DNA of 64,000 nt from Candidatus Puniceispirillum marinum IMCC1322 (GTDB taxonomy: Bacteria; Pseudomonadota; Alphaproteobacteria; Puniceispirillales; Puniceispirillaceae): the NCBI RefSeq assembly GCF_000024465.1, contig NC_014010.1, forward strand, positions 2,207,001 to 2,271,000, in the 5' to 3' direction. Position 1 is the stretch's first letter. Each line of letters opens with the position of its first letter. A program made the translations under genes and the position numbers. This document shows positions 1 to 64,000 of this stretch, one piece after another. The notes under the pieces were generated by a model. It worked only from the letters and a program-made list of their open reading frames with translations. It ran no database searches and had not been told where the DNA came from.

Positions 1-1
1 T

Positions 2-220
2 CATTTTGATATCGAGATTACACCTGTGGCTTCGGGCTGGGTTCTGCCGCTGGCAGGCTTGCTGGTTGGCTTTGGTGCGGCGCTGGGATCTGGATGCACA
101 TCCGGGCATGGCATTTGCGGGCTGGCACGGTTATCACCTCGGTCATTGGTGGCGGTCATGACCTTTATGCTGACGGCGGTGATTACGGTGTATCTTGTGC
201 GCCATGCGGGGGTGATGTGA
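2..220 (+). CDS. YeeE/YedE family sulfur transporter, N-terminal half-protein (5' truncated by window)
   Basis: The frame is open from the first bases, so the gene begins upstream; the last 72 residues are visible. It carries the family signature [13 protein letters not shown] followed by a hydrophobic segment. In the YeeE/YedE (DUF395) family such cysteine-containing loops line a channel for thiosulfate or other reduced sulfur species. It is one of a split pair: the stop (218-220) overlaps the ATG of the next gene by one base (TGATG), so the two halves are translationally coupled. The pair usually acts with sulfide or persulfide detoxification genes; a persulfide dioxygenase-like gene lies at 58352-59368, far away. 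Family assignment is firm, substrate is inferred. Confidence 0.85.
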
Positions 221-624
221 TGCCGTTGCTGTTGAGCTTTGTCATTGGGGGATTGTTTGGCATCGGGCTGGCGATTGCGGGCATGTTGAACCCATCCAAG
301 ATCGCTGGATTTTTGGATATTTTCGGTTTGTGGGATCCGTCGCTGGCTTTTGTCATGGGCGGCGGGGTGATCGTCAATCTAATCGGACATCAGTTGTTGA
401 TGAAGCGGGCAACACCATTATTTGGCGGTAGCTTCAGATTGCCGACAGCGCAGGATATTGATCGCCGGTTGCTGGCGGGTAGTGCATTATTCGGCATTGG
501 CTGGGGATTGGGCGGATTATGTCCCGGACCGGTTATTTCATCATTGCTATTGCGCCCAGCAGATGTCGTGCTTTTTGCGGTTATGATGATGGCTGGTTTG
601 TGGCTTGGCAAAGTGATCAGATAA
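220..624 (+). CDS. YeeE/YedE-type membrane protein, second half (DUF6691-like)
   Basis: 134 residues starting at the ATG that overlaps the previous stop. It has three to four hydrophobic segments and the conserved GGLCPGP motif near residues 105-115, the cysteine loop typical of the second half of YeeE/YedE transporters. With the preceding gene it should form an inner-membrane transporter for a reduced sulfur compound. A longer reading frame extends upstream inside the first gene, but the overlapping ATG at 220 matches the usual start of this family. Confidence 0.8.
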   Translation: MPLLLSFVIGGLFGIGLAIAGMLNPSKIAGFLDIFGLWDPSLAFVMGGGVIVNLIGHQLLMKRATPLFGGSFRLPTAQDIDRRLLAGSALFGIGWGLGGLCPGPVISSLLLRPADVVLFAVMMMAGLWLGKVIR

Positions 625-630
625 CCCATC

Positions 631-665
631 AAAATCCAAAAATATAATTGCCTATTTTGGATTTT
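631..665 (+). terminator. AT-rich hairpin after the YeeE/YedE pair
   Basis: A perfect 11-bp inverted repeat (AAAATCCAAAA at 631-641, TTTTGGATTTT at 655-665) with a 13-nt loop begins seven bases after the stop codon. The flanking A and T tracts fit a weak intrinsic terminator, possibly active in both directions. The low GC content of the stem makes this tentative. Confidence 0.45.
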
Positions 666-718
666 GCATGAAAAGTAGCTAGCCTAAGATTGAGTATGAG
701 CAGTGGTTCGCCTAGCAT

Positions 719-2335
719 ATGAAAACATCATTTGATTACATTATTATTGGCGCTGGCTCGGCAGGATGTGTGCTGGCTGACAAGCTCAGCGCCGATGGCC
801 GTCATTCTGTATTATTGCTGGAGTCGGGTCCGTCCGATGATCGCTTTTGGATACGTGCGCCAATCGGCTATGGCATGTCTTTTTATGATCGTAATGTGAA
901 TTGGCGATTTTCAACAATGCCCGAACCCGGCCTTGATGGTCGCAAGATATATTGGCCGCGTGGCCGTGTGCTTGGCGGGTCAAGTTCGATCAACGCGCTG
1001 GTCTATCATCGCGGCGTTGCGGCAGATTATGATGACTGGGCGGCGGCAGGCAATCCGGGGTGGGACTATCAATCAGTCAAACCGGTTTTTGACGCTTTTG
1101 AACAAATGGTCGATGCCAAAGACAAAGTCAAAAATGCCGACGGCAAACTAACAGTCTCTGACCCATCTTCGAGTTTGCATCCGATGAAAGACGATTTCTT
1201 TGCCATGTGCGAGCAAAGTCAGACCCCGTTTGATCGCACCCCGTCACAGTCAGGCGAGGGCATATCGTCTTATTTGATCACAACCCGTAATGGCAAAAGA
1301 TGCTCAAGCGCGGTGGCTTTTCTGCATCCCGCGCTAAAGCGCAAAAACCTGACGGTGATGACGAATATTGATGCTGAACGCATTCTGTTTCAGGGCAAGC
1401 GTGCCAGCGCGGTGCTGTGCAGATATAAGGGCGCGCAGATAACCTTTAGTGCTAATCGCGAGATCATTCTGTCGGCAGGTGCGGTTAAATCCCCACAATT
1501 GCTTCAGGTGTCGGGGATTGGTCCAGGCAAGGTTCTGCGTGCGGCTGGCGTTACGGTCAAAATAGATCATCCGCATGTTGGCATGAATATGCAGGATCAT
1601 CTTGGCATCAATTATTATTTCAAGGCGAACAAGCCGACCTTAAATAATGTGCTGGGACGTTGGTCAGGGCGTATTATGGCGGGTATCAAATATGTTCTGC
1701 GTAGATCTGGCCCGCTTTCATTGAGCGTAAATCAGATTGGTGGGCTGGTCAAAACAGATCCCAGTTTGGCGGTGGCAGATGCGCAGATATATGCCAATCC
1801 GGTGAGCTATCAGATTAAATTTCATAATGAGCGTCCACTGTTAAAGCCGGATGCGTTTCCTGGTTTCATCCTTGGTTTCAATAGCTGTCGGCCAGCCAGC
1901 ACAGGCACGATTACAATCACGTCTGAAAAGGCCTCTACGCCACCGCATATTCTGGGCAATTATATGACCCACCAAAAGGATATTGATGATGTTGTGAAGA
2001 TGGCACGCTTTATCGCCAAGCTACAGAACACCCCCGCTATTCAACAGATACTGTCAGCTGCGCCAAATACGCCACTTGACGCGATGAGCGACGACGATAT
2101 TATTACTGACTTTAAGGAAAGATGTGGAACAATTTTTCATCCGTCCTGTACATGCCGTATGGGAACATCAATCGAAAATTCGGTTGTAAATTCGGATCTG
2201 AAAGTCCATGATGTCGATGGATTGCGAGTCGTTGATGCTTCTGTATTTCCAAATATTACCTCGGCAAATATTAATGCCCCCACAATAATGGTGGCGCATA
2301 AAGCTGCAGAGTCTATTCTGGCCGAGACCTCGTGA
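719..2335 (+). CDS. GMC family FAD-dependent oxidoreductase (choline/alcohol dehydrogenase-like)
   Basis: 538 residues, typical of bacterial GMC alcohol dehydrogenases, which oxidise a primary alcohol with FAD. The Rossmann motif GAGSAG lies at residues 11-16, the FAD-ribose glutamate about residue 36, and the GMC signature GGSSSIN at 86-92. The active-site pair is His474 (in HPSCTCRMG) and Asn519 (in NINAP). The substrate cannot be read from sequence; choline, polyethylene glycol, glucose or other alcohols are all handled by this family. No BetB-like aldehyde dehydrogenase is adjacent, which argues against a standard betaine operon. A second GMC gene lies at 8442-10100. The ATG has no strong Shine-Dalgarno. 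Confidence 0.88.
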   Translation: MKTSFDYIIIGAGSAGCVLADKLSADGRHSVLLLESGPSDDRFWIRAPIGYGMSFYDRNVNWRFSTMPEPGLDGRKIYWPRGRVLGGSSSINALVYHRGVAADYDDWAAAGNPGWDYQSVKPVFDAFEQMVDAKDKVKNADGKLTVSDPSSSLHPMKDDFFAMCEQSQTPFDRTPSQSGEGISSYLITTRNGKRCSSAVAFLHPALKRKNLTVMTNIDAERILFQGKRASAVLCRYKGAQITFSANREIILSAGAVKSPQLLQVSGIGPGKVLRAAGVTVKIDHPHVGMNMQDHLGINYYFKANKPTLNNVLGRWSGRIMAGIKYVLRRSGPLSLSVNQIGGLVKTDPSLAVADAQIYANPVSYQIKFHNERPLLKPDAFPGFILGFNSCRPASTGTITITSEKASTPPHILGNYMTHQKDIDDVVKMARFIAKLQNTPAIQQILSAAPNTPLDAMSDDDIITDFKERCGTIFHPSCTCRMGTSIENSVVNSDLKVHDVDGLRVVDASVFPNITSANINAPTIMVAHKAAESILAETS

Positions 2336-2352
2336 AATTGAGGCCATTTAAA

Positions 2353-2377
2353 ATCGAACCCAAGTGAATGGTTCGAT
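2353..2377 (+). terminator. short hairpin downstream of the GMC gene
   Basis: Perfect 8-bp stem ATCGAACC / GGTTCGAT with a 9-nt loop, followed by AATTGTATTTT. It could be an intrinsic terminator separating the GMC gene from the efflux operon. The T tract is interrupted, so confidence is low. Confidence 0.4.
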
Positions 2378-2453
2378 AATTGTATTTTACTATGGTGTAT
2401 GATCAGCGTCGAATGTATGTGGTATGAATCATGTGCAGATAACATTTTTATAT

Positions 2454-2465
2454 CTGACCGATCAG
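2454..2465. promoter_or_regulatory. imperfect palindrome in efflux-operon leader, possible TetR-type operator
   Basis: CTGACCGATCAG lies 28 bases before the adaptor ATG. The outer CTGA/TCAG arms are inverted and the core resembles half of a TGACCGATCGGTCA-type site often bound by TetR/AcrR repressors of RND pumps. No tetR gene is next to it, so this is only a candidate. Confidence 0.25.
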
Positions 2466-2493
2466 TTTATTCAATTAAGCAGGGCGAACTGTA

Positions 2494-3789
2494 ATGAAAA
2501 TAAAATCATCATATTTATGGGCAGGTCTGATTGCCTTGCTTGTTGGTCTGTGGATGGCCTCTGGTTCATTCATGAACGATACGCCTATGAATGAAACGTT
2601 GGCGGCGATAAATGACAACGAGCAAGCCGCCACCGATAACGAGGCAGACAGCGCAACGCAATCTGATGGTGCGGGTAACTTTAAAGTCTCAGCCATAAGC
2701 GTTCAGAATGAGATGATTACACGTACGGTTCGCGCCAATGGAGTCAGCGAAGCGGCCTTTGACGTCACCGTGTCATCGAAGGTCGATGGCAATATCATTG
2801 ATATTCCGGCAACCGAAGGAAGTGAAATCAAATTAGGTGATGTACTTATTGTTCTGGATAAAGGCACCTTGCCTGAGCAGATTGCAGCGGCAAAAGCTGA
2901 GTTAAATGCGGCAGAAAAATCTTATGATGCCGCACAAAAGCAATCAAAAGGCACCTTAGAAGAAGAACTTGCCGCCGCGCGGGCTAATCTGGTTGTGACC
3001 GAAAAGCGCCTGGCGATTGCCAATGAGCTGGCCAAAGATAATTTTACAGCTCCGCTGGAATTGGCGCAGTTAAAAGCCGATTATCAAAATGCCCGCGTTC
3101 AACTTGCCAAGATCGAAACCGCCCAGAATTATCGGTCAGAGCTGGAAGTTGCGCAGAATATGGCGCGTGTTGAAGCGGCACGGGCATCGCTTGCGGCACT
3201 AGAAACCCAGCTTGAGGATTCGACGGTCATATCACCTGTCAGCGGCTTGCTCGAGACATTGCATGTTGAAAAAGGTGAGCGTATGCGTCGCGATGCGGCG
3301 GCGGCCACGATCCTTGGTATGGACACATTGAGTGTCATTGTGGCGGTGCCGCAAAATGACATTGCGCAGATTTCAGTCGGCGACATGGTTGATGTCAATA
3401 TAGCAGGGGCTGGTACAAATAAGGGCAAAGTCACAAAAATTGCGTCGCGTTCAAATCCGGCAACGCGGACATTCGATGTCGAGGTGTCGTTGCAGAATAA
3501 GGATCGCAAATTGCGTGGCGGGGTCACTGTCGAGGCATCAATTGATGTTGGCACAATCGCGGCATTCGGCATATCGCCTGCGCATTTATCAGTGTCAGCA
3601 GACGGGTCTTTGTTTGCCAAGGTCAGCATTGATGGTGTTGTGCAGACGATTGATGTCGATATGGTTAGCTCAGGTGGTGAGAAGGTATTTGTCTCAGGTC
3701 TGCCTGATGGGGCAACCGTACTGACTGTTGGTCAGGCCTTTGTTGAAGCGGGTGATAAAGTTGATGTCGTTCTAGAGACCGTATCATGA
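2494..3789 (+). CDS. RND efflux periplasmic adaptor (membrane fusion protein, HlyD/AcrA type)
   Basis: 431 residues. The N-terminus has a short basic stretch and one membrane anchor (about residues 6-25). A barrel-sandwich/lipoyl half-motif follows near residues 105-125, then a long alpha-helical hairpin rich in Ala, Glu, Lys and Gln (about 130-240) that would contact an outer-membrane channel, then beta-barrel and membrane-proximal domains. An AGGG Shine-Dalgarno lies about 10 bases before the ATG. The stop overlaps the permease start (ATGA at 3786-3789), so the two are translationally coupled. It bridges the inner-membrane pump to a TolC-like channel; no such channel gene is in the window. 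Exported substrates are unknown. Confidence 0.92.
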   Translation: MKIKSSYLWAGLIALLVGLWMASGSFMNDTPMNETLAAINDNEQAATDNEADSATQSDGAGNFKVSAISVQNEMITRTVRANGVSEAAFDVTVSSKVDGNIIDIPATEGSEIKLGDVLIVLDKGTLPEQIAAAKAELNAAEKSYDAAQKQSKGTLEEELAAARANLVVTEKRLAIANELAKDNFTAPLELAQLKADYQNARVQLAKIETAQNYRSELEVAQNMARVEAARASLAALETQLEDSTVISPVSGLLETLHVEKGERMRRDAAAATILGMDTLSVIVAVPQNDIAQISVGDMVDVNIAGAGTNKGKVTKIASRSNPATRTFDVEVSLQNKDRKLRGGVTVEASIDVGTIAAFGISPAHLSVSADGSLFAKVSIDGVVQTIDVDMVSSGGEKVFVSGLPDGATVLTVGQAFVEAGDKVDVVLETVS

Positions 3790-6700
3790 ACAGCATAATC
3801 GAAGCTGCTTTTTCCCGTTCTGGTGCGGTTCTGCTGGCATTATTTGTCCTATGCGGAATCGGTCTGTCGGCATTCAACGACATTCCAAAGGAAGCCACCC
3901 CGGATATTGATATTCCGGTTGCCTATGTATCAGTCGGTTATAAAGGCATTTCGCCAAGCGATGCCGAACGGTTGCTGATCAAGCCGCTGGAAAAGCATCT
4001 GCGGACTGTCGAAGGTCTTGATGTGATGAAATCGGTAGCTGCCGAAGGCTATGGGTCGGTTTCACTTGAGTTTGCGGCCAATGAAAATATTGACCGTGCG
4101 CTGGCTGATGTACGCCAGGCGGTTGATGACGCCAAACCTGATTTGCCAGCCGATGCCGATGAGCCAAAGGTTATCGAGATTAATCTGTCACAATTCCCAA
4201 TTCTGACGGCGGCTTTGTATGGGCCGGTTTCGGAACGGGCAATGGTGCTGGCGGCGCGTGAAATTAAAGATCAAATTGAAGCCTTGCCAGGCGTTCTTGA
4301 GGTTGAAATTGGTGGTGACCGCGAAGAGGTGCTGGAAATTCTGGTCGATGCGTCAAGCATGGAAGCCTATGGCTTAGACCCGTCAGTGGTGACGCGTCTT
4401 GTTCAAGGCAATAACCAGTTGGTGACAGCAGGGGCGATTGATGATGGTGGTGGCCGATTGCTGGTTAAGGTGCCGGGGGTGTTGGAAAGTGTTGATGAGC
4501 TGATCAACATGCCGATCAAGGCACGTGATGGTACGTCAATCAAGTTTGGTGATGTAGCTGTTGTGCGTCGTACCTTTGAGCAGGCCGAAGGCTGGTCGCG
4601 GGTTAATGGTGAAGCGGCGATTGTGCTTGATGTCCGCAAGCGTGTTGGTGCCAATGTTATCAATGTGGTTGAAGCGGCGCGGGCGGTTATTGATACAGCC
4701 GCACCGATGATTGGTAAGGATGTAAAGGTCAGCTATCTGTTTGACGATTCAAAAGATGTGCGCAACCTGTTAAGCGATCTAGGTAATAATGTCGGGGCGG
4801 CGGTTATCATTGTCATGGTGGTTGTGCTGGCAACTTTAGGGGTGCGGAATGCCACTTTGGTTGGCCTGGCCATTCCGGGTTCATTTCTGATTGGTATCAC
4901 GGTGCTGAACAGTCTTGGTATCACGATGAATATTGTGGTGCTGTTTTCGCTTATTCTTGTTGCGGGCATGTTGGTTGACGGGGTGATTGTGACGACCGAA
5001 TTTGCTGATCGGCGCATTGCCATGGGGGCGACGCGACGTGAAGCCTATATGGTTGGTGCCCAGCGTATGGCCTGGCCGATCATTTCATCAACAGTAACAA
5101 CCTTGATGGTATTCATGCCGCTACTTGTGTGGCCAGGCATTGTTGGCAAATTCATGAAGTTTTTGCCGATCACTGTGATTTGTGTGCTTACGGCATCATT
5201 GGTTATGGCACTCATTTTCATTCCCGTTCTGGGTAGCATGATTGGTAAAAAATCGGTGCCTAAGGGTATTATTTCATCAACTGCCCCGCGGTTTTACCGA
5301 CGCGTGTTGAAAGTGGCCATTAGCCGTCCTTTGGCGGTGATGGGGTCGGTAATCGGCTTTATGGTCTTTGCCTTTATTGGATATGGAAGTGCTGGACTAG
5401 GCGTTGAATTTTTCCCCGATATCGAACCCGATCAGGCTCAGGTTCAGGTGCTTGCCCGTGGTGATCTATCGGCAAAGGAACGTGATGCGTTGGTGGTGCA
5501 AGCCGAGCAAAGTATAATTTCGGCTGGTGGTGTTCGCGATTTCTATGCACGTTCTTTCAGAGGTGGCGGTGCGGGCAACCAAGCGCCACGCGATTCAATC
5601 GGCACAATCCGTACGGTATTTGTCGATTGGCGTGAGCGCGAAAAAGCCAACACAATCATCGAAGATATGCGGCTGATGGTCAAAGGCATCGCTGGTGTCG
5701 AAATCAATATCCAAAAACCGCAAAAGGGCCCTGGCGGCGCACAACCAATCCAGCTGGACATTGTTGGTGCTAATCTGGACGATGTCGGTGCGGCAGCAGG
5801 AGCCGTGATCAAGCGGATGGAGGAGATTGGTGGCTTTGTTGATATCACCGATAGCCGTCCACTTCCGGGGCTGGAATGGACATTGGTTACTGACCGCGAT
5901 GCTGCCAGTCGACATGGTGTATCGATTGCTGGCCTTGGCACAATGATCAAGATGCTGACACGCGGTGCGCGCATTTCCGATTACCGCCCCGATGACAGCG
6001 AAGACGAACTGGATGTTGTGATGCGGTTCATGGGCGATCAGCGCAATCTTGACCGGCTGAAAGAGTTACGCGTGCCAGCGGCGGATGGATCCTATGTGCC
6101 GCTATCGGTGTTTGCGTCACTGCAACCACGGGTCAAGCAGGGCAATATCGAACGGCTTGATGGACGCCGATATATGTATATCAATTCGGATGTCAGCGAA
6201 GGTTTGCTGCCTGCCGAACAATTTGCCAAATTGCAAACATCTCTGAGCGAAACGCCGTTAACGCAGAATGTCGATATTGTGTATGGCGGCGAGAATGAAG
6301 ATATTGCCGAAACACAGGCGTTTCTGGGGAAATCATTTTTGCTGTCAATGACGTTGATGGTTGTTGTGTTGATGCTTCAGTTCAATTCGGGCTGGCAGGC
6401 CTTTATCATCATGTCGGCGATCATTCTGTCAACAGGCGGGGTGGTTCTAGGCCTTTGGGTCACGGGGCAACCATTTGGCGTGGTCATGTCAGGGCTTGGC
6501 GTGATCTCGCTTGCCGGTATTGTGGTGAATAACAACATCGTTTTGATCGATACGTTCAATGAATATCGCAAGCGTGGTTATAAAGCACGTCATGCCGCAT
6601 TCCGCGCTGGCCTGGTGCGTTTCCGTCCGGTTGTGCTGACCGCGATCACAACGATTCTGGGGCTGTTGCCGATGGTGTTTGAACTGACCATCAAGCTTGC

Positions 6701-6914
6701 TGATCGTGAGATTTTTGTTGGTGCGCCTTCGTCACAATGGTGGACACAGCTATCGAGTACGATCGCTGGCGGTTTGACCTTTGCCACTGTATTAACGCTG
6801 GTCGCGACGCCAGCCATGCTGGTGCTTCGCGACTCTGCGCCGGTAATGTGGGTGGGAAAAAAGTTTAGCCAGATATCGATTAGGCGCAGATCAAGCCAGG
6901 CCGTTTCAGCCTGA
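3786..6914 (+). CDS. RND superfamily efflux pump permease (AcrB-like)
   Basis: 1042 residues, the normal length for a trimeric AcrB-type drug/proton antiporter with twelve membrane helices and two large periplasmic loops. The first helix and the porter-domain start SDAERLLIKPLEK are clear. In helix 4 only one acidic residue is kept (Asp398, followed by Gly399, where AcrB has Asp-Asp), and the helix 10 position of the AcrB lysine is Asn915 in GIVVNNNIV. Proton coupling must therefore differ from AcrB, as in some other RND branches. It pairs with the upstream adaptor. Substrate range cannot be predicted. Confidence 0.92.
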   Translation: MNSIIEAAFSRSGAVLLALFVLCGIGLSAFNDIPKEATPDIDIPVAYVSVGYKGISPSDAERLLIKPLEKHLRTVEGLDVMKSVAAEGYGSVSLEFAANENIDRALADVRQAVDDAKPDLPADADEPKVIEINLSQFPILTAALYGPVSERAMVLAAREIKDQIEALPGVLEVEIGGDREEVLEILVDASSMEAYGLDPSVVTRLVQGNNQLVTAGAIDDGGGRLLVKVPGVLESVDELINMPIKARDGTSIKFGDVAVVRRTFEQAEGWSRVNGEAAIVLDVRKRVGANVINVVEAARAVIDTAAPMIGKDVKVSYLFDDSKDVRNLLSDLGNNVGAAVIIVMVVVLATLGVRNATLVGLAIPGSFLIGITVLNSLGITMNIVVLFSLILVAGMLVDGVIVTTEFADRRIAMGATRREAYMVGAQRMAWPIISSTVTTLMVFMPLLVWPGIVGKFMKFLPITVICVLTASLVMALIFIPVLGSMIGKKSVPKGIISSTAPRFYRRVLKVAISRPLAVMGSVIGFMVFAFIGYGSAGLGVEFFPDIEPDQAQVQVLARGDLSAKERDALVVQAEQSIISAGGVRDFYARSFRGGGAGNQAPRDSIGTIRTVFVDWREREKANTIIEDMRLMVKGIAGVEINIQKPQKGPGGAQPIQLDIVGANLDDVGAAAGAVIKRMEEIGGFVDITDSRPLPGLEWTLVTDRDAASRHGVSIAGLGTMIKMLTRGARISDYRPDDSEDELDVVMRFMGDQRNLDRLKELRVPAADGSYVPLSVFASLQPRVKQGNIERLDGRRYMYINSDVSEGLLPAEQFAKLQTSLSETPLTQNVDIVYGGENEDIAETQAFLGKSFLLSMTLMVVVLMLQFNSGWQAFIIMSAIILSTGGVVLGLWVTGQPFGVVMSGLGVISLAGIVVNNNIVLIDTFNEYRKRGYKARHAAFRAGLVRFRPVVLTAITTILGLLPMVFELTIKLADREIFVGAPSSQWWTQLSSTIAGGLTFATVLTLVATPAMLVLRDSAPVMWVGKKFSQISIRRRSSQAVSA

Positions 6915-6956
6915 TTTCTGTTACAGTCTGGTTTTATAAAGCCGAGTTGGTTTGTG

Positions 6957-8303
6957 CTAGCCGCGAATGATCGCTTCCAGCCCCTCGGCAATTGCCAGCA
7001 AGCGGCGGTCATGATGCCGTGACCCCATTAATGACAAGCCAACTGGCGCGGTGCCGGATTTGTGACAAGGGATCGAGATGGTTGGCCGGTCAAGATAGTT
7101 TGAAATCGCCGTATTGCGCAAACTGCGCGCATTCATTTCAAGTTGCTTGTCGCGGGTCGGCATGGCGTTAATGGCAGGCGCGATCCCCGGTGTGGTGGGC
7201 AGAACCAGCGCATCAAAGCCGCGCGTTTGCATTTTGATGTTATGGCAGACGGTATCGCGCTTTTCGAACATGGCAATATAGTCAGCTGCCAGAATATCGG
7301 CGCCGCCACGCAAACGATGCCCGATGAAGGGATCATATTTATCAGATTGGTCACTTTCCAGCCATTGGCGATGCACGGCATAAGCTTCGGCGGATACGAT
7401 ACTTTTTGTATTATTGCTGGGGCGCATGGCTTCGAGCGCGTCAAGGCGGATTTTTTGTACATGCACACCTGCGTCCCGCAGACGGTCTATGGCAGCGTCA
7501 AAGGCGGTCGCAACTTCGGCATCCAGATTTTCCATCAGATAACCATCAGGTATCGCAAGGCGCAATCCGTCTGGGTTAAAGGGCGTTTCAGACACGCCCA
7601 CGCCACCTGCCATGATGCTGTCGATGATGCTGACACAGGCAACGCTATTACCCATCGGGCCAGCCGCGTCGAATGATGGTGACAGTGGAAACACACCATC
7701 AGATGGCATGCGCGCGGTGCTGGGCTTTAGCCCGACAATACCGCAATAGGAAGCCGGTGCGCGTGTTGACCCGCCTGTATCTGAGCCAATGCTGATCGCT
7801 GCCATATTGTCGCTGACTGATACGGCGCTACCTGATGACGAACCGCCAGCAACGCGCCCTGTTTTGCGATCATAGGGGCTGAGTGGATTGCCATAATGTA
7901 CGTTCATGCCAAGCCCCGAAAAGGCGAATTCGGTCATATTTGTGCGGCCAATCAGAATAAATCCAGCCTGACGCAGACGTGCAACAATGGTGGCATCTTT
8001 TTTAGCAGGCGGGCTATCGGCCAGCAGGATAGAGCCAGCTTTGGTCACATCGCCAGCTACATCGAACAGATCCTTTATTGACAGGCTGACCCCGGCAAAA
8101 GGTGGCAACGCCCAGCCATTCTTGCGGGCTGTATCGACTGCGTCGGCTTCGGCGCGGGCGCGGTCATGATAGGTTTCAATAAATGTGTTCTGACCCTGAC
8201 CGTTTTTATCATCAATCGCGGCGAGGCAGTTTTCAATATGGTCGCGGGCGTTAAGTGTGCCATCGGCAATCTGGTGGGCAATATCTTTAATCAAATAGGT
8301 CAT
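6957..8303 (-). CDS. amidase (amidase-signature family)
   Basis: 448 residues from the chosen ATG at 8303, which gives the usual family N-terminus; a frame extension to 8366 adds a hydrophobic stretch without homologous look. The catalytic Ser-cisSer-Lys triad is visible: Lys77 in SIKDLFDV, the glycine/serine-rich stretch GGSSSGS near 153-159, and the nucleophile Ser179 in GSDTGGSTR. The family hydrolyses amides to acid and ammonia, and also includes GatA, but no gatB or gatC is near, so a catabolic amidase is more likely. It ends 42 bases from the convergent efflux permease and is divergent from the following GMC gene. Confidence 0.88.
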   Translation of the reverse strand: MTYLIKDIAHQIADGTLNARDHIENCLAAIDDKNGQGQNTFIETYHDRARAEADAVDTARKNGWALPPFAGVSLSIKDLFDVAGDVTKAGSILLADSPPAKKDATIVARLRQAGFILIGRTNMTEFAFSGLGMNVHYGNPLSPYDRKTGRVAGGSSSGSAVSVSDNMAAISIGSDTGGSTRAPASYCGIVGLKPSTARMPSDGVFPLSPSFDAAGPMGNSVACVSIIDSIMAGGVGVSETPFNPDGLRLAIPDGYLMENLDAEVATAFDAAIDRLRDAGVHVQKIRLDALEAMRPSNNTKSIVSAEAYAVHRQWLESDQSDKYDPFIGHRLRGGADILAADYIAMFEKRDTVCHNIKMQTRGFDALVLPTTPGIAPAINAMPTRDKQLEMNARSLRNTAISNYLDRPTISIPCHKSGTAPVGLSLMGSRHHDRRLLAIAEGLEAIIRG

Positions 8304-8441
8304 GGCGCATAGTATGACCGCAATGGCCAGAAAATGCATCTCAATTTTACCCGCATGGGTAGTCATTTTTCGACGCCCAGCCGAAGATTAAGCGGCCAAC
8401 CATCTTGACAGTTTGCGACGTCTGGCTGGATAGTGACGCCT

Positions 8442-10100
8442 ATGGATGCAGAGTTTGATTACATTATCGTCGGGTCAGGGTCAGCTGGCAGTACCATGGC
8501 CTATCGTCTTGGTGAGGATGGCACGCGCACTATTCTGATTCTGGAATTTGGTGGCTCGGATGCGGGGCCGTTCATCCAGATGCCGGCCGCTTTATCATAT
8601 CCGATGAATATGCCGCGATATGACTGGAGCTATATTGCCGAACCCGAAGACAGCCTTGGTGGCCGCCAGCTTGTCTGTCCTCGTGGCAAGGTGCTTGGTG
8701 GATCATCGTCGATCAATGGCATGATTTATGTGCGTGGCAATGCAGGTGACTATGCGCATTGGGAAGCAGCAGGCGCGACGGGCTGGGGCTATGCCGATGT
8801 GTTGCCTTATTTCCGGCGTATGGAGCAATCACATGGTGGTGAAGCCCCATGGCGTGGGACATCGGGCCCTTTACATGTGACGCGCGGCCCGCGTGATAAT
8901 CCGCTTCATGATGCTTTTGTCACGGCTAGCCAGCAAGCGGGTTATGCGGCAACGCCCGATTATAATGGCTATCGCCAAGAAGGCTTTGGCGCGGCAGACA
9001 TGACGGTTTATAAAGGGCGACGCTGGTCAACGGCGAATGCCTATCTGCGGCCAGCCTTGAAACGCGGCAATGTGCAGCTTGAAAAAGGCGCGCTGGTTGA
9101 CCGGATCATCTTTGATGGTAAACGCGCTGTTGGCATAGACTATTTTCAGGATGGCATACGTCATCATGCCCGCGCCCGCGCCGAAGTGATACTGGCAGCA
9201 GGGGCGATTAACTCGCCGCAGATTCTGCAACGTTCGGGCATTGGGCCTGGCAAGCTGTTGCAACAGGCAGGTGTTGATGTGCTGTGTGAGCGGGTGGGCG
9301 TTGGCGAAAATCTGCAAGATCATCTGGAAGTGTATTTCCAGATTGCCTGTCTGCAACCCATCACGCTGTATAAGCATCTGAACCTGTTTTCAAAAGCGAT
9401 CATCGGTGCGCGCTGGCTGTTCTTTAAATCGGGTCTTGGTGCGTCCAATCAGTTTGAAACGCTGGGGTTCATCCGCTCGCAAGCTGGCGTATCCTATCCT
9501 GATATCCAATATCATTTCCTGCCGGTGGCTATCCGCTATGACGGCACTGCGCCCGCCGAAGGGCATGGTTTCCAGCTTCATGTTGGGCCGATGCGGTCAA
9601 AGTCACGCGGGCATGTGCGCATTCGGAATGGCACCGCCACGATGGCGCCCGAAATACGCTTCAACTATCTGAGCCATGAAGATGACTGGGCGGATTTCAG
9701 GCGATGTATCCGGTTGAGTCGTGACATCATCGGCCAGCCAGCAATGGATCCCTATCGCGGGCATGAAATTCAACCAGGCGACGATCAGACATCGGATCAG
9801 CAGATTGACGCCTTTATCCGGGATCATGCTGAAAGTGCATATCATCCGTGTGGAACAGTACGGATGGGGGCGGTAGATGATCCGGGTGCTGTTGTCGATT
9901 CAGAATGCCGTGTCATTGGCATTGATGGCTTGCGGGTGGCTGATTCATCGATCTTTCCACGGATCACAAATGGTAACCTTAACGCGCCGTCGATCATGAC
10001 AGGCGAAAAGGCGTCGGATCATATTCTGGGACGTGCGCCGCTGGCACGCGCCAATGACATTCCCTTTGAGCATCCAACATGGGAAAAAACACAAAGATAA
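8442..10100 (+). CDS. GMC family FAD-dependent oxidoreductase (choline dehydrogenase-like)
   Basis: 552 residues from ATG 8442, chosen over GTG 8433 because a GGAT stretch is better spaced. GSGSAG at 11-16 binds [12 protein letters not shown] near 88-96 is the GMC signature, and His468 ([10 protein letters not shown]) with Asn514 (NLNAP) form the active site. It should oxidise an alcohol to an aldehyde at the membrane or in the cytoplasm. It differs from the 719-2335 paralogue in the mid region and C-terminal tail, so different substrates are likely. The next genes oxidise formaldehyde, which raises the possibility of a small alcohol or N-hydroxymethyl substrate, but the 106-base gap does not prove co-transcription. 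Confidence 0.88.
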
Positions 10101-10206
10101 GTTGTCATACGCATAGCAAAACTATCGTCAGCGCCCGGTTTTTGTGAAATAGTTTATGAAGTTAATTCAAAGTGCCTGAATGGCGTTTATATCAAGGGAG
10201 AGAACA

Positions 10207-11316
10207 ATGAAAACCAGAGCCGCAGTCGCGATTCAGGCAGGAAAGCCGCTAGAAATTATGGATGTGGATCTTGAAGGGCCACGTGATGGTGAGGTGTTGG
10301 TCGAAATTATGGCAACGGGTATTTGCCATACGGATGAATTCACTCTGTCAGGCGCTGATCCTGAAGGTATGTTTCCGGCCATTCTTGGCCATGAAGGCGC
10401 TGGTATCGTGCGCGAAGTTGGCAAAGGCGTTACCTCGCTACAGGCCGGCGATCATGTGATCCCGCTTTATACGCCGGAATGCCGTGAATGTGACTATTGC
10501 CTGCACCCGAAAACAAATCTATGTCAGGCGATCCGCACAACGCAAGGTCAGGGGGTTATGCCCGATGGCACCAGCCGGTTTTCGATCAAAGGTAAGCCGG
10601 TTCTGCATTATATGGGCACATCGACATTTTCAAACTTTACCGTGGTGCCCGAAATTGCGCTGGCCAAGGTTAATAAGGCCGCCCCGTTTGACAAGATTTG
10701 CTATATCGGCTGCGGTGTGACCACAGGTATCGGGGCGGTTATCAATACAGCAAAGGCCGAGCCCGGATGTAATGCGGTGGTGTTTGGTCTTGGCGGGATC
10801 GGCCTGAATGTGATTCAGGGGTTGCGGATGATCGGTGCCAATATGATTGTTGGCGTCGATATGAATAACAGCAAAAAGGAATGGGGCGAAAAGTTCGGCA
10901 TGACGCATTTTGTCAACCCAAGTGAGGTTGATGGTGATCTGGTTGGTCATCTGGTCGAATTGACCAATGGCGGTGCCGATTATTCCTTTGAATGCATCGG
11001 TAATACGACGGTGATGCGTCAGGCGCTGGAATGCGCGCATAAGGGCTGGGGCGAAAGCATTATCATTGGTGTGGCTGGTGCTGGACAGGAAATTTCAACA
11101 CGACCATTCCAGCTGGTGACAGGCAGAAGCTGGCGCGGCACTGCCTTTGGTGGGGCGCGTGGGCGTACCGATGTGCCAAAGATTGTTGATTGGTATATGC
11201 AGGGCAAGATCGATATCGACCCGCTGATTACACATACATTGCCGCTTGAGGATATCAATAAGGGCTTTGATCTGATGCATGCTGGCGAGTCAATCCGTTC
11301 AGTGGTGATCTATTAA
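10207..11316 (+). CDS. frmA: S-(hydroxymethyl)glutathione dehydrogenase / class III alcohol dehydrogenase
   Basis: 369 residues. Catalytic zinc ligands Cys40 and His62 (GHEGAG) with a third Cys in the IGCGV motif near 170, structural zinc cysteines 92, 95, 98 and 106, and an NAD-binding GLGGIGL. Class III enzymes oxidise the spontaneous formaldehyde-glutathione adduct to S-formylglutathione. The ATG at 10207 follows a strong AAGGGAGA ribosome site; an upstream in-frame start at 10180 is less likely. It overlaps the next gene by one base (TAATG), which encodes the second step. This indicates formaldehyde is produced by catabolism, for example of methylated amines. Confidence 0.95.
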   Translation: MKTRAAVAIQAGKPLEIMDVDLEGPRDGEVLVEIMATGICHTDEFTLSGADPEGMFPAILGHEGAGIVREVGKGVTSLQAGDHVIPLYTPECRECDYCLHPKTNLCQAIRTTQGQGVMPDGTSRFSIKGKPVLHYMGTSTFSNFTVVPEIALAKVNKAAPFDKICYIGCGVTTGIGAVINTAKAEPGCNAVVFGLGGIGLNVIQGLRMIGANMIVGVDMNNSKKEWGEKFGMTHFVNPSEVDGDLVGHLVELTNGGADYSFECIGNTTVMRQALECAHKGWGESIIIGVAGAGQEISTRPFQLVTGRSWRGTAFGGARGRTDVPKIVDWYMQGKIDIDPLITHTLPLEDINKGFDLMHAGESIRSVVIY

Positions 11317-12140
11317 TGGAAACAATCAGTACAGCCTTATCCTATGGCGGCACCCAGGGTGTATATAGGCATATGTCGGTGGTGACCGGATGCGATATGA
11401 CTTTTGCCGTATTTATGCCGCCCCATGATAGACCTGTGCCGGTGCTGTGGTATCTGTCCGGACTGACATGCACCCATGCCAATGTCATGGATAAGGGAGA
11501 GTATCGCCGCGTTGCTGCCGAACTGGGTGTGGCGATTGTCTGCCCTGATACCAGCCCGCGGGGTGCTGATATACCGGATGAAGCTGATAACTGGCAGTTT
11601 GGTAGTGGTGCTGGTTTTTATGTTGATGCCACGCAGACGCCCTATGCCGAAAACTATAATATGTACAGCTATGTCAGCGAAGAATTGCCAGCGCTGATTG
11701 CGGCAGAATTTGACGTTGATATGAGCCGGCAAGGTATTTTTGGCCATTCAATGGGCGGGCATGGCGCATTGACCATCGCGCTGAAACATCCGGATCGCTA
11801 TAAAAGCGCATCCGCCTTTGCCCCGATTACCCAGCCATCAACGGCTGACTGGTCATCGGGATCACTGGCCAAATATCTTGGTGATGACGCATCAGGCTGG
11901 CGCCAATATGATGCTGTTGCCTTGCTTGAAGACGGGTATAGGTTTGATGATTTTCTGGTAGATCAGGGTACAGCGGACAGTTTTCTTGAAAGTGGCCTGC
12001 GACCATGGTTGCTGGAAGAGGCGTGCAAGAATGCCGGACAGAAGCTGACCTTGCGCATGCAAGAGGGCTATGACCATTCCTATCTGTTCGTGTCCAGCTT
12101 TATGGAAGATCACCTACGCTGGCACATGAAACGTCTTTAG
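11316..12140 (+). CDS. fghA: S-formylglutathione hydrolase
   Basis: 274 residues, full length for the esterase-D family. The nucleophile is Ser145 in GHSMGGHG, with the aspartate in DQGTADSF and the histidine in GYDHSY. The N-terminal block LSGLTCT is also typical. It hydrolyses S-formylglutathione to formate and glutathione in the cytoplasm, completing glutathione-dependent formaldehyde oxidation begun by the upstream dehydrogenase to which it is translationally coupled. No formate dehydrogenase is in the window. Confidence 0.95.
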   Translation: METISTALSYGGTQGVYRHMSVVTGCDMTFAVFMPPHDRPVPVLWYLSGLTCTHANVMDKGEYRRVAAELGVAIVCPDTSPRGADIPDEADNWQFGSGAGFYVDATQTPYAENYNMYSYVSEELPALIAAEFDVDMSRQGIFGHSMGGHGALTIALKHPDRYKSASAFAPITQPSTADWSSGSLAKYLGDDASGWRQYDAVALLEDGYRFDDFLVDQGTADSFLESGLRPWLLEEACKNAGQKLTLRMQEGYDHSYLFVSSFMEDHLRWHMKRL

Positions 12141-12162
12141 CGGTATCGCCATAGGAGGCTAA

Positions 12163-13107
12163 ATGAAAAATCAGCCATTGGGCGGCAATGATATGCCGCG
12201 TTTTGCAGGGCCTGGTACGATGATGCGCCTGCCTTCGGCTGATAATGCTGCGGGGTTAAATGCCTGTTTTGTCGGCGTGCCAATGGATATCGGCGCATCA
12301 AATCGCCCAGGAACGCGGTTTGGTCCCAAACAGATTCGGGCCGAGTCGGTGATGCTTCGCCCCTATAATATGTGGACAAAGGCAGCGCCGTTTGATTCGA
12401 TTCAGGTTGCTGATATTGGTGATGTGCCGATCAATACATTTGATCTGAAAGACTCGGTTAAACGCATTACCGGGTTTTATGATGATGTGCTGACGCATGA
12501 TGTGATTCCGCTATCACTTGGTGGTGATCATACAATGACCTTGCCCATTTTACGTTCGATGGCCAAAAAGCATGGGCCTGTTGGTTTGATTCATGTTGAT
12601 GCCCATGCCGATATAAATGAGCATATGTTTGGTGAAGAGATTGCGCATGGCACGCCGTTCCGCCGCGCATGGGAAGAAAAACTGATCAATCCAGAACGCA
12701 CCTATCAGATTGGCTTGCGCGGCACTGGCTATACAGCCGAAGATTTTGACTGGGCGCGTGATAAGGGTTTTTCCGTAACCCAAGCGGAAGAATTATGGCA
12801 TCGTTCCGCCGCGCCGTTGATGGCAAAAATCAAGGCTGCGCTGGGTGATGATCCGGTTTATTTAAGTTTTGACATTGATGCGCTTGATCCGGCTTTTGCG
12901 CCAGGCACCGGCACGCAGGAGATTGGTGGTCTGACGACGATACAGGCGCTTGAAATCATTCGTGGTTGTCGCGGTTTGAATATTGTGGGCTGTGACCTTG
13001 TTGAAGTCTCGCCGCCATATGATCCGCAAGGCAGTACGGCTTTGGTCGCGGCGAATTTGTTATTTGAAATGTTATGCGTTCTGCCGGGCGTCGCATATCG
13101 GAGCTAG
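12163..13107 (+). CDS. agmatinase-family ureohydrolase
   Basis: 314 residues. The dimanganese ligands are visible: His123 in GGDHT, Asp146, His148 and Asp150 in HVDAHAD, and the two aspartates of SFDIDALDPAFAPG. This family splits a guanidino group to urea plus an amine; members act on agmatine, guanidinobutyrate, guanidinopropionate or arginine, and the sequence alone does not settle which. An AGGAGG site lies 4 bases before the ATG. Only 22 bases separate it from fghA and 24 from the M24 hydrolase, so it belongs to this operon rather than to the polyamine region, which has its own homologue at 36503-37474. Confidence 0.88.
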   Translation: MKNQPLGGNDMPRFAGPGTMMRLPSADNAAGLNACFVGVPMDIGASNRPGTRFGPKQIRAESVMLRPYNMWTKAAPFDSIQVADIGDVPINTFDLKDSVKRITGFYDDVLTHDVIPLSLGGDHTMTLPILRSMAKKHGPVGLIHVDAHADINEHMFGEEIAHGTPFRRAWEEKLINPERTYQIGLRGTGYTAEDFDWARDKGFSVTQAEELWHRSAAPLMAKIKAALGDDPVYLSFDIDALDPAFAPGTGTQEIGGLTTIQALEIIRGCRGLNIVGCDLVEVSPPYDPQGSTALVAANLLFEMLCVLPGVAYRS

Positions 13108-13131
13108 CACGTTCTGAATGGGGGATTAATT

Positions 13132-14307
13132 ATGGCACCAGCATTTAGCAAAGCTGAATATAACAACCGTATTGACCGTGTGCGCGAGGCTATGCAAGCA
13201 CGTGATATCGAGGTCCTGGTGATTGGCGATCCGTCAAATATGAACTGGCTAACCGGGTTTGACTCATGGTCATTTTATACACCGCAGATGGTGGTGCTGG
13301 ATTTGGTCAATGGGCCATTTCTGATGACCCGTCTGATGGATGCGAAGGCGGCCAGCTTTACCACCTATTTGCCTGAATCGCAGATCATTGGCTATCCCGA
13401 GCATATGGTACAGCAACCAGATATGCATCCGTCGGATCATGTCGCGGGATGGCTGCGCGACGCGGGCCATGGCACGGCCAGAATCGGATATGAAAGCGAT
13501 AGTTATTACTTTTCGCCGCGGTCTTTGCATGCTTTGCAGACCGGACTGCCCGATGCAAAATGGGTTGATGCTGACTTGCTGGTCAATTGGGTGCGCGCCA
13601 TAAAAAGCGATGCCGAACTGGCGTTTATGTATCAGGCGGCACAGATTGCCGATATCGCCATGCAGGTGGCGTGGGATGGTGCCAAGGTGGGCGTTAGACA
13701 ATGTGATCTGATGGCTGACATTACCGCTGCCCAAATTAAAGGTACGGCTGAATTTGGCGGTGATATGCCTGCCTTGCATCCATTGATTCTGGCAGGTGAG
13801 GCGGCAACAGCAGCGCATCCGATGTGGACTGATGCCAAACTTGAGGCAGGGCAGACAATTGCCTTTGAGCTTGGCGCATGTCGTAAGCGCTATAATGTCG
13901 GGCTGGCGCGGACGGTGCATCTTGGGGCAGATAAGCCAGCCGCCTTGATCGATACGGCAAAAGCGGTTGAAGAAGGTATGGATGCGGTTATGTCATCCTT
14001 GCAGGCTGATGCGGTGGCAGGGGATGTGCATGCCGCGTGGCAAAATGTGCTTGATCGCTATGGGCTGGAAAAGAAAAGCCGCATTGGCTATTCGATTGGT
14101 GTTGCCTATGCCCCAGATTGGGGCGAGCATACGATCAGCTTCCGGCCAGCAGAACCAACAATCGTGCCGGAAAATGCCGTTGTGCATATTATCCTCGGCA
14201 TGTGGATGGATGGATGGGGTATGGAGCTAAGCGAAACATTGCATGTGCGGGAAAAGGACTGTGTAAGGCTGAGCGCATTTCCACAACATGTGCATGTGGT
14301 TAGCTGA
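13132..14307 (+). CDS. M24 (creatinase/Xaa-Pro) family hydrolase, ectoine hydrolase (DoeA/EutD)-like
   Basis: 391 residues with the two-domain creatinase/aminopeptidase-P fold. The N-terminal block around residues 36-52 (NMNWLTGFDSWSFY) looks like ectoine hydrolases DoeA/EutD. The metal ligands of true peptidases are missing: where peptidases have Asp and a DxTRT motif, this has Glu246 in FELGAC and Gly257-Leu-Ala-Arg-Thr. By eye the creatinase catalytic Glu position is Ala259, though His229 aligns with the creatinase active-site His. DoeA enzymes open the cyclic amidine ring of ectoine to an N-acetyl-diaminobutyrate without metal. It overlaps the M20 deacetylase by one base. Ectoine hydrolase is the best guess; another amidine or guanidino substrate is possible. 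Confidence 0.75.
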   Translation: MAPAFSKAEYNNRIDRVREAMQARDIEVLVIGDPSNMNWLTGFDSWSFYTPQMVVLDLVNGPFLMTRLMDAKAASFTTYLPESQIIGYPEHMVQQPDMHPSDHVAGWLRDAGHGTARIGYESDSYYFSPRSLHALQTGLPDAKWVDADLLVNWVRAIKSDAELAFMYQAAQIADIAMQVAWDGAKVGVRQCDLMADITAAQIKGTAEFGGDMPALHPLILAGEAATAAHPMWTDAKLEAGQTIAFELGACRKRYNVGLARTVHLGADKPAALIDTAKAVEEGMDAVMSSLQADAVAGDVHAAWQNVLDRYGLEKKSRIGYSIGVAYAPDWGEHTISFRPAEPTIVPENAVVHIILGMWMDGWGMELSETLHVREKDCVRLSAFPQHVHVVS

Positions 14308-15518
14308 TGACAACGCCGCTTGAACAGGCCGAACGGTTGCTGGCTGATCTGGTCAGCTTCCCCACTGTTACGGGTTTACCAAATGGTGACATGATCGCCT
14401 ATATCAAAAGTTATCTGGAAAATCTGGGCATACCGGTGATGCTGGATCCACATGAAGATGGCACGCGGTTCAATTTGTTTGCGACGATTGGATCCGGCGA
14501 CTGTGACGGAATCATTCTATCGGGACATACCGATGTGGTGCCAGCAACCGGAGATGGCTGGAGCCGTGATCCCTTTGTTCTGCATAAGCAGGATGGGCGT
14601 CTATATGGCCGCGGTGCGGTCGATATGAAAGGGTTTCTGGCGACGGCACTGGCGATGGCACCAGCATTCAAGGCGGCTGAAGACAAGCTGAGCATGCCGT
14701 TACATTATGCGTTCACCTTTGATGAGGAAGTGGGCAGTTTTGGCGCGGCGCAAATGCCAGATTTTCTGCGCCGAATGGGGATCAAGCCTGCGCTGGCGAT
14801 CATTGGCGAACCAACAGGCATGCGGCCATTCATCGGGCATAAGGGCGGCTTGGAACTGGTCGCTGAAATACGTGGGTCGGCAGGCCATGCCTCGGATCCA
14901 CGTGGTAAGGTGAATGCGCTTTATTATGCGGCGCGGCTGATTACCTATATCGAACAGGTGGCAGCCAGGCTAGCCGATGCGCCGGTTCCAGATTCGCCGT
15001 TTGACCCGCCCTATACAACCTTGTCGGTTGGTCATATCGAAGGCGGTGAAGCCCGCAATATTGTACCCGATTATTGTCGTTTTCTATGGGAAATCAGACC
15101 GCTACCCGGAGATGATGCCTATGCCATTCTGGCTGATATAAAAGCCTATATCGCCGATGAGCTTGTGCCAGAGATGCAGGCGATCCTTGCCGATGCGGGC
15201 ATTAGCATAACCGAAATATCATGGTGCCCGGGGATGGAGGCGCGCGCTACATCATCGGCGGCATCGCTGATTGCGCGCCTATGGACAAATGAGGCGCCGT
15301 CGGTTGTGTCCTTTGGCACTGATGGCGGGCATTATCAGCAGGCAGGCATGGAAACAATTGTATTTGGCCCGGGCGGTATGGATGAAATGCATCAGCCTGA
15401 TGAATTTATCGAGGTGGATGCGATCAAACAGGGTCTGGCCTTTCTGGAAAATCTGCTTCGCTATGCACAGGAACCACCACAACAAGGTCACATATCCCCA
15501 TCTGGCGACAACTCTTGA
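14307..15518 (+). CDS. argE: M20 family N-acyl-amino acid deacetylase (ArgE-like)
   Basis: 403 residues. Zinc ligands and catalytic residues are in order: His and Asp in SGHTDVVP, Asp in GAVDMKG, Glu-Glu in DEEVGS, Glu in GEPT. The closest family is acetylornithine deacetylase, which removes acetate from N-acetylornithine. Placed directly behind a DoeA-like hydrolase with a TGATG overlap, it may instead deacetylate the acetylated product of that enzyme, a role normally filled by the unrelated DoeB. It overlaps the next gene by four bases. Family certain; the substrate is inference. Confidence 0.85.
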   Translation: MTTPLEQAERLLADLVSFPTVTGLPNGDMIAYIKSYLENLGIPVMLDPHEDGTRFNLFATIGSGDCDGIILSGHTDVVPATGDGWSRDPFVLHKQDGRLYGRGAVDMKGFLATALAMAPAFKAAEDKLSMPLHYAFTFDEEVGSFGAAQMPDFLRRMGIKPALAIIGEPTGMRPFIGHKGGLELVAEIRGSAGHASDPRGKVNALYYAARLITYIEQVAARLADAPVPDSPFDPPYTTLSVGHIEGGEARNIVPDYCRFLWEIRPLPGDDAYAILADIKAYIADELVPEMQAILADAGISITEISWCPGMEARATSSAASLIARLWTNEAPSVVSFGTDGGHYQQAGMETIVFGPGGMDEMHQPDEFIEVDAIKQGLAFLENLLRYAQEPPQQGHISPSGDNS

Positions 15519-16396
15519 CTATTCGTGACTTTCTGATCGCGCTTTTGGTGCCGCTGACATGGGGGTTTGGTTTTGCCCTAGCCAAAAGCGGGTTAGAGCA
15601 TTTCCCGCCGCTATTGCTGATGGGAATGCGCTTTGGTATTGCCGCCCTGATACTGGTCTGGTTTGTGCCGATACCGCGTCGTCATCTGGTCACCTTGTTT
15701 TTCATCGCCTTTGTTTCGGCAACAATGCAATATGGTCTGACTTTTTCAGGTCTGGCGCGGATGGATGCCACGCCTGCGATTTTGCTGGTGCAAAGCGAGG
15801 TGATTTTTGGCGTTGTTATTGGTGCGTTATTGTTGGGTGAAAAGCCCAATTTACGACAGTTTCTTGGTATCATAATCGCGCTTATTGGCATCATAATCCT
15901 GATTGGCGGACCGGCTCTGAGTAACAAAGTGTTTGGCATAATTCTGGTTTTGTCTGGCTGTCTGATATGGGCGTTTGGACAGGTGCTGATCCGTAAATAC
16001 ACCAGTGGTCTGACAGGTTTCCAGCTAACAGCATGGGTCGGGGTGATGGCTAGCCCGCAAATGTTTCTGGCGTCGTTTTTTGTCGAAGGCAATCCATTAC
16101 CTTTTCTTTTGGCAGCACCCCTATCAGCATGGGGAACGGTGATCTATCTTGGCATCGTCATGACAGTGGTTGGTTATTCGGCATGGTATTATGTGCTGGG
16201 GCGCTATCCGGTGCCCGTGGTGATGCCGTTACAGATGCTGTTGCCAGTATCGACAATTCTGGGGGCTGTTACGTTTCTCGGCGAACGCCCTGACCCCATC
16301 GTCTTTGCGGGTGGCATCGTGGTTATTATTGGCGTTGGTGTGGTCATTATAGAGCCATCAATTCTACGTAAATGGCGGCAAAATAGCTTAAAATAG
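15515..16396 (+). CDS. EamA/DMT superfamily transporter
   Basis: 293 residues with ten predicted membrane helices in two repeated halves, each an EamA domain (for example LTWGFGFALAKSG near the start and the second-half GCLIWAFGQVLIRKY). These proteins usually export amino acids or metabolites. The start is a TTG inside the argE stop region (TTGA overlap), which couples it to the upstream operon; it may move the substrate or a product of the ureohydrolase, M24 and M20 enzymes. Direction and substrate are unknown. Confidence 0.85.
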   Translation: MTIRDFLIALLVPLTWGFGFALAKSGLEHFPPLLLMGMRFGIAALILVWFVPIPRRHLVTLFFIAFVSATMQYGLTFSGLARMDATPAILLVQSEVIFGVVIGALLLGEKPNLRQFLGIIIALIGIIILIGGPALSNKVFGIILVLSGCLIWAFGQVLIRKYTSGLTGFQLTAWVGVMASPQMFLASFFVEGNPLPFLLAAPLSAWGTVIYLGIVMTVVGYSAWYYVLGRYPVPVVMPLQMLLPVSTILGAVTFLGERPDPIVFAGGIVVIIGVGVVIIEPSILRKWRQNSLK

Positions 16397-16542
16397 ACAG
16401 ATTGGAATAGGGTTGGCTAAATTAAGCGGCGCTGTGTGCTTGTAATTTTTCCTTTCCGCTTTTAAGTTTCCCGCATCAGGTTCATTTTTTGCTGTTAGCC
16501 AGAAGTTTATTTTGGCCGTTAGCCAGTTTGGGACGTTTACAT

Positions 16543-17208
16543 ATGTCACATGAGATCATCATAGCTCCATCAATTCTGGCGTCTGACTTCAGCCGGCTTG
16601 GCGACGAGATCAAAGCGGTCGATCAGGCTGGTGCTGACTGGATTCATCTTGATGTCATGGATGGGCATTTTGTACCGAACCTGACCTTTGGCCCACCGAT
16701 TATCAAGGCGCTACGCAATACAACTGACAAGATTTTTGATGCGCATCTTATGGTCTCTAATCCAGATGTTCTGCTGGCTGATTATGCTGCTGCTGGTGCA
16801 AATTATGTTACAGTTCATGCCGAAGCCTGTGATCATCTTGACCGGACATTGTCGCATATTCGCGAACTTGGCTGTAAAGCCGGTGTCGCGCTAAATCCGC
16901 ATACGCCCGCCGCCGTTATTCAGCATGTCATGGATCGACTTGATCTGGTTCTGGTTATGACTGTTAATCCGGGCTTTGGCGGGCAGGTCTTTATTCCGGC
17001 CATGGTGGAAAAGATAGCCACAATAAATGACATGATTGACGGGCGTGATATTATTATAGAGGTTGATGGTGGTATTACTGCCGAAACAGCCGGTGCGGTA
17101 GTACGGGCTGGCGCGCAAGTGCTTGTCGCGGGATCGGCAATTTTCAAGGGGGATAACCAAGCATCTTACAGCGGCAATATTGCGCGCATAAGAGATGCTG
17201 TGCGGTAG
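16543..17208 (+). CDS. rpe: ribulose-phosphate 3-epimerase
   Basis: 221 residues from ATG 16543 giving the standard IAPSILASDFSRLG N-terminus. The TIM-barrel motifs are intact: HLDVMDGHFVPN (metal-binding His and catalytic Asp), VNPGFGGQ and VDGGI with the second catalytic aspartate. It interconverts ribulose-5-phosphate and xylulose-5-phosphate in the pentose phosphate pathway. A frame extension to 16489 has no homologous character. It stands after a 146-base gap and is probably transcribed with the following gene. Confidence 0.95.
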   Translation: MSHEIIIAPSILASDFSRLGDEIKAVDQAGADWIHLDVMDGHFVPNLTFGPPIIKALRNTTDKIFDAHLMVSNPDVLLADYAAAGANYVTVHAEACDHLDRTLSHIRELGCKAGVALNPHTPAAVIQHVMDRLDLVLVMTVNPGFGGQVFIPAMVEKIATINDMIDGRDIIIEVDGGITAETAGAVVRAGAQVLVAGSAIFKGDNQASYSGNIARIRDAVR

Positions 17209-17240
17209 ATAAGCCGTGCTTTACAAGGGGTATCCAACAT

Positions 17241-18227
17241 ATGGGACTGTTAGTTGACGGGCAGTGGTCATCTGCATGGTATGACACATCAAAGTCTGAT
17301 GGGAAGTTTGTGCGGGATTCGGCGCGTTTCAGAAACTGGATAACGGCAGATGGTGCGCCAGGCCCGACAGGGGCTGGTGGTTTCACGCCTGATTCAGGGC
17401 GTTATCATCTTTACGTGTCCTATGCCTGTCCATGGGCGCACCGGACGTTGATTTTCAGGCATCTAAAAGATCTTGATGAGCATATTACGGTATCGGTTGT
17501 GCATCCGCTGATGCTTGACCAGGGCTGGACATTTGAAACTGATGAATTTGGCGCAACCGGCGATCATGTGCTTGGCAAGTCATTCATGCATCAGGTCTAT
17601 ACGGAAAGCGCACCTACCGTGACAGGACGCGTTACGGTGCCTGTTTTATGGGATAAGCATCAAGGCTGTATTGTGTCGAATGAGTCCTCGGAAATCATCC
17701 GCATGTTGAATTCGGCTTTTGATGGATTGACCGGAAATGAGCATGATTATTACCCTGAAGATATGCGCACAGAGATTGATGCAATCAATGCTGATGTCTA
17801 TGAACATATCAATAACGGCGTCTATATGTCAGGTTTTGCAACCACGACAAAGGCGTATGAGGAAGCGGTCACCAATTTATTTGATGCCCTTGACCGGATG
17901 GAAGCGCGCCTGCAAAAAACCCGCTACCTGCTTGGCCGAAGATTAACCGAAGCGGATTGGCGGCTATTTGTAACGCTGATCCGGTTTGATCCTGTTTATG
18001 TTGGGCATTTCAAATGCAACCTTCGGCGTATTGTCGATTATCCGGCGTTGCATGGTTTTACCTGTGATCTGTATCAGATGCCGGGCATTGCCGAAACAGT
18101 GGTTATGCCACATATCAAACAGCATTATTACGCCAGCCACCCAACGGTTAATCCAACCGGAATTGTGCCGCTTGGGCCGGTGCTTGACTTTGATGCGCCG
18201 CATGGACGCGAAGCGCTGACTGGCTAG
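17241..18227 (+). CDS. glutathionyl-hydroquinone reductase (Xi-class glutathione transferase, YqjG-like)
   Basis: 328 residues. The N-terminal region with SYACPWAHRT places the catalytic cysteine at 63, as in Xi-class enzymes that reduce glutathionyl-hydroquinones, followed by the all-alpha GST domain containing RYLLGRRLTEADWR. These enzymes use glutathione to remove adducts from quinones in the cytoplasm. It starts 32 bases after rpe and ends 5 bases from the convergent trhO. Confidence 0.92.
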   Translation: MGLLVDGQWSSAWYDTSKSDGKFVRDSARFRNWITADGAPGPTGAGGFTPDSGRYHLYVSYACPWAHRTLIFRHLKDLDEHITVSVVHPLMLDQGWTFETDEFGATGDHVLGKSFMHQVYTESAPTVTGRVTVPVLWDKHQGCIVSNESSEIIRMLNSAFDGLTGNEHDYYPEDMRTEIDAINADVYEHINNGVYMSGFATTTKAYEEAVTNLFDALDRMEARLQKTRYLLGRRLTEADWRLFVTLIRFDPVYVGHFKCNLRRIVDYPALHGFTCDLYQMPGIAETVVMPHIKQHYYASHPTVNPTGIVPLGPVLDFDAPHGREALTG

Positions 18228-18232
18228 GGCGT

Positions 18233-19222
18233 TTATTTCGAATTTCGTGGCGAGGCGCCTAAATGTGCTTCGCCACGATGTTTGGCCAGCTGGATCTGTT
18301 TCTGTCGTTCGGCAAAGCGTGCAGTGCGTTCGGGATCCTGGGTATCCTGACAATGATGACAGCTAATGCCTTCGACATATTCGGGACGTTGCATGTCATC
18401 CTGTGATAGGGGCATGCGGCAACCATGGCACATACCGTAACTGCCCGGATTAAGATTGTGATCTACAGCTACGCGGCCATCAAATACAAAGCATTCACCT
18501 TGCCATTTGCTGTCATTTTTGGGGACATCTTCAAGATATTTCAAGATGCCACCCTGTAGATGATAGACCTCGTCAAAGCCATAGTCCTGCATCAGGGCGC
18601 TGGCTTTTTCACAACGGATACCGCCTGTGCAATACATGGCAATTTTTTTCGGTTTTGCCGGGGCCTGTTGTTCTGCCAGACGTGCGGCCCAGTCAGGAAA
18701 ATCACGAAAATTTGTGGTCATCGGATCAACCGCATTATCGAACATCCCGATCGCCGTTTCATAGACATTGCGTGTATCGACAACAAGCACGTCGGGATCG
18801 CTGATCAAGGCGTTCCAGTCTTTTGGCTCTACATAGGTGCCTGTGCGCTCTGCCGGACTTATCTCGGGACACCCCATTGTCACAATTTCGCGTTTCAGGC
18901 GGACTTTCATCCGCAAAAAGGGCTGTGTTGGGCTATGTGAAAATTTCAATGACATGCCGCCAAAACGACTGTCTGCTTCGAGCCATTCCAGAATGCCTGT
19001 CATGCCGTCGATGGGGGCGGCAATTGTGCCATTGATGCCTTCATTGGCAAGCAGGATTGTGCCGAGCGCCTGATGTGATGTGCATAGATTTATGATTGTC
19101 TGCTGAAGCGTTTCAATATCTGTCAGGGTCACAAATTTATACATGGCCGCAACAACATAACCGCGCCCATCAGCCTCGGCGCGCAACAGCATTTCATTCA
19201 TATTCTGTGTCATTACTGACAT
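18233..19222 (-). CDS. trhO: tRNA uridine(34) hydroxylase (rhodanese domain, YceA/TrhO)
   Basis: 329 residues from ATG 19222, chosen for the AGGA ribosome site just upstream; the frame continues to 19291. The N-terminal acylphosphatase-like domain (about residues 20-110, with LLANEGINGTIA) precedes a rhodanese domain whose active cysteine lies in YCTGGIRCEKA. A C-terminal cluster of cysteines in two CxxC pairs may bind zinc. TrhO hydroxylates U34 of some tRNAs using oxygen during wobble modification. Confidence 0.93.
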   Translation of the reverse strand: MSVMTQNMNEMLLRAEADGRGYVVAAMYKFVTLTDIETLQQTIINLCTSHQALGTILLANEGINGTIAAPIDGMTGILEWLEADSRFGGMSLKFSHSPTQPFLRMKVRLKREIVTMGCPEISPAERTGTYVEPKDWNALISDPDVLVVDTRNVYETAIGMFDNAVDPMTTNFRDFPDWAARLAEQQAPAKPKKIAMYCTGGIRCEKASALMQDYGFDEVYHLQGGILKYLEDVPKNDSKWQGECFVFDGRVAVDHNLNPGSYGMCHGCRMPLSQDDMQRPEYVEGISCHHCQDTQDPERTARFAERQKQIQLAKHRGEAHLGASPRNSK

Positions 19223-19406
19223 GCTAGTCCTAACGTCATCTATATCATGTCCTGTTCTGGGCAACCTAGCATCTGCCATGCTGAAATCCAAGATATTGCG
19301 CTGTGGCCAAACAGAAGATATTTTAAAGTTGAGATGCTTATGATATGCCCTCTAGCGTATGGTCAATCAAGACGCTCACATCCATATATAGAATCAGGAA
19401 TGAACC

Positions 19407-20012
19407 ATGTCAGCCTTGCACGCTCTTATTGTTATTGATCCACAGGTTGATTTTTGTCCGGGTGGCGCGTTAGCGGTTGCCGACGGTCACAGTATTATGC
19501 CGCACATAAATGCAATGATGCCCGCCTTTGATAAGGTTTTCATCACGCAGGATTGGCATCCCGAAGGCCATTCAAGTTTTGCGTCGCAACATGCAGGCGC
19601 GACGCCCTATAGCATGATCGATATGTCCTATGGGCCACAAACCCTATGGCCGGATCATTGTATTGCGGGAAGCGCTGGGGCTGCCTTTCACCCTGATCTT
19701 AATACTGATCTGGCGGTAGCGATTATTCGTAAGGGCATGAATCCGGAAGTTGATTCCTATTCAGCTTTTTTCGAGAATGACCGAACCACGACAACTGGAC
19801 TTGGTGATCTGTTGCGTGCGCATGATGTGGCGTCGGTGACCTTGGTTGGTCTGGCAACTGATTTCTGTGTTGCGTGGTCAGCACTGGATGCGGCAAAGCT
19901 TGGCTTTAACGTCGCGGTTGAGCTCAAGGCCTGCCGTGCGATTGATCTTGATGGCTCGCTTGATCAGGCTTTTGATGCCATGCGTTCAGCTGGCGTGACG
20001 TTGAAGCATTAG
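19407..20012 (+). CDS. pncA: nicotinamidase
   Basis: 201 residues. The catalytic triad Asp11, Lys109 and Cys154 (GLATDFCV) and the metal ligands Asp49, His51 and His55 (DWHPEGHS) are all present. It deaminates nicotinamide to nicotinic acid for NAD salvage in the cytoplasm. An AGGA site lies just before the ATG. It is divergent from trhO (184-base shared promoter region) and convergent with the next gene. Confidence 0.95.
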   Translation: MSALHALIVIDPQVDFCPGGALAVADGHSIMPHINAMMPAFDKVFITQDWHPEGHSSFASQHAGATPYSMIDMSYGPQTLWPDHCIAGSAGAAFHPDLNTDLAVAIIRKGMNPEVDSYSAFFENDRTTTTGLGDLLRAHDVASVTLVGLATDFCVAWSALDAAKLGFNVAVELKACRAIDLDGSLDQAFDAMRSAGVTLKH

Positions 20013-20033
20013 GCCAAGGGTGGTGTCAGCTGA

Positions 20034-21173
20034 TTAATGTGATGGGGACGTGGCTGTTTTTAAGGTAGGGTCTGCTGCCCACACATCTGCCAGCCAGCTT
20101 TGCATCAAACTACTGCCACCAACATCAAGAACCATGTTCCGCAAGCGTGCTACTGGCCCGGATAGGCGCATGATCGCGCCACTAAGTTCAGCTTTGCGGG
20201 CAATAGGCGCAACTGATATGGAACGTTGACGCGCATAGCTGGCAAAAGCTGATTTTATGTCAGCCGTTTTACTCAGGCATTCATACAAACAGGCCGCATC
20301 CTGTAATGTCTGTCCCGCACCCTGCGCCAGATGTGGTGGCATGATATGGGCAGCATCACCCGCCAGTACAACATTGCCGCGCCGCCAGCATAAAGGGCTG
20401 ACAGCTCTAGGCAGAGGCGTTGCGACCCATGTGATGTCATGATGGGCTAGATATGACAGCACAGGATGCGGTGCCAGAATTTTATTCTGCCAGCCAGATA
20501 TATTCTGGTCATTCTTGCCTGATATGGTCACAACAACATTGACTTTGGCGCCACCGTTGATCGGGTAATGAACAATATGTGTGCCTTGCCCAAGCCATAG
20601 ATTGCTTTGTGGCCGGGCAAACATATCTGGAAGAATAGGCGCGTCGATTTCGGCGCGCATGGCCAGTTTTGATGTTGGTTTTGCGGTTGCTGATCCCGTG
20701 ACATAGGCACGGCCAAAGCCATTTGCCCCGTCAGCCGCAACAAGCCCATTACATGTCAGCAGATCACCCGACGCCAACACTAATGTGGTAATGCCATCAG
20801 CATCGGTCAGGCTGACCAGTTTATCATCAATGAAGGTGATGTTAGGAAGGCTGAGTGCAACATCATGCAAGCTTGTCAGCAGAGCGTTTCGTCCTAATGA
20901 TGCGTAATACTGGTCAAGGGTAAGATGGGTGATTGTGGCGGCAGTTTCCAACGCACGAACGCTGATTGTATCAAGCCGTGTTGGCAATGCCGCAAGCGCG
21001 TCTTCAAGCCCCAGCCGACATATAGCCTGCCAGCCATTTGGCGCAACCTGGATACCGCCTTGCAAAGGCTGTTGGCGTTTGCCGCCTGTCAGTAATGTGA
21101 CCGCATGGCCTGATCTGGCAATCGCTATTGCAATGCTATATCCGGCAATACCACCACCGCTAACCGCTATCAT
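20034..21173 (-). CDS. FAD-dependent aromatic-ring-type monooxygenase
   Basis: 379 residues from ATG 21173, which has a GAGGAAAGAG ribosome site; an in-frame ATG 12 bases earlier is also possible. The Rossmann motif GGGIAGYSIA is near the start, the DG-type motif GLVAADGANG near 150, and GDAAHIMPPHLAQGAGQ near 280, as in UbiH/salicylate hydroxylase enzymes. These hydroxylate aromatic or heterocyclic compounds with NAD(P)H and oxygen. The convergent neighbour makes nicotinic acid, so a hydroxynicotinate-type substrate is conceivable but unsupported. Confidence 0.85.
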   Translation of the reverse strand: MIAVSGGGIAGYSIAIAIARSGHAVTLLTGGKRQQPLQGGIQVAPNGWQAICRLGLEDALAALPTRLDTISVRALETAATITHLTLDQYYASLGRNALLTSLHDVALSLPNITFIDDKLVSLTDADGITTLVLASGDLLTCNGLVAADGANGFGRAYVTGSATAKPTSKLAMRAEIDAPILPDMFARPQSNLWLGQGTHIVHYPINGGAKVNVVVTISGKNDQNISGWQNKILAPHPVLSYLAHHDITWVATPLPRAVSPLCWRRGNVVLAGDAAHIMPPHLAQGAGQTLQDAACLYECLSKTADIKSAFASYARQRSISVAPIARKAELSGAIMRLSGPVARLRNMVLDVGGSSLMQSWLADVWAADPTLKTATSPSH

Positions 21174-21190
21174 CTCTTTCCTCATCAAAA

Positions 21191-21220
21191 AGCCGACCAC
21201 ACTATAAAGCGTGGTCGGCT
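21191..21220 (-). terminator. intrinsic terminator of the omega-aminotransferase gene
   Basis: Perfect 10-bp stem AGCCGACCAC / GTGGTCGGCT with a 10-nt loop, 50 bases after the minus-strand stop at 21271. Read on the minus strand the stem is followed by TTTT, a good intrinsic terminator. It lies directly in front of the monooxygenase ribosome site, so it also insulates that gene from read-through. Confidence 0.85.
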
Positions 21221-21270
21221 TGGATGTCTAAGACTAAAGAGCAATCTAAAGCAGATTACACTTTGGCCTG

Positions 21271-22593
21271 CTATTTTTCTTCAAGTGCCTGATCAAGTGT
21301 CTTGCGGAACTTGTCGACAATCTCGTCAATGTGATGACGCTCGGCCACAAAGGCTGGCGCGACAATCGCATTGTCACCAGTCCATTTGATGTGCAGACCA
21401 TTCCAGAACATCGCTTTTTGCATATTGCCGCCACGGCGGCCCGGGGCACCATCTGAATGTACTTCAATACCAGCCATCATGCCGATGCCACGAATGTCGG
21501 CAACAAGCGGATGATCCTGTAATGTCCACATGGCATCAAGGAAGTAGTCTTCCAGTGCCGCAGCATTTTCAAACAGGCCTTCATCCTGATAGATTTTCTG
21601 GGTGGCAATACCGGCGGCACAAGCTGCCGGGTGCGCTGAATAGGTGTAGCCATGGAAAAACTCGATAGCATTATCCGGTGCAGAATTGGTGATCGTATCA
21701 TAGATTTCGTCTGTAACAGCAACACCGCCCATTGGAATGGCACCATTCGTCAATGCCTTGGCCATGGTGATGATGTCAGGCTTGACGTTGAATTTCTGTG
21801 TCGCAAATGGGGTGCCCATACGGCCAAAGCCGGTGATAACCTCGTCAAATACCAGAATCAAACCATGCTTATCGCAGATTTCACGTACCTTTTCGAGATA
21901 GCCAACCGGCGGTACCAATGTGCCTGTCGATCCGGCTACCGGCTCGATAAAGACTGCGGCGAGGGTGCTACCGCCAAGGTTCTCGGCAATGCGCTCAAGA
22001 TCCATAGCCAGTTCAGCACCTGTTTTTGGCTGACCCTTGCTGAAGCGCTGATCTTCCTGCCATGTGTGACGGATCAGCGAAATATTCGGCAGCGTCAAGC
22101 CAAATGTTTCACGATTGCGTACCATGCCAGCAAGCGAAACACCGCCCATATTGACGCCATGATAGGCACGTTCACGGCTGATCAGACGGTTACGCTGTGC
22201 TTCACCACGTGCGCGCTGATAGGCCAGAATAACCTTGATCGCGGTCTCAATTGATTCAGAGCCCGAATTGGTGAAGAAAACATGATTGAAATCATCTGGC
22301 AGAAGACGGCAAACGCGTTCAGCCAGATCGAATGATCCGGGGTGGCCCAGCTGGAAATGAGGTGTGTAATCATTTTCGAGCATCTGCTTGTACACGGCTT
22401 CGGCGATCTCGCGGCGTCCATGTCCAGCAGGTGTGCAGAACAAAGCAGATGATCCATCAATAATCTGGCCACCTTTATAATCCCACATATACATCCCATC
22501 AGATTTGACGACCATCCGGGGGTTTTTCTTGAAATCACGGTTGGCCGAAAACGGCATCCAGTGGCTTTCAAGAGAATTAGCGTCATATGCCAT
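21271..22593 (-). CDS. class III omega-amino acid:pyruvate aminotransferase (beta-alanine or taurine type)
   Basis: 440 residues of the PLP fold-type I class III family. The PLP lysine is Lys279 (MAKALTNG), with Asp250 in FDEVITGFG contacting the pyridine nitrogen. The N-terminal SHWMPFSANR and the FHGYTYSAHP block resemble beta-alanine:pyruvate aminotransferases. It transfers an amino group from an omega-amino acid to pyruvate, giving alanine and a semialdehyde. It is divergent from a MocR regulator and followed two genes away by a phosphotransacetylase, the neighbourhood of taurine-pyruvate aminotransferase genes, so taurine or hypotaurine are alternative substrates. Confidence 0.85.
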   Translation of the reverse strand: MAYDANSLESHWMPFSANRDFKKNPRMVVKSDGMYMWDYKGGQIIDGSSALFCTPAGHGRREIAEAVYKQMLENDYTPHFQLGHPGSFDLAERVCRLLPDDFNHVFFTNSGSESIETAIKVILAYQRARGEAQRNRLISRERAYHGVNMGGVSLAGMVRNRETFGLTLPNISLIRHTWQEDQRFSKGQPKTGAELAMDLERIAENLGGSTLAAVFIEPVAGSTGTLVPPVGYLEKVREICDKHGLILVFDEVITGFGRMGTPFATQKFNVKPDIITMAKALTNGAIPMGGVAVTDEIYDTITNSAPDNAIEFFHGYTYSAHPAACAAGIATQKIYQDEGLFENAAALEDYFLDAMWTLQDHPLVADIRGIGMMAGIEVHSDGAPGRRGGNMQKAMFWNGLHIKWTGDNAIVAPAFVAERHHIDEIVDKFRKTLDQALEEK

Positions 22594-22763
22594 AACAGTT
22601 CTCCAATATCTTATGGGCAGGCCTTGCCAAGACGAATGCCTTTATATGCCTGTCGCGTTGCATTTTTAACATTTTACAAAATTAGTGGGCGTAACGCTAT
22701 TCCTATTGTGCCAAGCCCTGTTTTATATATTTCACGTTACGGGGCAAACATCCCGTTTCAATA

Positions 22764-22804
22764 GAACCAGATATGCCATTGACTGGTACCAGATTCAATG
22801 GTTC
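22764..22804. promoter_or_regulatory. candidate MocR operator in the divergent promoter
   Basis: A dense set of repeats lies 58-98 bases before the regulator ATG: the direct repeat ACCAGAT at 22766 and 22788 (22 bases apart, about two helical turns), the palindrome CTGGTACCAG at 22783-22792, and the inverted arms CCATTGA / TCAATGG and GAACCA / TGGTTC around it. MocR proteins typically bind direct repeats in the shared promoter with a divergent aminotransferase gene, which fits this position. Confidence 0.55.
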
Positions 22805-22861
22805 AAAAGATATAGTATTTGCACGGCCTTAGATGATTAACTGGACAGTAAAGCAGGCACA

Positions 22862-24400
22862 ATGAACGAGCATATCATCATCACGCTGGATTCTGAGTCA
22901 GGTGTCAGTCTGCAAGCGCAAATAAGGCAAAGCGTTGTCGAAGCGATTCTGGGACGATCAATCCTGCCTGGTGATAAGCTGCCATCAAGTCGCGCCTTAT
23001 CCGCGCAGTTGAATGTGTCGCGCAATACGGTGATTCTGGCCTATCAAGCCTTGATCGATACAGGCTATATCGAAACGCGGGAAAGATCAGGCTATGTGGT
23101 CAGTGATGATGCGCCGATATCGCCACTGGTTGATACGCCCGGTAATGATAGTGAAGCATTATATCCCGTTGATGACATGGATGATGTGATTCGACCTAAG
23201 CTAGCTGATAGTCGGGCGCAGGTTGATTGGGATGCCAAGCTGGTCCAGTCATGCAGTTATGTCCGGCCAGTGCAAAAGCCGGTCAATTGGCGTGAATATA
23301 AATATCCCTTTGTCTATGGTCAGGTTGATAATGAATTATTCTCGCTGTCGGAATGGCGTGATTGTGCTCGACAAGCATTTGGCATGCGCAATTTTGGCAC
23401 GATGGTTGGTGACTTTGGTCAGCATGATGATCCAATGCTGGTCAATTATATATGTTCGCGCAGTCTGCCCCGTCGTGGAATCAGAGCGCGTCCTGAACAA
23501 ATTCTGGTCACGCTTGGGGCGCAGAACGCATTATATCTGGTGGCGCAGTTGATCGTCGATGCGAGTAAGCATGTCGTTATCGAAAATCCAGCCTATCCCG
23601 ATTTGCGTGATATTCTGCTACAACGCACGCAGAACATCCATCCACTTCCCGTTGATGAGGGGGGGCTGGTGCTAGATGAAGGGGTGTTGCGTCAAAGTGA
23701 TTCAGTATTTATCACGCCCAGTCACCAATGCCCAACAACCTTTACCATGCCTGCGGATCGGCGGCGGCAACTGCTTGATATGGCGCGGCGGCATGATCTG
23801 TTGATCGTCGAAGATGATTATGAATTTGAGATGAATTTTCTGGGTGCGCCAACCCCAGCGTTGAAATCACAGGATGAAGATGGTCGGGTGATCTATGTTG
23901 GCAGCCTATCAAAATCGGTGTTTCCGGGCTTGCGGTTGGGCTATTTGGTGGCACCAGAAGGGCTGATTAGCCAAGCGCGGGCTCTGCGGCATCTGATCCT
24001 GCGACATCCTCCAGGCCATGCGCAACGCACACTGGCTTATTTTATGGCGCTTGGTCATTATGATGCCCAGATTCGCCGCCTGCGTCGGCATCTGGCCGGG
24101 CGGCATACAGCGTTGCAAAATGCGCTTGATCAGGAAGGGCTGTTTGCCCGCACAGGATCGCATTTCGGGGGTACCAGCTTCTGGGTCAAAGGGCCTGACT
24201 GGCTTGATGCCCGTGAATTGGCACAGCGCGCCGCAGAAGAAGGTGTGCTGATCGAAGCTGGAGATGTGTTCTTTGGCAGGACGCGGCCACCACTTAATTA
24301 TTTCCGGCTTGCCTATTCGGCGATTGCGGCTGAACGCATCCCTGATGGCATTCAAAGGCTGGCTACTGTTATGCGCCGGATGCAAAGCCAAAAACCATGA
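22862..24400 (+). CDS. MocR-type transcription regulator (GntR wHTH fused to class I aminotransferase domain)
   Basis: 512 residues. Residues 15-80 form a GntR winged helix-turn-helix (GDKLPSSRALSAQLNVSRN), followed by a linker and an aspartate-aminotransferase-fold domain with the PLP-binding Lys351 in GSLSKSVFPG. MocR regulators sense PLP adducts of amines and usually control the divergent neighbour; TauR, PdxR and GabR are examples. The divergent aminotransferase and the nearby phosphotransacetylase make a TauR-like or beta-alanine-responsive activator the leading guess. Confidence 0.9.
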   Translation: MNEHIIITLDSESGVSLQAQIRQSVVEAILGRSILPGDKLPSSRALSAQLNVSRNTVILAYQALIDTGYIETRERSGYVVSDDAPISPLVDTPGNDSEALYPVDDMDDVIRPKLADSRAQVDWDAKLVQSCSYVRPVQKPVNWREYKYPFVYGQVDNELFSLSEWRDCARQAFGMRNFGTMVGDFGQHDDPMLVNYICSRSLPRRGIRARPEQILVTLGAQNALYLVAQLIVDASKHVVIENPAYPDLRDILLQRTQNIHPLPVDEGGLVLDEGVLRQSDSVFITPSHQCPTTFTMPADRRRQLLDMARRHDLLIVEDDYEFEMNFLGAPTPALKSQDEDGRVIYVGSLSKSVFPGLRLGYLVAPEGLISQARALRHLILRHPPGHAQRTLAYFMALGHYDAQIRRLRRHLAGRHTALQNALDQEGLFARTGSHFGGTSFWVKGPDWLDARELAQRAAEEGVLIEAGDVFFGRTRPPLNYFRLAYSAIAAERIPDGIQRLATVMRRMQSQKP

Positions 24401-24535
24401 TGAAATCCACGATGTGTGAGGCTGGGATGCTGGACTGCTGAGTGTTATGGCGTGAAAATTCGTTTAAGATGGTGTCTTTTCCTGATATGAGTCAGATATA
24501 TATGGCTCTAAGAGACACCCGCATATGATGCGGAG

Positions 24536-25543
24536 ATGAGTGAGACTGATATGAGTATATTGCAAAGCAACCGGTCACAAAACAGCGCCCCAAAGAACAG
24601 CGAACCAAGCGGGTTTCTGTCAGATGCTAAAGGTGATTGTCCACCCGATCTTCTGGTACGTGCTACAACCGGCACCCCGCCAGCCTTTGCGTTTGTGCGG
24701 GCGATTGGTGACGCGGTGCTGCAAACCGCGCGTCAGGCACATGAAGCTAATCTAATTCGTCCCATTCTTGTTGGTGAGCCAGATATTATCGCCGAAGATG
24801 CGCATGCCTTGGGCTGGGATCTCGATGGTATCGAGATTGTCGAAAGCAAAGGCGAGAAGGGGGCTATCGAAGCGGCTATCAAACTGATTCAAAATGGTAA
24901 CGCCAGCGGTCTGATCAAAGGGCAGTTGCATACCGATGTCTTTATGGGCGGTATCGTCCGGCGTGACGCCGGCATCCGTATCGGCAAACGGCTTGTGCAT
25001 GTGTTTGCGATGTTGCCGCCAGCTGGGGGGCGGGCGTTGCTGATCAGCGATGCGGCGGTCAATGTGGCGCCGGATATCGAAACCCGAACCGAAGCGGCCT
25101 TGTTGATGGGTGACCTTGTTCGTAAATTGGGGCAGGAACGCCCCAAGGTGGCGGTTCTGTCAGCGACCGAGTCGGTGCTGGATGCGGTGCCGTCAAGTGG
25201 TGATGCGGTGGCTATTGCCAAGGCGGCACAGGCGCAAGACGACCAGGCAGATTATGCCGGGCCATTATCCCTTGATCTGGCCATTTCGCCCGGTGCGGTG
25301 GCTATGAAAAAACTGGATCCCAGCGCACCTATTGCGGCTGTAGCGGGCATGGCAGATGCGCTGGTTGTCCCCGATATCGTATCTGGCAATGTGCTGTTCA
25401 AATCACTGGTCTGGTGTGCAGGTGGGCTAGCGGCAGGGCTGGTGCTTGGGGGCGGTGTGCCGATTGTGCTGACCAGCCGTTCGGATCCACCGGCAGCACG
25501 GCTGGCATCTATTGCGCTGGCGGTTATCGCGGGTAAGGATTAG
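24536..25543 (+). CDS. phosphate acetyl/butyryltransferase (single-domain Pta)
   Basis: 335 residues covering one PTA/PTB domain; the first 30 residues are a polar extension. The block GLIKGQLHTDVFMGGIVRRD near 122-143 is the typical core. It swaps CoA and phosphate between acyl-CoA and acyl phosphate. No acetate kinase is present. In taurine degraders a stand-alone Pta converts the acetyl phosphate released by Xsc to acetyl-CoA; the aminotransferase and MocR gene upstream suit this, but xsc is not here. The gap of 135 bases after the regulator leaves room for its own promoter. Confidence 0.85.
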   Translation: MSETDMSILQSNRSQNSAPKNSEPSGFLSDAKGDCPPDLLVRATTGTPPAFAFVRAIGDAVLQTARQAHEANLIRPILVGEPDIIAEDAHALGWDLDGIEIVESKGEKGAIEAAIKLIQNGNASGLIKGQLHTDVFMGGIVRRDAGIRIGKRLVHVFAMLPPAGGRALLISDAAVNVAPDIETRTEAALLMGDLVRKLGQERPKVAVLSATESVLDAVPSSGDAVAIAKAAQAQDDQADYAGPLSLDLAISPGAVAMKKLDPSAPIAAVAGMADALVVPDIVSGNVLFKSLVWCAGGLAAGLVLGGGVPIVLTSRSDPPAARLASIALAVIAGKD

Positions 25544-25580
25544 ACAAGATTATATGTAAGCTGACCAATCAGGCATAAAA

Positions 25581-25612
25581 AACCGGCCCATATCAAATGA
25601 TATGAGCCGGTT
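25581..25612. terminator. bidirectional terminator between pta and hppA
   Basis: A 14-bp stem from AACCGGCCCATATC and GATATGAGCCGGTT, with one mismatch and a short AAAT loop, sits between two converging genes. An A run precedes it and TTTTATTTTA follows, so it can terminate transcripts in both directions. Confidence 0.9.
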
Positions 25613-25634
25613 TTATTTTAGGTGTAAATAGTGA

Positions 25635-27644
25635 TCAGACCAGAAGCGGTGCAATCACCAAGCTGACAATCGCCATCACATTGATCAAAATATTCATAGC
25701 TGGGCCAGATGTGTCTTTCAGCGGATCACCAACGGTGTCGCCAACAACAGTGGCCTTATGCACGTCAGACCCTTTGCCACCAAGATTGCCTTTTTCGACA
25801 TATTTTTTGGCATTGTCCCATGCACCACCGGCATTGGCCATCATCAGAGCCATCATCACACAGCAGATCAAAGCGCCACCAAGCATGCCGCCAAGCGCCT
25901 TTGGTCCGAGGCCGAAGCCGATAACCACAGGTGCCAGCACAGCCAATGCGCCAGGAAGGATCATTTTCCGCAAAGCAGCGCGGGTAGCAATGTCAACACA
26001 ACGTGCTGTATCAGGCTTGGCTTTGCCTTCAAGCAGACCCGGAATTTCGCGGAACTGACGACGAACTTCCTGAATCATATCAAAGGCAGCGTCACCAACG
26101 GCTGTCATGGTCAAAGCGCTAACCAGGAATGGGAAGATACCACCAATGAACATACCGCATAGGACAAGCGGATCGTTAATTGCTAGGACAAACCCGTCCA
26201 TGCTTGCCGAGATTTTCTCGATATAGGCACTGATCAGCGCAAGGGCGGCAAGCGCCGCGGCACTGATGGCAAAACCCTTTCCGATCGCGGCAGTTGTGTT
26301 ACCAACTTCATCCAGCGAGTCAGTGATTTCACGTGTCTCAGGGCCCATTTCAGCCATTTCTGCAATACCGCCAGCATTGTCGGCAACCGGGCCATAGGCA
26401 TCAATTGCCATGGTGATGCCAACTGTTGACAACATGCCAACGGCCGCTAGACCAACACCGTAGAGACCTGCAGACATGTTCGCAAAATAGATGATTGCGG
26501 CAATTGTCAAAACCGGAATGGCAACTGACTGCATGCCAAGAGCAAGGCCAGAGATCATGATTGTTGCCGGGCCAGTCTCGCCGTCTTTGGCGATCTTACG
26601 AACAGGCGCTCCGCCTGTGTAATATTCGGTCACCAAACCAACGATGATACCACCAATCGCACCAACCAGAACAGCTGACCAAACGCCAACGCTTGCCCCC
26701 ATGCCTGTTACCACGTAATAGGCCACGGCGATAAAGACAACCGACGAACCAATGGTGCCAAAGCGCAAGGCAACGTCAGGGCTTTTGTTCGAGAACATTT
26801 TCACGGCCAGAATACCGGCAAGCGAACAAAGCAGACCAGCTGAGGCCAGTGCCAGTGGCATGAATTGAAGAACTGCACGATCACCACCCAGGCTGTCAAC
26901 GGTGGCCAATGACATTGAAGCGGCCAGCGCAATCGAAGCAATCATCGAACCACAATATGATTCAAAAATATCTGAACCCATACCGGCAACGTCACCAACA
27001 TTGTCACCCACGTTATCGGCAATAACGGCAGGGTTGCGAGGATCATCCTCGGGGATACCTGCTTCAACCTTGCCAACAAGGTCAGCGCCGACATCAGCAC
27101 TTTTGGTAAAGATACCACCACCAACGCGGCTAAACAGGGCGACGGATGAGCCTCCCATAGCAAAGCCTTCGATGGCATGGATCGTTTTAATGTCACCGGC
27201 GAAGTAATAATACAAGATACCGACACCAAACAGACCCATAGAGGCAACGGTCAGACCCATGATAGAGCCACCAAAGAAAGCAACGTTCAGTGCTTCTGCG
27301 GCGCCTTTTGTATTGGCAGCAACAGCCGTGCGTACGTTAGCTTTGGTTGCTGAATACATGCCTATGTATCCTGCGACACCTGAACAAAGAGCACCAAGAG
27401 TGAATGAGGCGGCTGTTTGCCAGCCCAATCCGAAATAAAGTGCCACGATACAGATCACACAGAAAATGGCGAGCCGCTTATATTCGCTGGCCATAAAGAC
27501 CATAGCACCTAGATGGATTTCATCGGCGATTTCTTTAACTCTGCCTTCTCCAGCTGGAGTCTGCAGGATTCTGAGATAGATCAGTAGCGCCGCTATCAAA
27601 CCTAGAATACCTAGGCTGATTGGCAAAATTGCAGTGGTAAGCAT
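25635..27644 (-). CDS. hppA: membrane-bound pyrophosphatase (ion-translocating, K+-dependent type)
   Basis: 669 residues with about 16 membrane helices. Pyrophosphate-binding motifs are intact: [20 protein letters not shown] (181-200) and [19 protein letters not shown] (210-228). The cation-specificity stretch reads [10 protein letters not shown] at 448-457. K+-independent proton pumps have Lys and Thr where this has Ala452 and Gly455, so this enzyme belongs to the K+-dependent class by known signature residues. It pumps H+ (or Na+, which this inspection cannot exclude) out of the cytoplasm using pyrophosphate. A single-gene unit, with a bidirectional terminator downstream. Confidence 0.92.
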
Positions 27645-27944
27645 GAATAGGTCCTCTTGCTTAGAAAGATAAATAGATAGTTTGCCTATGGCCTCCCCCG
27701 GATGACATGCAAACCGCCGCGTTTATAACGAGAATGGCCTATAGTGTAAAGCGGTGATAGGCGCATGCTATGAGCGCCATATTTTTAAAAATCATGCACT
27801 TTGAAGCAAGGTGGCATATGGCTGAAATTTTTCTTGGCTCATTCATGCAATTTATTTGAATTTTGATGCGTTAAATGACAGGTTTACCTCAACCGTCTTA
27901 TCGTTTTAATGACCCGTCATATAAAGTTAAAGGTTCCAAGATCC
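27645..27944. other. divergent intergenic region hppA/folD-like
   Basis: About 300 bases with promoters implied for both directions. I see a short GC hairpin (GGCGC 27760-27764, GCGCC 27774-27778) followed by ATATTTTTAAAA, and a 13-codon ATG frame at 27818-27859 with an AAGG-like site. Neither is strong enough to call as a gene or terminator. No known riboswitch pattern is recognised. Confidence 0.4.
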
Positions 27945-28829
27945 ATGTCAGATGATGCCCGACTATTGTACGGAAAGCATGTTCGCCAGACTATTCTAGA
28001 TGATGCCGCCACCGATATCGAAAAACTTTCAAAGAAGCGCCCAACGGGAAAGCTAGTTTCAGTTGGCATCGGTGATGTAGAAGAAATTGCTGTTTATATC
28101 CGTGGCCAATCGCGGGCTGCCGCGTCAGTCGGATTGCCATTTTCCGAACAGCATTGGCCAGCTGACCTAACGCAGGAAGAATGTAAAAAGCGTCTGGTTG
28201 ACATGAATGATGATCCAGATGTGCTGGGTGTTATTCTGCAGCGACCAGTTCCAAAGCATATAAATGTGCGGTCTCTGCAATCGGCCATTCACCCCCTCAA
28301 AGATGTCGAGGGCATGAATCCAGCGTCGATTGGTAACATCGTCTATAATGAAACCGCGTTGGCACCATGTACAGCCGCCGCGTCGGTTGAGATGATACGG
28401 GCAACCGGCCTTGACCTTAAAGGGTTGGAAGTGGTGATGGTCGGTCATTCGGAAATTGTTGGCAAACCTGCCGCCTTCATGTTGATGGCGGAAGGCGCGA
28501 CAGTAACGGTATGCCACCATATGACACGCTCAGTTGCGGCGCATACGCGCCGTGCGGATGCTGTGCTGGTGGCTGTTGGCATTCCGAATTTTTTGAAAGC
28601 TGACATGGTCAAGCCAGGTGCCGCGGTTATTGATATTGGCATTAATCAGATTGTTGATGAAGATGGCCATTCAAAGATCGTAGGTGACGCCGATACGGCG
28701 GCTGTTGCCGATGTTGCCAGCTGGGTTACACCTGTGCCAGGTGGTGTAGGCCCGGTTACAGTGGCCATGCTGATGCGCAATGCGGCACGGGCATTCCAAA
28801 AACAGGTTGAACTGGGTTGGACAGGCTGA
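27945..28829 (+). CDS. FolD-like methylenetetrahydrofolate dehydrogenase, catalytic lysine replaced
   Basis: 294 residues from ATG 27945; ATG 27909 adds 12 residues and is an alternative. The C-terminal Rossmann part is FolD-like (GHSEIVGKPAAFML, GAAVIDIGIN, TPVPGGVGPVT). In the N-terminal catalytic part the usual Yxx(x)K motif reads YIRGQSRA, with Gln55 where FolD has the lysine needed for cyclohydrolase chemistry; the QLPLP loop is QRPVP and the DVDGFH loop is DVEGMN. A dehydrogenase-only or non-folate role is likely. Its stop overlaps the ATG of an amine oxidase-like gene (TGATG), which suggests the two work together, perhaps capturing one-carbon units. Confidence 0.8.
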   Translation: MSDDARLLYGKHVRQTILDDAATDIEKLSKKRPTGKLVSVGIGDVEEIAVYIRGQSRAAASVGLPFSEQHWPADLTQEECKKRLVDMNDDPDVLGVILQRPVPKHINVRSLQSAIHPLKDVEGMNPASIGNIVYNETALAPCTAAASVEMIRATGLDLKGLEVVMVGHSEIVGKPAAFMLMAEGATVTVCHHMTRSVAAHTRRADAVLVAVGIPNFLKADMVKPGAAVIDIGINQIVDEDGHSKIVGDADTAAVADVASWVTPVPGGVGPVTVAMLMRNAARAFQKQVELGWTG

Positions 28830-30133
28830 TGGATATATTAGGTGATAATTTCAAACCCCAGCCCTATTGGTGGGATGATATTGATTTTAGTGCTCAGCAA
28901 AGTACGGATGCGCCCGACATTCCTGCAAAGACCGATGTGCTGATTGTTGGTGCCGGCTATGCTGGTTTGCATGCGGCTATAGTGCTGGCGCGTGCTGGCT
29001 CGAATGTGCTGGTTGTTGATGCCGAACATATCGGTTATGGCGCCTCAACCCGAAATGGCGGGATGATTTCATCAGGCGTGAATGTGGGTAAGCATGTGAA
29101 GCTTGAAAAGAACATCGAAGGTGCGATGCTTGATGAAGCGTCGCAATCCTATAGCTGGCTTGCCGAATTTGTAAAAGCCGAAAAGATCGATGCGGTGTAT
29201 CAGCAATGCGGGCGTTTTGTTGGTGCACATTCAAAATCAGCCCTGAAAAAACTCGCCGGGCGTCTGAATAAGCTGAATGATCTGACAGCAGCTGACGCCT
29301 ATATGGTGGCACCTGAAGACACACGTCAGGAAATAGCTTCGGATTATTATCATGGCGGGATGGTTCTGCAACGCTCGGGCGCGGTGCATCCCGGAAAACT
29401 CTATGATGGTGTGTTAAAGGTTGCGCGCAAGGCCGGTGTTAAAGTTGTCGGACAGGTGCGCGCGGGCAAGATTAACCGACGTGATGGCCAGCTATATATC
29501 GAAACAAGTGCTGGTGAGGTGCAGGCCGAAAATGTACTTATCACCACGAATGGTTATACCGGCGGTTTTGAGCCATGGCTGAAAAGACGTGTAGTGCCAG
29601 TGCCATCTTATCAAATCGCGACCGAACCGCTAGGCAAGGACGAGATAAAGGCGCGCTTTCCCAATTTACGCATGATCGCCGATACTAAACGGCTATTATA
29701 TTATTTCCGGCCATCGCCTGACCGGACGCGGATTCTGTTTGGTGGCCGTGCGCATTATCTGGCGCATGATCCTTATGCTGGTGCGCGCATGTTGCATAAG
29801 GGTTTGACAAGCGTATTTCCCGATCTGGCCGATATTCGCCTTAGTCATGGCTGGTGGGGATATGTTGCCTATACCATGGATGGAGTGCCGCATATTGGCG
29901 AAAGCCAGAAAGGCGTCTATCACGCGGTTGGCTGTCATGGTAGCGGCGTTGTCATGATGAGCTGGCTTGGGCATCGACTTGGTATGCGGCTTGCCGGTAC
30001 GGCCAACAGCAAAAGCATTTTTGAGGATCGTAAATTATCGTTCTTCCCGTTTTATAACGGGCAGCCATGGTTCCTGCCTATCATGGGCAAGCTCTATCAA
30101 TTACAGGACTGGCTGGATGTCAGATTACGATAA
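28829..30133 (+). CDS. FAD-dependent amine oxidoreductase (gamma-glutamylputrescine oxidase-like, DAO fold)
   Basis: 434 residues from ATG 28829. The dinucleotide motif GAGYAGLHAA near 42-51 and the FAD motif YGASTRNGGMISSG near 72-85 are typical of PuuB-like oxidases. The C-terminal GCHGSGVVMMSWLG is the second FAD contact. Such enzymes oxidise gamma-glutamylputrescine or related secondary amines. The start overlaps the FolD-like stop, and its last 17 bases overlap the phosphodiesterase gene. A demethylating oxidase feeding folate is an alternative because of the FolD coupling. A paralogue is at 37492-38772. Confidence 0.85.
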   Translation: MDILGDNFKPQPYWWDDIDFSAQQSTDAPDIPAKTDVLIVGAGYAGLHAAIVLARAGSNVLVVDAEHIGYGASTRNGGMISSGVNVGKHVKLEKNIEGAMLDEASQSYSWLAEFVKAEKIDAVYQQCGRFVGAHSKSALKKLAGRLNKLNDLTAADAYMVAPEDTRQEIASDYYHGGMVLQRSGAVHPGKLYDGVLKVARKAGVKVVGQVRAGKINRRDGQLYIETSAGEVQAENVLITTNGYTGGFEPWLKRRVVPVPSYQIATEPLGKDEIKARFPNLRMIADTKRLLYYFRPSPDRTRILFGGRAHYLAHDPYAGARMLHKGLTSVFPDLADIRLSHGWWGYVAYTMDGVPHIGESQKGVYHAVGCHGSGVVMMSWLGHRLGMRLAGTANSKSIFEDRKLSFFPFYNGQPWFLPIMGKLYQLQDWLDVRLR

Positions 30134-30881
30134 CCCCATGCCATATTTACGGTCTGAACAGGTATGCGCACATCGGGGCGCTTCTGGAACGGCGCCTGAA
30201 AATACGATGATTGCGCTGGAAAAAGCCTGTGGCATGGCAGTTGGAAGTATCGAATTTGACATTTCCATGCTTGGTGACGGCAGTCCCGTGATTCATCATG
30301 ATGCGCAATTTGGCCGTACGGTGCGCGGTTCTGACCGTTTGCAGGATCTGGTGCTGGGGGATATTACCGGATGCGACGCGGGCGCCTGGTTCGGTGATGA
30401 ATTTGCCGGACAGACGATCCCGCTGTTGCAAGATGTACTTGTCCTGTTAGGGCGCCATGCAAAAATGCCGATATTGGATGTCAAAATTCATCATGGTGAA
30501 CATCTTGCCTTTGCCAAGTCGCTTGCCGAGACACTGAACAAGGTGATTGTCCAGATAGGTCTTGATGATTATCTTATCAGTAGTTTTTCGCGGCCGTTCC
30601 TGGAATCGATGCGCGCGGTTATGGCTGACGCCCCTCTGGTGTTACTTGACGAGGCTTTGCCATCTGACTGGGCCGACTATAGTGATAAGCTTGGACTGCA
30701 AGCGATACATCTGGATTATCGCCGAATTACCCCAGATGATGTGCGGGCGGTCAAGGCGGCGAGGCTTGATTGCCGGGTTTATACCGCCAATGATCCAGTT
30801 GTTGTCCAGCCCTTGATTGAGGCAGGGCTGACATCGGTGATTAGCGATTTTCCTGAACGCTTTCTTGCACCAAAGGGCTAA
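30117..30881 (+). CDS. glycerophosphodiester phosphodiesterase
   Basis: 254 residues from ATG 30117; ATG 30138 is another possible start. The GDPD motif CAHRGASGTAPENT supplies the general-acid histidine and metal ligands, then EFDISMLGDGSPVIHHD the second histidine. It hydrolyses glycerophosphodiesters to glycerol-3-phosphate and an alcohol such as choline or ethanolamine. No signal peptide, so cytoplasmic. It overlaps the preceding oxidase gene by 17 bases, so it is in the same operon; the link may be release of an amino-alcohol head group. Confidence 0.9.
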   Translation: MSDYDNPMPYLRSEQVCAHRGASGTAPENTMIALEKACGMAVGSIEFDISMLGDGSPVIHHDAQFGRTVRGSDRLQDLVLGDITGCDAGAWFGDEFAGQTIPLLQDVLVLLGRHAKMPILDVKIHHGEHLAFAKSLAETLNKVIVQIGLDDYLISSFSRPFLESMRAVMADAPLVLLDEALPSDWADYSDKLGLQAIHLDYRRITPDDVRAVKAARLDCRVYTANDPVVVQPLIEAGLTSVISDFPERFLAPKG

Positions 30882-30939
30882 CATGCCGTAAACAAAGCAT
30901 AATCATGATACGTTTGGCTTTACGTGAAATGGATTGATA

Positions 30940-32304
30940 ATGGATGAATTTGATTATGCGGCCTGGCAAAAGGCGAATCAGGACATAGACAGTCTGCGCG
31001 CGGTTACGTTTGATCTGAATGGGGTCATGCGGGGTAAACGTCTGCCTGTTACACAACTGAAAAAAGTCACATCCGATGAAATGCGAATGCCGCTTTCAAC
31101 TGCAAATGTCGATATCTGGGGTCGTGATATCGAAAATAGTAAATGGGTGTTTGCCACCGGCGATGCGGATGGCACCTGTGTCTGGACAAAGCGTGGCCCC
31201 TTACCCATGACTGATATCAAAACCGGCAAACGGTCAGCGATGTTGCCGCTGGGCCTTCATAATGAAGATGGTACGCCCTTTATGGGGGATGCGCGCAATG
31301 TGCTGGTGTCAATCCTCGAGCGTTATTATGCACAGGGCATGACGCCGGTTGCGGGTGTCGAGCTGGAATTTTATCTTGCTTCGGCACGCAAGGCCCCGGC
31401 AGATATACCCGTGACGCCATCATCGCCAATGAATGGTGCCTCATCTATGCGCGAGGCGGTGTTGGCGGTCGATGAACTTAATGACTATGATGCTTTTCTG
31501 ACAGATTTATATGCGGCATGCGCGGCACAGAATGTTGCGGTCGATGCCGCCACTAGCGAAAGTGGCCAGGGGCAGTTTGAAGTGACGCTGGCGCATCAAA
31601 GCGATCTGTTGAAAGTGGCTGATGATGCGATGTTATTCAAACATATTGCCAAATATGTGGCACGCCAGCACGGTATGGCGGCCAGCTTTATGGCCAAGCC
31701 TTATGCCGAACGCCCGGGAAGCGGCTTGCATGTCCATATCAGCTTACTGGATGATGAAGGGCGTAATCTGTTTGACGATGGGGGCGCGTCGGGAAGTGAT
31801 ATGATGCGCGATGCCATTGGAGGCCTGTTGGCACATATGGCTGACGCTATGCTTATTTTTGCACCGCATATGAATTCCTATCGTCGGCTGGCGCTGGAAA
31901 TGCATGCGCCAGTGGTGATATCCTGGGGCTATGAAAACCGGACTGTCGCGGTGCGTGTGCCGCATGGGTCAGGCGCGGCGCGGCGGATTGAACATCGTGT
32001 TGCCGGTGCTGATAGTAATCCCTATCTGATGCTGGCGATCATTCTGGCAACAGCCATGCAAGGCATGCAGGATAAAACAGACCCGGGCTCGCCGATTGCC
32101 GATAACGCCTATGCGCATGATTTGCCGCGTTTACCTGATAATTGGCAGGCAGCAATCGAAAGGTTTGAAACTAGCCCTATCATACACAGCCTTTTGCCAG
32201 CTACCTGCCAGCAGATGTTTGTTGATTGCAAGAAACAGGAATATAGAGAATTCCAGCAACAAATCTCGCCGTTTGAATATTTTAGCTATCTTGATCAAGT
32301 CTAG
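30940..32304 (+). CDS. glutamine synthetase-family protein, gamma-glutamylpolyamine synthetase-like (copy 1)
   Basis: 454 residues from ATG 30940. The GS catalytic fold is clear: GVELEFYLA (first metal-binding glutamate), SESGQGQFEV, a PGSGLHVHIS histidine motif, ENRTVAVRVPHG and the arginine loop after it. It lacks the adenylylation tail of GlnA. Together with PuuB-like oxidases, Pot transporter and aminotransferase it most likely ligates glutamate to putrescine or another amine using ATP. It differs clearly from copy 2 (40389-41729), so the two may serve different amines. Confidence 0.85.
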   Translation: MDEFDYAAWQKANQDIDSLRAVTFDLNGVMRGKRLPVTQLKKVTSDEMRMPLSTANVDIWGRDIENSKWVFATGDADGTCVWTKRGPLPMTDIKTGKRSAMLPLGLHNEDGTPFMGDARNVLVSILERYYAQGMTPVAGVELEFYLASARKAPADIPVTPSSPMNGASSMREAVLAVDELNDYDAFLTDLYAACAAQNVAVDAATSESGQGQFEVTLAHQSDLLKVADDAMLFKHIAKYVARQHGMAASFMAKPYAERPGSGLHVHISLLDDEGRNLFDDGGASGSDMMRDAIGGLLAHMADAMLIFAPHMNSYRRLALEMHAPVVISWGYENRTVAVRVPHGSGAARRIEHRVAGADSNPYLMLAIILATAMQGMQDKTDPGSPIADNAYAHDLPRLPDNWQAAIERFETSPIIHSLLPATCQQMFVDCKKQEYREFQQQISPFEYFSYLDQV

Positions 32305-32433
32305 GATTATGCACCAATATCCGATCAATTTGTTGAATTATGCCGCATAAAGTGGTTAGGATTAGGCAAAGACTGCCACTGGTTTTGTATCTATTTCGTG
32401 CACTAACGGTCTTTAATCAAAACAAGGGAGCTA

Positions 32434-33522
32434 ATGATGAAGAAACTGTCTTTTATCTGTGTGATAGCCATGGCTGTGTCAACGCCGGTTTTTGCAGACG
32501 GGTCGCTGAATATCTATAACTGGTCGGATTATATTGGCGAAGATACGATTGCTAATTTCGAAGCAGAAACTGGCATTGATGTCACCTATGATATGTATGA
32601 CTCGAATGAGGTTCTGGATGCCAAAATGATGGCAGGTTCATCTGGTTATGATCTGGTTGTCCCAACTGCCGATTTCCTCGTACGTGGCCGCGAAGCTGGC
32701 GTGTATCAGGATATGGATCTGTCACGCCTTAAAAATGCTAGTAATCAGGATCCGCAAATTCAAGGCCTAGCAGATCAAGCGATGGGTTCGAACGCGGCAG
32801 GTCTGGTCTATATGTGGGGTACAACAGGTGTAGCCTATAATGAAAAGATGATCGCTGACCGGCTTGGCGACGATGCACCTACTGATAGCTGGAGCCTGAT
32901 CCTCGATCCGAAATATGCGTCCAAGCTTGAAGATTGTGGCATCGCCATTCTGGATGCACCTACCGATGTTTTACCAAACGTCATCGCCTATCTTGGCAAG
33001 GATGGCACCAGTAAAAACAAAGCTGATTTTGAAGCAGCAGGTGAAGTCTTGAATGCGGTGCAACCATATTTACGCTACATCCATTCCAGCCAGTCAATCA
33101 ACGATATGGCCAATGGTGATCTATGTGCGGCGATTATGTGGTCGGGTGACGCCTTTCAGGCGGCAGCACGCGCCGAAGAAGCCGAAAACGGGCATATTAT
33201 CAATTATGTCATTCCATCCGAGGGGACAAATATGTGGTTTGACGTTATGGCAATTCCGGCTGATGCCAAGAATCTGGATAACGCCTATAAATTCATTGAT
33301 TACATGATGCGGGCTGATGTGGCTGCGGAAAATGTGAATTATGTCTGGTATGCCAGCGGTAATGCGGCGGCAAATCCGCAAATTGATCCCGAAATTCTGG
33401 AACATCCGGGCATCTATCCATCGGCTGAGGCACAAAAAAACCTGTTTGTTGTTCCCGTCTATGACGCCAAACTGGACCGTGTGGTGAACCGTGTCTGGTC
33501 ACGCTTTGCATCAGGCGGCTGA
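32434..33522 (+). CDS. polyamine ABC transporter substrate-binding protein (PotF/SpuD-like)
   Basis: 362 residues with a cleavable signal peptide (basic MMKK, hydrophobic core, likely cut after VFA near residue 22). The mature start NIYNWSDYIG is the classical PotD/PotF/SpuD motif whose Trp-Ser-Asp residues contact the polyamine. It captures putrescine or spermidine in the periplasm for the following Pot genes. A strong AAGGGAG site precedes the ATG. A stable hairpin follows the stop and may favour higher expression than the membrane genes. Confidence 0.92.
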   Translation: MMKKLSFICVIAMAVSTPVFADGSLNIYNWSDYIGEDTIANFEAETGIDVTYDMYDSNEVLDAKMMAGSSGYDLVVPTADFLVRGREAGVYQDMDLSRLKNASNQDPQIQGLADQAMGSNAAGLVYMWGTTGVAYNEKMIADRLGDDAPTDSWSLILDPKYASKLEDCGIAILDAPTDVLPNVIAYLGKDGTSKNKADFEAAGEVLNAVQPYLRYIHSSQSINDMANGDLCAAIMWSGDAFQAAARAEEAENGHIINYVIPSEGTNMWFDVMAIPADAKNLDNAYKFIDYMMRADVAAENVNYVWYASGNAAANPQIDPEILEHPGIYPSAEAQKNLFVVPVYDAKLDRVVNRVWSRFASGG

Positions 33523-33556
33523 TAACTAACTGCTGATGTTATAATCTGATCTGATT

Positions 33557-33589
33557 CCCATCTTTGGCGTCGTGTATGCCGAAGGTGGG
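33557..33589 (+). other. stable hairpin between binding-protein and ATPase genes of the Pot operon
   Basis: A 13-bp stem with three G-U pairs (CCCATCTTTGGCG 33557-33569, TGCCGAAGGTGGG 33577-33589) and a 7-nt loop lies 34 bases after the binding-protein stop. There is no T tract, so it is more likely an mRNA-stabilising or partial attenuation element than a full terminator. Confidence 0.65.
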
Positions 33590-33632
33590 TGATCGGGTTG
33601 GTTCACACCTAAGAACAGGATGAGATTGGTCG

Positions 33633-34721
33633 ATGGCTCCCTTTATCCGCCTGCAGAATGTCACTAAAAGTTTTGCTGATATCAATGCCGTGAATAACCT
33701 ATCGCTGGATATCGAGCAGGGGGAATTATTTTGCCTGCTGGGTGCGTCTGGATGTGGAAAATCGACTTTGTTGCGGATGCTTGCCGGGTTTGAAACACCA
33801 ACCTCCGGACGCATTGAAATTGATGGTCAGGATATGGTCGATGTATCGCCTGCTGACCGTCCTGTAAATATGATGTTTCAGAGCTATGCGTTGTTTCCGC
33901 ATATGACGGTTGCCAATAATATTGCCTATGGTTTGCGCCGTGCCGGTATGCAGGGCGCCGAACTAGATGCGCGTGTTAATAGCCTCATAAAGCTTGTCCG
34001 GCTTGATGGGCTGGGATTGCGCAAACCGCATAAATTGTCAGGAGGTCAGCGCCAACGCGTTGCCCTTGCGCGTGCTTTGGCGCGTCAGCCAAAGTTACTA
34101 CTACTTGACGAGCCTTTGGCGGCGCTGGATAAGAAATTACGCGAAGATACCCAGTTCGAGCTTGTTGATATTCAGGAAAAACTGGGTACAACATTTATTG
34201 TTGTGACACACGATCAAGAAGAAGCCATGACGCTGGCCACGCGGATTGGTATTATGGATCAGGGTTGCCTTGAACAGGTTGACGCGCCTCGCGTTCTGTA
34301 TGAACGGCCAAAGAATAGTTTTGTGGCTAATTTTCTGGGCACGGCCACCTTTATCACAGGTACTGTTGCAAAAATCGATGGCCCATTCATTCATGTCGAT
34401 GGGGCATGCCCGACAGTGGTATGTCTTGATCCACAGTCAGACCAGGTTATGCCTGAAACGGGTGCCGCAGTGACGCTTGCGATCCGGCCAGAAAAAATTC
34501 ATCTGACCCGAGATGCTACTGGCCGAGATAATGAAAGCTCAGTCATTATTGAAGATATTGCCTATCTGGGCGTTGCTTCGAATTATCGGGTTAAACGCGA
34601 TGATGGCTTGCTATTCAAACTGCAACAGACGCATAGCCAACGTAACGAGACACCGCTGGAATGGGAAGAAAAAGGCTTTGTGCATTTCGACCCTGCCGAT
34701 GTGATCTTGCTTGAGGATTAG
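33633..34721 (+). CDS. potA: polyamine ABC transporter ATP-binding protein
   Basis: 362 residues. Walker A GASGCGKST near 38-46, Q-loop, signature LSGGQRQRVALARAL near 135-149, Walker B LLLLDEPLAALD and switch histidine in VTHDQEEA, then a C-terminal TOBE domain (about 280-360). It energises import with the two permeases downstream. Three bases separate it from the next gene. The name potA or potG depends on whether the substrate is spermidine or putrescine. Confidence 0.92.
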   Translation: MAPFIRLQNVTKSFADINAVNNLSLDIEQGELFCLLGASGCGKSTLLRMLAGFETPTSGRIEIDGQDMVDVSPADRPVNMMFQSYALFPHMTVANNIAYGLRRAGMQGAELDARVNSLIKLVRLDGLGLRKPHKLSGGQRQRVALARALARQPKLLLLDEPLAALDKKLREDTQFELVDIQEKLGTTFIVVTHDQEEAMTLATRIGIMDQGCLEQVDAPRVLYERPKNSFVANFLGTATFITGTVAKIDGPFIHVDGACPTVVCLDPQSDQVMPETGAAVTLAIRPEKIHLTRDATGRDNESSVIIEDIAYLGVASNYRVKRDDGLLFKLQQTHSQRNETPLEWEEKGFVHFDPADVILLED

Positions 34722-34724
34722 GCG

Positions 34725-35648
34725 ATGGGCGCGTTCATAGCACGTTTTGGAAAGCGCCTTGTTGTTATTTTGCCGCTGACATGGCTGGCTATGTTTTTCC
34801 TGATGCCTTTGATTGAAACTGTGCAGGTTTCATTTACCACTGCCCGTCGTAGTGTACCGCCCTATGCCCCTTTATGGGGGTTTGAGGATGGTGTTTTTTT
34901 CACCAATTTCAATCTCGAAAATTACGCCTTGCTGTTTGAATATTGGCAGGATTATCTGGGGCCAGCGGGTAATTCGGTGCGGCTAGCCTTTTTTGCGACG
35001 CTTGTTTGTCTGCTTTTTGCCTATCCGATGGCTTGGTGGATAGCACGATCTGCCGCGCGTATGCGAACCATATTACTGGTTCTGGTCATGTTGCCTTTCT
35101 GGACGTCGAGCTTGTTGCGGCTGTATGCGCTGATTGGCCTTTTGAATCCCAACGGATTCATCAATAGCACGCTTATTTATATCGGCCTGATTGATCAGCC
35201 GATTGGCATGATGCAGACCGATTTTTCAATCTATATGGGTATGGTTCTGACCTATTTACCGCTGATGATTTTGCCACTTTACGCAACGATGGTGCGGCTT
35301 GACGGAGATTTGATCGAGGCAGCAGCCGATCTTGGCGGATCGCGCTTTCATATCTTTGCCACCGTCATTCTGCCTTTGACGATACCGGGTATCATCGCGG
35401 GAAGTCTGCTGGTGTTTATTCCTGCGGTTGGTGAATTTGTCGTGCCAGCTTTGCTTGGTGGCCCCGATCAGATGATGATCGGCAAAGTGCTATGGACCGA
35501 GTTTTTCCGCAATCGTGACTGGCCAGTGGCGGCATCGCTTGCCATGTTGCTGATTGCCATTCTGACTGTGCCGATTATCTATGCGCGTTATCAGGATGGT
35601 CGTCAGGATGATGCCGAAACGCATAAGCTGGGGAACTCCGCGTCATGA
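34725..35648 (+). CDS. potB: polyamine ABC transporter permease (PotB/PotH type)
   Basis: 307 residues with six membrane helices and the coupling-loop EAA motif LIEAAADLGGSRFHIF followed by LPLTIPGI. A periplasmic stretch after helix 1 is usual in PotB. It pairs with the downstream permease, which it overlaps by four bases (ATGA). Confidence 0.92.
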   Translation: MGAFIARFGKRLVVILPLTWLAMFFLMPLIETVQVSFTTARRSVPPYAPLWGFEDGVFFTNFNLENYALLFEYWQDYLGPAGNSVRLAFFATLVCLLFAYPMAWWIARSAARMRTILLVLVMLPFWTSSLLRLYALIGLLNPNGFINSTLIYIGLIDQPIGMMQTDFSIYMGMVLTYLPLMILPLYATMVRLDGDLIEAAADLGGSRFHIFATVILPLTIPGIIAGSLLVFIPAVGEFVVPALLGGPDQMMIGKVLWTEFFRNRDWPVAASLAMLLIAILTVPIIYARYQDGRQDDAETHKLGNSAS

Positions 35649-36457
35649 AACAGGGCATTGGCTGGTTATCATTGACGCTGGGCGTGCTTGGCTTTGGGCT
35701 ATTATATTTGCCCATAACAGTCATGATCGCCTATAGCTTTAACGCTGGAAAGCTGGTGTCTGTCTGGTCAGGGTTTTCAACCAAATGGTATGCCAGTCTG
35801 CTGCATAATGACCAGTTGCTCTCGGCCTTTGGAAAGTCACTCTGGGTCGCTTTCTGGGCCGCGAACATATCAACTATTTTCGGTATTTTAATTGCCATTG
35901 CATTTGTCCGTCTGGGCAATTTTCGCTTTCGTCTGGGGTTGAGCGCGCTGGCAAGTGCACCTCTGGTCATGCCGGAAGTGGTGACTGGCCTGTCGATGCT
36001 GTTGCTATTCATTGCGATGGAATCGATGTTTGGCTGGCCAGCAGGGCGCGGGATCGACACGATCATCATAGCCCATGCCACGTTCGGTATGTGTTTTGCT
36101 GCTGTTGTCATTCAGGCGCGGTTGCGCGATTTTGACCAGGCTCTGGAAGATGCCGCCTGTGATCTGGGCGCCCGCCAGCCTTATATCTTTTTGACAATCA
36201 CCTTGCCGATCATTGCACCAGCGGTGGTCGCGGCATGGCTTCTGGCGTTCACGCTCAGCTTTGATGATCTGGTGATTGCCAGCTTTGTCAGTGGCCCCGG
36301 AAGTTCGACTTTGCCGATTGTTGTTTTTGCAAAAGTGCGCCTTGGTGTAACCCCTGAAATTAATGCCCTGGCCACAATGATGATTGCTGTTGTTGCCATC
36401 AGCGTGATTAGTGCCAGTATCATTATGCATCGACGGCTTGCCAATAAAACGGAATAA
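35645..36457 (+). CDS. potC: polyamine ABC transporter permease (PotC/PotI type)
   Basis: 270 residues, six membrane helices, EAA loop ALEDAACDLGARQPYIF with LPIIAPAV after it. Its start overlaps the PotB stop. Together with the binding protein, ATPase and PotB it completes a four-part polyamine importer. An agmatinase-like gene follows after 45 bases, suggesting agmatine could be among the imported compounds. Confidence 0.92.
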   Translation: MKQGIGWLSLTLGVLGFGLLYLPITVMIAYSFNAGKLVSVWSGFSTKWYASLLHNDQLLSAFGKSLWVAFWAANISTIFGILIAIAFVRLGNFRFRLGLSALASAPLVMPEVVTGLSMLLLFIAMESMFGWPAGRGIDTIIIAHATFGMCFAAVVIQARLRDFDQALEDAACDLGARQPYIFLTITLPIIAPAVVAAWLLAFTLSFDDLVIASFVSGPGSSTLPIVVFAKVRLGVTPEINALATMMIAVVAISVISASIIMHRRLANKTE

Positions 36458-36502
36458 GGATGCGTATGGCCAGGCCGATGAATGGATTTACAGGAGCAGA
36501 CT

Positions 36503-37474
36503 ATGAATGATGAAAAAGGTGATCAGGCGTTTCGCGTTACCACCGAAACCGAAATGTGGCCGGAAATGACCTATGCTGGCGCGCTCAGTTTTTTGCGGCG
36601 AAAATATAGCCGGTCATTGGACGGTGTGGATGTTGTTGTCAGCGGCATCCCCTATGATAATGCTGTTACCTATCGCTCGGGATGCCGGCTTGGCCCGCGC
36701 GCGATCCGGGCAGGCGGCGTACAGCTATCCGAGTTGAAACATTTTCCCTATGGCTTTGATCCGTTCGAGACATTGTCGGTGATCGATTATGGTGATTGTT
36801 ACCTTGATCCGCATATGCCGCTGACGATTTTTGATGCGATCGAAGCCCACGCTGATCATATTCTGGCATCAGGTGCCAAAATGCTCAGCTTTGGTGGCGA
36901 TCATTCGGTGGCCTACCCTTTGTTAAAGGCGCATGCCAAAATACACGGCCCGATCACGCTGGTGCAATTTGATGCGCATTGCGATACATGGCCGGATGAT
37001 GGTGTGCGCTTTGATCATGGCACCATGTTTGACCGGGCGGTGAATGAAGGCGTTGTTGACGCCAGCACATCAACACAGGTTGGTTTGCGTACCTATAATG
37101 ACAGTGATTGCGGTTTTGAGATTCTGACCAGCCCATGGATTCATCGAAATGGCATTGATGCTGCGATTGAGATTGTCAACGAACGTGCTGGGGATAATCC
37201 GGTCTATCTGTCATTTGACATTGATGGGCTTGATCCGGCCTTTGCACCAGGAACAGGAACGCCGGTTTCGGGCGGGCTGGCCAGCTGGCAGGGGATGGAA
37301 TTTATCCGGGGTCTGGAACCGCTGAATCTGGTGGGCATGGATCTGGTCGAGGTTGCCCCCGCCTATGATCATGCCGAAATCACCGCGATTGCGGCGGCAA
37401 CGATGGCTTTTAACTGGCTTGCCGTTCTGGCCAAAAAACAAGGTGCGGCAACGCATCCGGTTGGGCGCCTGTGA
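36503..37474 (+). CDS. speB: agmatinase-family ureohydrolase (copy in polyamine region)
   Basis: 323 residues from ATG 36503, which has an AGGAG site eight bases upstream; the frame also offers ATG 36482. Manganese ligands: His in FGGDHSVAYP, Asp/His/Asp in FDAHCDTW, and the aspartates of SFDIDGLDPAFAPG. It would convert agmatine to putrescine and urea. Location directly after the Pot transporter supports agmatine or a guanidino analogue as substrate. It is not a close duplicate of the gene at 12163. Convergent with the next gene, 17 bases apart. Confidence 0.9.
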   Translation: MNDEKGDQAFRVTTETEMWPEMTYAGALSFLRRKYSRSLDGVDVVVSGIPYDNAVTYRSGCRLGPRAIRAGGVQLSELKHFPYGFDPFETLSVIDYGDCYLDPHMPLTIFDAIEAHADHILASGAKMLSFGGDHSVAYPLLKAHAKIHGPITLVQFDAHCDTWPDDGVRFDHGTMFDRAVNEGVVDASTSTQVGLRTYNDSDCGFEILTSPWIHRNGIDAAIEIVNERAGDNPVYLSFDIDGLDPAFAPGTGTPVSGGLASWQGMEFIRGLEPLNLVGMDLVEVAPAYDHAEITAIAAATMAFNWLAVLAKKQGAATHPVGRL

Positions 37475-37491
37475 TTATATCCTGTCGTTGC

Positions 37492-38772
37492 CTAGAGTTT
37501 TAATCGGTCGCGCAGTTTGTACCATGCCATACCTAGTGCCAGCGCTGGTGTCCGGAAAATGCCGCCCGGGAAGGGCAGATGTTTGAGTTGCGTCATCACG
37601 TCAAAAACGGCGCCATTGCCGCTGATGGCATCGGCAATGATATGGCCTGCCTGTCCAGTCAGGGCGACGCCGTGCCCCGAAAAGCCCTGTACGAAATAGA
37701 CATCATCGTTGGTGCGGCCAAAATGCGGAATGCGGTTCACCGTAATGCCGATCTTGCCTGACCATATCTGTTCAATATCAGCGCCAGCCAGCATCGGGAA
37801 AACAGCTTCCATGCGATGGCGCAAATCACGTTCCAGATTGCCGATCTGAACATTTGTATAGCTGGCGCGCCCTCCAAAGATCATCCGGCCATTGGCGTCA
37901 ATCCGGTAATAATTGAGGGCGGCATTGCAATCGGATACCGCCACGCCGGTGGGTAAAATTGCCTTTATCATATTATCCGATAGGGGCTTTGTGGCCAGAA
38001 TTGACGAGGTTACCTGTGCTAGTCTGCGGCGCATATGGGGTAATGCGAGGTCCCCAAGATAAGCATTACCGCATAGGACAATGATCCTGGGCTGGATCGT
38101 TTTGCCATCAGCCGTGGTGAGGAATTTTTCCGGTTTCGTGACAAGCCTTGTGATTGGTGTGTTTTCATAAATCCGTGCCCCTGCCGCCTGTGCCGCAGTG
38201 GCTAGCCCCAGCAGATATTTCAGGGGCTGGATATGCCCGCAACCGCTGTCATGTAAAGCGCCTACATAGGCGTCTGAACCAATATGTTTGGCTAGCGCAT
38301 TCGGATTGTCGAGACGTGTGAAATGATCATATCCGCGTGCTTCCCATTCAGTCTGCATTATGTCCAGATCGCGCATTTGCCCTTTATGCAAGGCAGCGTG
38401 CAGATAGCCAAACCGCAAGTCACAATCGATATCATAGTCAGCTACATTCTTTGTGAGCAGATCGACTGCGCCCATGCCCGCCTGCCACGCAAGATCGGCA
38501 TCGCTTGGTGAGACTTGTCGGCTAATATGGTGAAAATCATTTGGCCAGCCCTGACACACATGGCCACCATTTCGCCCTGAACCGCCTGTGCCAAGGCTAT
38601 ACGCTTCACATAGGGCAACGTCATATCCACGCTTGGCTAGGGTCAATGCTGTTGAAACGCCGGTAAGGCCACCGCCAATAATGGCGACATCACAAACCAG
38701 ATCTGTATCCAGCCGTGGATTGATTTTACGTGCGCCCGTTTCATGTGCATAGATTGAGTCGAGTATCGTCAT
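37492..38772 (-). CDS. puuB: FAD-dependent oxidoreductase, gamma-glutamylputrescine oxidase-like (copy 2)
   Basis: 426 residues of the DAO fold. The Rossmann motif GGGLTGVSTAL near 33-43 and the TGGSGRNGGHVCQGW segment near 62-76 match PuuB and related oxidases; the C-terminal FVQGFSGHGVALTG is the second FAD site. It oxidises gamma-glutamylputrescine to the aldehyde with release of ammonia and hydrogen peroxide. It is divergent from the aminotransferase at 38963 and therefore probably co-regulated with it. Confidence 0.87.
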   Translation of the reverse strand: MTILDSIYAHETGARKINPRLDTDLVCDVAIIGGGLTGVSTALTLAKRGYDVALCEAYSLGTGGSGRNGGHVCQGWPNDFHHISRQVSPSDADLAWQAGMGAVDLLTKNVADYDIDCDLRFGYLHAALHKGQMRDLDIMQTEWEARGYDHFTRLDNPNALAKHIGSDAYVGALHDSGCGHIQPLKYLLGLATAAQAAGARIYENTPITRLVTKPEKFLTTADGKTIQPRIIVLCGNAYLGDLALPHMRRRLAQVTSSILATKPLSDNMIKAILPTGVAVSDCNAALNYYRIDANGRMIFGGRASYTNVQIGNLERDLRHRMEAVFPMLAGADIEQIWSGKIGITVNRIPHFGRTNDDVYFVQGFSGHGVALTGQAGHIIADAISGNGAVFDVMTQLKHLPFPGGIFRTPALALGMAWYKLRDRLKL

Positions 38773-38842
38773 CTATGATATGACCCCATGATATTTGTTA
38801 AGGTGACATTTGTTAAGCTGTTATGATTGCTTATGAATTTTA

Positions 38843-38874
38843 TCCAGCGTAATGTTATCTTAACGTAATCTGGA
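38843..38874. promoter_or_regulatory. repeat-rich candidate operator between puuB-like and aminotransferase genes
   Basis: Within the 190-base divergent region, TCCAG (38843-38847) and CTGGA (38870-38874) flank GTTA (38854-38857) and TAAC (38861-38864), an interrupted palindrome; CGTAAT also occurs twice, 16 bases apart. It is a plausible binding site for a polyamine-responsive regulator, but no such regulator gene is adjacent. Confidence 0.4.
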
Positions 38875-38962
38875 CGCCATGGTGAACGCAAGTGTCTAAA
38901 CAGCATCATGTATATACCGTTGATGGATTATGTGACATCTACAACATGCATTCAGGTGACTG

Positions 38963-40333
38963 ATGAAAATAGATAATTCGACTTCCAGCACGTGGCAACA
39001 GATGGATGCGGCGCATCATCTTGCCCCATTTACCGATTATGCCGAGATCCGTGAACATGGCGCGCGCGTGATCACCCATGCTGATGGCCATTATATTTAT
39101 GACGGTGATGGCAATATGATACTTGATGCCATGGCAGGGTTGTGGTGTGTGAATGTTGGCTATGGACAGCAAAGCCTGGTTGATGCTGCCACAGAGCAAA
39201 TGCGCATACTTCCCTATTATAATAATTTTTTCAAAACGACAAACCAGCCTGTTGCGGCCTTGTCACAGCGACTTGCCGAGATCACGCCAGATGGGTTGAA
39301 TAATGTTTTTTATGCCAATTCGGGTTCCGAGGCGAATGATACGATCATCCGTATGGTGCGGCATTTCTGGGCGCTGGAGGGCAAGCCTGCCAAGCGCAAG
39401 ATCATTGGTCGCACCTATGGTTATCATGGCAGTACGGTTATGGCGGCAAGTATGGGCGGTATGGTGGATATGCACCGCCAGGCCGCCGATCAGCCTGATT
39501 TTGAACATATCCGTCCACCTTATGCCTTTTTGTATCAGGGGAATAGTGATGAGGCTGAATTTGCGGCACATTCGGCATCGCTGCTGGAAGACAAGATTGT
39601 CGAAGTTGGTGCAGATAATGTTGCGGCCTTTATCGCCGAGCCGATCCAAGGTGCGGGCGGTGTGATTATTCCACCGGCAGGTTATTTTGATCATATACAG
39701 GCTATTTGTAAGCGGCATGATATTCTGTTTATCGCCGATGAGGTGATCACTGGTTTTGGACGCACGGGTCACTGGTTTGCCAGTCAGGCCATGGGGCTTG
39801 CCCCTGATATGATGACATTGGCCAAGGGTCTGACATCGGGTTATGTGCCAATGTCGGCGGTCATGGTTGGTGATCGTGTTGCGCAGCGTCTGATCGCGGA
39901 TGGCGGTGAATTCTATCATGGCTTTACATATTCGGGGCATCCGGTGGCATCGGCGGTGGCGCTGGCTAATCTTGATTTGATTGAAGAGCTTGGTCTGGTG
40001 ACGCGAGTTCGCGATGAAACCGGGCCCTATCTGGCATCTGCTTTGGCACGCCTTGCCGATCATCCGATTGTCGGTGAGGTGCGCTCTTATGGCATGCTTG
40101 GCGCGATCGAACTTGTCAAAAGTAAGGATGGCCCTACGCTGTTTGAAGATGTTGGCAAGGCTGGTGCGCTGTGCCGCGATCATGCGATTGCGCATGGCAT
40201 GATGATGCGGGCTGTACGTGATGGCATGATCATGTCACCGCCGCTAACCTTTACAACACAAGATATTGACAAGATGGTCGATATTGTCACCCTTGCACTG
40301 GATAAAACCGCCGCGGATCTGGGAATTACCTGA
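38963..40333 (+). CDS. class III aminotransferase, putrescine:pyruvate type (SpuC-like)
   Basis: 456 residues. [19 protein letters not shown] and the PLP lysine in [13 protein letters not shown] mark class III aminotransferases, and the opening block [15 protein letters not shown] is typical of putrescine/polyamine:pyruvate enzymes such as SpuC. It would make 4-aminobutanal and alanine from putrescine, a parallel route to gamma-glutamylation. The downstream glutamine synthetase-like gene is 55 bases away, in an operon. Confidence 0.88.
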
Positions 40334-40388
40334 TCCAGCATGGTTTGATATGATTTGCGGCAGACAAAATTAGATCGCAGGAGATCTT

Positions 40389-41729
40389 ATGAGTTTTGAC
40401 ATGAAAAACTGGCTGAAAGAACAGTCAATCACCGAAGTTGAATGTCTGGTAAGTGATATTTCAGGTATCCCGCGTGGTAAAATCCTGCCGGTTCAGAAAT
40501 TTGTTTCGGCGCTGGAAACAGGCGGATTACGGTTGCCAGAATATGTATTCGGGCAGTCAGTGACAGGTGAATATCATGATAGCGAAGTGCTGAATGAAAT
40601 TGGCAGTGATGTCATTCTGATTCCTGACCAATCAACATGCCGGCTTGTGCCATGGTATAGCGAGCCAACAGCACAGGTGATCCATGATGCGACAAATACC
40701 GACGGAGATGAGGTTGCTTTTGCGCCGCGGGCGGTATTAAAGAATGTGCTTGGACTGTTTGAGAAAGCAGGTCTTGAGCCGGTTGTTGCGCCTGAGCTGG
40801 AATTTTTTCTTGTCGAACAAAGCGCCGATGCGAATAACCCGCTGGTCACCCCAACGGGGCGTTCAGGGCGTGCTGAAAAAGCCAAACAGGCCTATGGCAT
40901 TGATGCGGTAAATGAATTTGATCCGCTTTTTGAAGAAATCTATGATCATTGTGAAGCGCAAGGCCTCGATGTTGACACATTGAGCCATGAATCCGGTGCC
41001 GCACAGATGGAAATAAATTTCAATCATGGCGATGCGCTGGAATTGGCAGACCAAGCGTTTCTGTTCAAGCGCACAGTGCGCCAGACCGCGCTTAACCACA
41101 ATGTTCACGCGACGTTCATGGCCAAACCTATGCAGGATCAGCCTGGCAGTTCGATGCATATTCACAGCTCGATCAAGAATAAGAAAACAGGCAAAAATAT
41201 TTTTGTGAATGATGATGGGTCAGATAGTGATGCCTTTTATCACGCTTTGGCTGGCATGCAGCGTTATCTTGTCGGGGCGATGGCGCTAATGGCGCCTTAT
41301 GTGAATTCCTATAGGCGGCGAACGGGTGCCGAGGACTCGCCAGCCAATCTGGCATGGGGCGTCGATAACCGTACTGTTGGTTTGCGCGTGCCTTTCGGTG
41401 GGCAGTCAAGCCGACGGATCGAAAACCGTATTCCGGGTGCCGATGCGAATCCGTATCTGGCGATTGCGGCGACGCTGGCGGCTATCTGGCTTGGTTTGCA
41501 GGAAGAAAGGCGGCCGACAAAGCCGCGTAATGTCAGCGCCGAAGGGCTTGAAACGCTACCTAAGAATCTGGATGTTGCACTTGATGTACTGGAAAAGGCC
41601 AAGGCACTGCATCCGGTGCTTGGTGAAGAATTTGTCAAATTATTTGTTGAGGTCAAACGTGCCGAAGCTGACGAATTTCTGGAAGTTATCAGCCCGTGGG
41701 AACGCGAATATCTATTGCTGAATGTCTAG
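40389..41729 (+). CDS. puuA: glutamine synthetase-family protein, gamma-glutamylputrescine synthetase-like (copy 2)
   Basis: 446 residues. GS motifs: PELEFFLVE, SHESGAAQMEINFNHGDA, PGSSMHIHSS and DNRTVGLRVPFGG. Closely resembles PuuA/SpuB proteins that join glutamate and putrescine with ATP. A GCAGGAGATC site lies before the ATG. Operon with the SpuC-like aminotransferase; the puuB-like gene is divergent upstream, so copy 2 is the better candidate for the classical Puu role. Confidence 0.88.
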   Translation: MSFDMKNWLKEQSITEVECLVSDISGIPRGKILPVQKFVSALETGGLRLPEYVFGQSVTGEYHDSEVLNEIGSDVILIPDQSTCRLVPWYSEPTAQVIHDATNTDGDEVAFAPRAVLKNVLGLFEKAGLEPVVAPELEFFLVEQSADANNPLVTPTGRSGRAEKAKQAYGIDAVNEFDPLFEEIYDHCEAQGLDVDTLSHESGAAQMEINFNHGDALELADQAFLFKRTVRQTALNHNVHATFMAKPMQDQPGSSMHIHSSIKNKKTGKNIFVNDDGSDSDAFYHALAGMQRYLVGAMALMAPYVNSYRRRTGAEDSPANLAWGVDNRTVGLRVPFGGQSSRRIENRIPGADANPYLAIAATLAAIWLGLQEERRPTKPRNVSAEGLETLPKNLDVALDVLEKAKALHPVLGEEFVKLFVEVKRAEADEFLEVISPWEREYLLLNV

Positions 41730-41788
41730 GGTTGTGGGCATCCTGCCCCTGCCAGATATTTACCGTTACATGTTGAGTTAAGTGAGCC

Positions 41789-42844
41789 ATGACCATGCAG
41801 ACCAGATTGACAATTCGCCGCCCTGATGACTGGCATCTGCACCTGCGTGATGGTGATATGCTACAGGCGGTGATCGCGGATACAACACGGCATTTTGGCC
41901 GCGCGATCATTATGCCCAATCTGGTGCCGCCTGTGGTGACAGCAAAAGATGCGGCGGCCTATCGCGACCGTATTATGGCAGCTTGTCCTCTTCACGCCGA
42001 TTTTGCGCCCTTGATGACGCTGTATCTGACGGAAACAACTGATGCCGATGATGTGGCGCTGGCGGCCGAAGCAGGTCTTGTACATGCGGTCAAATTATAT
42101 CCGGCAGGTGCCACCACCAATTCGGCATCGGGCGTTCGTGATTTTGACAAGGTGATACCGGTGCTGGAACGCATGGCTGAAATTGGTCTGCCGCTATGTG
42201 TGCATGGCGAGGTGACCGATAAGGATGTTGATATATTTGATCGTGAGGCAGTCTTTATCGAGCGTGTGCTGATACCGCTGCGTGTGCGGGTGCCGGCATT
42301 GCGTGTCGTGTTTGAACATGTAACCACAAGTGATGGCGTCGATTATGTGACTGGCGGCGGTGACAATATCGCCGCCACAATCACAACGCATCATCTGTTC
42401 ATCAACCGGAATGATATTCTGGTCGGCGGGATACGCCCACATAATTATTGTCTGCCGGTGGCCAAGCGTGAATCACATCGGCGCGCCCTTGTCAGTGCCG
42501 CCACGTCAGGCGCAGCTTCATTCTTTTTAGGGACGGATAGCGCGCCGCATCTGGATGCGGCCAAATTATCGGCTTGTGGCTGTGCTGGGATCTATACCGC
42601 GCCTAATACGATGTCATGCCTTGCCCATATTTTTGATCAGGCAGATGCGCTGGCGAATCTTGAGGCTTTCACTTCGCTGAATGGCCCGGCCTTTTACCGG
42701 CTTCCCCCTAATGACACAAAAATTAATCTGATACGCCGTGATCATCCGGTGACCTACCCGCAAGCGCGCAAGACACCCGACGGCGATGTTACTATTTTTG
42801 ATTGCGGGGTGCCGCTATATTGGGATGTTGAAACAACGGAATAG
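41789..42844 (+). CDS. pyrC: dihydroorotase (class II, E. coli type)
   Basis: 351 residues. The HLHLRDG motif (zinc ligands) is at about 14-20, the carboxylated lysine in [12 protein letters not shown] near 95, further histidines in CVHGEVTD and FEHVTT, and the catalytic aspartate in GTDSAPH. It cyclises carbamoyl aspartate to dihydroorotate in pyrimidine synthesis. Fifty-nine bases after the puuA-like stop; functionally unrelated to it. Confidence 0.95.
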
Positions 42845-42856
42845 ATGCTGGGTAAT

Positions 42857-43768
42857 TTACAGTTTGCTTTCCCTGATGCCGTGATTCGGCCGCATCGATT
42901 TATCGGCGCGTGCTTCACGATGGGTGATATAGGCGGTTGATAGAAAGATCACCGCACCACCTATCCATGTCCATATATCCGGCACTTCGCTGAAAATGAA
43001 CCATGCAACCACGGCAGCAAAAGGCAGCTTCACGAATTCGAGATGTTGCAAGCTGGTTATTTCGACAAGTCCACAAGCGCGGGTAAAGCAGATATGCGCA
43101 ATTGTTGCCGCCAAGGTCAGGCAAATCAAAAGCACCCATCCCTCCATATCAGGCCATTGCCAGACAAAGTAGGCGGGCACAAAGGATATTGGTGCCTGAA
43201 TAACAACCATCCACAGAACTATGGCATTTACCGACTCGGTTTCGGTCATCTTTTTCACTAACAGGCTAGCACCGGCAATACATAATGACCCAACAAGTGC
43301 CAGCATGGCACCAAGTGATACTTCGCTTATGCCAGGTTGTAGAATAAGCAAAGCGCCAAAAAATCCAATAATGATCGCAATGATCCGCCGAATACGGATG
43401 ATTTCGCCCAGAAACATAGCGGCCCCAAGCGTGATAAAGAGTGGACAGGTAAAATTAAGCGCCGTTACTTCGGCAAGTGGAATTAATGTCACCGCGGTAA
43501 AGCCGGCAGCCATGCCAATAAAATTGACGATGCCCCGATATATAAAAAGGCGTGGGCGTACCATTTTGATGGTCTTGATGCCGGATCGCAAAATGAGAGG
43601 CAAAAGACATAATGCCCCAAGGAAATTACGAAAAAACACCACCTCCATGACCGGAATTGTTTGCGACGACAAACGGATAAATACCCCCATGACGGTGAAC
43701 AGCAACATGGCCGCAAGCATCAGTAATGTTGCCTGCCATTCGGTCGATAGTCGGTTAAAGGCGTGCAT
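42857..43768 (-). CDS. EamA/DMT superfamily transporter
   Basis: 303 residues with ten membrane helices and two EamA repeats; the RNFLGALCLLPL block near helix 2 and PLAEVTALNFTCPLF near helix 4 are typical of RarD/RhaT-related exporters. Substrate unknown. It converges on pyrC with a 12-base gap and is divergent from the CmcJ-like gene. Confidence 0.87.
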   Translation of the reverse strand: MHAFNRLSTEWQATLLMLAAMLLFTVMGVFIRLSSQTIPVMEVVFFRNFLGALCLLPLILRSGIKTIKMVRPRLFIYRGIVNFIGMAAGFTAVTLIPLAEVTALNFTCPLFITLGAAMFLGEIIRIRRIIAIIIGFFGALLILQPGISEVSLGAMLALVGSLCIAGASLLVKKMTETESVNAIVLWMVVIQAPISFVPAYFVWQWPDMEGWVLLICLTLAATIAHICFTRACGLVEITSLQHLEFVKLPFAAVVAWFIFSEVPDIWTWIGGAVIFLSTAYITHREARADKSMRPNHGIRESKL

Positions 43769-43880
43769 CGAAGCCCGCTTTCTGAAGGATGAATGAGTCG
43801 TGTCTCACCATTCTATCGCTAATTGGTACTTTGACAAAGCGCTAAGCTATGGTGAAGATGAATAGGTTTTAATCTTATGT

Positions 43881-44696
43881 TTGGAATCTGGTTTGGAACG
43901 GACATCGGTAATAGCGCCATTGCAATATATTGCCGCACGCGGGGCGGTGGCAGAATTTGTCGCGTCACAGGCAGGTGGGGCGGCCGCAACGCATCCGGGC
44001 GAATATAATATCGTCGATGTCGAGATTGCAAATGGGCGCGGCCAGAATTTCAGCATTGACCGTGAAGGGTTTCAACTGGTTGCCCAGCCAAGTGCGGTCA
44101 GCGATTTTTATGACGATCTGTTGATCAGTGATATTTATGAGGCCGAAGTCAAGGCATTGATAAAGTCGGTGACAGGCGCAGATCAAGTGCATATTTTTGA
44201 TCACACACGGCGCGCAGCAACCGACAGTTTGCGCAAGGCGGTTAAATCGCGCGAACCAGCATCGGTTATCCATAATGACTATACAGATTTTTCCGCGATC
44301 CAGCGCCTGCGTGACCTTTTGCCCGATCAGGCTGAAGACCGGCTACAGAAACGGTTTGCAATCGTCAATGTCTGGCGGTCAATCCATGGCACAGTTGAAA
44401 CCTTTCCCATGGCTTTTTGCGACTCAACAAGCGTTGTGATTGATGATCTGGTAGCTGTCAAACGGTTATCGAATGACCGCATTGGTGAAATTCAATATGC
44501 CTTGCACAACCCCAATCATCGCTGGTTTTACTTTCCAGCGATGAAGATGGATGAGGCAGCGTTAATCAAAACCTATGACTCGGCAACTGATGGCAGGGCG
44601 CGCTTTACCATCCATAGTGCCTTTGATGATCCATCGGCGGCGGCTGATGCTGCCCCACGCCAAAGTATCGAGACACGTTGTTTCGTATTCTTTTGA
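43881..44696 (+). CDS. CmcJ/NvfI-family putative non-haem iron oxygenase
   Basis: About 271 residues. The core IFDHTRR ... VIHNDYTDFSA near 114-152 and NVWRSIHG near 180 match the CmcJ/NvfI family, relatives of 2-oxoglutarate iron oxygenases; the His-x-Asp of HNDY is the likely iron-ligand pair. The start is unclear: TTG 43881 and TTG 43893 (which has a GGA closer by) are in frame, and no ATG is. A TTGACA box lies at 43831. It precedes two photolyase genes and may be part of a light-stress cluster. Reaction unknown. Confidence 0.7.
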   Translation: MESGLERTSVIAPLQYIAARGAVAEFVASQAGGAAATHPGEYNIVDVEIANGRGQNFSIDREGFQLVAQPSAVSDFYDDLLISDIYEAEVKALIKSVTGADQVHIFDHTRRAATDSLRKAVKSREPASVIHNDYTDFSAIQRLRDLLPDQAEDRLQKRFAIVNVWRSIHGTVETFPMAFCDSTSVVIDDLVAVKRLSNDRIGEIQYALHNPNHRWFYFPAMKMDEAALIKTYDSATDGRARFTIHSAFDDPSAAADAAPRQSIETRCFVFF

Positions 44697-44746
44697 CATT
44701 ACATATGAATAAGCACTGATGCAGTTTTGTTTTGGAAAGAGTTACT

Positions 44747-46180
44747 ATGGCGTCATCTATCATTATCCATTGGTTCCGCCAAGATTTGCGTCTGGCCGAT
44801 AATCCGTCTTTGGTTGCGGCGGCGCAGGCTGGTGATGTGTTGCCGCTTTTTATCCTTGATGATGACAATGCAGGTGATCACAAAACAGGTGCCGCCGGAC
44901 GGAGTTGGCTTCATCATGCGCTGAACGCGTTAAATATGTCACTGGATGGTAAATTATGTGTGATGCGTGGCGATCCTGTCGATATCATCCCCAAACTTGT
45001 TGCCAAGGTCGGGGCATCGGGCGTGTTCTGGAACCGCTGTTATGAACCATGGCGCATCGCCCGCGACAAAATGTTAAAGACCAATTTGACCAATAATAAT
45101 ATTCAGGTTGAGAGCTTTAACGGGTCGTTATTATGGGAGCCATGGACAGTTTTGAAAGGTGATGGCACACCGTATCGCGTCTTTACGCCTTTTTACCGGC
45201 GGGGGTGCCTTAATGCAGCCCCACCGCGTTTACCGCTAGCCAGACCCGACGCCATGCAGTTGGTTGCTGATCCCGAGTCGTCTATGTCGATTGATGCGCT
45301 TAATTTGCTTCCGGATCATGATTGGGGCGCGAAAATGGCTTCCCATTGGCAGATTGGTGAGGCAGCCGCAATGACCCGTCTGCATGATTTTGTCGAAGGG
45401 GGACTCAATGGCTATAAGGATGGTCGCAATTTTCCAGCACGTCCACATACGTCGAGGCTGTCAGCGCATCTGCATTGGGGGGAAATTTCGCCGAATATGG
45501 CGTGGTATGCGGCCATTGAAAAGCGCGATCAAGCTGGCTTTGATAATGATATAGATGTGTTCCTGTCCGAACTTGGCTGGCGCGAATTTTCGCATTCTCT
45601 ATTATATCATTTTCCACATTTACCAAGACAGAATTTGCAACCCAAATTTGACAGTTTTCCATGGCAAAGCGATGACAATGCTTTGCGCGCGTGGCAACAG
45701 GGCAAAACCGGATATCCCATCATTGATGCTGGCATGCGCGAATTATGGGAAACAGGTTATATGCATAATCGGGTGCGGATGATTGTCGGGTCATTTCTGG
45801 TCAAAAATCTGCTATTGCATTGGCATCATGGTGAAGCATGGTTCTGGGATTGTCTGGTTGATGCCGATCTTGCCAATAACAGTGCTGGCTGGCAATGGAT
45901 TGCCGGATGTGGCGCTGATGCGGCACCTTATTTCCGGGTTTTCAATCCGATCACGCAAGGCACTAAATTTGACGCTGATGGCAGTTATACCCGCCGGTTT
46001 GTGCCAGAGTTGGCCACCTTGCCAAACAAATATCTTTTCAGTCCGTGGGAAGCCCCCGCGCTTGAATTACAGGCTGCCGGTATAACGCTTGGAAAGGACT
46101 ATCCAAACCCCATTGTCGATGTGAAGCGGTCGCGTGAAGCGGCGCTGGCGGCCTTTGCCACGACACGAGTCGAGCCATGA
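44747..46180 (+). CDS. phr: deoxyribodipyrimidine (CPD) photolyase, class I
   Basis: 477 residues from ATG 44747. N-terminal antenna-binding Rossmann-like domain begins IHWFRQDLRLADN; the helical FAD domain includes WNRCYEPWR, ELGWREFSHSLLYHFPHL, the MHNRVRMIVGSFLVKNLL helix and DADLANNSAGWQWIAG. It repairs UV-induced cyclobutane pyrimidine dimers using blue light. Sixteen bases before the second photolyase gene, so both are co-transcribed. Confidence 0.93.
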   Translation: MASSIIIHWFRQDLRLADNPSLVAAAQAGDVLPLFILDDDNAGDHKTGAAGRSWLHHALNALNMSLDGKLCVMRGDPVDIIPKLVAKVGASGVFWNRCYEPWRIARDKMLKTNLTNNNIQVESFNGSLLWEPWTVLKGDGTPYRVFTPFYRRGCLNAAPPRLPLARPDAMQLVADPESSMSIDALNLLPDHDWGAKMASHWQIGEAAAMTRLHDFVEGGLNGYKDGRNFPARPHTSRLSAHLHWGEISPNMAWYAAIEKRDQAGFDNDIDVFLSELGWREFSHSLLYHFPHLPRQNLQPKFDSFPWQSDDNALRAWQQGKTGYPIIDAGMRELWETGYMHNRVRMIVGSFLVKNLLLHWHHGEAWFWDCLVDADLANNSAGWQWIAGCGADAAPYFRVFNPITQGTKFDADGSYTRRFVPELATLPNKYLFSPWEAPALELQAAGITLGKDYPNPIVDVKRSREAALAAFATTRVEP

Positions 46181-46196
46181 GTAGAGAGGTTTCGTG

Positions 46197-47744
46197 ATGG
46201 CAGATACGAGTGGCGCACTTCGACTGGTTCTGGCAGACCAGTTGACGCATGATCTTGCCAGCTTGTGCGATATCAATATGGCTGATGATGTGGTGATGTT
46301 GTGCGAAGTGCAGGATGAAGTCACCTATGTCCGGCACCACAAGCGCAAGGTCGCTTTTCTGTTTTCAGCGATGCGCCATTTTGCCGAAGAATTGCGCCGA
46401 AAGGGCATCACAGTTCATTATGTAACCCTTGATGATTCCAAAAATACAGGCAGTTTTACCAGTGAGGTTGGCCGGGCAATCACCTTGTTCGCTCCGGATC
46501 GACTCATTCTAACCGAACCTGGAGAATATCGCGTGCGTGCGGCTATGGATGAATGGCGGCAGGTGCTGGATGTCGATGTCGAGATCCGAGATGATGACCG
46601 GTTCTTGTGCACGCATGACGAATTTAGCATCTGGGCTGAAGGGCGCAAACAATTACGGATGGATTTTTTCTATCGGGACATGCGGCGGCGTTTTGACATT
46701 CTGATGCAGGGTGATACCCCGATTGGCGATAAGTGGAATTATGATGCCGATAACCGTGAGTCACCCGACCTTACGCAGGTAGTGCCAGCCCCCTATCGAT
46801 GTCCGCCAGATGACATTACCAAAGAGGTGTTGACGCTTGTGGCGGCGCGATGTGCGGATCATTTTGGCAGTCTTGAAGATTTCGACTTTGCCGTAACGCG
46901 AAAAGGCGCGCTTGAAGTGCTGGCAAAATTCATTGATGAACGCTTGCCTTTATTTGGCAAATTTCAGGATGCGATGATTGAGGATGAGCCATGGATGTAT
47001 CACAGCCATATCGGTTTTTACCTGAATGCGGGATTGCTGACGCCGCTGGAAGTCATCAAAGCTGTCGAGCAGGAATATCATAACGGTAATGCGCCACTAA
47101 ATGCGGTCGAAGGATTTATCCGCCAGATTTTGGGATGGCGGGAATTTATACGCGGTATTTACTGGCTGAAAATGCCAGGTTATGCGGCGCTGAATTACCT
47201 TGAAGCATCCCGGCCTTTGCCAGCGTTATTCTGGACCGGGGACACGCGGATGAACTGCATGCGGCAATCGATTTCCCAGACCGCGCGTTATGCCTATGCG
47301 CATCATATCCAGAGGTTGATGGTGCTTGGAAATTTTGCCCTGCTGACGGGACTTGATCCGGTCATGGTCAATGAATGGTATCTGGTTGTATATGCTGATG
47401 CTTATGAATGGGTGGAATTACCAAATGTATCGGGCATGGTATTATTTGCCGATGGCGGCTATCTGGCCAGCAAGCCCTATGCGGCAGGGGGTGCTTATAT
47501 TAACCGGATGTCAAACTACTGCAAAAATTGCGTGTATAAAGTGACCGCAAAGTCAGGCAAGGAGGCCTGTCCGTTTAATTATCTATATTGGGATTTTCTG
47601 GCGCGAAATCGTGAAAAACTGGGGAATAATGCTCGTCTTGGTATGATGTATCGCAGTCTTGATAAGATGGCTGATGAAAAGATCACACAAGTCAAAGCTG
47701 ATGCGTTAGATTTTTTTGCCGATCTGGATAAGGGCGTCGTTTAA
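46197..47744 (+). CDS. iron-sulfur bacterial cryptochrome/photolyase (FeS-BCP, PhrB-type (6-4) photolyase)
   Basis: 515 residues from ATG 46197. Four cysteines near the C-terminus (in RMNCMR, then YCKNC and KEACPF) show spacings of 88, 3 and 13 residues, the same as the 4Fe-4S ligands of Agrobacterium PhrB. The DQLTHDL N-terminus is typical of this family. Such enzymes repair (6-4) photoproducts with FAD and a lumazine antenna. Co-transcribed with the class I photolyase and with the DUF3833 gene 20 bases on. Confidence 0.93.
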   Translation: MADTSGALRLVLADQLTHDLASLCDINMADDVVMLCEVQDEVTYVRHHKRKVAFLFSAMRHFAEELRRKGITVHYVTLDDSKNTGSFTSEVGRAITLFAPDRLILTEPGEYRVRAAMDEWRQVLDVDVEIRDDDRFLCTHDEFSIWAEGRKQLRMDFFYRDMRRRFDILMQGDTPIGDKWNYDADNRESPDLTQVVPAPYRCPPDDITKEVLTLVAARCADHFGSLEDFDFAVTRKGALEVLAKFIDERLPLFGKFQDAMIEDEPWMYHSHIGFYLNAGLLTPLEVIKAVEQEYHNGNAPLNAVEGFIRQILGWREFIRGIYWLKMPGYAALNYLEASRPLPALFWTGDTRMNCMRQSISQTARYAYAHHIQRLMVLGNFALLTGLDPVMVNEWYLVVYADAYEWVELPNVSGMVLFADGGYLASKPYAAGGAYINRMSNYCKNCVYKVTAKSGKEACPFNYLYWDFLARNREKLGNNARLGMMYRSLDKMADEKITQVKADALDFFADLDKGVV

Positions 47745-47764
47745 ATTAGGAGAGGATAGAAAGC

Positions 47765-48406
47765 ATGCGTCGAAATAAAGCTACATTTACAAAGTTTATA
47801 GGCACAATGTCCCGGTTGCTCTGCACGCTTGCTGTGGCGGGTGCCGCCATGGTCGGGCTTTCATCATGTGCACAAAAGGATGTTGCCGAGTTTGCCGATC
47901 GCCAGCCAGCATTGATGCTAGAACAATTTTTTGACGGGCAAAGCATTGCTTATGGAATTTTTGAAGACCGTTTTGGTAATGTACGTCGTCAATTTCGGGT
48001 CAATCTGAATGGTCGGATCGATGGTAATGTTCTGACTCTGGATGAAGATTTTCTGTATGATGATGGCGAACGCGCAAACCGCATATGGACCATAGTCAAT
48101 GATGGAAAAAATGCGGCTGGACATTATCAATATCAGGGCACAGCTGATGATATCACGGGTACCGCAACGGGTGTTGTGGCTGGCAATACGCTGAACTGGT
48201 CGTATGATGTGGTTCTGAATATGTCAGGTAACGATGTCGAGGTGCATTTTGACGATTGGATCTATAAACAGGACGAAGATGTTGCGATCAACCGCGCTTA
48301 TATCAGTAAATATGGCATTGAAATCGGGTCAGTCACGATCGTATTTTTACGTGGACAGGCGGCAACCGCGGTTGGCCCGCTTGATCTTTCAAAATGGCCT
48401 GAATAG
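47765..48406 (+). CDS. DUF3833 family lipoprotein
   Basis: 213 residues. A long N-terminal region (about 1-35) ends in a lipobox LSSC at residue 35, so it should be lipid-anchored in the periplasm. The rest is beta-rich with the DUF3833 pattern (LEQFFDGQSIAYGIFEDRFG). The family has no known function, but it recurs beside photolyase and chalcone-isomerase-like genes in other bacteria, from memory of such clusters. An alternative start at the internal MSRLL residue 15 gives a more usual signal peptide. Confidence 0.8.
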   Translation: MRRNKATFTKFIGTMSRLLCTLAVAGAAMVGLSSCAQKDVAEFADRQPALMLEQFFDGQSIAYGIFEDRFGNVRRQFRVNLNGRIDGNVLTLDEDFLYDDGERANRIWTIVNDGKNAAGHYQYQGTADDITGTATGVVAGNTLNWSYDVVLNMSGNDVEVHFDDWIYKQDEDVAINRAYISKYGIEIGSVTIVFLRGQAATAVGPLDLSKWPE

Positions 48407-48410
48407 CCTT

Positions 48411-48989
48411 ATGGGTATGATCTGTTCACTGGTTAGATTCGTCATTGCCAGTTTCTGTCGGGGCATGCGTGTTGGTATGGTGATACTGCTGACGGGGACG
48501 GCTACAATGGCTACAATGGCGGTAGCCGAACCATTAGGTACGCATGTGCCTGATGCCGAGATTGTCGGCGAAGCCCGGTTCAAGGTGTTTCTGTTTAAAA
48601 TATATGATGCCACACTATATGCCCCGCAAGGCCGCTATGATCCAGATGGCGTATATGCGTTACGGTTGCGTTATCTCGTCGATGCTTCAAAAGCGCAAAT
48701 TGTTAAACGCTCACTTGTTGAAATGGAACGTCAGACACAAGTTGATAAAGCACAGTTGCAAATTTGGAAAAAATTTCTGGACGCCAGTTTTCGCGATCTG
48801 AAAGATGGTGAAAGCGCAACGGCCATCCATAATCAGGATGGCAGCATCACCTTTTATCTGAATGATGTTGAGGGTGAAACGATCAAGGATGCCGATTTTG
48901 CCGATGCCTTTATGAATATCTGGCTTTCTGACAAAGCCCGTGATCTGGATTTTAGCCGAGCCTTGCGCGGTCTGGATAATCGATCATGA
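48411..48989 (+). CDS. chalcone isomerase-family periplasmic protein
   Basis: 192 residues from ATG 48411, four bases after the DUF3833 stop. The N-terminus is a signal-like hydrophobic segment ending near AVAEP (about residue 43). The following region (EIVGEARFKVFLFKIYDATLY, then LRYLVDASKAQIVKRS) matches bacterial chalcone-isomerase-like proteins, which probably bind fatty acids or other lipids rather than chalcones. It overlaps the next gene by four bases. Function here unknown. Confidence 0.78.
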   Translation: MGMICSLVRFVIASFCRGMRVGMVILLTGTATMATMAVAEPLGTHVPDAEIVGEARFKVFLFKIYDATLYAPQGRYDPDGVYALRLRYLVDASKAQIVKRSLVEMERQTQVDKAQLQIWKKFLDASFRDLKDGESATAIHNQDGSITFYLNDVEGETIKDADFADAFMNIWLSDKARDLDFSRALRGLDNRS

Positions 48990-49543
48990 AGCTTGGCGCG
49001 TTTCTATTTGAAGTGCTACCTTTGCTTGGCTTTTTCATTGGATACAGTGTTTATGGTTTATTTGCTGCGGCGATGATTTCAGTGGGGTTGGGGGCGCTGG
49101 TATTGCTTGTGGCCTGGTTTCAAGAACGGCGTGTTGCCCGCTTTCCTCTTTTTTCATTACTGCTATCGGCGGGCTTTACATGGGCGGCGATAGCGCTTGA
49201 TGCTGATATTTTTATCAAGATGCAGCCGACCTTGTTCAATGGTCTGTTTGCGGCAGTTTTACTGGGTGGGTTGATCATGCGGCGTGCCATGATGCGTGAG
49301 TTTTTTCAGCATCAATTTGCACTTGATGATGCCACATGGTTCACCCTTAGCCTTCGATGGGGGTTGTTTTTCCTTGGCCTTGCACTGGCCAATGAATATG
49401 TCTGGCGTGGTTTTGATGAGGCCGAGTGGGTGTTCTATAAAACCTTCATTGCCGCGCCAGCCAGCGCATTGTTTATGCTGGCACAATTACCCATAACCTT
49501 ACGGGGTCTTGCAAGGGTACGCGAAGATTCTAGTAATCAATAG
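48986..49543 (+). CDS. yciB: septation/membrane protein A (YciB/IspZ family)
   Basis: 185 residues, five membrane helices. The FIKMQPTLFNGLFAAVLLGG and LRWGLFFLGLALANEYVWR segments are hallmarks of YciB/IspZ, inner-membrane proteins involved in envelope integrity and cell division. It starts within the previous stop (ATGA) and ends tail-to-tail with the SDR gene, overlapping it by 14 bases. Confidence 0.87.
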   Translation: MKLGAFLFEVLPLLGFFIGYSVYGLFAAAMISVGLGALVLLVAWFQERRVARFPLFSLLLSAGFTWAAIALDADIFIKMQPTLFNGLFAAVLLGGLIMRRAMMREFFQHQFALDDATWFTLSLRWGLFFLGLALANEYVWRGFDEAEWVFYKTFIAAPASALFMLAQLPITLRGLARVREDSSNQ

Positions 49544-50273
49544 GCGACCCATCATAAGCAAAAAAGCCACCAGTATCGCTAGCATCCAAACCATCCATGA
49601 CTCGCCACAGACAATCAGCGCTGTAAGCGGCGGTGAATAATTTATCGGCAGGGACATGTGCCTGAAACGGCTTTGACAAGGCCGTATCGACGGTGCCCGG
49701 ATGCAAAGTCACAACACAGGCATGCGGGTTATAACGCGCCAATTCAATCGACATTGTGCGTAGCAGCTGATTTTGGGCAGCCTTGCTGGCCCGATAGGCG
49801 TACCACCCGCCCAGCCGATTATCCGAAATTGACCCGACGCGGGCAGATAGACTAGCGAAGATAGCCGGATGTTCGCCTTTGATTAGTGGCCATAATGCCT
49901 TGGCCAGCAATACCGGCCCCATCGCATTAATCTGGTAAGCATACAGCATGGCAGCACTATCAAGGTCGGCGATCCGCTTTTCAGGGCTAACGGTGGGATC
50001 GCGTAACACACCTGCCACCGAAATCACACGATCAAGCTGGTCGCTATGAGCGGCGACGGTCATGCCAGCTTTGGTAATGCTATCAGGATCAAGATAATCC
50101 ATCGCCATCCAGGTGATATTGGCCGAGGGCGGCAGTTCTTTGAAACCGTCACTGTCTTCGGGGTTGCGGGCAGTGAGGAACATGTGCCAGTCATCGCCCT
50201 GCTGTAATGCGAAAGCATGTCTGGCAAAAGCCAGCCCGATACCGCGTCCGGCTCCTTGAATAAAAATCTTCAT
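49530..50273 (-). CDS. short-chain dehydrogenase/reductase (C-factor/CsgA-like)
   Basis: 247 residues from ATG 50273. The cofactor motif is GAGRGIGLA near 7-15 and the catalytic YxxxK is in YAYRASKAAQNQ near 150. The family resembles CsgA-type SDRs that recur in photolyase-linked clusters. It converges on yciB with overlapping 3' ends. Substrate unknown. Confidence 0.85.
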   Translation of the reverse strand: MKIFIQGAGRGIGLAFARHAFALQQGDDWHMFLTARNPEDSDGFKELPPSANITWMAMDYLDPDSITKAGMTVAAHSDQLDRVISVAGVLRDPTVSPEKRIADLDSAAMLYAYQINAMGPVLLAKALWPLIKGEHPAIFASLSARVGSISDNRLGGWYAYRASKAAQNQLLRTMSIELARYNPHACVVTLHPGTVDTALSKPFQAHVPADKLFTAAYSADCLWRVMDGLDASDTGGFFAYDGSPIDY

Positions 50274-50391
50274 GAAACTCTTTTCTAGCAATCAATGATA
50301 ACCGATAGCATAAGCCAAACATTGCATTTTGGTAAAATACTTCCCATCTCATAGCTATGGGGGACATAGTTGAAATGGGAGTAATGTGCTT

Positions 50392-50865
50392 ATGATCAAG
50401 TTTTTCAGACTATTTCTTTTCATTATGCTTGGCTGTTTCGGTGCGCTGGCTTCAGCTAGCGGCACCGAAGTGGTTGCGCCAAATCCCGATATTGCTCCGC
50501 AGGAAGTTGTCGATATACAGCTAACCGGATTGCAGAATAATGATAATCCGGAACGGGATTTTGGTATTCGCCAGACATGGGCCTTTGCGCATCCGGGAAA
50601 CCGGCGCATGACAGGGCCATATCCACGCTTTGCCCAGATGATCCGGAGCCCGTCCTATATCGAGATGATTGACCATGCTAGTCATTCTATTTCGCTGGCC
50701 AAGCAAGGTGAGGGATGGCAGCAATTTGACGTGCTGATGGAAACCAAGGGCGGCAATGTGCTGTTCTTTTCGTGGGTAGTTGAAAAGGTGACCGAAGGTG
50801 AATGTAAGGGGTGCTGGATGACCACCGCCGTATCAGCACCAAGCCCCGCAGGTCAGGGAAGCTAA
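50392..50865 (+). CDS. secreted protein of DUF4864-like family
   Basis: 157 residues from ATG 50392 (GTG 50386 is possible; a GGGAG site lies at 50377). A signal peptide ends near ASAS (about residue 21). The mature part has VVDIQLTGLQNNDNPERDFGI and TWAFAHPGNRR, a pattern I recall from DUF4864-type proteins in bacteria and plastid-bearing organisms. Function unknown; exported. A cysteine pair GECKGCW is near the end. Confidence 0.65.
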   Translation: MIKFFRLFLFIMLGCFGALASASGTEVVAPNPDIAPQEVVDIQLTGLQNNDNPERDFGIRQTWAFAHPGNRRMTGPYPRFAQMIRSPSYIEMIDHASHSISLAKQGEGWQQFDVLMETKGGNVLFFSWVVEKVTEGECKGCWMTTAVSAPSPAGQGS

Positions 50866-50881
50866 CCACATCATTATGCTG

Positions 50882-51802
50882 TTAACCTTGAGCTAGTCGG
50901 GCATCAATTTCAGCCCGGCTGGGCATGGAATTTGCGGCACCGGCGCGGGTGACTGAAATGCCCGCCGCTGCGCATCCGAATTTGACAGCATCAACAGGCG
51001 TCATGCCTTCGGCAAGGGCGGCGGCGAAGCTGCCATTAAAGGAATCACCAGCACCAGTGGTTTCAATCACCTTGCCTGACGACATGGCAGGCATATGTAT
51101 TGTGGTGTCAGCGTCATGATAAAGCGCGCCATTTTCGCCAAGTGTGATAATGGCGGCGCCTGCACCAGACGCACGTAAAGCCTGAGCCGCATCTGTTGCG
51201 CTTGCAACTGAAGTGACTTTAATTCCGGTCAGGCCTTCGGCTTCGGTTTCATTGGGCGTTACGAAGTCACATAAAGCCAACATACCATCAGGAAGGTCAG
51301 CGGCAGGTGCCGGATTGAGCAATGTACGCACGCCTTTTTTCCGCGCCAGTTCCAGACCATACATTGCTACCTCAAGCGGCTGTTCAAGCTGGGTGATGAA
51401 TATGTCAGCATTAGCAATCAGGTCTGCATTGCGGTCAATGTCGCTATTGTCAATCTCGCCAGCAACGCCCGGGGTGACAATGATCGCATTATTTCCGGTT
51501 TCGGCCTCGATGAAAATGCAGGCAGCGCCTGTGTAGCTGTTATCATGTTGGGTGATTGCGGGTGTCACACCAGCCTTTTGCCAGACATCGATTGCCATAT
51601 CGGCAAATGTATCCGTGCCTAGCCGCGTGATCATATGTGCGTTGGCGCCAGCCTTTGCCGCGGCAACAGCCTGATTTGACCCTTTGCCACCAGGACTAAG
51701 ATTGAAGCTTTTACCCAAAATTGTTTCACCAAGCCGAGGAATACGCTCGGCGCGATAGGCCGTATCGGCCACAAAAATACCAAGAATAACAATGGATGAC
51801 AT
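50882..51802 (-). CDS. rbsK: ribokinase (PfkB family sugar kinase)
   Basis: 306 residues from ATG 51802 with a GGGGAA site; a frame extension to 51913 overlaps the upstream gene and looks non-coding. PfkB motifs: GGKGSNQAVAAAKAG near 40 and TTGAGDSFNGSFAAAL near 245 with the catalytic aspartate. It phosphorylates ribose or a nucleoside-derived sugar. No ribose transporter is adjacent. Confidence 0.88.
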   Translation of the reverse strand: MSSIVILGIFVADTAYRAERIPRLGETILGKSFNLSPGGKGSNQAVAAAKAGANAHMITRLGTDTFADMAIDVWQKAGVTPAITQHDNSYTGAACIFIEAETGNNAIIVTPGVAGEIDNSDIDRNADLIANADIFITQLEQPLEVAMYGLELARKKGVRTLLNPAPAADLPDGMLALCDFVTPNETEAEGLTGIKVTSVASATDAAQALRASGAGAAIITLGENGALYHDADTTIHMPAMSSGKVIETTGAGDSFNGSFAAALAEGMTPVDAVKFGCAAAGISVTRAGAANSMPSRAEIDARLAQG

Positions 51803-51872
51803 ATTGGTTCCCCAGTAAATGGATGCCGTATGATAATCTTTTGAAGCTAGCCTGTCTGAGGGGGTGACACAA

Positions 51873-52520
51873 TCAATTAGCAAAAAATTTATGCACCGCG
51901 TCAGCCATCGCATGACCTAGTGTGATATGGCTTTCAGCATCAAAATGAACGCCATCAATTGGCGACACGGCAATATGCGCGCCAGCATCAAAATAGGGAA
52001 CATCATGCTGTCTAGCCATGTTGGCAATAGTGCCCGATAGAGCATGCGCATTATCAATACTGTTTTCAAATATCTCGGCAAGACAGCCTGACTGCATAAC
52101 GGGTGGTGGGCTCATCAGCAAGATATCCGGCGCCTGCTGGTTGATGCCGGAATCAGATGCCTTGATGGTCTCGACAATTTTGCCAATCGCCAAAGCAATT
52201 TCAGCTGCATTCACGCCAAAACGGTGTTGCAGATCATTGGTGCCCAGCATTATCACAATGACATCAAGCGGACGATGGGTTTCCAGTAAAGCCGGCAACA
52301 TGCGGATTCCATTTTTATGTACGCCGTTAATCGGGTCATCATGCACCGTTGTACGCCCGGGATGACCTTCCTCGATCACTGTCCAATCAGGGGCTAGTAT
52401 TGTTTGCATGACGGCAGGCCAGCGCACATCGATGCCAAACCGGCCTTGTGATGACAGGCTATCCATTGGCGGGGTGCCATGTGTATTGCTATCTCCAAAA
52501 CAAAGCAATGATCGGGTCAT
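51873..52520 (-). CDS. SGNH/GDSL-family hydrolase (arylesterase-like)
   Basis: 215 residues. Catalytic serine in FGDSNTHGT (about residue 10), the GTNDL block with the oxyanion asparagine near 92-97 and the DGVHFD dyad near 190. No signal peptide. Short-chain esterase or acyl hydrolase, substrate unknown. Same strand as the ribokinase gene downstream, 70 bases away. Confidence 0.88.
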   Translation of the reverse strand: MTRSLLCFGDSNTHGTPPMDSLSSQGRFGIDVRWPAVMQTILAPDWTVIEEGHPGRTTVHDDPINGVHKNGIRMLPALLETHRPLDVIVIMLGTNDLQHRFGVNAAEIALAIGKIVETIKASDSGINQQAPDILLMSPPPVMQSGCLAEIFENSIDNAHALSGTIANMARQHDVPYFDAGAHIAVSPIDGVHFDAESHITLGHAMADAVHKFFAN

Positions 52521-52595
52521 GATGGGACACCTTTATGATTATGTGATGTTGTTACGTATAATGGCTAATCTGAGCCATGCGCCGTCTCGCGTCAA

Positions 52596-53273
52596 TTATC
52601 TAGCTTGGCTAGTGTCCCAATTGATAGCCGTTTGTCCTTGCGCTTCGAGATAGCTATTGGTGCGCGAAAAGGGACGGCTGCCAAAAAAACCATTATAGGC
52701 CGAAAGCGGTGATGGATGCGCTGCGGTTAATATAAGATGACGATTGGCGTCAATCGTACGACCTTTTTCAGCGGCTTTGCGTCCCCAAAGGATAAAGACA
52801 AGATGTTCGCGGATGTCAGCCAGCTGGCTAATAGCCGCATCGGTAAAGGCCTCCCAGCCCTTGCCGTGATGCGATCCGGCTTTACCATCTTCGACCGTGA
52901 GACAGTTATTCAGCAAAAGCACACCTTGCTGCGCCCAGCTTTCAAGATTGCCATGTAAAGGAGTTGGACAGCCAATATCGGAAACAAGCTCTTTGAAAAT
53001 ATTGCGTAATGATGGAGGTGTTTTAACGCCCTGCGGCACTGAAAAACTCAGCCCATGCGCTTGTCTTGGGCCGTGATAGGGGTCCTGCCCGATAATAACG
53101 ACTTTAACCGCATCAAAGGGTGTAAGGTCAAAAGCCATGAAGACCGACTCAGGGGGCGGATATATGCTGATGCCGTTAGCTCGCTCGGTATCTAGAAATC
53201 GGAAAAGTTGCGTCATCTCTTTGCTGTTCATGACCGCGCCAAGATGATGATGCCAGCTTTGCTCAATATGCAT
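52596..53273 (-). CDS. ung: uracil-DNA glycosylase
   Basis: 225 residues from ATG 53273, preceded by an AAGGGG site; the frame extends to 53342. The catalytic aspartate lies in VIIGQDPYHGP and the histidine in AHPSPLSAYNGFFGSRPFS, the two family motifs. It excises uracil from DNA in base-excision repair. Confidence 0.95.
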   Translation of the reverse strand: MHIEQSWHHHLGAVMNSKEMTQLFRFLDTERANGISIYPPPESVFMAFDLTPFDAVKVVIIGQDPYHGPRQAHGLSFSVPQGVKTPPSLRNIFKELVSDIGCPTPLHGNLESWAQQGVLLLNNCLTVEDGKAGSHHGKGWEAFTDAAISQLADIREHLVFILWGRKAAEKGRTIDANRHLILTAAHPSPLSAYNGFFGSRPFSRTNSYLEAQGQTAINWDTSQAR

Positions 53274-53378
53274 AAATACCCCTTGAAACACGTCAATGTG
53301 ATGGTACCAAAATAGCATATTTACTAGCTTATTGCAGGACAATGATATTGGTTATGGAGTAATAATAAGGGGGATACG

Positions 53379-53464
53379 CCATGAGAGGGGGGAGGTCTCT
53401 CATGGCTGGTATGTATGTAATTGTTGCAGGCGTCGGAAAGAAGACAAGATTTGTGAAAATATAA
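53379..53464 (+). other. hairpin overlapping a candidate small ORF upstream of the LysR gene
   Basis: A perfect 9-bp inverted repeat (CCATGAGAG 53379-53387, CTCTCATGG 53397-53405) encloses a GGGGGAGGT loop. An ATG at 53402, inside the 3' arm and six bases after GGAGG, opens a 20-codon frame ending TAA 53462-53464; an in-frame ATG at 53381 would give 27 codons and also has a G-rich site before it. A perfect TATAAT at 53460-53465 overlaps the end and may be the lysR promoter, in which case the small ORF would be a separate transcript. Confidence 0.35.
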
Positions 53465-53500
53465 TTATGAAATATAGAAAAATAATATAGAGTTTATGTC

Positions 53501-54421
53501 ATGAGTCAGATTGAAGAAATACGTGCTTTTGTGACGGTTGTGGAAACAGGAAGCCTTACGCAGGCAGCGGAACGTCTTGGTATCGCTGTTTCTGCTGTAA
53601 GTCGTCGTCTGAAAGATTTGGAGCTTCGTCTTGGGGCGCCATTGATCCAGCGTTCGACGCGCCGTATGTATCTGAACGAGACAGGTCAAAGATTTTTCAG
53701 CCGTTGCCGTACTATTCTGGACGAGTTGGAAGCGGCGCAGCAGGAAGTCCAGAATACCGAAGGTATTTTGAGTGGTGTCTTGCGACTGAATGCGCCTTTA
53801 TCATTTGGCATCACGCATATCACACCACTGATTACTGACTTCATGAAGGAAAACCCAGACGTGCGGATCGATATAGATCTGTCGGATAAACGCATTGATC
53901 TGATCGCCGAGGGATTTGATCTGGCGATACGTATTGGTGCGTTGCAGGATTCCAGCCTGATTGCCAAAAAAATATCAACCGCACGGCAGGTGCCTTGTGC
54001 ATCGCCAGATTTTATTGCCAAACATGGTGCGCTAGACAATCCAGAAGCTCTCAATGATATGCCTGGGCTAATCTATGCAAATTCCCGAACACCATCGGAT
54101 TGGACTTATGTAACACCCGAAGGTAAGGCAGGAACAGTGCATGTAAGCCAGCGTCTGTCGGCTACGAATGGTGATGTGTTGCGCGATGCGGCCATTGCCG
54201 GACTTGGTGTGGTTAATTTACCGACATTTCTGCTTTTTGAAGCCATTAATGATGGCACGCTGGTACCGTTGATGGCTGACCATGACTGGTCCGAGCTTGA
54301 TATTTTTGCCGTTTATCCAAAAACAACAATCTTGCCGCGCCGGACGCGTGCATTCGTTGATTTTATGGCCTGGCGTTTTGATAAGAACCCGCATTGGAAC
54401 CAGATCACGCCAAAAGCCTAA
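53501..54421 (+). CDS. LysR-family transcription regulator
   Basis: 306 residues. N-terminal winged helix (about 1-60; TGSLTQAAERLGIAVSAVSRRLKDLE) and C-terminal effector domain of the periplasmic-binding-protein type. The closest style is the CrgA/AaeR-like group that ends with YPKTTILPRRTRAFVDFM. Its targets are unclear, since divergent ung is housekeeping; LysR genes often regulate themselves or distant genes. Confidence 0.9.
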   Translation: MSQIEEIRAFVTVVETGSLTQAAERLGIAVSAVSRRLKDLELRLGAPLIQRSTRRMYLNETGQRFFSRCRTILDELEAAQQEVQNTEGILSGVLRLNAPLSFGITHITPLITDFMKENPDVRIDIDLSDKRIDLIAEGFDLAIRIGALQDSSLIAKKISTARQVPCASPDFIAKHGALDNPEALNDMPGLIYANSRTPSDWTYVTPEGKAGTVHVSQRLSATNGDVLRDAAIAGLGVVNLPTFLLFEAINDGTLVPLMADHDWSELDIFAVYPKTTILPRRTRAFVDFMAWRFDKNPHWNQITPKA

Positions 54422-54477
54422 AATTTGCTAGGCAGTGATGTTGACAAATCTGTCGCCAGAGGCCAAGTCTTCGGCCT

Positions 54478-56379
54478 ATGTTAAAGCTTCAGAACCTATT
54501 TTTTGCTATTGATGGCAAACCCCTGCTCGAAAATGCGTCGGCCACAATTCCGGCTGGCCATAAAGTGGGCATCGTCGGGCGTAATGGAACTGGCAAGACA
54601 AGCCTGTTCAGATTGATCCGAAATGAATGGGCGCTTGATTCAGGTAACATCGAATATCCAAGTTATTTTCGGGTTGGTGGCGTTGATCAGGAAGCCCCCG
54701 CATCCAGCATTAGCCTTCTTGATACGGTTTTGGCGGCTGATCTGGAGCGCGATGCCTTACTTCGTGAAGCCGAAAGTGCAACGGACCCTATGCGGATTGC
54801 TGACATTCATATGCGCCTAACTGATATTGATGCGCATTCTGCCGAGTCACGGGCGGCGACAATTCTGGCTGGTCTTGGGTTTGATGCGGTGGCACAAGCA
54901 CGTGCCTGTGCCGAATTTTCAGGTGGTTGGCGGATGCGGGTTGCGCTTGGTGCGGTGCTGTTTTCACAACCCGATCTGTTGCTTCTCGATGAGCCAACAA
55001 ACTATTTGGATCTGGAAGGTGCCGTATGGCTGGAAACCTTTCTGGCCAAATATAGCAAAACCGTTTTGGTGATTTCGCATGATCGCGGTTTGCTGAATAG
55101 ATCGGTGACCGGTATTTTGCATTTAACCGATCGTAAATTGACATATTACGGCGGCAGCTATGACCAGTTTGATGCCGAGCGCCGGTTGAAACTGGAACAA
55201 CAGCAATCAATGAAACGTAAACAGGACGCCCAGCGTGCACATATCCAGAGTTTTGTTGATCGCTTCCGTTATAAAGCGTCCAAGGCTCGTCAGGCACAAT
55301 CACGTCTGAAACAACTGGAAAAAATGCAACCTATTGCCGCCTTGTCGGAAAGTGCTGTATCCGAATTTCAGTTTCCGTCACCAACGCCACTCCCGCCGCC
55401 ACTTATGGTGATCGAAAATGCGTCAGTTGGCTATGATGGCAAAGCTGTATTGCGTAAAATTGATATCCGGCTTGATCAGGATGACCGTATTGCTTTACTG
55501 GGCGCTAATGGCGAAGGCAAATCAACCCTGTCAAAATTAATTGCTGATCGGTTGGCGCCGCTTGAAGGTGATATTCAGAAATCAGGCAAGTTACGCATAG
55601 GTTTCTTTGCCCAGCATCAGTTGGATGAGCTGGTTCCAGGTGAAACGCCGTTCCAGCATATGGCGCGGTTGCGTCCGGATGAATTACCAACCAAATTACG
55701 CGGCCGTCTTGGGGCGGCAGGGATTGGCGCAGACATTGTCGAAAACCCGGTTGAACGTCTGTCAGGCGGCCAGAAAGCCCGATTGTTGATGGCTATGGCG
55801 GCAATTGATGCGCCGCATATATTGATCCTTGATGAGCCAACCAACCACCTTGACATAGAAAGCCGAGAAGCGCTTATCCATGCGCTGAATGATTATAACG
55901 GCGCGGTCATTCTAGTGAGCCATGATCCGCATCTGGTTGAAACGGTTGCTGATATCTTGTGGATTGTGCGCGATGGTGCGGTTGTGCCATTTGATGGTGA
56001 TATGGATGATTATCGCAAATTGCTTTTGAAACAGCGATCGGGCAAAGGCAAAACGGCAAGGCACGACACGAACGCTCTTAAAACGGCAGATATAGACAGC
56101 CTGCCGCCAGCCCGGGCTTTATCCGGCAAAGAAAAGCGACAAAATACGGCGCAGGTTCGAAGCGCCATTACTAAAACCGAAAAGATGCTGGAAAAACTGA
56201 CAAAACGGAAAGCTGATATTGAGCAGGAAATGGCAGAGCCCGGTTTCTTTGAGACGAAAAATCAAAGTCGGGCAGCTGATGCAGGTAAAATGCTTGCTGA
56301 TGTGGATGAGGCCATAGCGCGGGGCGAAGAAGAATGGCTTTCATTACAGGAAACTCTGGCCATCGCACTCGAAGCATAA
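54478..56379 (+). CDS. ABC-F family ATPase (Uup/YheS-like)
   Basis: 633 residues, two ABC domains without membrane segments. First Walker A GRNGTGKTS near 34-42 and signature FSGGWRMRVALG; second GANGEGKST near 341 and LSGGQKARLLMAMAA with LDEPTNHLD. An inter-domain P-site linker rich in Arg, Gln and Lys lies near 235-290 and a coiled coil ends the protein (about 555-630). ABC-F proteins act on the ribosome. No ribosome site precedes the ATG; a small hairpin AGGCC / GGCCT (54460-54464, 54473-54477) abuts it. Confidence 0.9.
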   Translation: MLKLQNLFFAIDGKPLLENASATIPAGHKVGIVGRNGTGKTSLFRLIRNEWALDSGNIEYPSYFRVGGVDQEAPASSISLLDTVLAADLERDALLREAESATDPMRIADIHMRLTDIDAHSAESRAATILAGLGFDAVAQARACAEFSGGWRMRVALGAVLFSQPDLLLLDEPTNYLDLEGAVWLETFLAKYSKTVLVISHDRGLLNRSVTGILHLTDRKLTYYGGSYDQFDAERRLKLEQQQSMKRKQDAQRAHIQSFVDRFRYKASKARQAQSRLKQLEKMQPIAALSESAVSEFQFPSPTPLPPPLMVIENASVGYDGKAVLRKIDIRLDQDDRIALLGANGEGKSTLSKLIADRLAPLEGDIQKSGKLRIGFFAQHQLDELVPGETPFQHMARLRPDELPTKLRGRLGAAGIGADIVENPVERLSGGQKARLLMAMAAIDAPHILILDEPTNHLDIESREALIHALNDYNGAVILVSHDPHLVETVADILWIVRDGAVVPFDGDMDDYRKLLLKQRSGKGKTARHDTNALKTADIDSLPPARALSGKEKRQNTAQVRSAITKTEKMLEKLTKRKADIEQEMAEPGFFETKNQSRAADAGKMLADVDEAIARGEEEWLSLQETLAIALEA

Positions 56380-56415
56380 GCATGCACAATCCTGTTACCA
56401 CTTTTGTAATTTAGC

Positions 56416-56505
56416 TATGTGGGCTTTGACCTCTGTTATTACTTGACCTTACGCTTGCGTCTCTAACTTTTAGTCAGGGGGGCTCTGCTGGCCACATAAC
56501 AGAGG
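56416..56505 (+). promoter_or_regulatory. inverted-repeat leader of the VOC gene with two alternative pairings
   Basis: CCTCTGTTAT (56430-56439) is perfectly complementary to ATAACAGAGG (56496-56505), which contains part of the ribosome site AGAGGAGGA. TATGTGG (56416-56422) is complementary to CCACATA (56492-56498). The two pairings share bases 56496-56498 and are therefore mutually exclusive. TTGACCT also repeats at 56426 and 56443, so the region may contain a promoter instead; if transcription starts after 56470 the RNA model fails. Confidence 0.4.
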
Positions 56506-56513
56506 AGGATGAA

Positions 56514-56873
56514 ATGCCAGCTCATCATAAAATTGACTATGTTGAATTTTCCGCAAGTGACATTCCGGCAAGCAAAGCTTTTTTTGAATGTGTCTTTGGC
56601 TGGATATTTGAAGATTTTGGTGCCGAATATGTTGCCTTTGCCAATGCCGGCATTGAAGGTGGTTTTTTTGCTAATAATGCCTATAGCCGCACCGAGCATG
56701 GTAGCGCACTGATTGTTCTATATAGCGACGATCTGGAGCAAAGCTATGCCGATATCGTGGCGGCGGGGGGGATCATTGCAAAACCGATTTTTGCGTTTCC
56801 GGGTGGCCGTCGGTTTCATTTTTTCGAGCCATCAGGCAATGAATTGGCAATCTGGTCGGACGTGTCGCGATAA
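56514..56873 (+). CDS. VOC-family (glyoxalase-like) protein
   Basis: 119 residues, one vicinal-oxygen-chelate domain: HKIDYVEFSASDIPASKAF at the start and the C-terminal RRFHFFEPSGNELAIW with a metal-ligand glutamate. It looks like the small PhnB/YaeR-like members, and the substrate is unknown. An AGAGGAGGA ribosome site is strong. The leader holds a possible regulatory structure. Confidence 0.88.
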   Translation: MPAHHKIDYVEFSASDIPASKAFFECVFGWIFEDFGAEYVAFANAGIEGGFFANNAYSRTEHGSALIVLYSDDLEQSYADIVAAGGIIAKPIFAFPGGRRFHFFEPSGNELAIWSDVSR

Positions 56874-56964
56874 AGGCTTTCGCCCGGTAAAAAAGTGGCG
56901 TTAGATAGCACCTTGTTTGTCTGGTGGATGCCAGATGACCGGGTGGTGAAAGGCGCGAACATAC

Positions 56965-58287
56965 ATGCAGTCAATGATCGATGTGATCCGTTTTGGTTTG
57001 CTATGTGCGATATGGCTGGTGGCTTTGATCCAGATTATTGCGGGTGAGCAAGCCACAGCTTTGAGTGATGTTGGCGTTATAATGTTTGTGATTTTCGGTC
57101 TTTTGACAGTGCCGAAGATGCGGCGTGACAGTTTTATAATTCTGCTGTTATTGGGATTTGTGGCATGGCTGTTACTCGATCATCTGCCGACAAGCGATGA
57201 ATGGTTTGAAGCGGGACGAAGAATACTCATTTTTGCCGCGTTATTGCCAACCATGATCCTTGTCCGCGCGACAGCTGAGACCATGCCGTCGGTTCACAAG
57301 ACCCAGCAAGCGTTGGCAACCTTACCGCCTGAGGCGTCATCAGGTGGCTTGCAAATGGCCGGCCATGTATTTGGTGGCGTTATCAATACGGGTGCCTTTG
57401 CGATGTTATCGGCGGCTTTGCCGCCTAACAGCGATATGCGGCGTCGGCGCATGGCTGCCGAGGCGGCGTTGCGGGGCATGGTGTCATCCTGTGTCTGGTC
57501 GCCCTTTTTTGTGGCCTTTGCCATCGGCCAGATATTTGTGCCGGTTGCGCAGTCATGGATTGCGATTGCGCTGGGCTTGGTCACGGCGATTATTTTTGCC
57601 TTGATAACGGTACCTTTGTTCAGTCAGCAATTCAGCTTTGCGCAACTACGGATGTCACTGGCATGTTTGCAACCGGTCAGTATGCGTTTGTTGGTTGTGT
57701 TGATGACCGTTATTGCGGCAGCGGTTATGTTTAATCTGACAGCTTTATCAACTGTTGTGATTGTGATGCCATGTCTGGTTGCGATCCAATTTGTGCGGCA
57801 CCGAGCCAATATTCCCGTGATCATGACACAAACGCGGCACGCGATGACAAATATTGGTGATGATATAATTATTATTACGGTTGCCATGATTGTGGGTTTT
57901 TTCGCCACCCAGACCAATGTCCTGCAAACATTAGTGGCATCCTTTTATGTGGGGGTCATTCCGGGTTGGTTTGCCTTGATTGCGACACCGACTTTGATGA
58001 TGATGGCATCGGTGGTGGGGGTGCATCCCGTTATAACAAGCACGGCGCTTTTAGCGATATTCAGTCGTGGTGGTGCCGATGTACAACCTGCCTTGCTCAT
58101 GCAATCACATCTGATTGGGTGGGGCGCGGGAACAATGGCGTCAGTTGCATCTTTATCAGTGATCACCTGCGCTAGTTTGTATAATGTAACCTCGCGGGAC
58201 TTGGTGTTGGGGTCAAATTTGCCAACAGCTTTCTGCTATGCTTTTGGTGGGGGAATCATTTTGGCACTGGTCAATATGTTTGTTTAA
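56965..58287 (+). CDS. polytopic inner-membrane protein, unrecognised transporter-like family
   Basis: 440 residues with about eleven hydrophobic segments and almost no long soluble part. I do not recognise the family. The layout, two halves with a central polar loop near residues 95-125 and glycine-rich breaks (GVINTGAFAMLSAALPP near 132-148, GGADVQPALLMQSHLIGWGAGTMASV near 368-393), resembles ion-transporter-superfamily carriers. It lies 64 bases before a persulfide dioxygenase-rhodanese gene in the same direction, so export or import of a sulfur anion is a testable idea. Confidence 0.6.
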   Translation: MQSMIDVIRFGLLCAIWLVALIQIIAGEQATALSDVGVIMFVIFGLLTVPKMRRDSFIILLLLGFVAWLLLDHLPTSDEWFEAGRRILIFAALLPTMILVRATAETMPSVHKTQQALATLPPEASSGGLQMAGHVFGGVINTGAFAMLSAALPPNSDMRRRRMAAEAALRGMVSSCVWSPFFVAFAIGQIFVPVAQSWIAIALGLVTAIIFALITVPLFSQQFSFAQLRMSLACLQPVSMRLLVVLMTVIAAAVMFNLTALSTVVIVMPCLVAIQFVRHRANIPVIMTQTRHAMTNIGDDIIIITVAMIVGFFATQTNVLQTLVASFYVGVIPGWFALIATPTLMMMASVVGVHPVITSTALLAIFSRGGADVQPALLMQSHLIGWGAGTMASVASLSVITCASLYNVTSRDLVLGSNLPTAFCYAFGGGIILALVNMFV

Positions 58288-58351
58288 CGGATAAACTATG
58301 AAGACGTAAAAGTTTCTGGCACGATGCCAGTGGTAAAGAGGTAATCAAGCC

Positions 58352-59368
58352 ATGATTTTTAGACAACTTTTTGACAATGTGTCATCAACCTATACCTATT
58401 TGATCGCCAGCCGCAAAGGCGGTGAAGCGTTATTGATTGATCCGGTACTCGAAAAAACCGAGCATTATCTAACCTTGATGGAACAACTAGATCTCAAACT
58501 TGTTAAAGTTCTGGATACGCATGTTCATGCTGATCATATTACAGCGATGGGGGCTTTGCGGGACCGGACAAGCTGCGTGACTGTGATGGGTGAACAATCG
58601 CCGGTTGATGTTGTATCGATGCGCGTATCCGATGGCGATGCTGTAGATATCGAAGGGTTCAGTCTGACCGCGATGTACACACCTGGCCATACTGATGACA
58701 GTTATTGCTTTCGAACCGATGATAGGATTTTCACAGGCGATACCTTGTTGATTCGCGGAACTGGACGTACTGATTTTCAAAATGGTGATGCAGGGCGACA
58801 ATATGACTCGCTATTTAATGGCGTTTTGAAACTGCCGGAATCGATGCTGGTCTATCCGGCGCATGATTATAAAGGTGATACGGTTTCAACACTTGGCGAA
58901 GAGATTGCCTATAACCCGCGTTTGCAGGTCAAGTCGCGTGAAGAATATATTGATGTGATGAACCAGCTCAATCTTCCCAATCCAAAAATGATGGATGTAG
59001 CGGTTCCTGAAAATATGAAAGTTGGCCTGAATTTAGAGCGACAAAGACAGGTGCCAACGATTGAAGCTGGCGCTTTGCTTGGCCGCGAGGTGGACAAGCT
59101 TATTCTTGTTGATCTGCGCGAGGATACTGAGCGCGCGCGGTTTGGCGTGATTCCGGATTCGATTCATGTCCCCTATGGTCAGCTTGAAATGCAACTTGCG
59201 ACATTGGCGCAGACCGATGGCCGACCTGTGGTCTTTTATTGTGCGGTTGGTGAACGCTCAGCGATGGCGACGCGTCTTGCTCATGCCAATGGTATTGATC
59301 ATTGTGCGCATGTGCCTGGTGGCTTTCAGGCATGGCAGTCTGTTGGCGGTGCTATCAAAGAGGTTTAG
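58352..59368 (+). CDS. persulfide dioxygenase-like MBL-fold protein fused to a rhodanese domain
   Basis: 338 residues. The N-terminal metallo-beta-lactamase domain has THVHADHITAMGALR, YTPGHTDDSYCF, LIRGTGRTDFQNGD and YPAHDYKG, the iron-binding and ETHE1-type signatures. The rhodanese domain (about 240-338) carries the active Cys in FYCAVGERSA. Such fusions oxidise glutathione persulfide to sulfite and transfer sulfur to or from an acceptor, detoxifying sulfide. Related sulfur transport genes (YeeE/YedE pair) are at the other end of the window; the neighbour is an unknown membrane protein. Confidence 0.9.
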   Translation: MIFRQLFDNVSSTYTYLIASRKGGEALLIDPVLEKTEHYLTLMEQLDLKLVKVLDTHVHADHITAMGALRDRTSCVTVMGEQSPVDVVSMRVSDGDAVDIEGFSLTAMYTPGHTDDSYCFRTDDRIFTGDTLLIRGTGRTDFQNGDAGRQYDSLFNGVLKLPESMLVYPAHDYKGDTVSTLGEEIAYNPRLQVKSREEYIDVMNQLNLPNPKMMDVAVPENMKVGLNLERQRQVPTIEAGALLGREVDKLILVDLREDTERARFGVIPDSIHVPYGQLEMQLATLAQTDGRPVVFYCAVGERSAMATRLAHANGIDHCAHVPGGFQAWQSVGGAIKEV

Positions 59369-59439
59369 AAAATGCGGGCTGAGCACAGCAGAATAATGTC
59401 GCATTAACATTGCCGTGTGCAGACGAACAGGAGTCGTCA

Positions 59440-60684
59440 ATGGGAAAAAATATAGCCGTTATAGGTGGTGGTATTGTTGGCGTTTGTTCGGCACTTGATC
59501 TGCAGCAAGCCGGGCATCACGTGACGCTTATCGATCGCAAGCAACCTGGTCGCGAGACCTCGTATGGGAATGCAGGCGTTCTATCAGAATCGTCGGTGCT
59601 GGTTATGAATAATCCCGTGCTGTTACGCAAACTTCCGGGCTTGTTGCGTAACCAAAGTACGGGGTTGCGTTACAATCCCTTATTCGTACTGAAACGGTTA
59701 CCCTGGGTGCTTAAATTTCTGTCCTATTGTACCAAGTCGCACGCGAAGCACGCCGCCAAGGCGTTGCGTGCCTTGCAAGTGCTTTCACTTGGACATCATA
59801 AAGCATGGATTAATGAAGCAAATGTCACTCATTTGCTTCGCTATGCAGGCTGGATGAAACTGTTCCGCACGCAGAAAGGATTTGACGGATTTGCAGCGGA
59901 AATAGAAGCGATGCAGGAAACGGGTGTAAAATTCACCATTTATGAGCGTGAACAGATACGCCAACTTGAGCCCGGTTTAGAACCGATCTACGAAAAAGCC
60001 GTGCTGATGGATGAAACATGCGGCGTTTCCAGTCCCGCCGAATTGACCGATGCCTATATAGCCATGTTTATCGCCGCAGGTGGCACAGTTACAAAAGCCG
60101 ATGTCACCGGTCTGGTGCCGCAAAATCCCGGATTTGAGGTGAAGCATAGCGAAGGCGCTTTGGTCTTTGACCAGGTTGTTGTGGCGGCAGGGCCATGGTC
60201 GGCAGATGTTGCAAAATGGCTTGGATATAATGTGCCGTTGGGTTGGGAACGGGGCTATCATATGCATCTTGAGCCTGGTGACGTGCCGCAGCTTGGCCGC
60301 GCCGCATATGATGTCGAGGGTGGCTTTGCTATAGCACCGATGCGCCAAGGTGTGCGGATTACCTCTGGCGTTGAATTTGAACATCGTGATGCCCCGCCAA
60401 ATTATACACAAATCAGGAAGGCTGTCGCCGAAGCCCGCAAAATACATAAAATGAAGGGCGAGATTGATGCCGAGCCATGGATGGGTCGTCGCCCGACATT
60501 GATCGACTCACTCCCCATTGTCGGACCAGCACCGCGTCATAAAGGATTATGGTTCAATTTTGGGCATCAGCATCTAGGGCTGTCGATGGCGCCCGGTTCG
60601 GCCAAATTGATTACATCGATGATTGACGGTGGAACGCCGCCGATTGATGCAAGTCCCTATCGGGCTGATCGCTTTCCGGTTTAG
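59440..60684 (+). CDS. D-amino acid dehydrogenase-like FAD oxidoreductase (DadA family)
   Basis: 414 residues from ATG 59440 (AGGAG site); the frame reaches 59410. Rossmann motif GGGIVGVCSALDLQ near 9-22, FAD block ETSYGNAGVLSE near 44-55 and the C-terminal FGHQHLGLSMAPG. It oxidises D-amino acids or related N-substituted amino acids. The next DAO-type oxidase is 13 bases on, and a TRAP transporter follows, so a D- or N-methyl amino acid uptake and oxidation unit is likely. Confidence 0.88.
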   Translation: MGKNIAVIGGGIVGVCSALDLQQAGHHVTLIDRKQPGRETSYGNAGVLSESSVLVMNNPVLLRKLPGLLRNQSTGLRYNPLFVLKRLPWVLKFLSYCTKSHAKHAAKALRALQVLSLGHHKAWINEANVTHLLRYAGWMKLFRTQKGFDGFAAEIEAMQETGVKFTIYEREQIRQLEPGLEPIYEKAVLMDETCGVSSPAELTDAYIAMFIAAGGTVTKADVTGLVPQNPGFEVKHSEGALVFDQVVVAAGPWSADVAKWLGYNVPLGWERGYHMHLEPGDVPQLGRAAYDVEGGFAIAPMRQGVRITSGVEFEHRDAPPNYTQIRKAVAEARKIHKMKGEIDAEPWMGRRPTLIDSLPIVGPAPRHKGLWFNFGHQHLGLSMAPGSAKLITSMIDGGTPPIDASPYRADRFPV

Positions 60685-60697
60685 CGTGGAGTCAATT

Positions 60698-61936
60698 ATG
60701 GGTGTGGCAAAATCAGAACATGCCAGATCTGCCCTATTTGCGCACCAACCCCGCACATCCAGCTATGATGTGATCATTATCGGAGGCGCGATGCTGGGCT
60801 CATCAGTTGCCTGGTTTTTATCGCAAAATTCTGATTTCAACGGATCAGTGCTGGTCATCGAAAAGGATGCAAGCTATTCGATGTGTTCTACCGCGCACAC
60901 AAATAGTTGTATGCGTCAGCAATTTTCCACCGAACTCAATATCCGTATTTCGCAGTTTGGTGCTGATTTTGTGCGCAATTTCCAAAGCTATATGGGGGAT
61001 GATCCAGACATACCCGAATTAGCCTTTCAGACTTTTGGCTATATGTATTTGGCAGATAATCAAGGTTTTGCTGATATCTTGCGCGCCAATCAGAAAATTC
61101 AGCAGACATGCGGTGCGGGCACCAAAATCATGTCCCCTGACGCGATCGCCGAAGCTTACCCCTTTTATAAGCTGGATGACATTATCCTTGGCAGTCATAA
61201 CCTTGTTGACGAAGGTTACTTTGATGGGCATTCGCTTTTTGACTGGTGGAAACGCAAAGCGCGCAAGAACGGTGTCGAATATATCGAGAATGAAGTGATC
61301 GGCATCGATGTCGAGGGTGAAAAAGTTATCGGCGTTAGGCTGGCATCTGGCGAGCAGATCAGTGCCGGCCATATTGTCAATGCGTCTGGCCCACGTGCCG
61401 TTTTGACGGCGCGAATGGCGGGGCTAAACCTGCCAGTGGAACCGCGTCGGCGCTATAGTTTTATTTTTGATGCTGAAACACGCCTTGACCGTGATTTGCC
61501 GCTAACCATTGATCCGTCAGGTGTGCATGTGCGATCGGACAGTGTCTATTATCTGGCTGGTTGTCCACCCGATCATGACACTGATGTTGATTATGATGAT
61601 TTTGCAATGGATCACGACATATGGATTGATAAAGCATGGCCAGCGATAGCAAACCGTGTGCCTGCATTTGAAGCTGTTAAATTGATCAATAGCTGGGTTG
61701 GACATTATGCTTATAACAAGCTTGATCAGAACGCGATTATCGGCGCGCATCCTGAACGCCCAAATTTCATGTTTATCAATGGCTTTTCTGGACATGGGTT
61801 ACAGCAATCACCCGCGATGGGGCGGGCAATGTCCGAATTATTGACCTATGGTGAATATCGTACGCTTGATCTTAGCCCGCTTGGATATGAACGTGTTATG
61901 CGGAATGAACCCTTGCTGGAAAAGGCCGTTATTTAG
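60698..61936 (+). CDS. DAO-fold FAD-dependent oxidoreductase (sarcosine/dimethylglycine oxidase-like)
   Basis: 412 residues from ATG 60698; an upstream frame extension overlaps the previous gene. Rossmann motif GGAMLGSSVAWFL near 28-40, then an FAD-binding segment with CSTAHTNSCMRQQFS near 66-80, which resembles enzymes of the sarcosine/dimethylglycine dehydrogenase group (FAD-dependent oxidoreductase domain-containing proteins). The C-terminal NGFSGHGLQQSPAMGRAM is the second FAD contact. Substrate not determined; probably a secondary or N-methylated amino acid. Confidence 0.85.
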   Translation: MGVAKSEHARSALFAHQPRTSSYDVIIIGGAMLGSSVAWFLSQNSDFNGSVLVIEKDASYSMCSTAHTNSCMRQQFSTELNIRISQFGADFVRNFQSYMGDDPDIPELAFQTFGYMYLADNQGFADILRANQKIQQTCGAGTKIMSPDAIAEAYPFYKLDDIILGSHNLVDEGYFDGHSLFDWWKRKARKNGVEYIENEVIGIDVEGEKVIGVRLASGEQISAGHIVNASGPRAVLTARMAGLNLPVEPRRRYSFIFDAETRLDRDLPLTIDPSGVHVRSDSVYYLAGCPPDHDTDVDYDDFAMDHDIWIDKAWPAIANRVPAFEAVKLINSWVGHYAYNKLDQNAIIGAHPERPNFMFINGFSGHGLQQSPAMGRAMSELLTYGEYRTLDLSPLGYERVMRNEPLLEKAVI

Positions 61937-62303
61937 GTGCGTGAATAGCATTGGCAACATCCAAAGTGCTGGTTTGATCATTATCAAAGCGAATCACGAA
62001 AGCTGATTTACTAAACCCCTAAATTATATTGAATGTGAGTAGCTTTGTCTTTTATTGCAAAAATATTTCAGTAATTGATTTATCTTCAATGATTCCCCCA
62101 ACGTTCAAAAATGCAAACTAAACTGGCGGTTTTATGCCATTTTTTGGGACTATGCGTTCATTTTTATCACGTGAATAAACGTTTTTGCCAAAAACGGCAC
62201 AATCAATTTCAAAATAAGTAATTGATTGGATTATCGAGAGTGTTAGTTTTGCTTAACTAATAATCCGGTTTTAAGATCGGAAATTTCAAACGGAGGAATT
62301 ATA
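61937..62303. promoter_or_regulatory. 367-base leader/promoter region of the TRAP operon
   Basis: No gene is visible. It contains the palindrome CGTTTTTGCCAAAAACG at 62180-62196, the 6-bp inverted repeat TTAGTT / AACTAA at 62243-62248 and 62255-62260, and the direct repeat GTAATTGATT at 62071 and 62218. A possible promoter is TTGCTT 62249 with TAAGAT 62272 (17-base spacing), overlapping the second palindrome. A strong CGGAGGAA ribosome site follows. These suggest repressor or activator sites, none assigned. Confidence 0.5.
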
Positions 62304-63440
62304 ATGAGCGATAGTCGTAGAAATTTTCTTACTGGAGCGGCTGTGATAGGCGCAGCTGCTGCGGGTTACGCGGTTGGTATTGGTGGCAAAGACGAAAAAA
62401 AAGATACGCTATCTGCACCGGCTGTAAACAAAAATGAAGGTGTCAGTCTCAAGATGCAAGCATCTTGGGGCGGTGGTATTTTCTTGGAAAATGCCAAGTC
62501 ATATGTTGACCGCGTGCATGCCATGGCTGGTAAAGATCTGAAGATTGATCTGCTTGCTGTTAACGCCGTGGTAAAAACAAGCCAGATGCAGGATGCTGTT
62601 CATCGCGGCGTTCTTGACGCAGCGCATTATGTACCTGCTTACTGGTATTCAAAGTCAAAATCAGCTTCTTTGTTTGGAACTGGTCCTTGCTTTGGCTGGT
62701 CTTCACAGGAAGTTCTTGGCTGGGCGCATTATGGCGGCGGTATGGAGCTGTTTAATGAGCTTATGGAAAGCCTCGGCTTGAACGTTGTTTCATTCTTTAA
62801 CAGTCCAATGCCTGCACAGCCACTTGGTTGGTTCAAAGAAGAAATCAAAGACGCATCACAGATGGACGGACTTAAGTATCGTACAGTTGGACTTGCGGCT
62901 GACGTGCTTATGGAAATGGGTATGTCTGTTGTGCAGCTTCCAGGTGGTGAAATTCAGCCAGCAATGAAGTCTGGTCTGATCGATGCGGCTGAGTTTAACA
63001 ACCCGACATCTGACCGTGACTTTGGTATGCAGGACGTGTCAAAGGATTACCATTTGGCATCATTCCACCAGTCACAGGAATTCTTCGAAGTGACCTTCAA
63101 CAAGGAGAAGTATAACTCGCTTCCATCAGAGCTTCAGGCAATCTTGAAGCATGCGTCAGAAGCCGAAAGTTCAAACTTCTATTGGCACAACACAAAGCGT
63201 TATGCTGATGACCTGGTTCGTCTGCAGAACGAAAGTGGCGTTAAAGTCCACCGGACACCTGACTCAGTGATGGCTGCCCAGCTTAAAGCTTGGGACGTTG
63301 TTGTAGATCGTATTTCGGCTGAAGATCCTTTCTTTGCAAAGGTTATTGAATCACAGAAGGCCTATGCCAAAGACGTGATGAACTATCTGAATCTGAATCA
63401 GCCTGACTACAAGCTGGCTTACAACCACCACTTTGGCTAG
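62304..63440 (+). CDS. TRAP transporter substrate-binding protein (DctP type), Tat-exported
   Basis: 378 residues. The twin-arginine motif SRRNFL sits at residues 4-9 followed by an alanine/glycine-rich hydrophobic stretch, so it is exported folded through Tat. The mature part has the DctP family fold (LKMQASWGGG, GLKYRTVGL, VQLPGGEIQPAMKSGLIDAAEFNNP). The arginine in KYRTVG contacts the carboxylate of the ligand in this family. A carboxylated solute is expected; the neighbouring oxidases suggest an amino or keto acid. Codon use favours fewer, more frequent codons than its neighbours, as for an abundant protein. A hairpin follows the stop. Confidence 0.9.
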   Translation: MSDSRRNFLTGAAVIGAAAAGYAVGIGGKDEKKDTLSAPAVNKNEGVSLKMQASWGGGIFLENAKSYVDRVHAMAGKDLKIDLLAVNAVVKTSQMQDAVHRGVLDAAHYVPAYWYSKSKSASLFGTGPCFGWSSQEVLGWAHYGGGMELFNELMESLGLNVVSFFNSPMPAQPLGWFKEEIKDASQMDGLKYRTVGLAADVLMEMGMSVVQLPGGEIQPAMKSGLIDAAEFNNPTSDRDFGMQDVSKDYHLASFHQSQEFFEVTFNKEKYNSLPSELQAILKHASEAESSNFYWHNTKRYADDLVRLQNESGVKVHRTPDSVMAAQLKAWDVVVDRISAEDPFFAKVIESQKAYAKDVMNYLNLNQPDYKLAYNHHFG

Positions 63441-63464
63441 GTTGTAATTTCGAAAGATTATTTA

Positions 63465-63488
63465 TCAGGAGGCCTAATGGCCTCCTGA
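63465..63488 (+). terminator. strong hairpin between TRAP binding protein and small permease
   Basis: Perfect 10-bp stem TCAGGAGGCC / GGCCTCCTGA with a TAAT loop, followed by CTTTTATTTAATTTT. It starts 24 bases after the binding-protein stop and is 37 bases before the next ATG. It probably ends most transcripts so the binding protein exceeds the membrane parts. Confidence 0.85.
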
Positions 63489-63525
63489 CTTTTATTTAAT
63501 TTTAGAACTATTAGCGGAGCCTGCC

Positions 63526-64000
63526 ATGACGCAGTTCATCTATGCTATCGAAAGCCTTAGTGTCTGGGTGGGTCGTGCCTTCGGATGGTGTATTCTGGTA
63601 CTTACCTTCTCGGTATCTTACGAGGTGTTTGTTCGCTACGTATTGAACTCACCAACAGTCTGGGCCTTTGATGTGATGGTACAGATGTATGGCGCGCTAT
63701 TTCTTATGGCTGGCCCCTATGCGCTGGCACAAGATTCGCATGTGCGCGGTGATGTCTTATACCGTTTATTTTCGGTAAAATGGCAAGCGCGGGTCGATTT
63801 CGTTCTGTATTTGCTATTTTTCTTCCCTGGTATTCTGGCGTTGTTCTGGTTTGGATGGGAAATCGCCTCGGATAGCTGGCGCTATGAGGAAGTGAGCTGG
63901 AATTCACCAGCCCGTATCCAGATTTATTTCTTCAAGACATTGATTCCATTAGCAGGTTTTCTGCTCATTCTGCAGGGTCTCGCCGAGCTGGCGCGGTGTT
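63526..64000 (+). CDS. dctQ: TRAP transporter small permease (DctQ type), 3' truncated by window
   Basis: The frame opens at ATG 63526, with a GGAG site at 63515, and runs to the window end (158 codons so far). Four membrane segments are visible, and the FVRYVLNSPTVWAFDV and SHVRGDVLYRLF motifs are typical of DctQ. It forms the Q part of the TRAP importer whose large permease (DctM) should follow beyond the window. Confidence 0.9.
   Translation, partial: MTQFIYAIESLSVWVGRAFGWCILVLTFSVSYEVFVRYVLNSPTVWAFDVMVQMYGALFLMAGPYALAQDSHVRGDVLYRLFSVKWQARVDFVLYLLFFFPGILALFWFGWEIASDSWRYEEVSWNSPARIQIYFFKTLIPLAGFLLILQGLAELARC

Follow-up and report, generated by a model that had tools for sequence, protein, structure and literature searches.

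The window, a stretch of 64,000 nucleotides from Candidatus Puniceispirillum marinum IMCC1322, holds six + strand open reading frames in series, from frmA through an EamA/DMT gene (10207-16396):

10207..11316, + strand: frmA, S-(hydroxymethyl)glutathione dehydrogenase (TIGR02818, 614 bits, cut-off 544)
11316..12140, + strand: fghA, S-formylglutathione hydrolase (TIGR02821, 432 bits, cut-off 282)
12163..13107, + strand: ureohydrolase gene, most likely a guanidinobutyrase (agmatinase model TIGR01230, 213 bits, cut-off 174)
13132..14307, + strand: M24-fold metal-less hydrolase (EutD/DoeA model TIGR02993, 391 bits, cut-off of 613 missed)
13867..13869, + strand: codon GAG of E246 of the M24 protein, which aligns with DoeA Glu255
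14307..15518, + strand: M20 ArgE-like deacetylase (ArgE model TIGR01892, 360 bits, cut-off 298)
15515..16396, + strand: EamA/DMT-family membrane transporter, TTG start (PF00892, 142 bits)

The start of frmA is taken at the ATG at 10207; the ORF caller opens the frame at an in-frame upstream ATG at 10180. The ORF coordinates give overlaps of 1, 1 and 4 bases and gaps of 22 and 24 bases, and together with the family models they bear out the six-gene string and its spacing as described earlier from the sequence alone. Judged from this spacing, a single transcript for the six genes is likely. Promoter-like and terminator-like sites were no commoner than in shuffled sequence, standing at or below the shuffle level, and the window contained no RNA families or tRNAs.

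The ureohydrolase finds its best solved match, over its whole length, in the guanidinobutyrase GbuA (3nio, 494 bits); the 3-guanidinopropionase GpuA (3nip) scores 333 bits. The ureohydrolase metal motifs GGDHT, DAHAD and SFDID are present, and the Met of EHMFG stands at the position of GbuA Met161, which has a role in guanidinobutyrase and is occupied by Tyr in GpuA. The protein is most likely an ordinary guanidinobutyrase that would convert 4-guanidinobutyrate to GABA and urea and that differs from GbuA in sitting in the SAR116 gene string. The open-licence literature searched yielded no publication on guanidinobutyrate in SAR116.

By its sequence, the M24 protein is related to EutD/DoeA but metal-less, and it belongs to a sister clade of canonical EutD, not to that clade itself. 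Its nearest solved relative is DoeA (6twk, 288 bits). It shares with creatinase (1chm) the M24 fold as a non-peptidase hydrolase, but the creatinase match scores no more than 28 bits, and on this ground we reject a creatinase identity. In an alignment read by eye, the D, D, H, E and E of prolidases (5cdl, 1wy2), which we take to be the M24 metal ligands, face E246, G257, Y320, I354 and S367; all five positions are replaced in the window protein, and a metal peptidase is ruled out on this ground. E246 aligns with DoeA Glu255, presumably the covalent catalytic residue, and is invariant in 48 of 48 window-type M24 proteins and in 26 of 26 canonical-clade EutDs. These two sets have 59 positions in common at a level of at least 97%, including E246, H229, D211, W330-G331-E332 and E368, and the window protein carries 58 of them. 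The description of the protein as a metal-less DoeA relative, first made by the sequence-only reading, is supported by the best solved match, the retained E246 and the missing metal ligands.

The M24 protein nevertheless fails the curated EutD/DoeA model by the scores listed above. In a tree of 97 of the 103 rows (6 of the 14 SAR116-type rows omitted), it belongs to a 58-row clade (support 99) that contains 5 of the 18 EutE-labelled rows; the canonical EutDs form a separate 26-row clade (support 100), and the window protein does not lie inside the clade of EutE-linked EutDs. Between the window-type and canonical clades, 29 positions differ almost fixedly, and some of these lie close to E246 in sequence (A244/F, G248/A, N255/H, G257/P).

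The M20 protein has the Peptidase_M20 and M20_dimer domains. Its motifs GHTD, DMKG, DEE, GEPT and HQPDE, whose residues we take to be the metal and base residues of ArgE, align with 7rsf and are conserved. This conservation and the passing of the ArgE model would suit an acetylornithine deacetylase of arginine synthesis lying beside an unrelated, peptidase-like M24 enzyme, an arrangement that we consider unlikely. The same model is passed by the M20 proteins of the ectoine operon at locus L131 (380 bits) and of Roseovarius (363 bits), so it cannot separate the two roles. In the M20 tree, the window protein groups with 25 M20 proteins linked to EutD or M24, apart from all 20 unlinked background M20s (hand-picked, a subset of those listed); the support of the linked group, 91/96, is slightly below the tool's threshold for a firm branch. 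The tree held at most 8 SAR116-type M20 rows and left out the M20 of L059, and the M20s of L099, L111 and L112 fall outside the linked group. A second ArgE-like M20 encoded by the same genome (37% identity) groups with the unlinked M20s of relatives and not with the window M20, which again argues against a role in arginine synthesis for the latter.

It is the M24-M20 pair, not the six-gene string, that other genomes repeat. Close relatives of the M24 protein (at least 67% identity) occur in 28 genomes of the order, our own included, and an M20 gene adjoins them on the same strand in 27. Loci from the genome search span about 4 kb, partners being visible only inside that stretch, and neighbour labels are best BLAST matches to a small reference set of our own except where a model is cited. 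Among named loci, M24 has an M20 no more than 6 kb away in 8 of the 9 of the FrmA type and in 12 of the 34 others. Other loci with an M24 of at least 62% identity have no M20 within 6 kb in 9 of 21 cases; for two of these nine (L078, L083), the genome carries one elsewhere. The EamA gene is retained 3' of the pair in most SAR116-family loci. In a genome of another family (G291), M24 and M20 share one contig, FrmA lies on a different contig, and a further M20 (54%), Atf (72%) and additional M24s are found together on a second contig.

The sequence-only reading had tentatively joined formaldehyde oxidation, the ureohydrolase, M24 and M20 into one pathway degrading a methylated amidine or guanidino osmolyte. 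The gene order from which that proposal drew does exceed chance inside the SAR116 family: FrmA lies within 2 kb of the close M24 in 25 of the 28 genomes, the guanidinobutyrase gene adjoins it in 20, and fghA stands beside the guanidinobutyrase gene in 16 (15 loci and the window), the same number in which fghA, ureohydrolase, M24 and M20 are consecutive and tightly spaced. Of the 34 other named loci, 3 (L082, L092, L096) also have a ureohydrolase gene at most 6 kb from M24, and that of L103 adjoins another M24 in the same genome. These other ureohydrolases, however, are only 28-32% alike; those of L082, L096 and L103 pass the agmatinase model, and that of L092 passes none among the models listed. 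Outside the family the order is not conserved, and the 34 other named loci have no FrmA within 6 kb, as the definition of the split (loci without a SAR116-type FrmA) requires.

The distribution of the individual genes also speaks against a single pathway. FrmA is common without a close M24: among the order's 136 genomes, 95 carry frmA, and 69 of those 95 have no M24 at 67% identity or above. The 10 genomes of genus g3 in which fghA would be visible all lack it at the locus, and 7 of the 11 genomes of the genus have no guanidinobutyrase gene (in G373, one of the seven, a contig end cuts the locus), yet M24 is retained, accompanied by M20 in 10 of 11 (the contig of G379 stops at M24). Loci without fghA are L060, L062-L064, L066, L068, L081 and L097. 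Conversely, G377, a genome 59% complete, has the guanidinobutyrase gene beside FrmA and no M24 match, and in G291 the separate contig of FrmA points the same way. Given the occurrence of FrmA without a close M24, and the persistence of the pair where fghA is lost, we reject a formaldehyde tie to M24-M20, and a pathway embracing both the formaldehyde and the guanidino steps is very improbable. FrmA, FghA and the guanidinobutyrase are probably additions in the SAR116 family and neighbours only; co-oriented with the pair, they would have separate jobs, FrmA and FghA turning formaldehyde into formate.

The M20 protein very probably replaces DoeB/EutE, on the strength of the recurrent M24-M20 pair and of same-group M20s that adjoin canonical EutDs in genomes without EutE over the cut-off. 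In four further alphaproteobacterial genomes, the immediate neighbour of a canonical-clade EutD is an M20 of the linked group. Two of these loci are plain ectoine operons, with the content Atf-Ssd-AsnC-M20-EutD (L131) and Atf, AsnC, EutC, EutB, EutD-M20 (L135); of the other two EutD-M20 neighbours, one has Atf and an EutA-like gene nearby (L136) and one only an EutB-like gene (L130). In profile searches, the EutE model exceeded its cut-off in none of the four genomes having M20 beside EutD and in all seven control genomes chosen for an EutE-like gene beside EutD; sub-cut-off matches reached 240 (G154), 198 (G417), 94 (G107) and 93 bits (G257). Within the stretch seen, the 26 canonical-clade EutDs have EutE near in 13 cases, M20 in 5 (the four loci above and the contig-edge locus L059) and neither in 8. 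All nine genomes G424-G432 (G428 being the query's own) hold an M20 that is at least 63% identical to the Roseovarius one; at E <= 1e-90, none above 43% appeared in the seven EutE genomes, and the swap genome G417 gave no match. We found no published M20-for-EutE swap in the open-licence literature searched. At the window itself, the EutE family (TIGR02994) is absent among the best 25 of the 54 NCBIfam matches listed; one divergent protein of this genome scores 217 bits with the EutE model, short of the 403-bit cut-off, and could be another candidate deacetylase. Of the sequence-only reading, the identity of M24 and the replacement of DoeB by M20 are therefore supported, and the single pathway with formaldehyde and guanidino steps is not.

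The reading that we favour, with a probability of about 0.6, is that M24 and M20 form the functional unit (13132-15518), to which the EamA transporter may also belong, and carry out an ectoine-type ring opening followed by deacetylation. We infer that the two genes are co-transcribed. The M24 enzyme would use E246, without metal, to open the amidine ring of ectoine or of a closely similar compound, giving an N-acetyl diamino acid, and the metal site of M20 would then take off the acetyl group, filling the DoeB/EutE role. The pair probably acts on a cyclic amidine of the ectoine type. Relatives of the pair are surrounded by genes of ectoine context (EutA-like, EutB, EutC-like, Atf, PhyH and Rieske), and a plasmid locus combines a regulator passing the EhuR model (599 bits, above 480) with EutA-M24-M20.

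These ectoine-operon genes would also suit the more doubtful proposal that M24 and M20 act on ectoine or 5-hydroxyectoine itself, with M24 simply a divergent EutD whose partner deacetylase has been exchanged. At two loci (L074, L079), Atf at 79-80% shares a gene cluster with M20 and M24, and 10 of the 20 genomes searched have no EutD-model match above 418 bits, so that a window-type or other divergent M24 is the sole candidate there. Against this proposal, six genomes (G424, G425, G427-G430) carry a window-type M24 (384-418 bits) besides an EutD-like protein (572-792 bits), which argues for separate jobs. Also against it stand the 29 near-fixed differences between the clades, several of them near E246, and the separation in G291 of the pair from the contig bearing the other M20, Atf and M24s. 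In addition, no diaminobutyrate aminotransferase like Atf was found in the five SAR116-family genomes tested (best matches 40-44%), and the canonical route cannot be traced through its later steps in them. The co-occurrence with EutD-like proteins and the absence of Atf hint at a different substrate. It is possible, if tentative, that M24 and M20 carry out ring opening and deacetylation on a cyclic amidine other than ectoine or 5-hydroxyectoine, an undescribed marine ectoine-like solute, that relatives process it further through a second 'eut-like' cluster, parallel to the ordinary one, with paralogous EutA, EutB and EutC and a pair of PhyH oxygenases, and that the SAR116 route bypasses diaminobutyrate aminotransferase.

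The locus resembles EutD/EutE (DoeA/DoeB) systems in placing a metal-less M24 with a Glu255 equivalent beside a deacetylase, and in the ectoine-operon genes near its relatives. It departs from them in the sister-clade position and sub-cut-off score of M24 and in a deacetylase of the M20 rather than the EutE family, and no eutABC, enuR, asnC, atf or ssd was recognised at the window locus. The AbgB of Bacillota ectoine clusters presumably belongs to family M20 as well. In the accessible portion of their description, these putative clusters have eutD without a eutE homologue, then abgB, in a Gram-positive abgB-thrA-adh operon unlike ours, and abgB is not proposed there as a deacetylase (PMC13188858). 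That EutD has a sister clade, and that members of the two at times share a genome, points to a second substrate. SAR116 bacteria occur throughout the surface waters of the sea. The available part of a 2025 survey of SAR116 clades reports ectoine transport in one subclade and does not name degradation (PMC12262181). Methanotroph DoeB is 22% identical to Halomonas DoeB, according to an excerpt (PMC7192451). As far as its available text goes, one survey of ectoine use included only those genomes in which eutD and eutE adjoin, 363 of 8850 (PMC8739950), and with an M20 deacetylase in EutE's place, such counts would miss ectoine users.

The six genes lie at 10207-16396 on the + strand, in the order frmA, fghA, ureohydrolase, M24, M20 and EamA/DMT transporter, and an ORF and DNA check reproduced the overlaps (1, 1 and 4 bases) and gaps (22 and 24) of the sequence-only reading. 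FrmA, FghA, the agmatinase-type ureohydrolase and the ArgE-type M20 protein each score above the cut-off of their curated models, and the EamA transporter was identified through Pfam; the genome itself is a single contig of 2,753,527 bases. That reading is thus confirmed in what it observed, and its interpretation, a single pathway for a methylated amidine or guanidino osmolyte in which M20 replaces the deacetylase DoeB (EutE), is supported in part only.

The M24 protein (13132-14307) scores 391 bits with the model of the ectoine hydrolase EutD (DoeA), below the cut-off of 613, and DoeA is its best match among solved structures (288 bits; creatinase, 28). Alignment by eye to two prolidases, whose corresponding positions we count as the M24 metal ligands, shows all five positions replaced (E246, G257, Y320, I354 and S367), in agreement with its proposed status as a metal-less DoeA relative. 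E246 occupies the aligned position of DoeA Glu255, presumably the residue forming the covalent intermediate. Across 26 EutDs of the canonical clade and 48 window-type M24 proteins, 59 positions are common at 97% or more, and the window's M24 has 58 of them; another 29 differ nearly fixedly between the two sets. A tree built from 97 M24 proteins puts the canonical EutDs together in a 26-row clade (support 100); the window's M24 belongs to a separate clade of 58 rows (support 99), with an inner group of 42 rows (support 99). From its residues the window's M24 is predicted to work like EutD, though it is not filed as one.

Close M24 proteins (at least 67% identity) occur in 28 of the genomes of the order to which the organism belongs, and M20 adjoins them on the same strand in 27; in the sole exception, G379, the sequence ends at M24. 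Among named genomes, eight of nine FrmA-type loci have M20 at most 6 kb from M24, as do 12 of the 34 other loci. Those other loci with M24 at 62% or more number 21: M20 is present in 12, one of which (L087) is a cut Candidatus Puniceispirillum contig, and absent within 6 kb in nine, two of which (L078 and L083) belong to genomes carrying such an M20 elsewhere.

Outside the window's clade, M20 directly adjoins a canonical-clade EutD in four loci, listed here with a fifth.

Loci with canonical-clade EutD and M20 (Atf, diaminobutyrate aminotransferase)
L130: EutD and M20, with a EutB-like gene only
L131: EutD and M20, with AsnC, Ssd and Atf
L135: EutD and M20, with EutB, EutC, AsnC and Atf
L136: EutD and M20, with Atf and a EutA-like gene near
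L059: fifth canonical-clade EutD with M20, at a contig edge

Of 26 canonical-clade EutDs, 13 have EutE near, five M20 and eight neither in the stretch seen. Five genomes of the family of L130 (f161), G414-G418, have M20 adjoining such an M24, and G410 of the same family has EutE over the cut-off. The M20s of L130, L131, L135 and L136 group with M24-linked M20s (support 91/96); all 20 unlinked M20s sampled from the same taxonomic class and the window genome's second ArgE-like M20 fall outside. The M24-linked M20s of L099, L111 and L112 lie far from this main group, which suggests that M20 may have been recruited more than once. The EutE model was over its cut-off in seven of 20 genomes searched, these seven having been picked because a EutE-like gene was already seen beside EutD, and in none of the four genomes with EutD beside M20 or the nine others, some of which have matches below the cut-off; it was over the cut-off in two of 15 further genomes or records, a set including the window's own. 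A relative of the Roseovarius M20 at 63% or more is present in all nine genomes G424-G432 (G428 being the query's own); at E <= 1e-90 the seven EutE genomes gave no match above 43%, and G417, with EutD beside M20, gave no match at all. Our firmest result is that this ArgE-like M20 group very probably stands in for EutE, and the proposed replacement of DoeB gains support from M20s of the same group adjoining canonical EutD in four genomes without an over-cut-off EutE. A divergent protein elsewhere in the window's genome (C1:356383-357339) also matches the EutE model, below the cut-off (217 bits against 403), with no M24 called within the surrounding 19 kb.

Gene contexts in Roseovarius and on a plasmid point to a substrate of the ectoine type. 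In Roseovarius loci L076 and L079, M24 is accompanied by a pair of PhyH oxygenases and by a EutA-like protein (234 bits, cut-off 318), and the facing side carries a GntR regulator, M20, a Rieske oxygenase, EutB (522 bits, cut-off 413), a EutC-like protein (462 bits, cut-off 472) and an aminotransferase; that of the L079 genome shares 80% identity with canonical Atf. The plasmid locus combines an EhuR-model ectoine regulator (599 bits, cut-off 480) with EutA, M24 and M20. Roseovarius loci L076, L079 and L082 represent a second cluster of eut-like type, with a pair of PhyH oxygenases plus a Rieske oxygenase, and the genome of L082 (R. albus) also has a canonical enuR-ueh-eutABCDE cluster (L132).

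Whether the substrate is ectoine itself was approached through gene co-occurrence. The EutD model matched at 548 bits or more in 10 of 20 genomes searched and exceeded its 613-bit cut-off in four of these; since six of the ten (G424, G425 and G427-G430) keep a window-type M24 too (384-418 bits), the two proteins appear to have two jobs. Atf at 72% or more is present in 10 of 16 genomes tested and was not found at that level in five SAR116-family genomes (best 40-44%) or in G423 (43%). Given those five genomes, the diaminobutyrate-aspartate path is not an obvious route for the product in SAR116. One contig of G291 carries a window-type M24-M20 pair, and a second contig holds an M20 (54%) beside Atf (72%), plus two further M24s. 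Judged from sequence, the window's pair is probably an altered form of the ectoine hydrolase-deacetylase pair, and the question of its substrate is testable.

A second M24 cluster of the window's genome (C1:810534-816925; L103, 10534-16925) has an M24 and an agmatinase-like ureohydrolase facing genes for PhyH, a diaminopropionate ammonia-lyase-like PLP enzyme (397 bits, cut-off 276), another M24 with no NCBIfam match at E <= 1e-30 and a EutA-like protein, an ectoine-like gene set. The type of this other M24 recurs in L011, L014, L136 and L086 beside a EutA-like gene and EutD or a window-type M24, and its distribution suggests a putative further enzyme of ectoine-type catabolism.

The ureohydrolase is most simply read as a probable guanidinobutyrase: among solved structures it matches guanidinobutyrase at 494 bits, 3-guanidinopropionase at 333 and proclavaminate amidinohydrolase at 224, and it has Met at the aligned position of GbuA Met161, which we take to be meaningful for the type and where GpuA has Tyr. 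Of 136 genomes in the order, 95 have FrmA, and 69 of these 95 lack an M24 at 67% or more. Genus g3 has M24 in 11 genomes; fghA is absent from the locus in all ten where it is visible, and seven of the 11 lack the guanidinobutyrase gene (one, G373, is cut by a contig end), with FrmA 38-162 bases from M24 in six of those seven. Guanidinobutyrase adjoins FrmA without an M24 match in G377 (59% complete), and the M24-M20 pair of G291 has neither gene beside it. Because FrmA is common without M24, and fghA and guanidinobutyrase can be absent while M24-M20 remains, we take formaldehyde oxidation and guanidinobutyrate hydrolysis to be distinct functions that share one gene string; the single pathway including both steps is not sustained. 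Relatives retain further flanking genes as well (amidase, rpe and rhodanese, in many cases also GMC and GST), so the gene order within the family is partly due to slow rearrangement. Between the transporter and rpe genes, L105 of genus g230 carries an acyl-CoA dehydrogenase and a 414-aa ORF (5242-7711), and several other relatives an opposite-strand gene of about 380-420 aa.

Elsewhere in the window, 30934-41729 is an apparent putrescine-type cluster of two glutamine-synthetase-like proteins, an ABC uptake system, a FAD oxidase-like protein, a class III aminotransferase and an agmatinase-model ureohydrolase (36482-37474; 419 bits, cut-off 302), names other than those of the ureohydrolase and aminotransferase being read from sequence. 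At 21271-25543 an omega-aminotransferase (AptA model, 596 bits, cut-off 500) adjoins two ORFs, their names read from sequence, for a divergent regulator of the GntR/MocR type and a phosphate acyltransferase-like protein.
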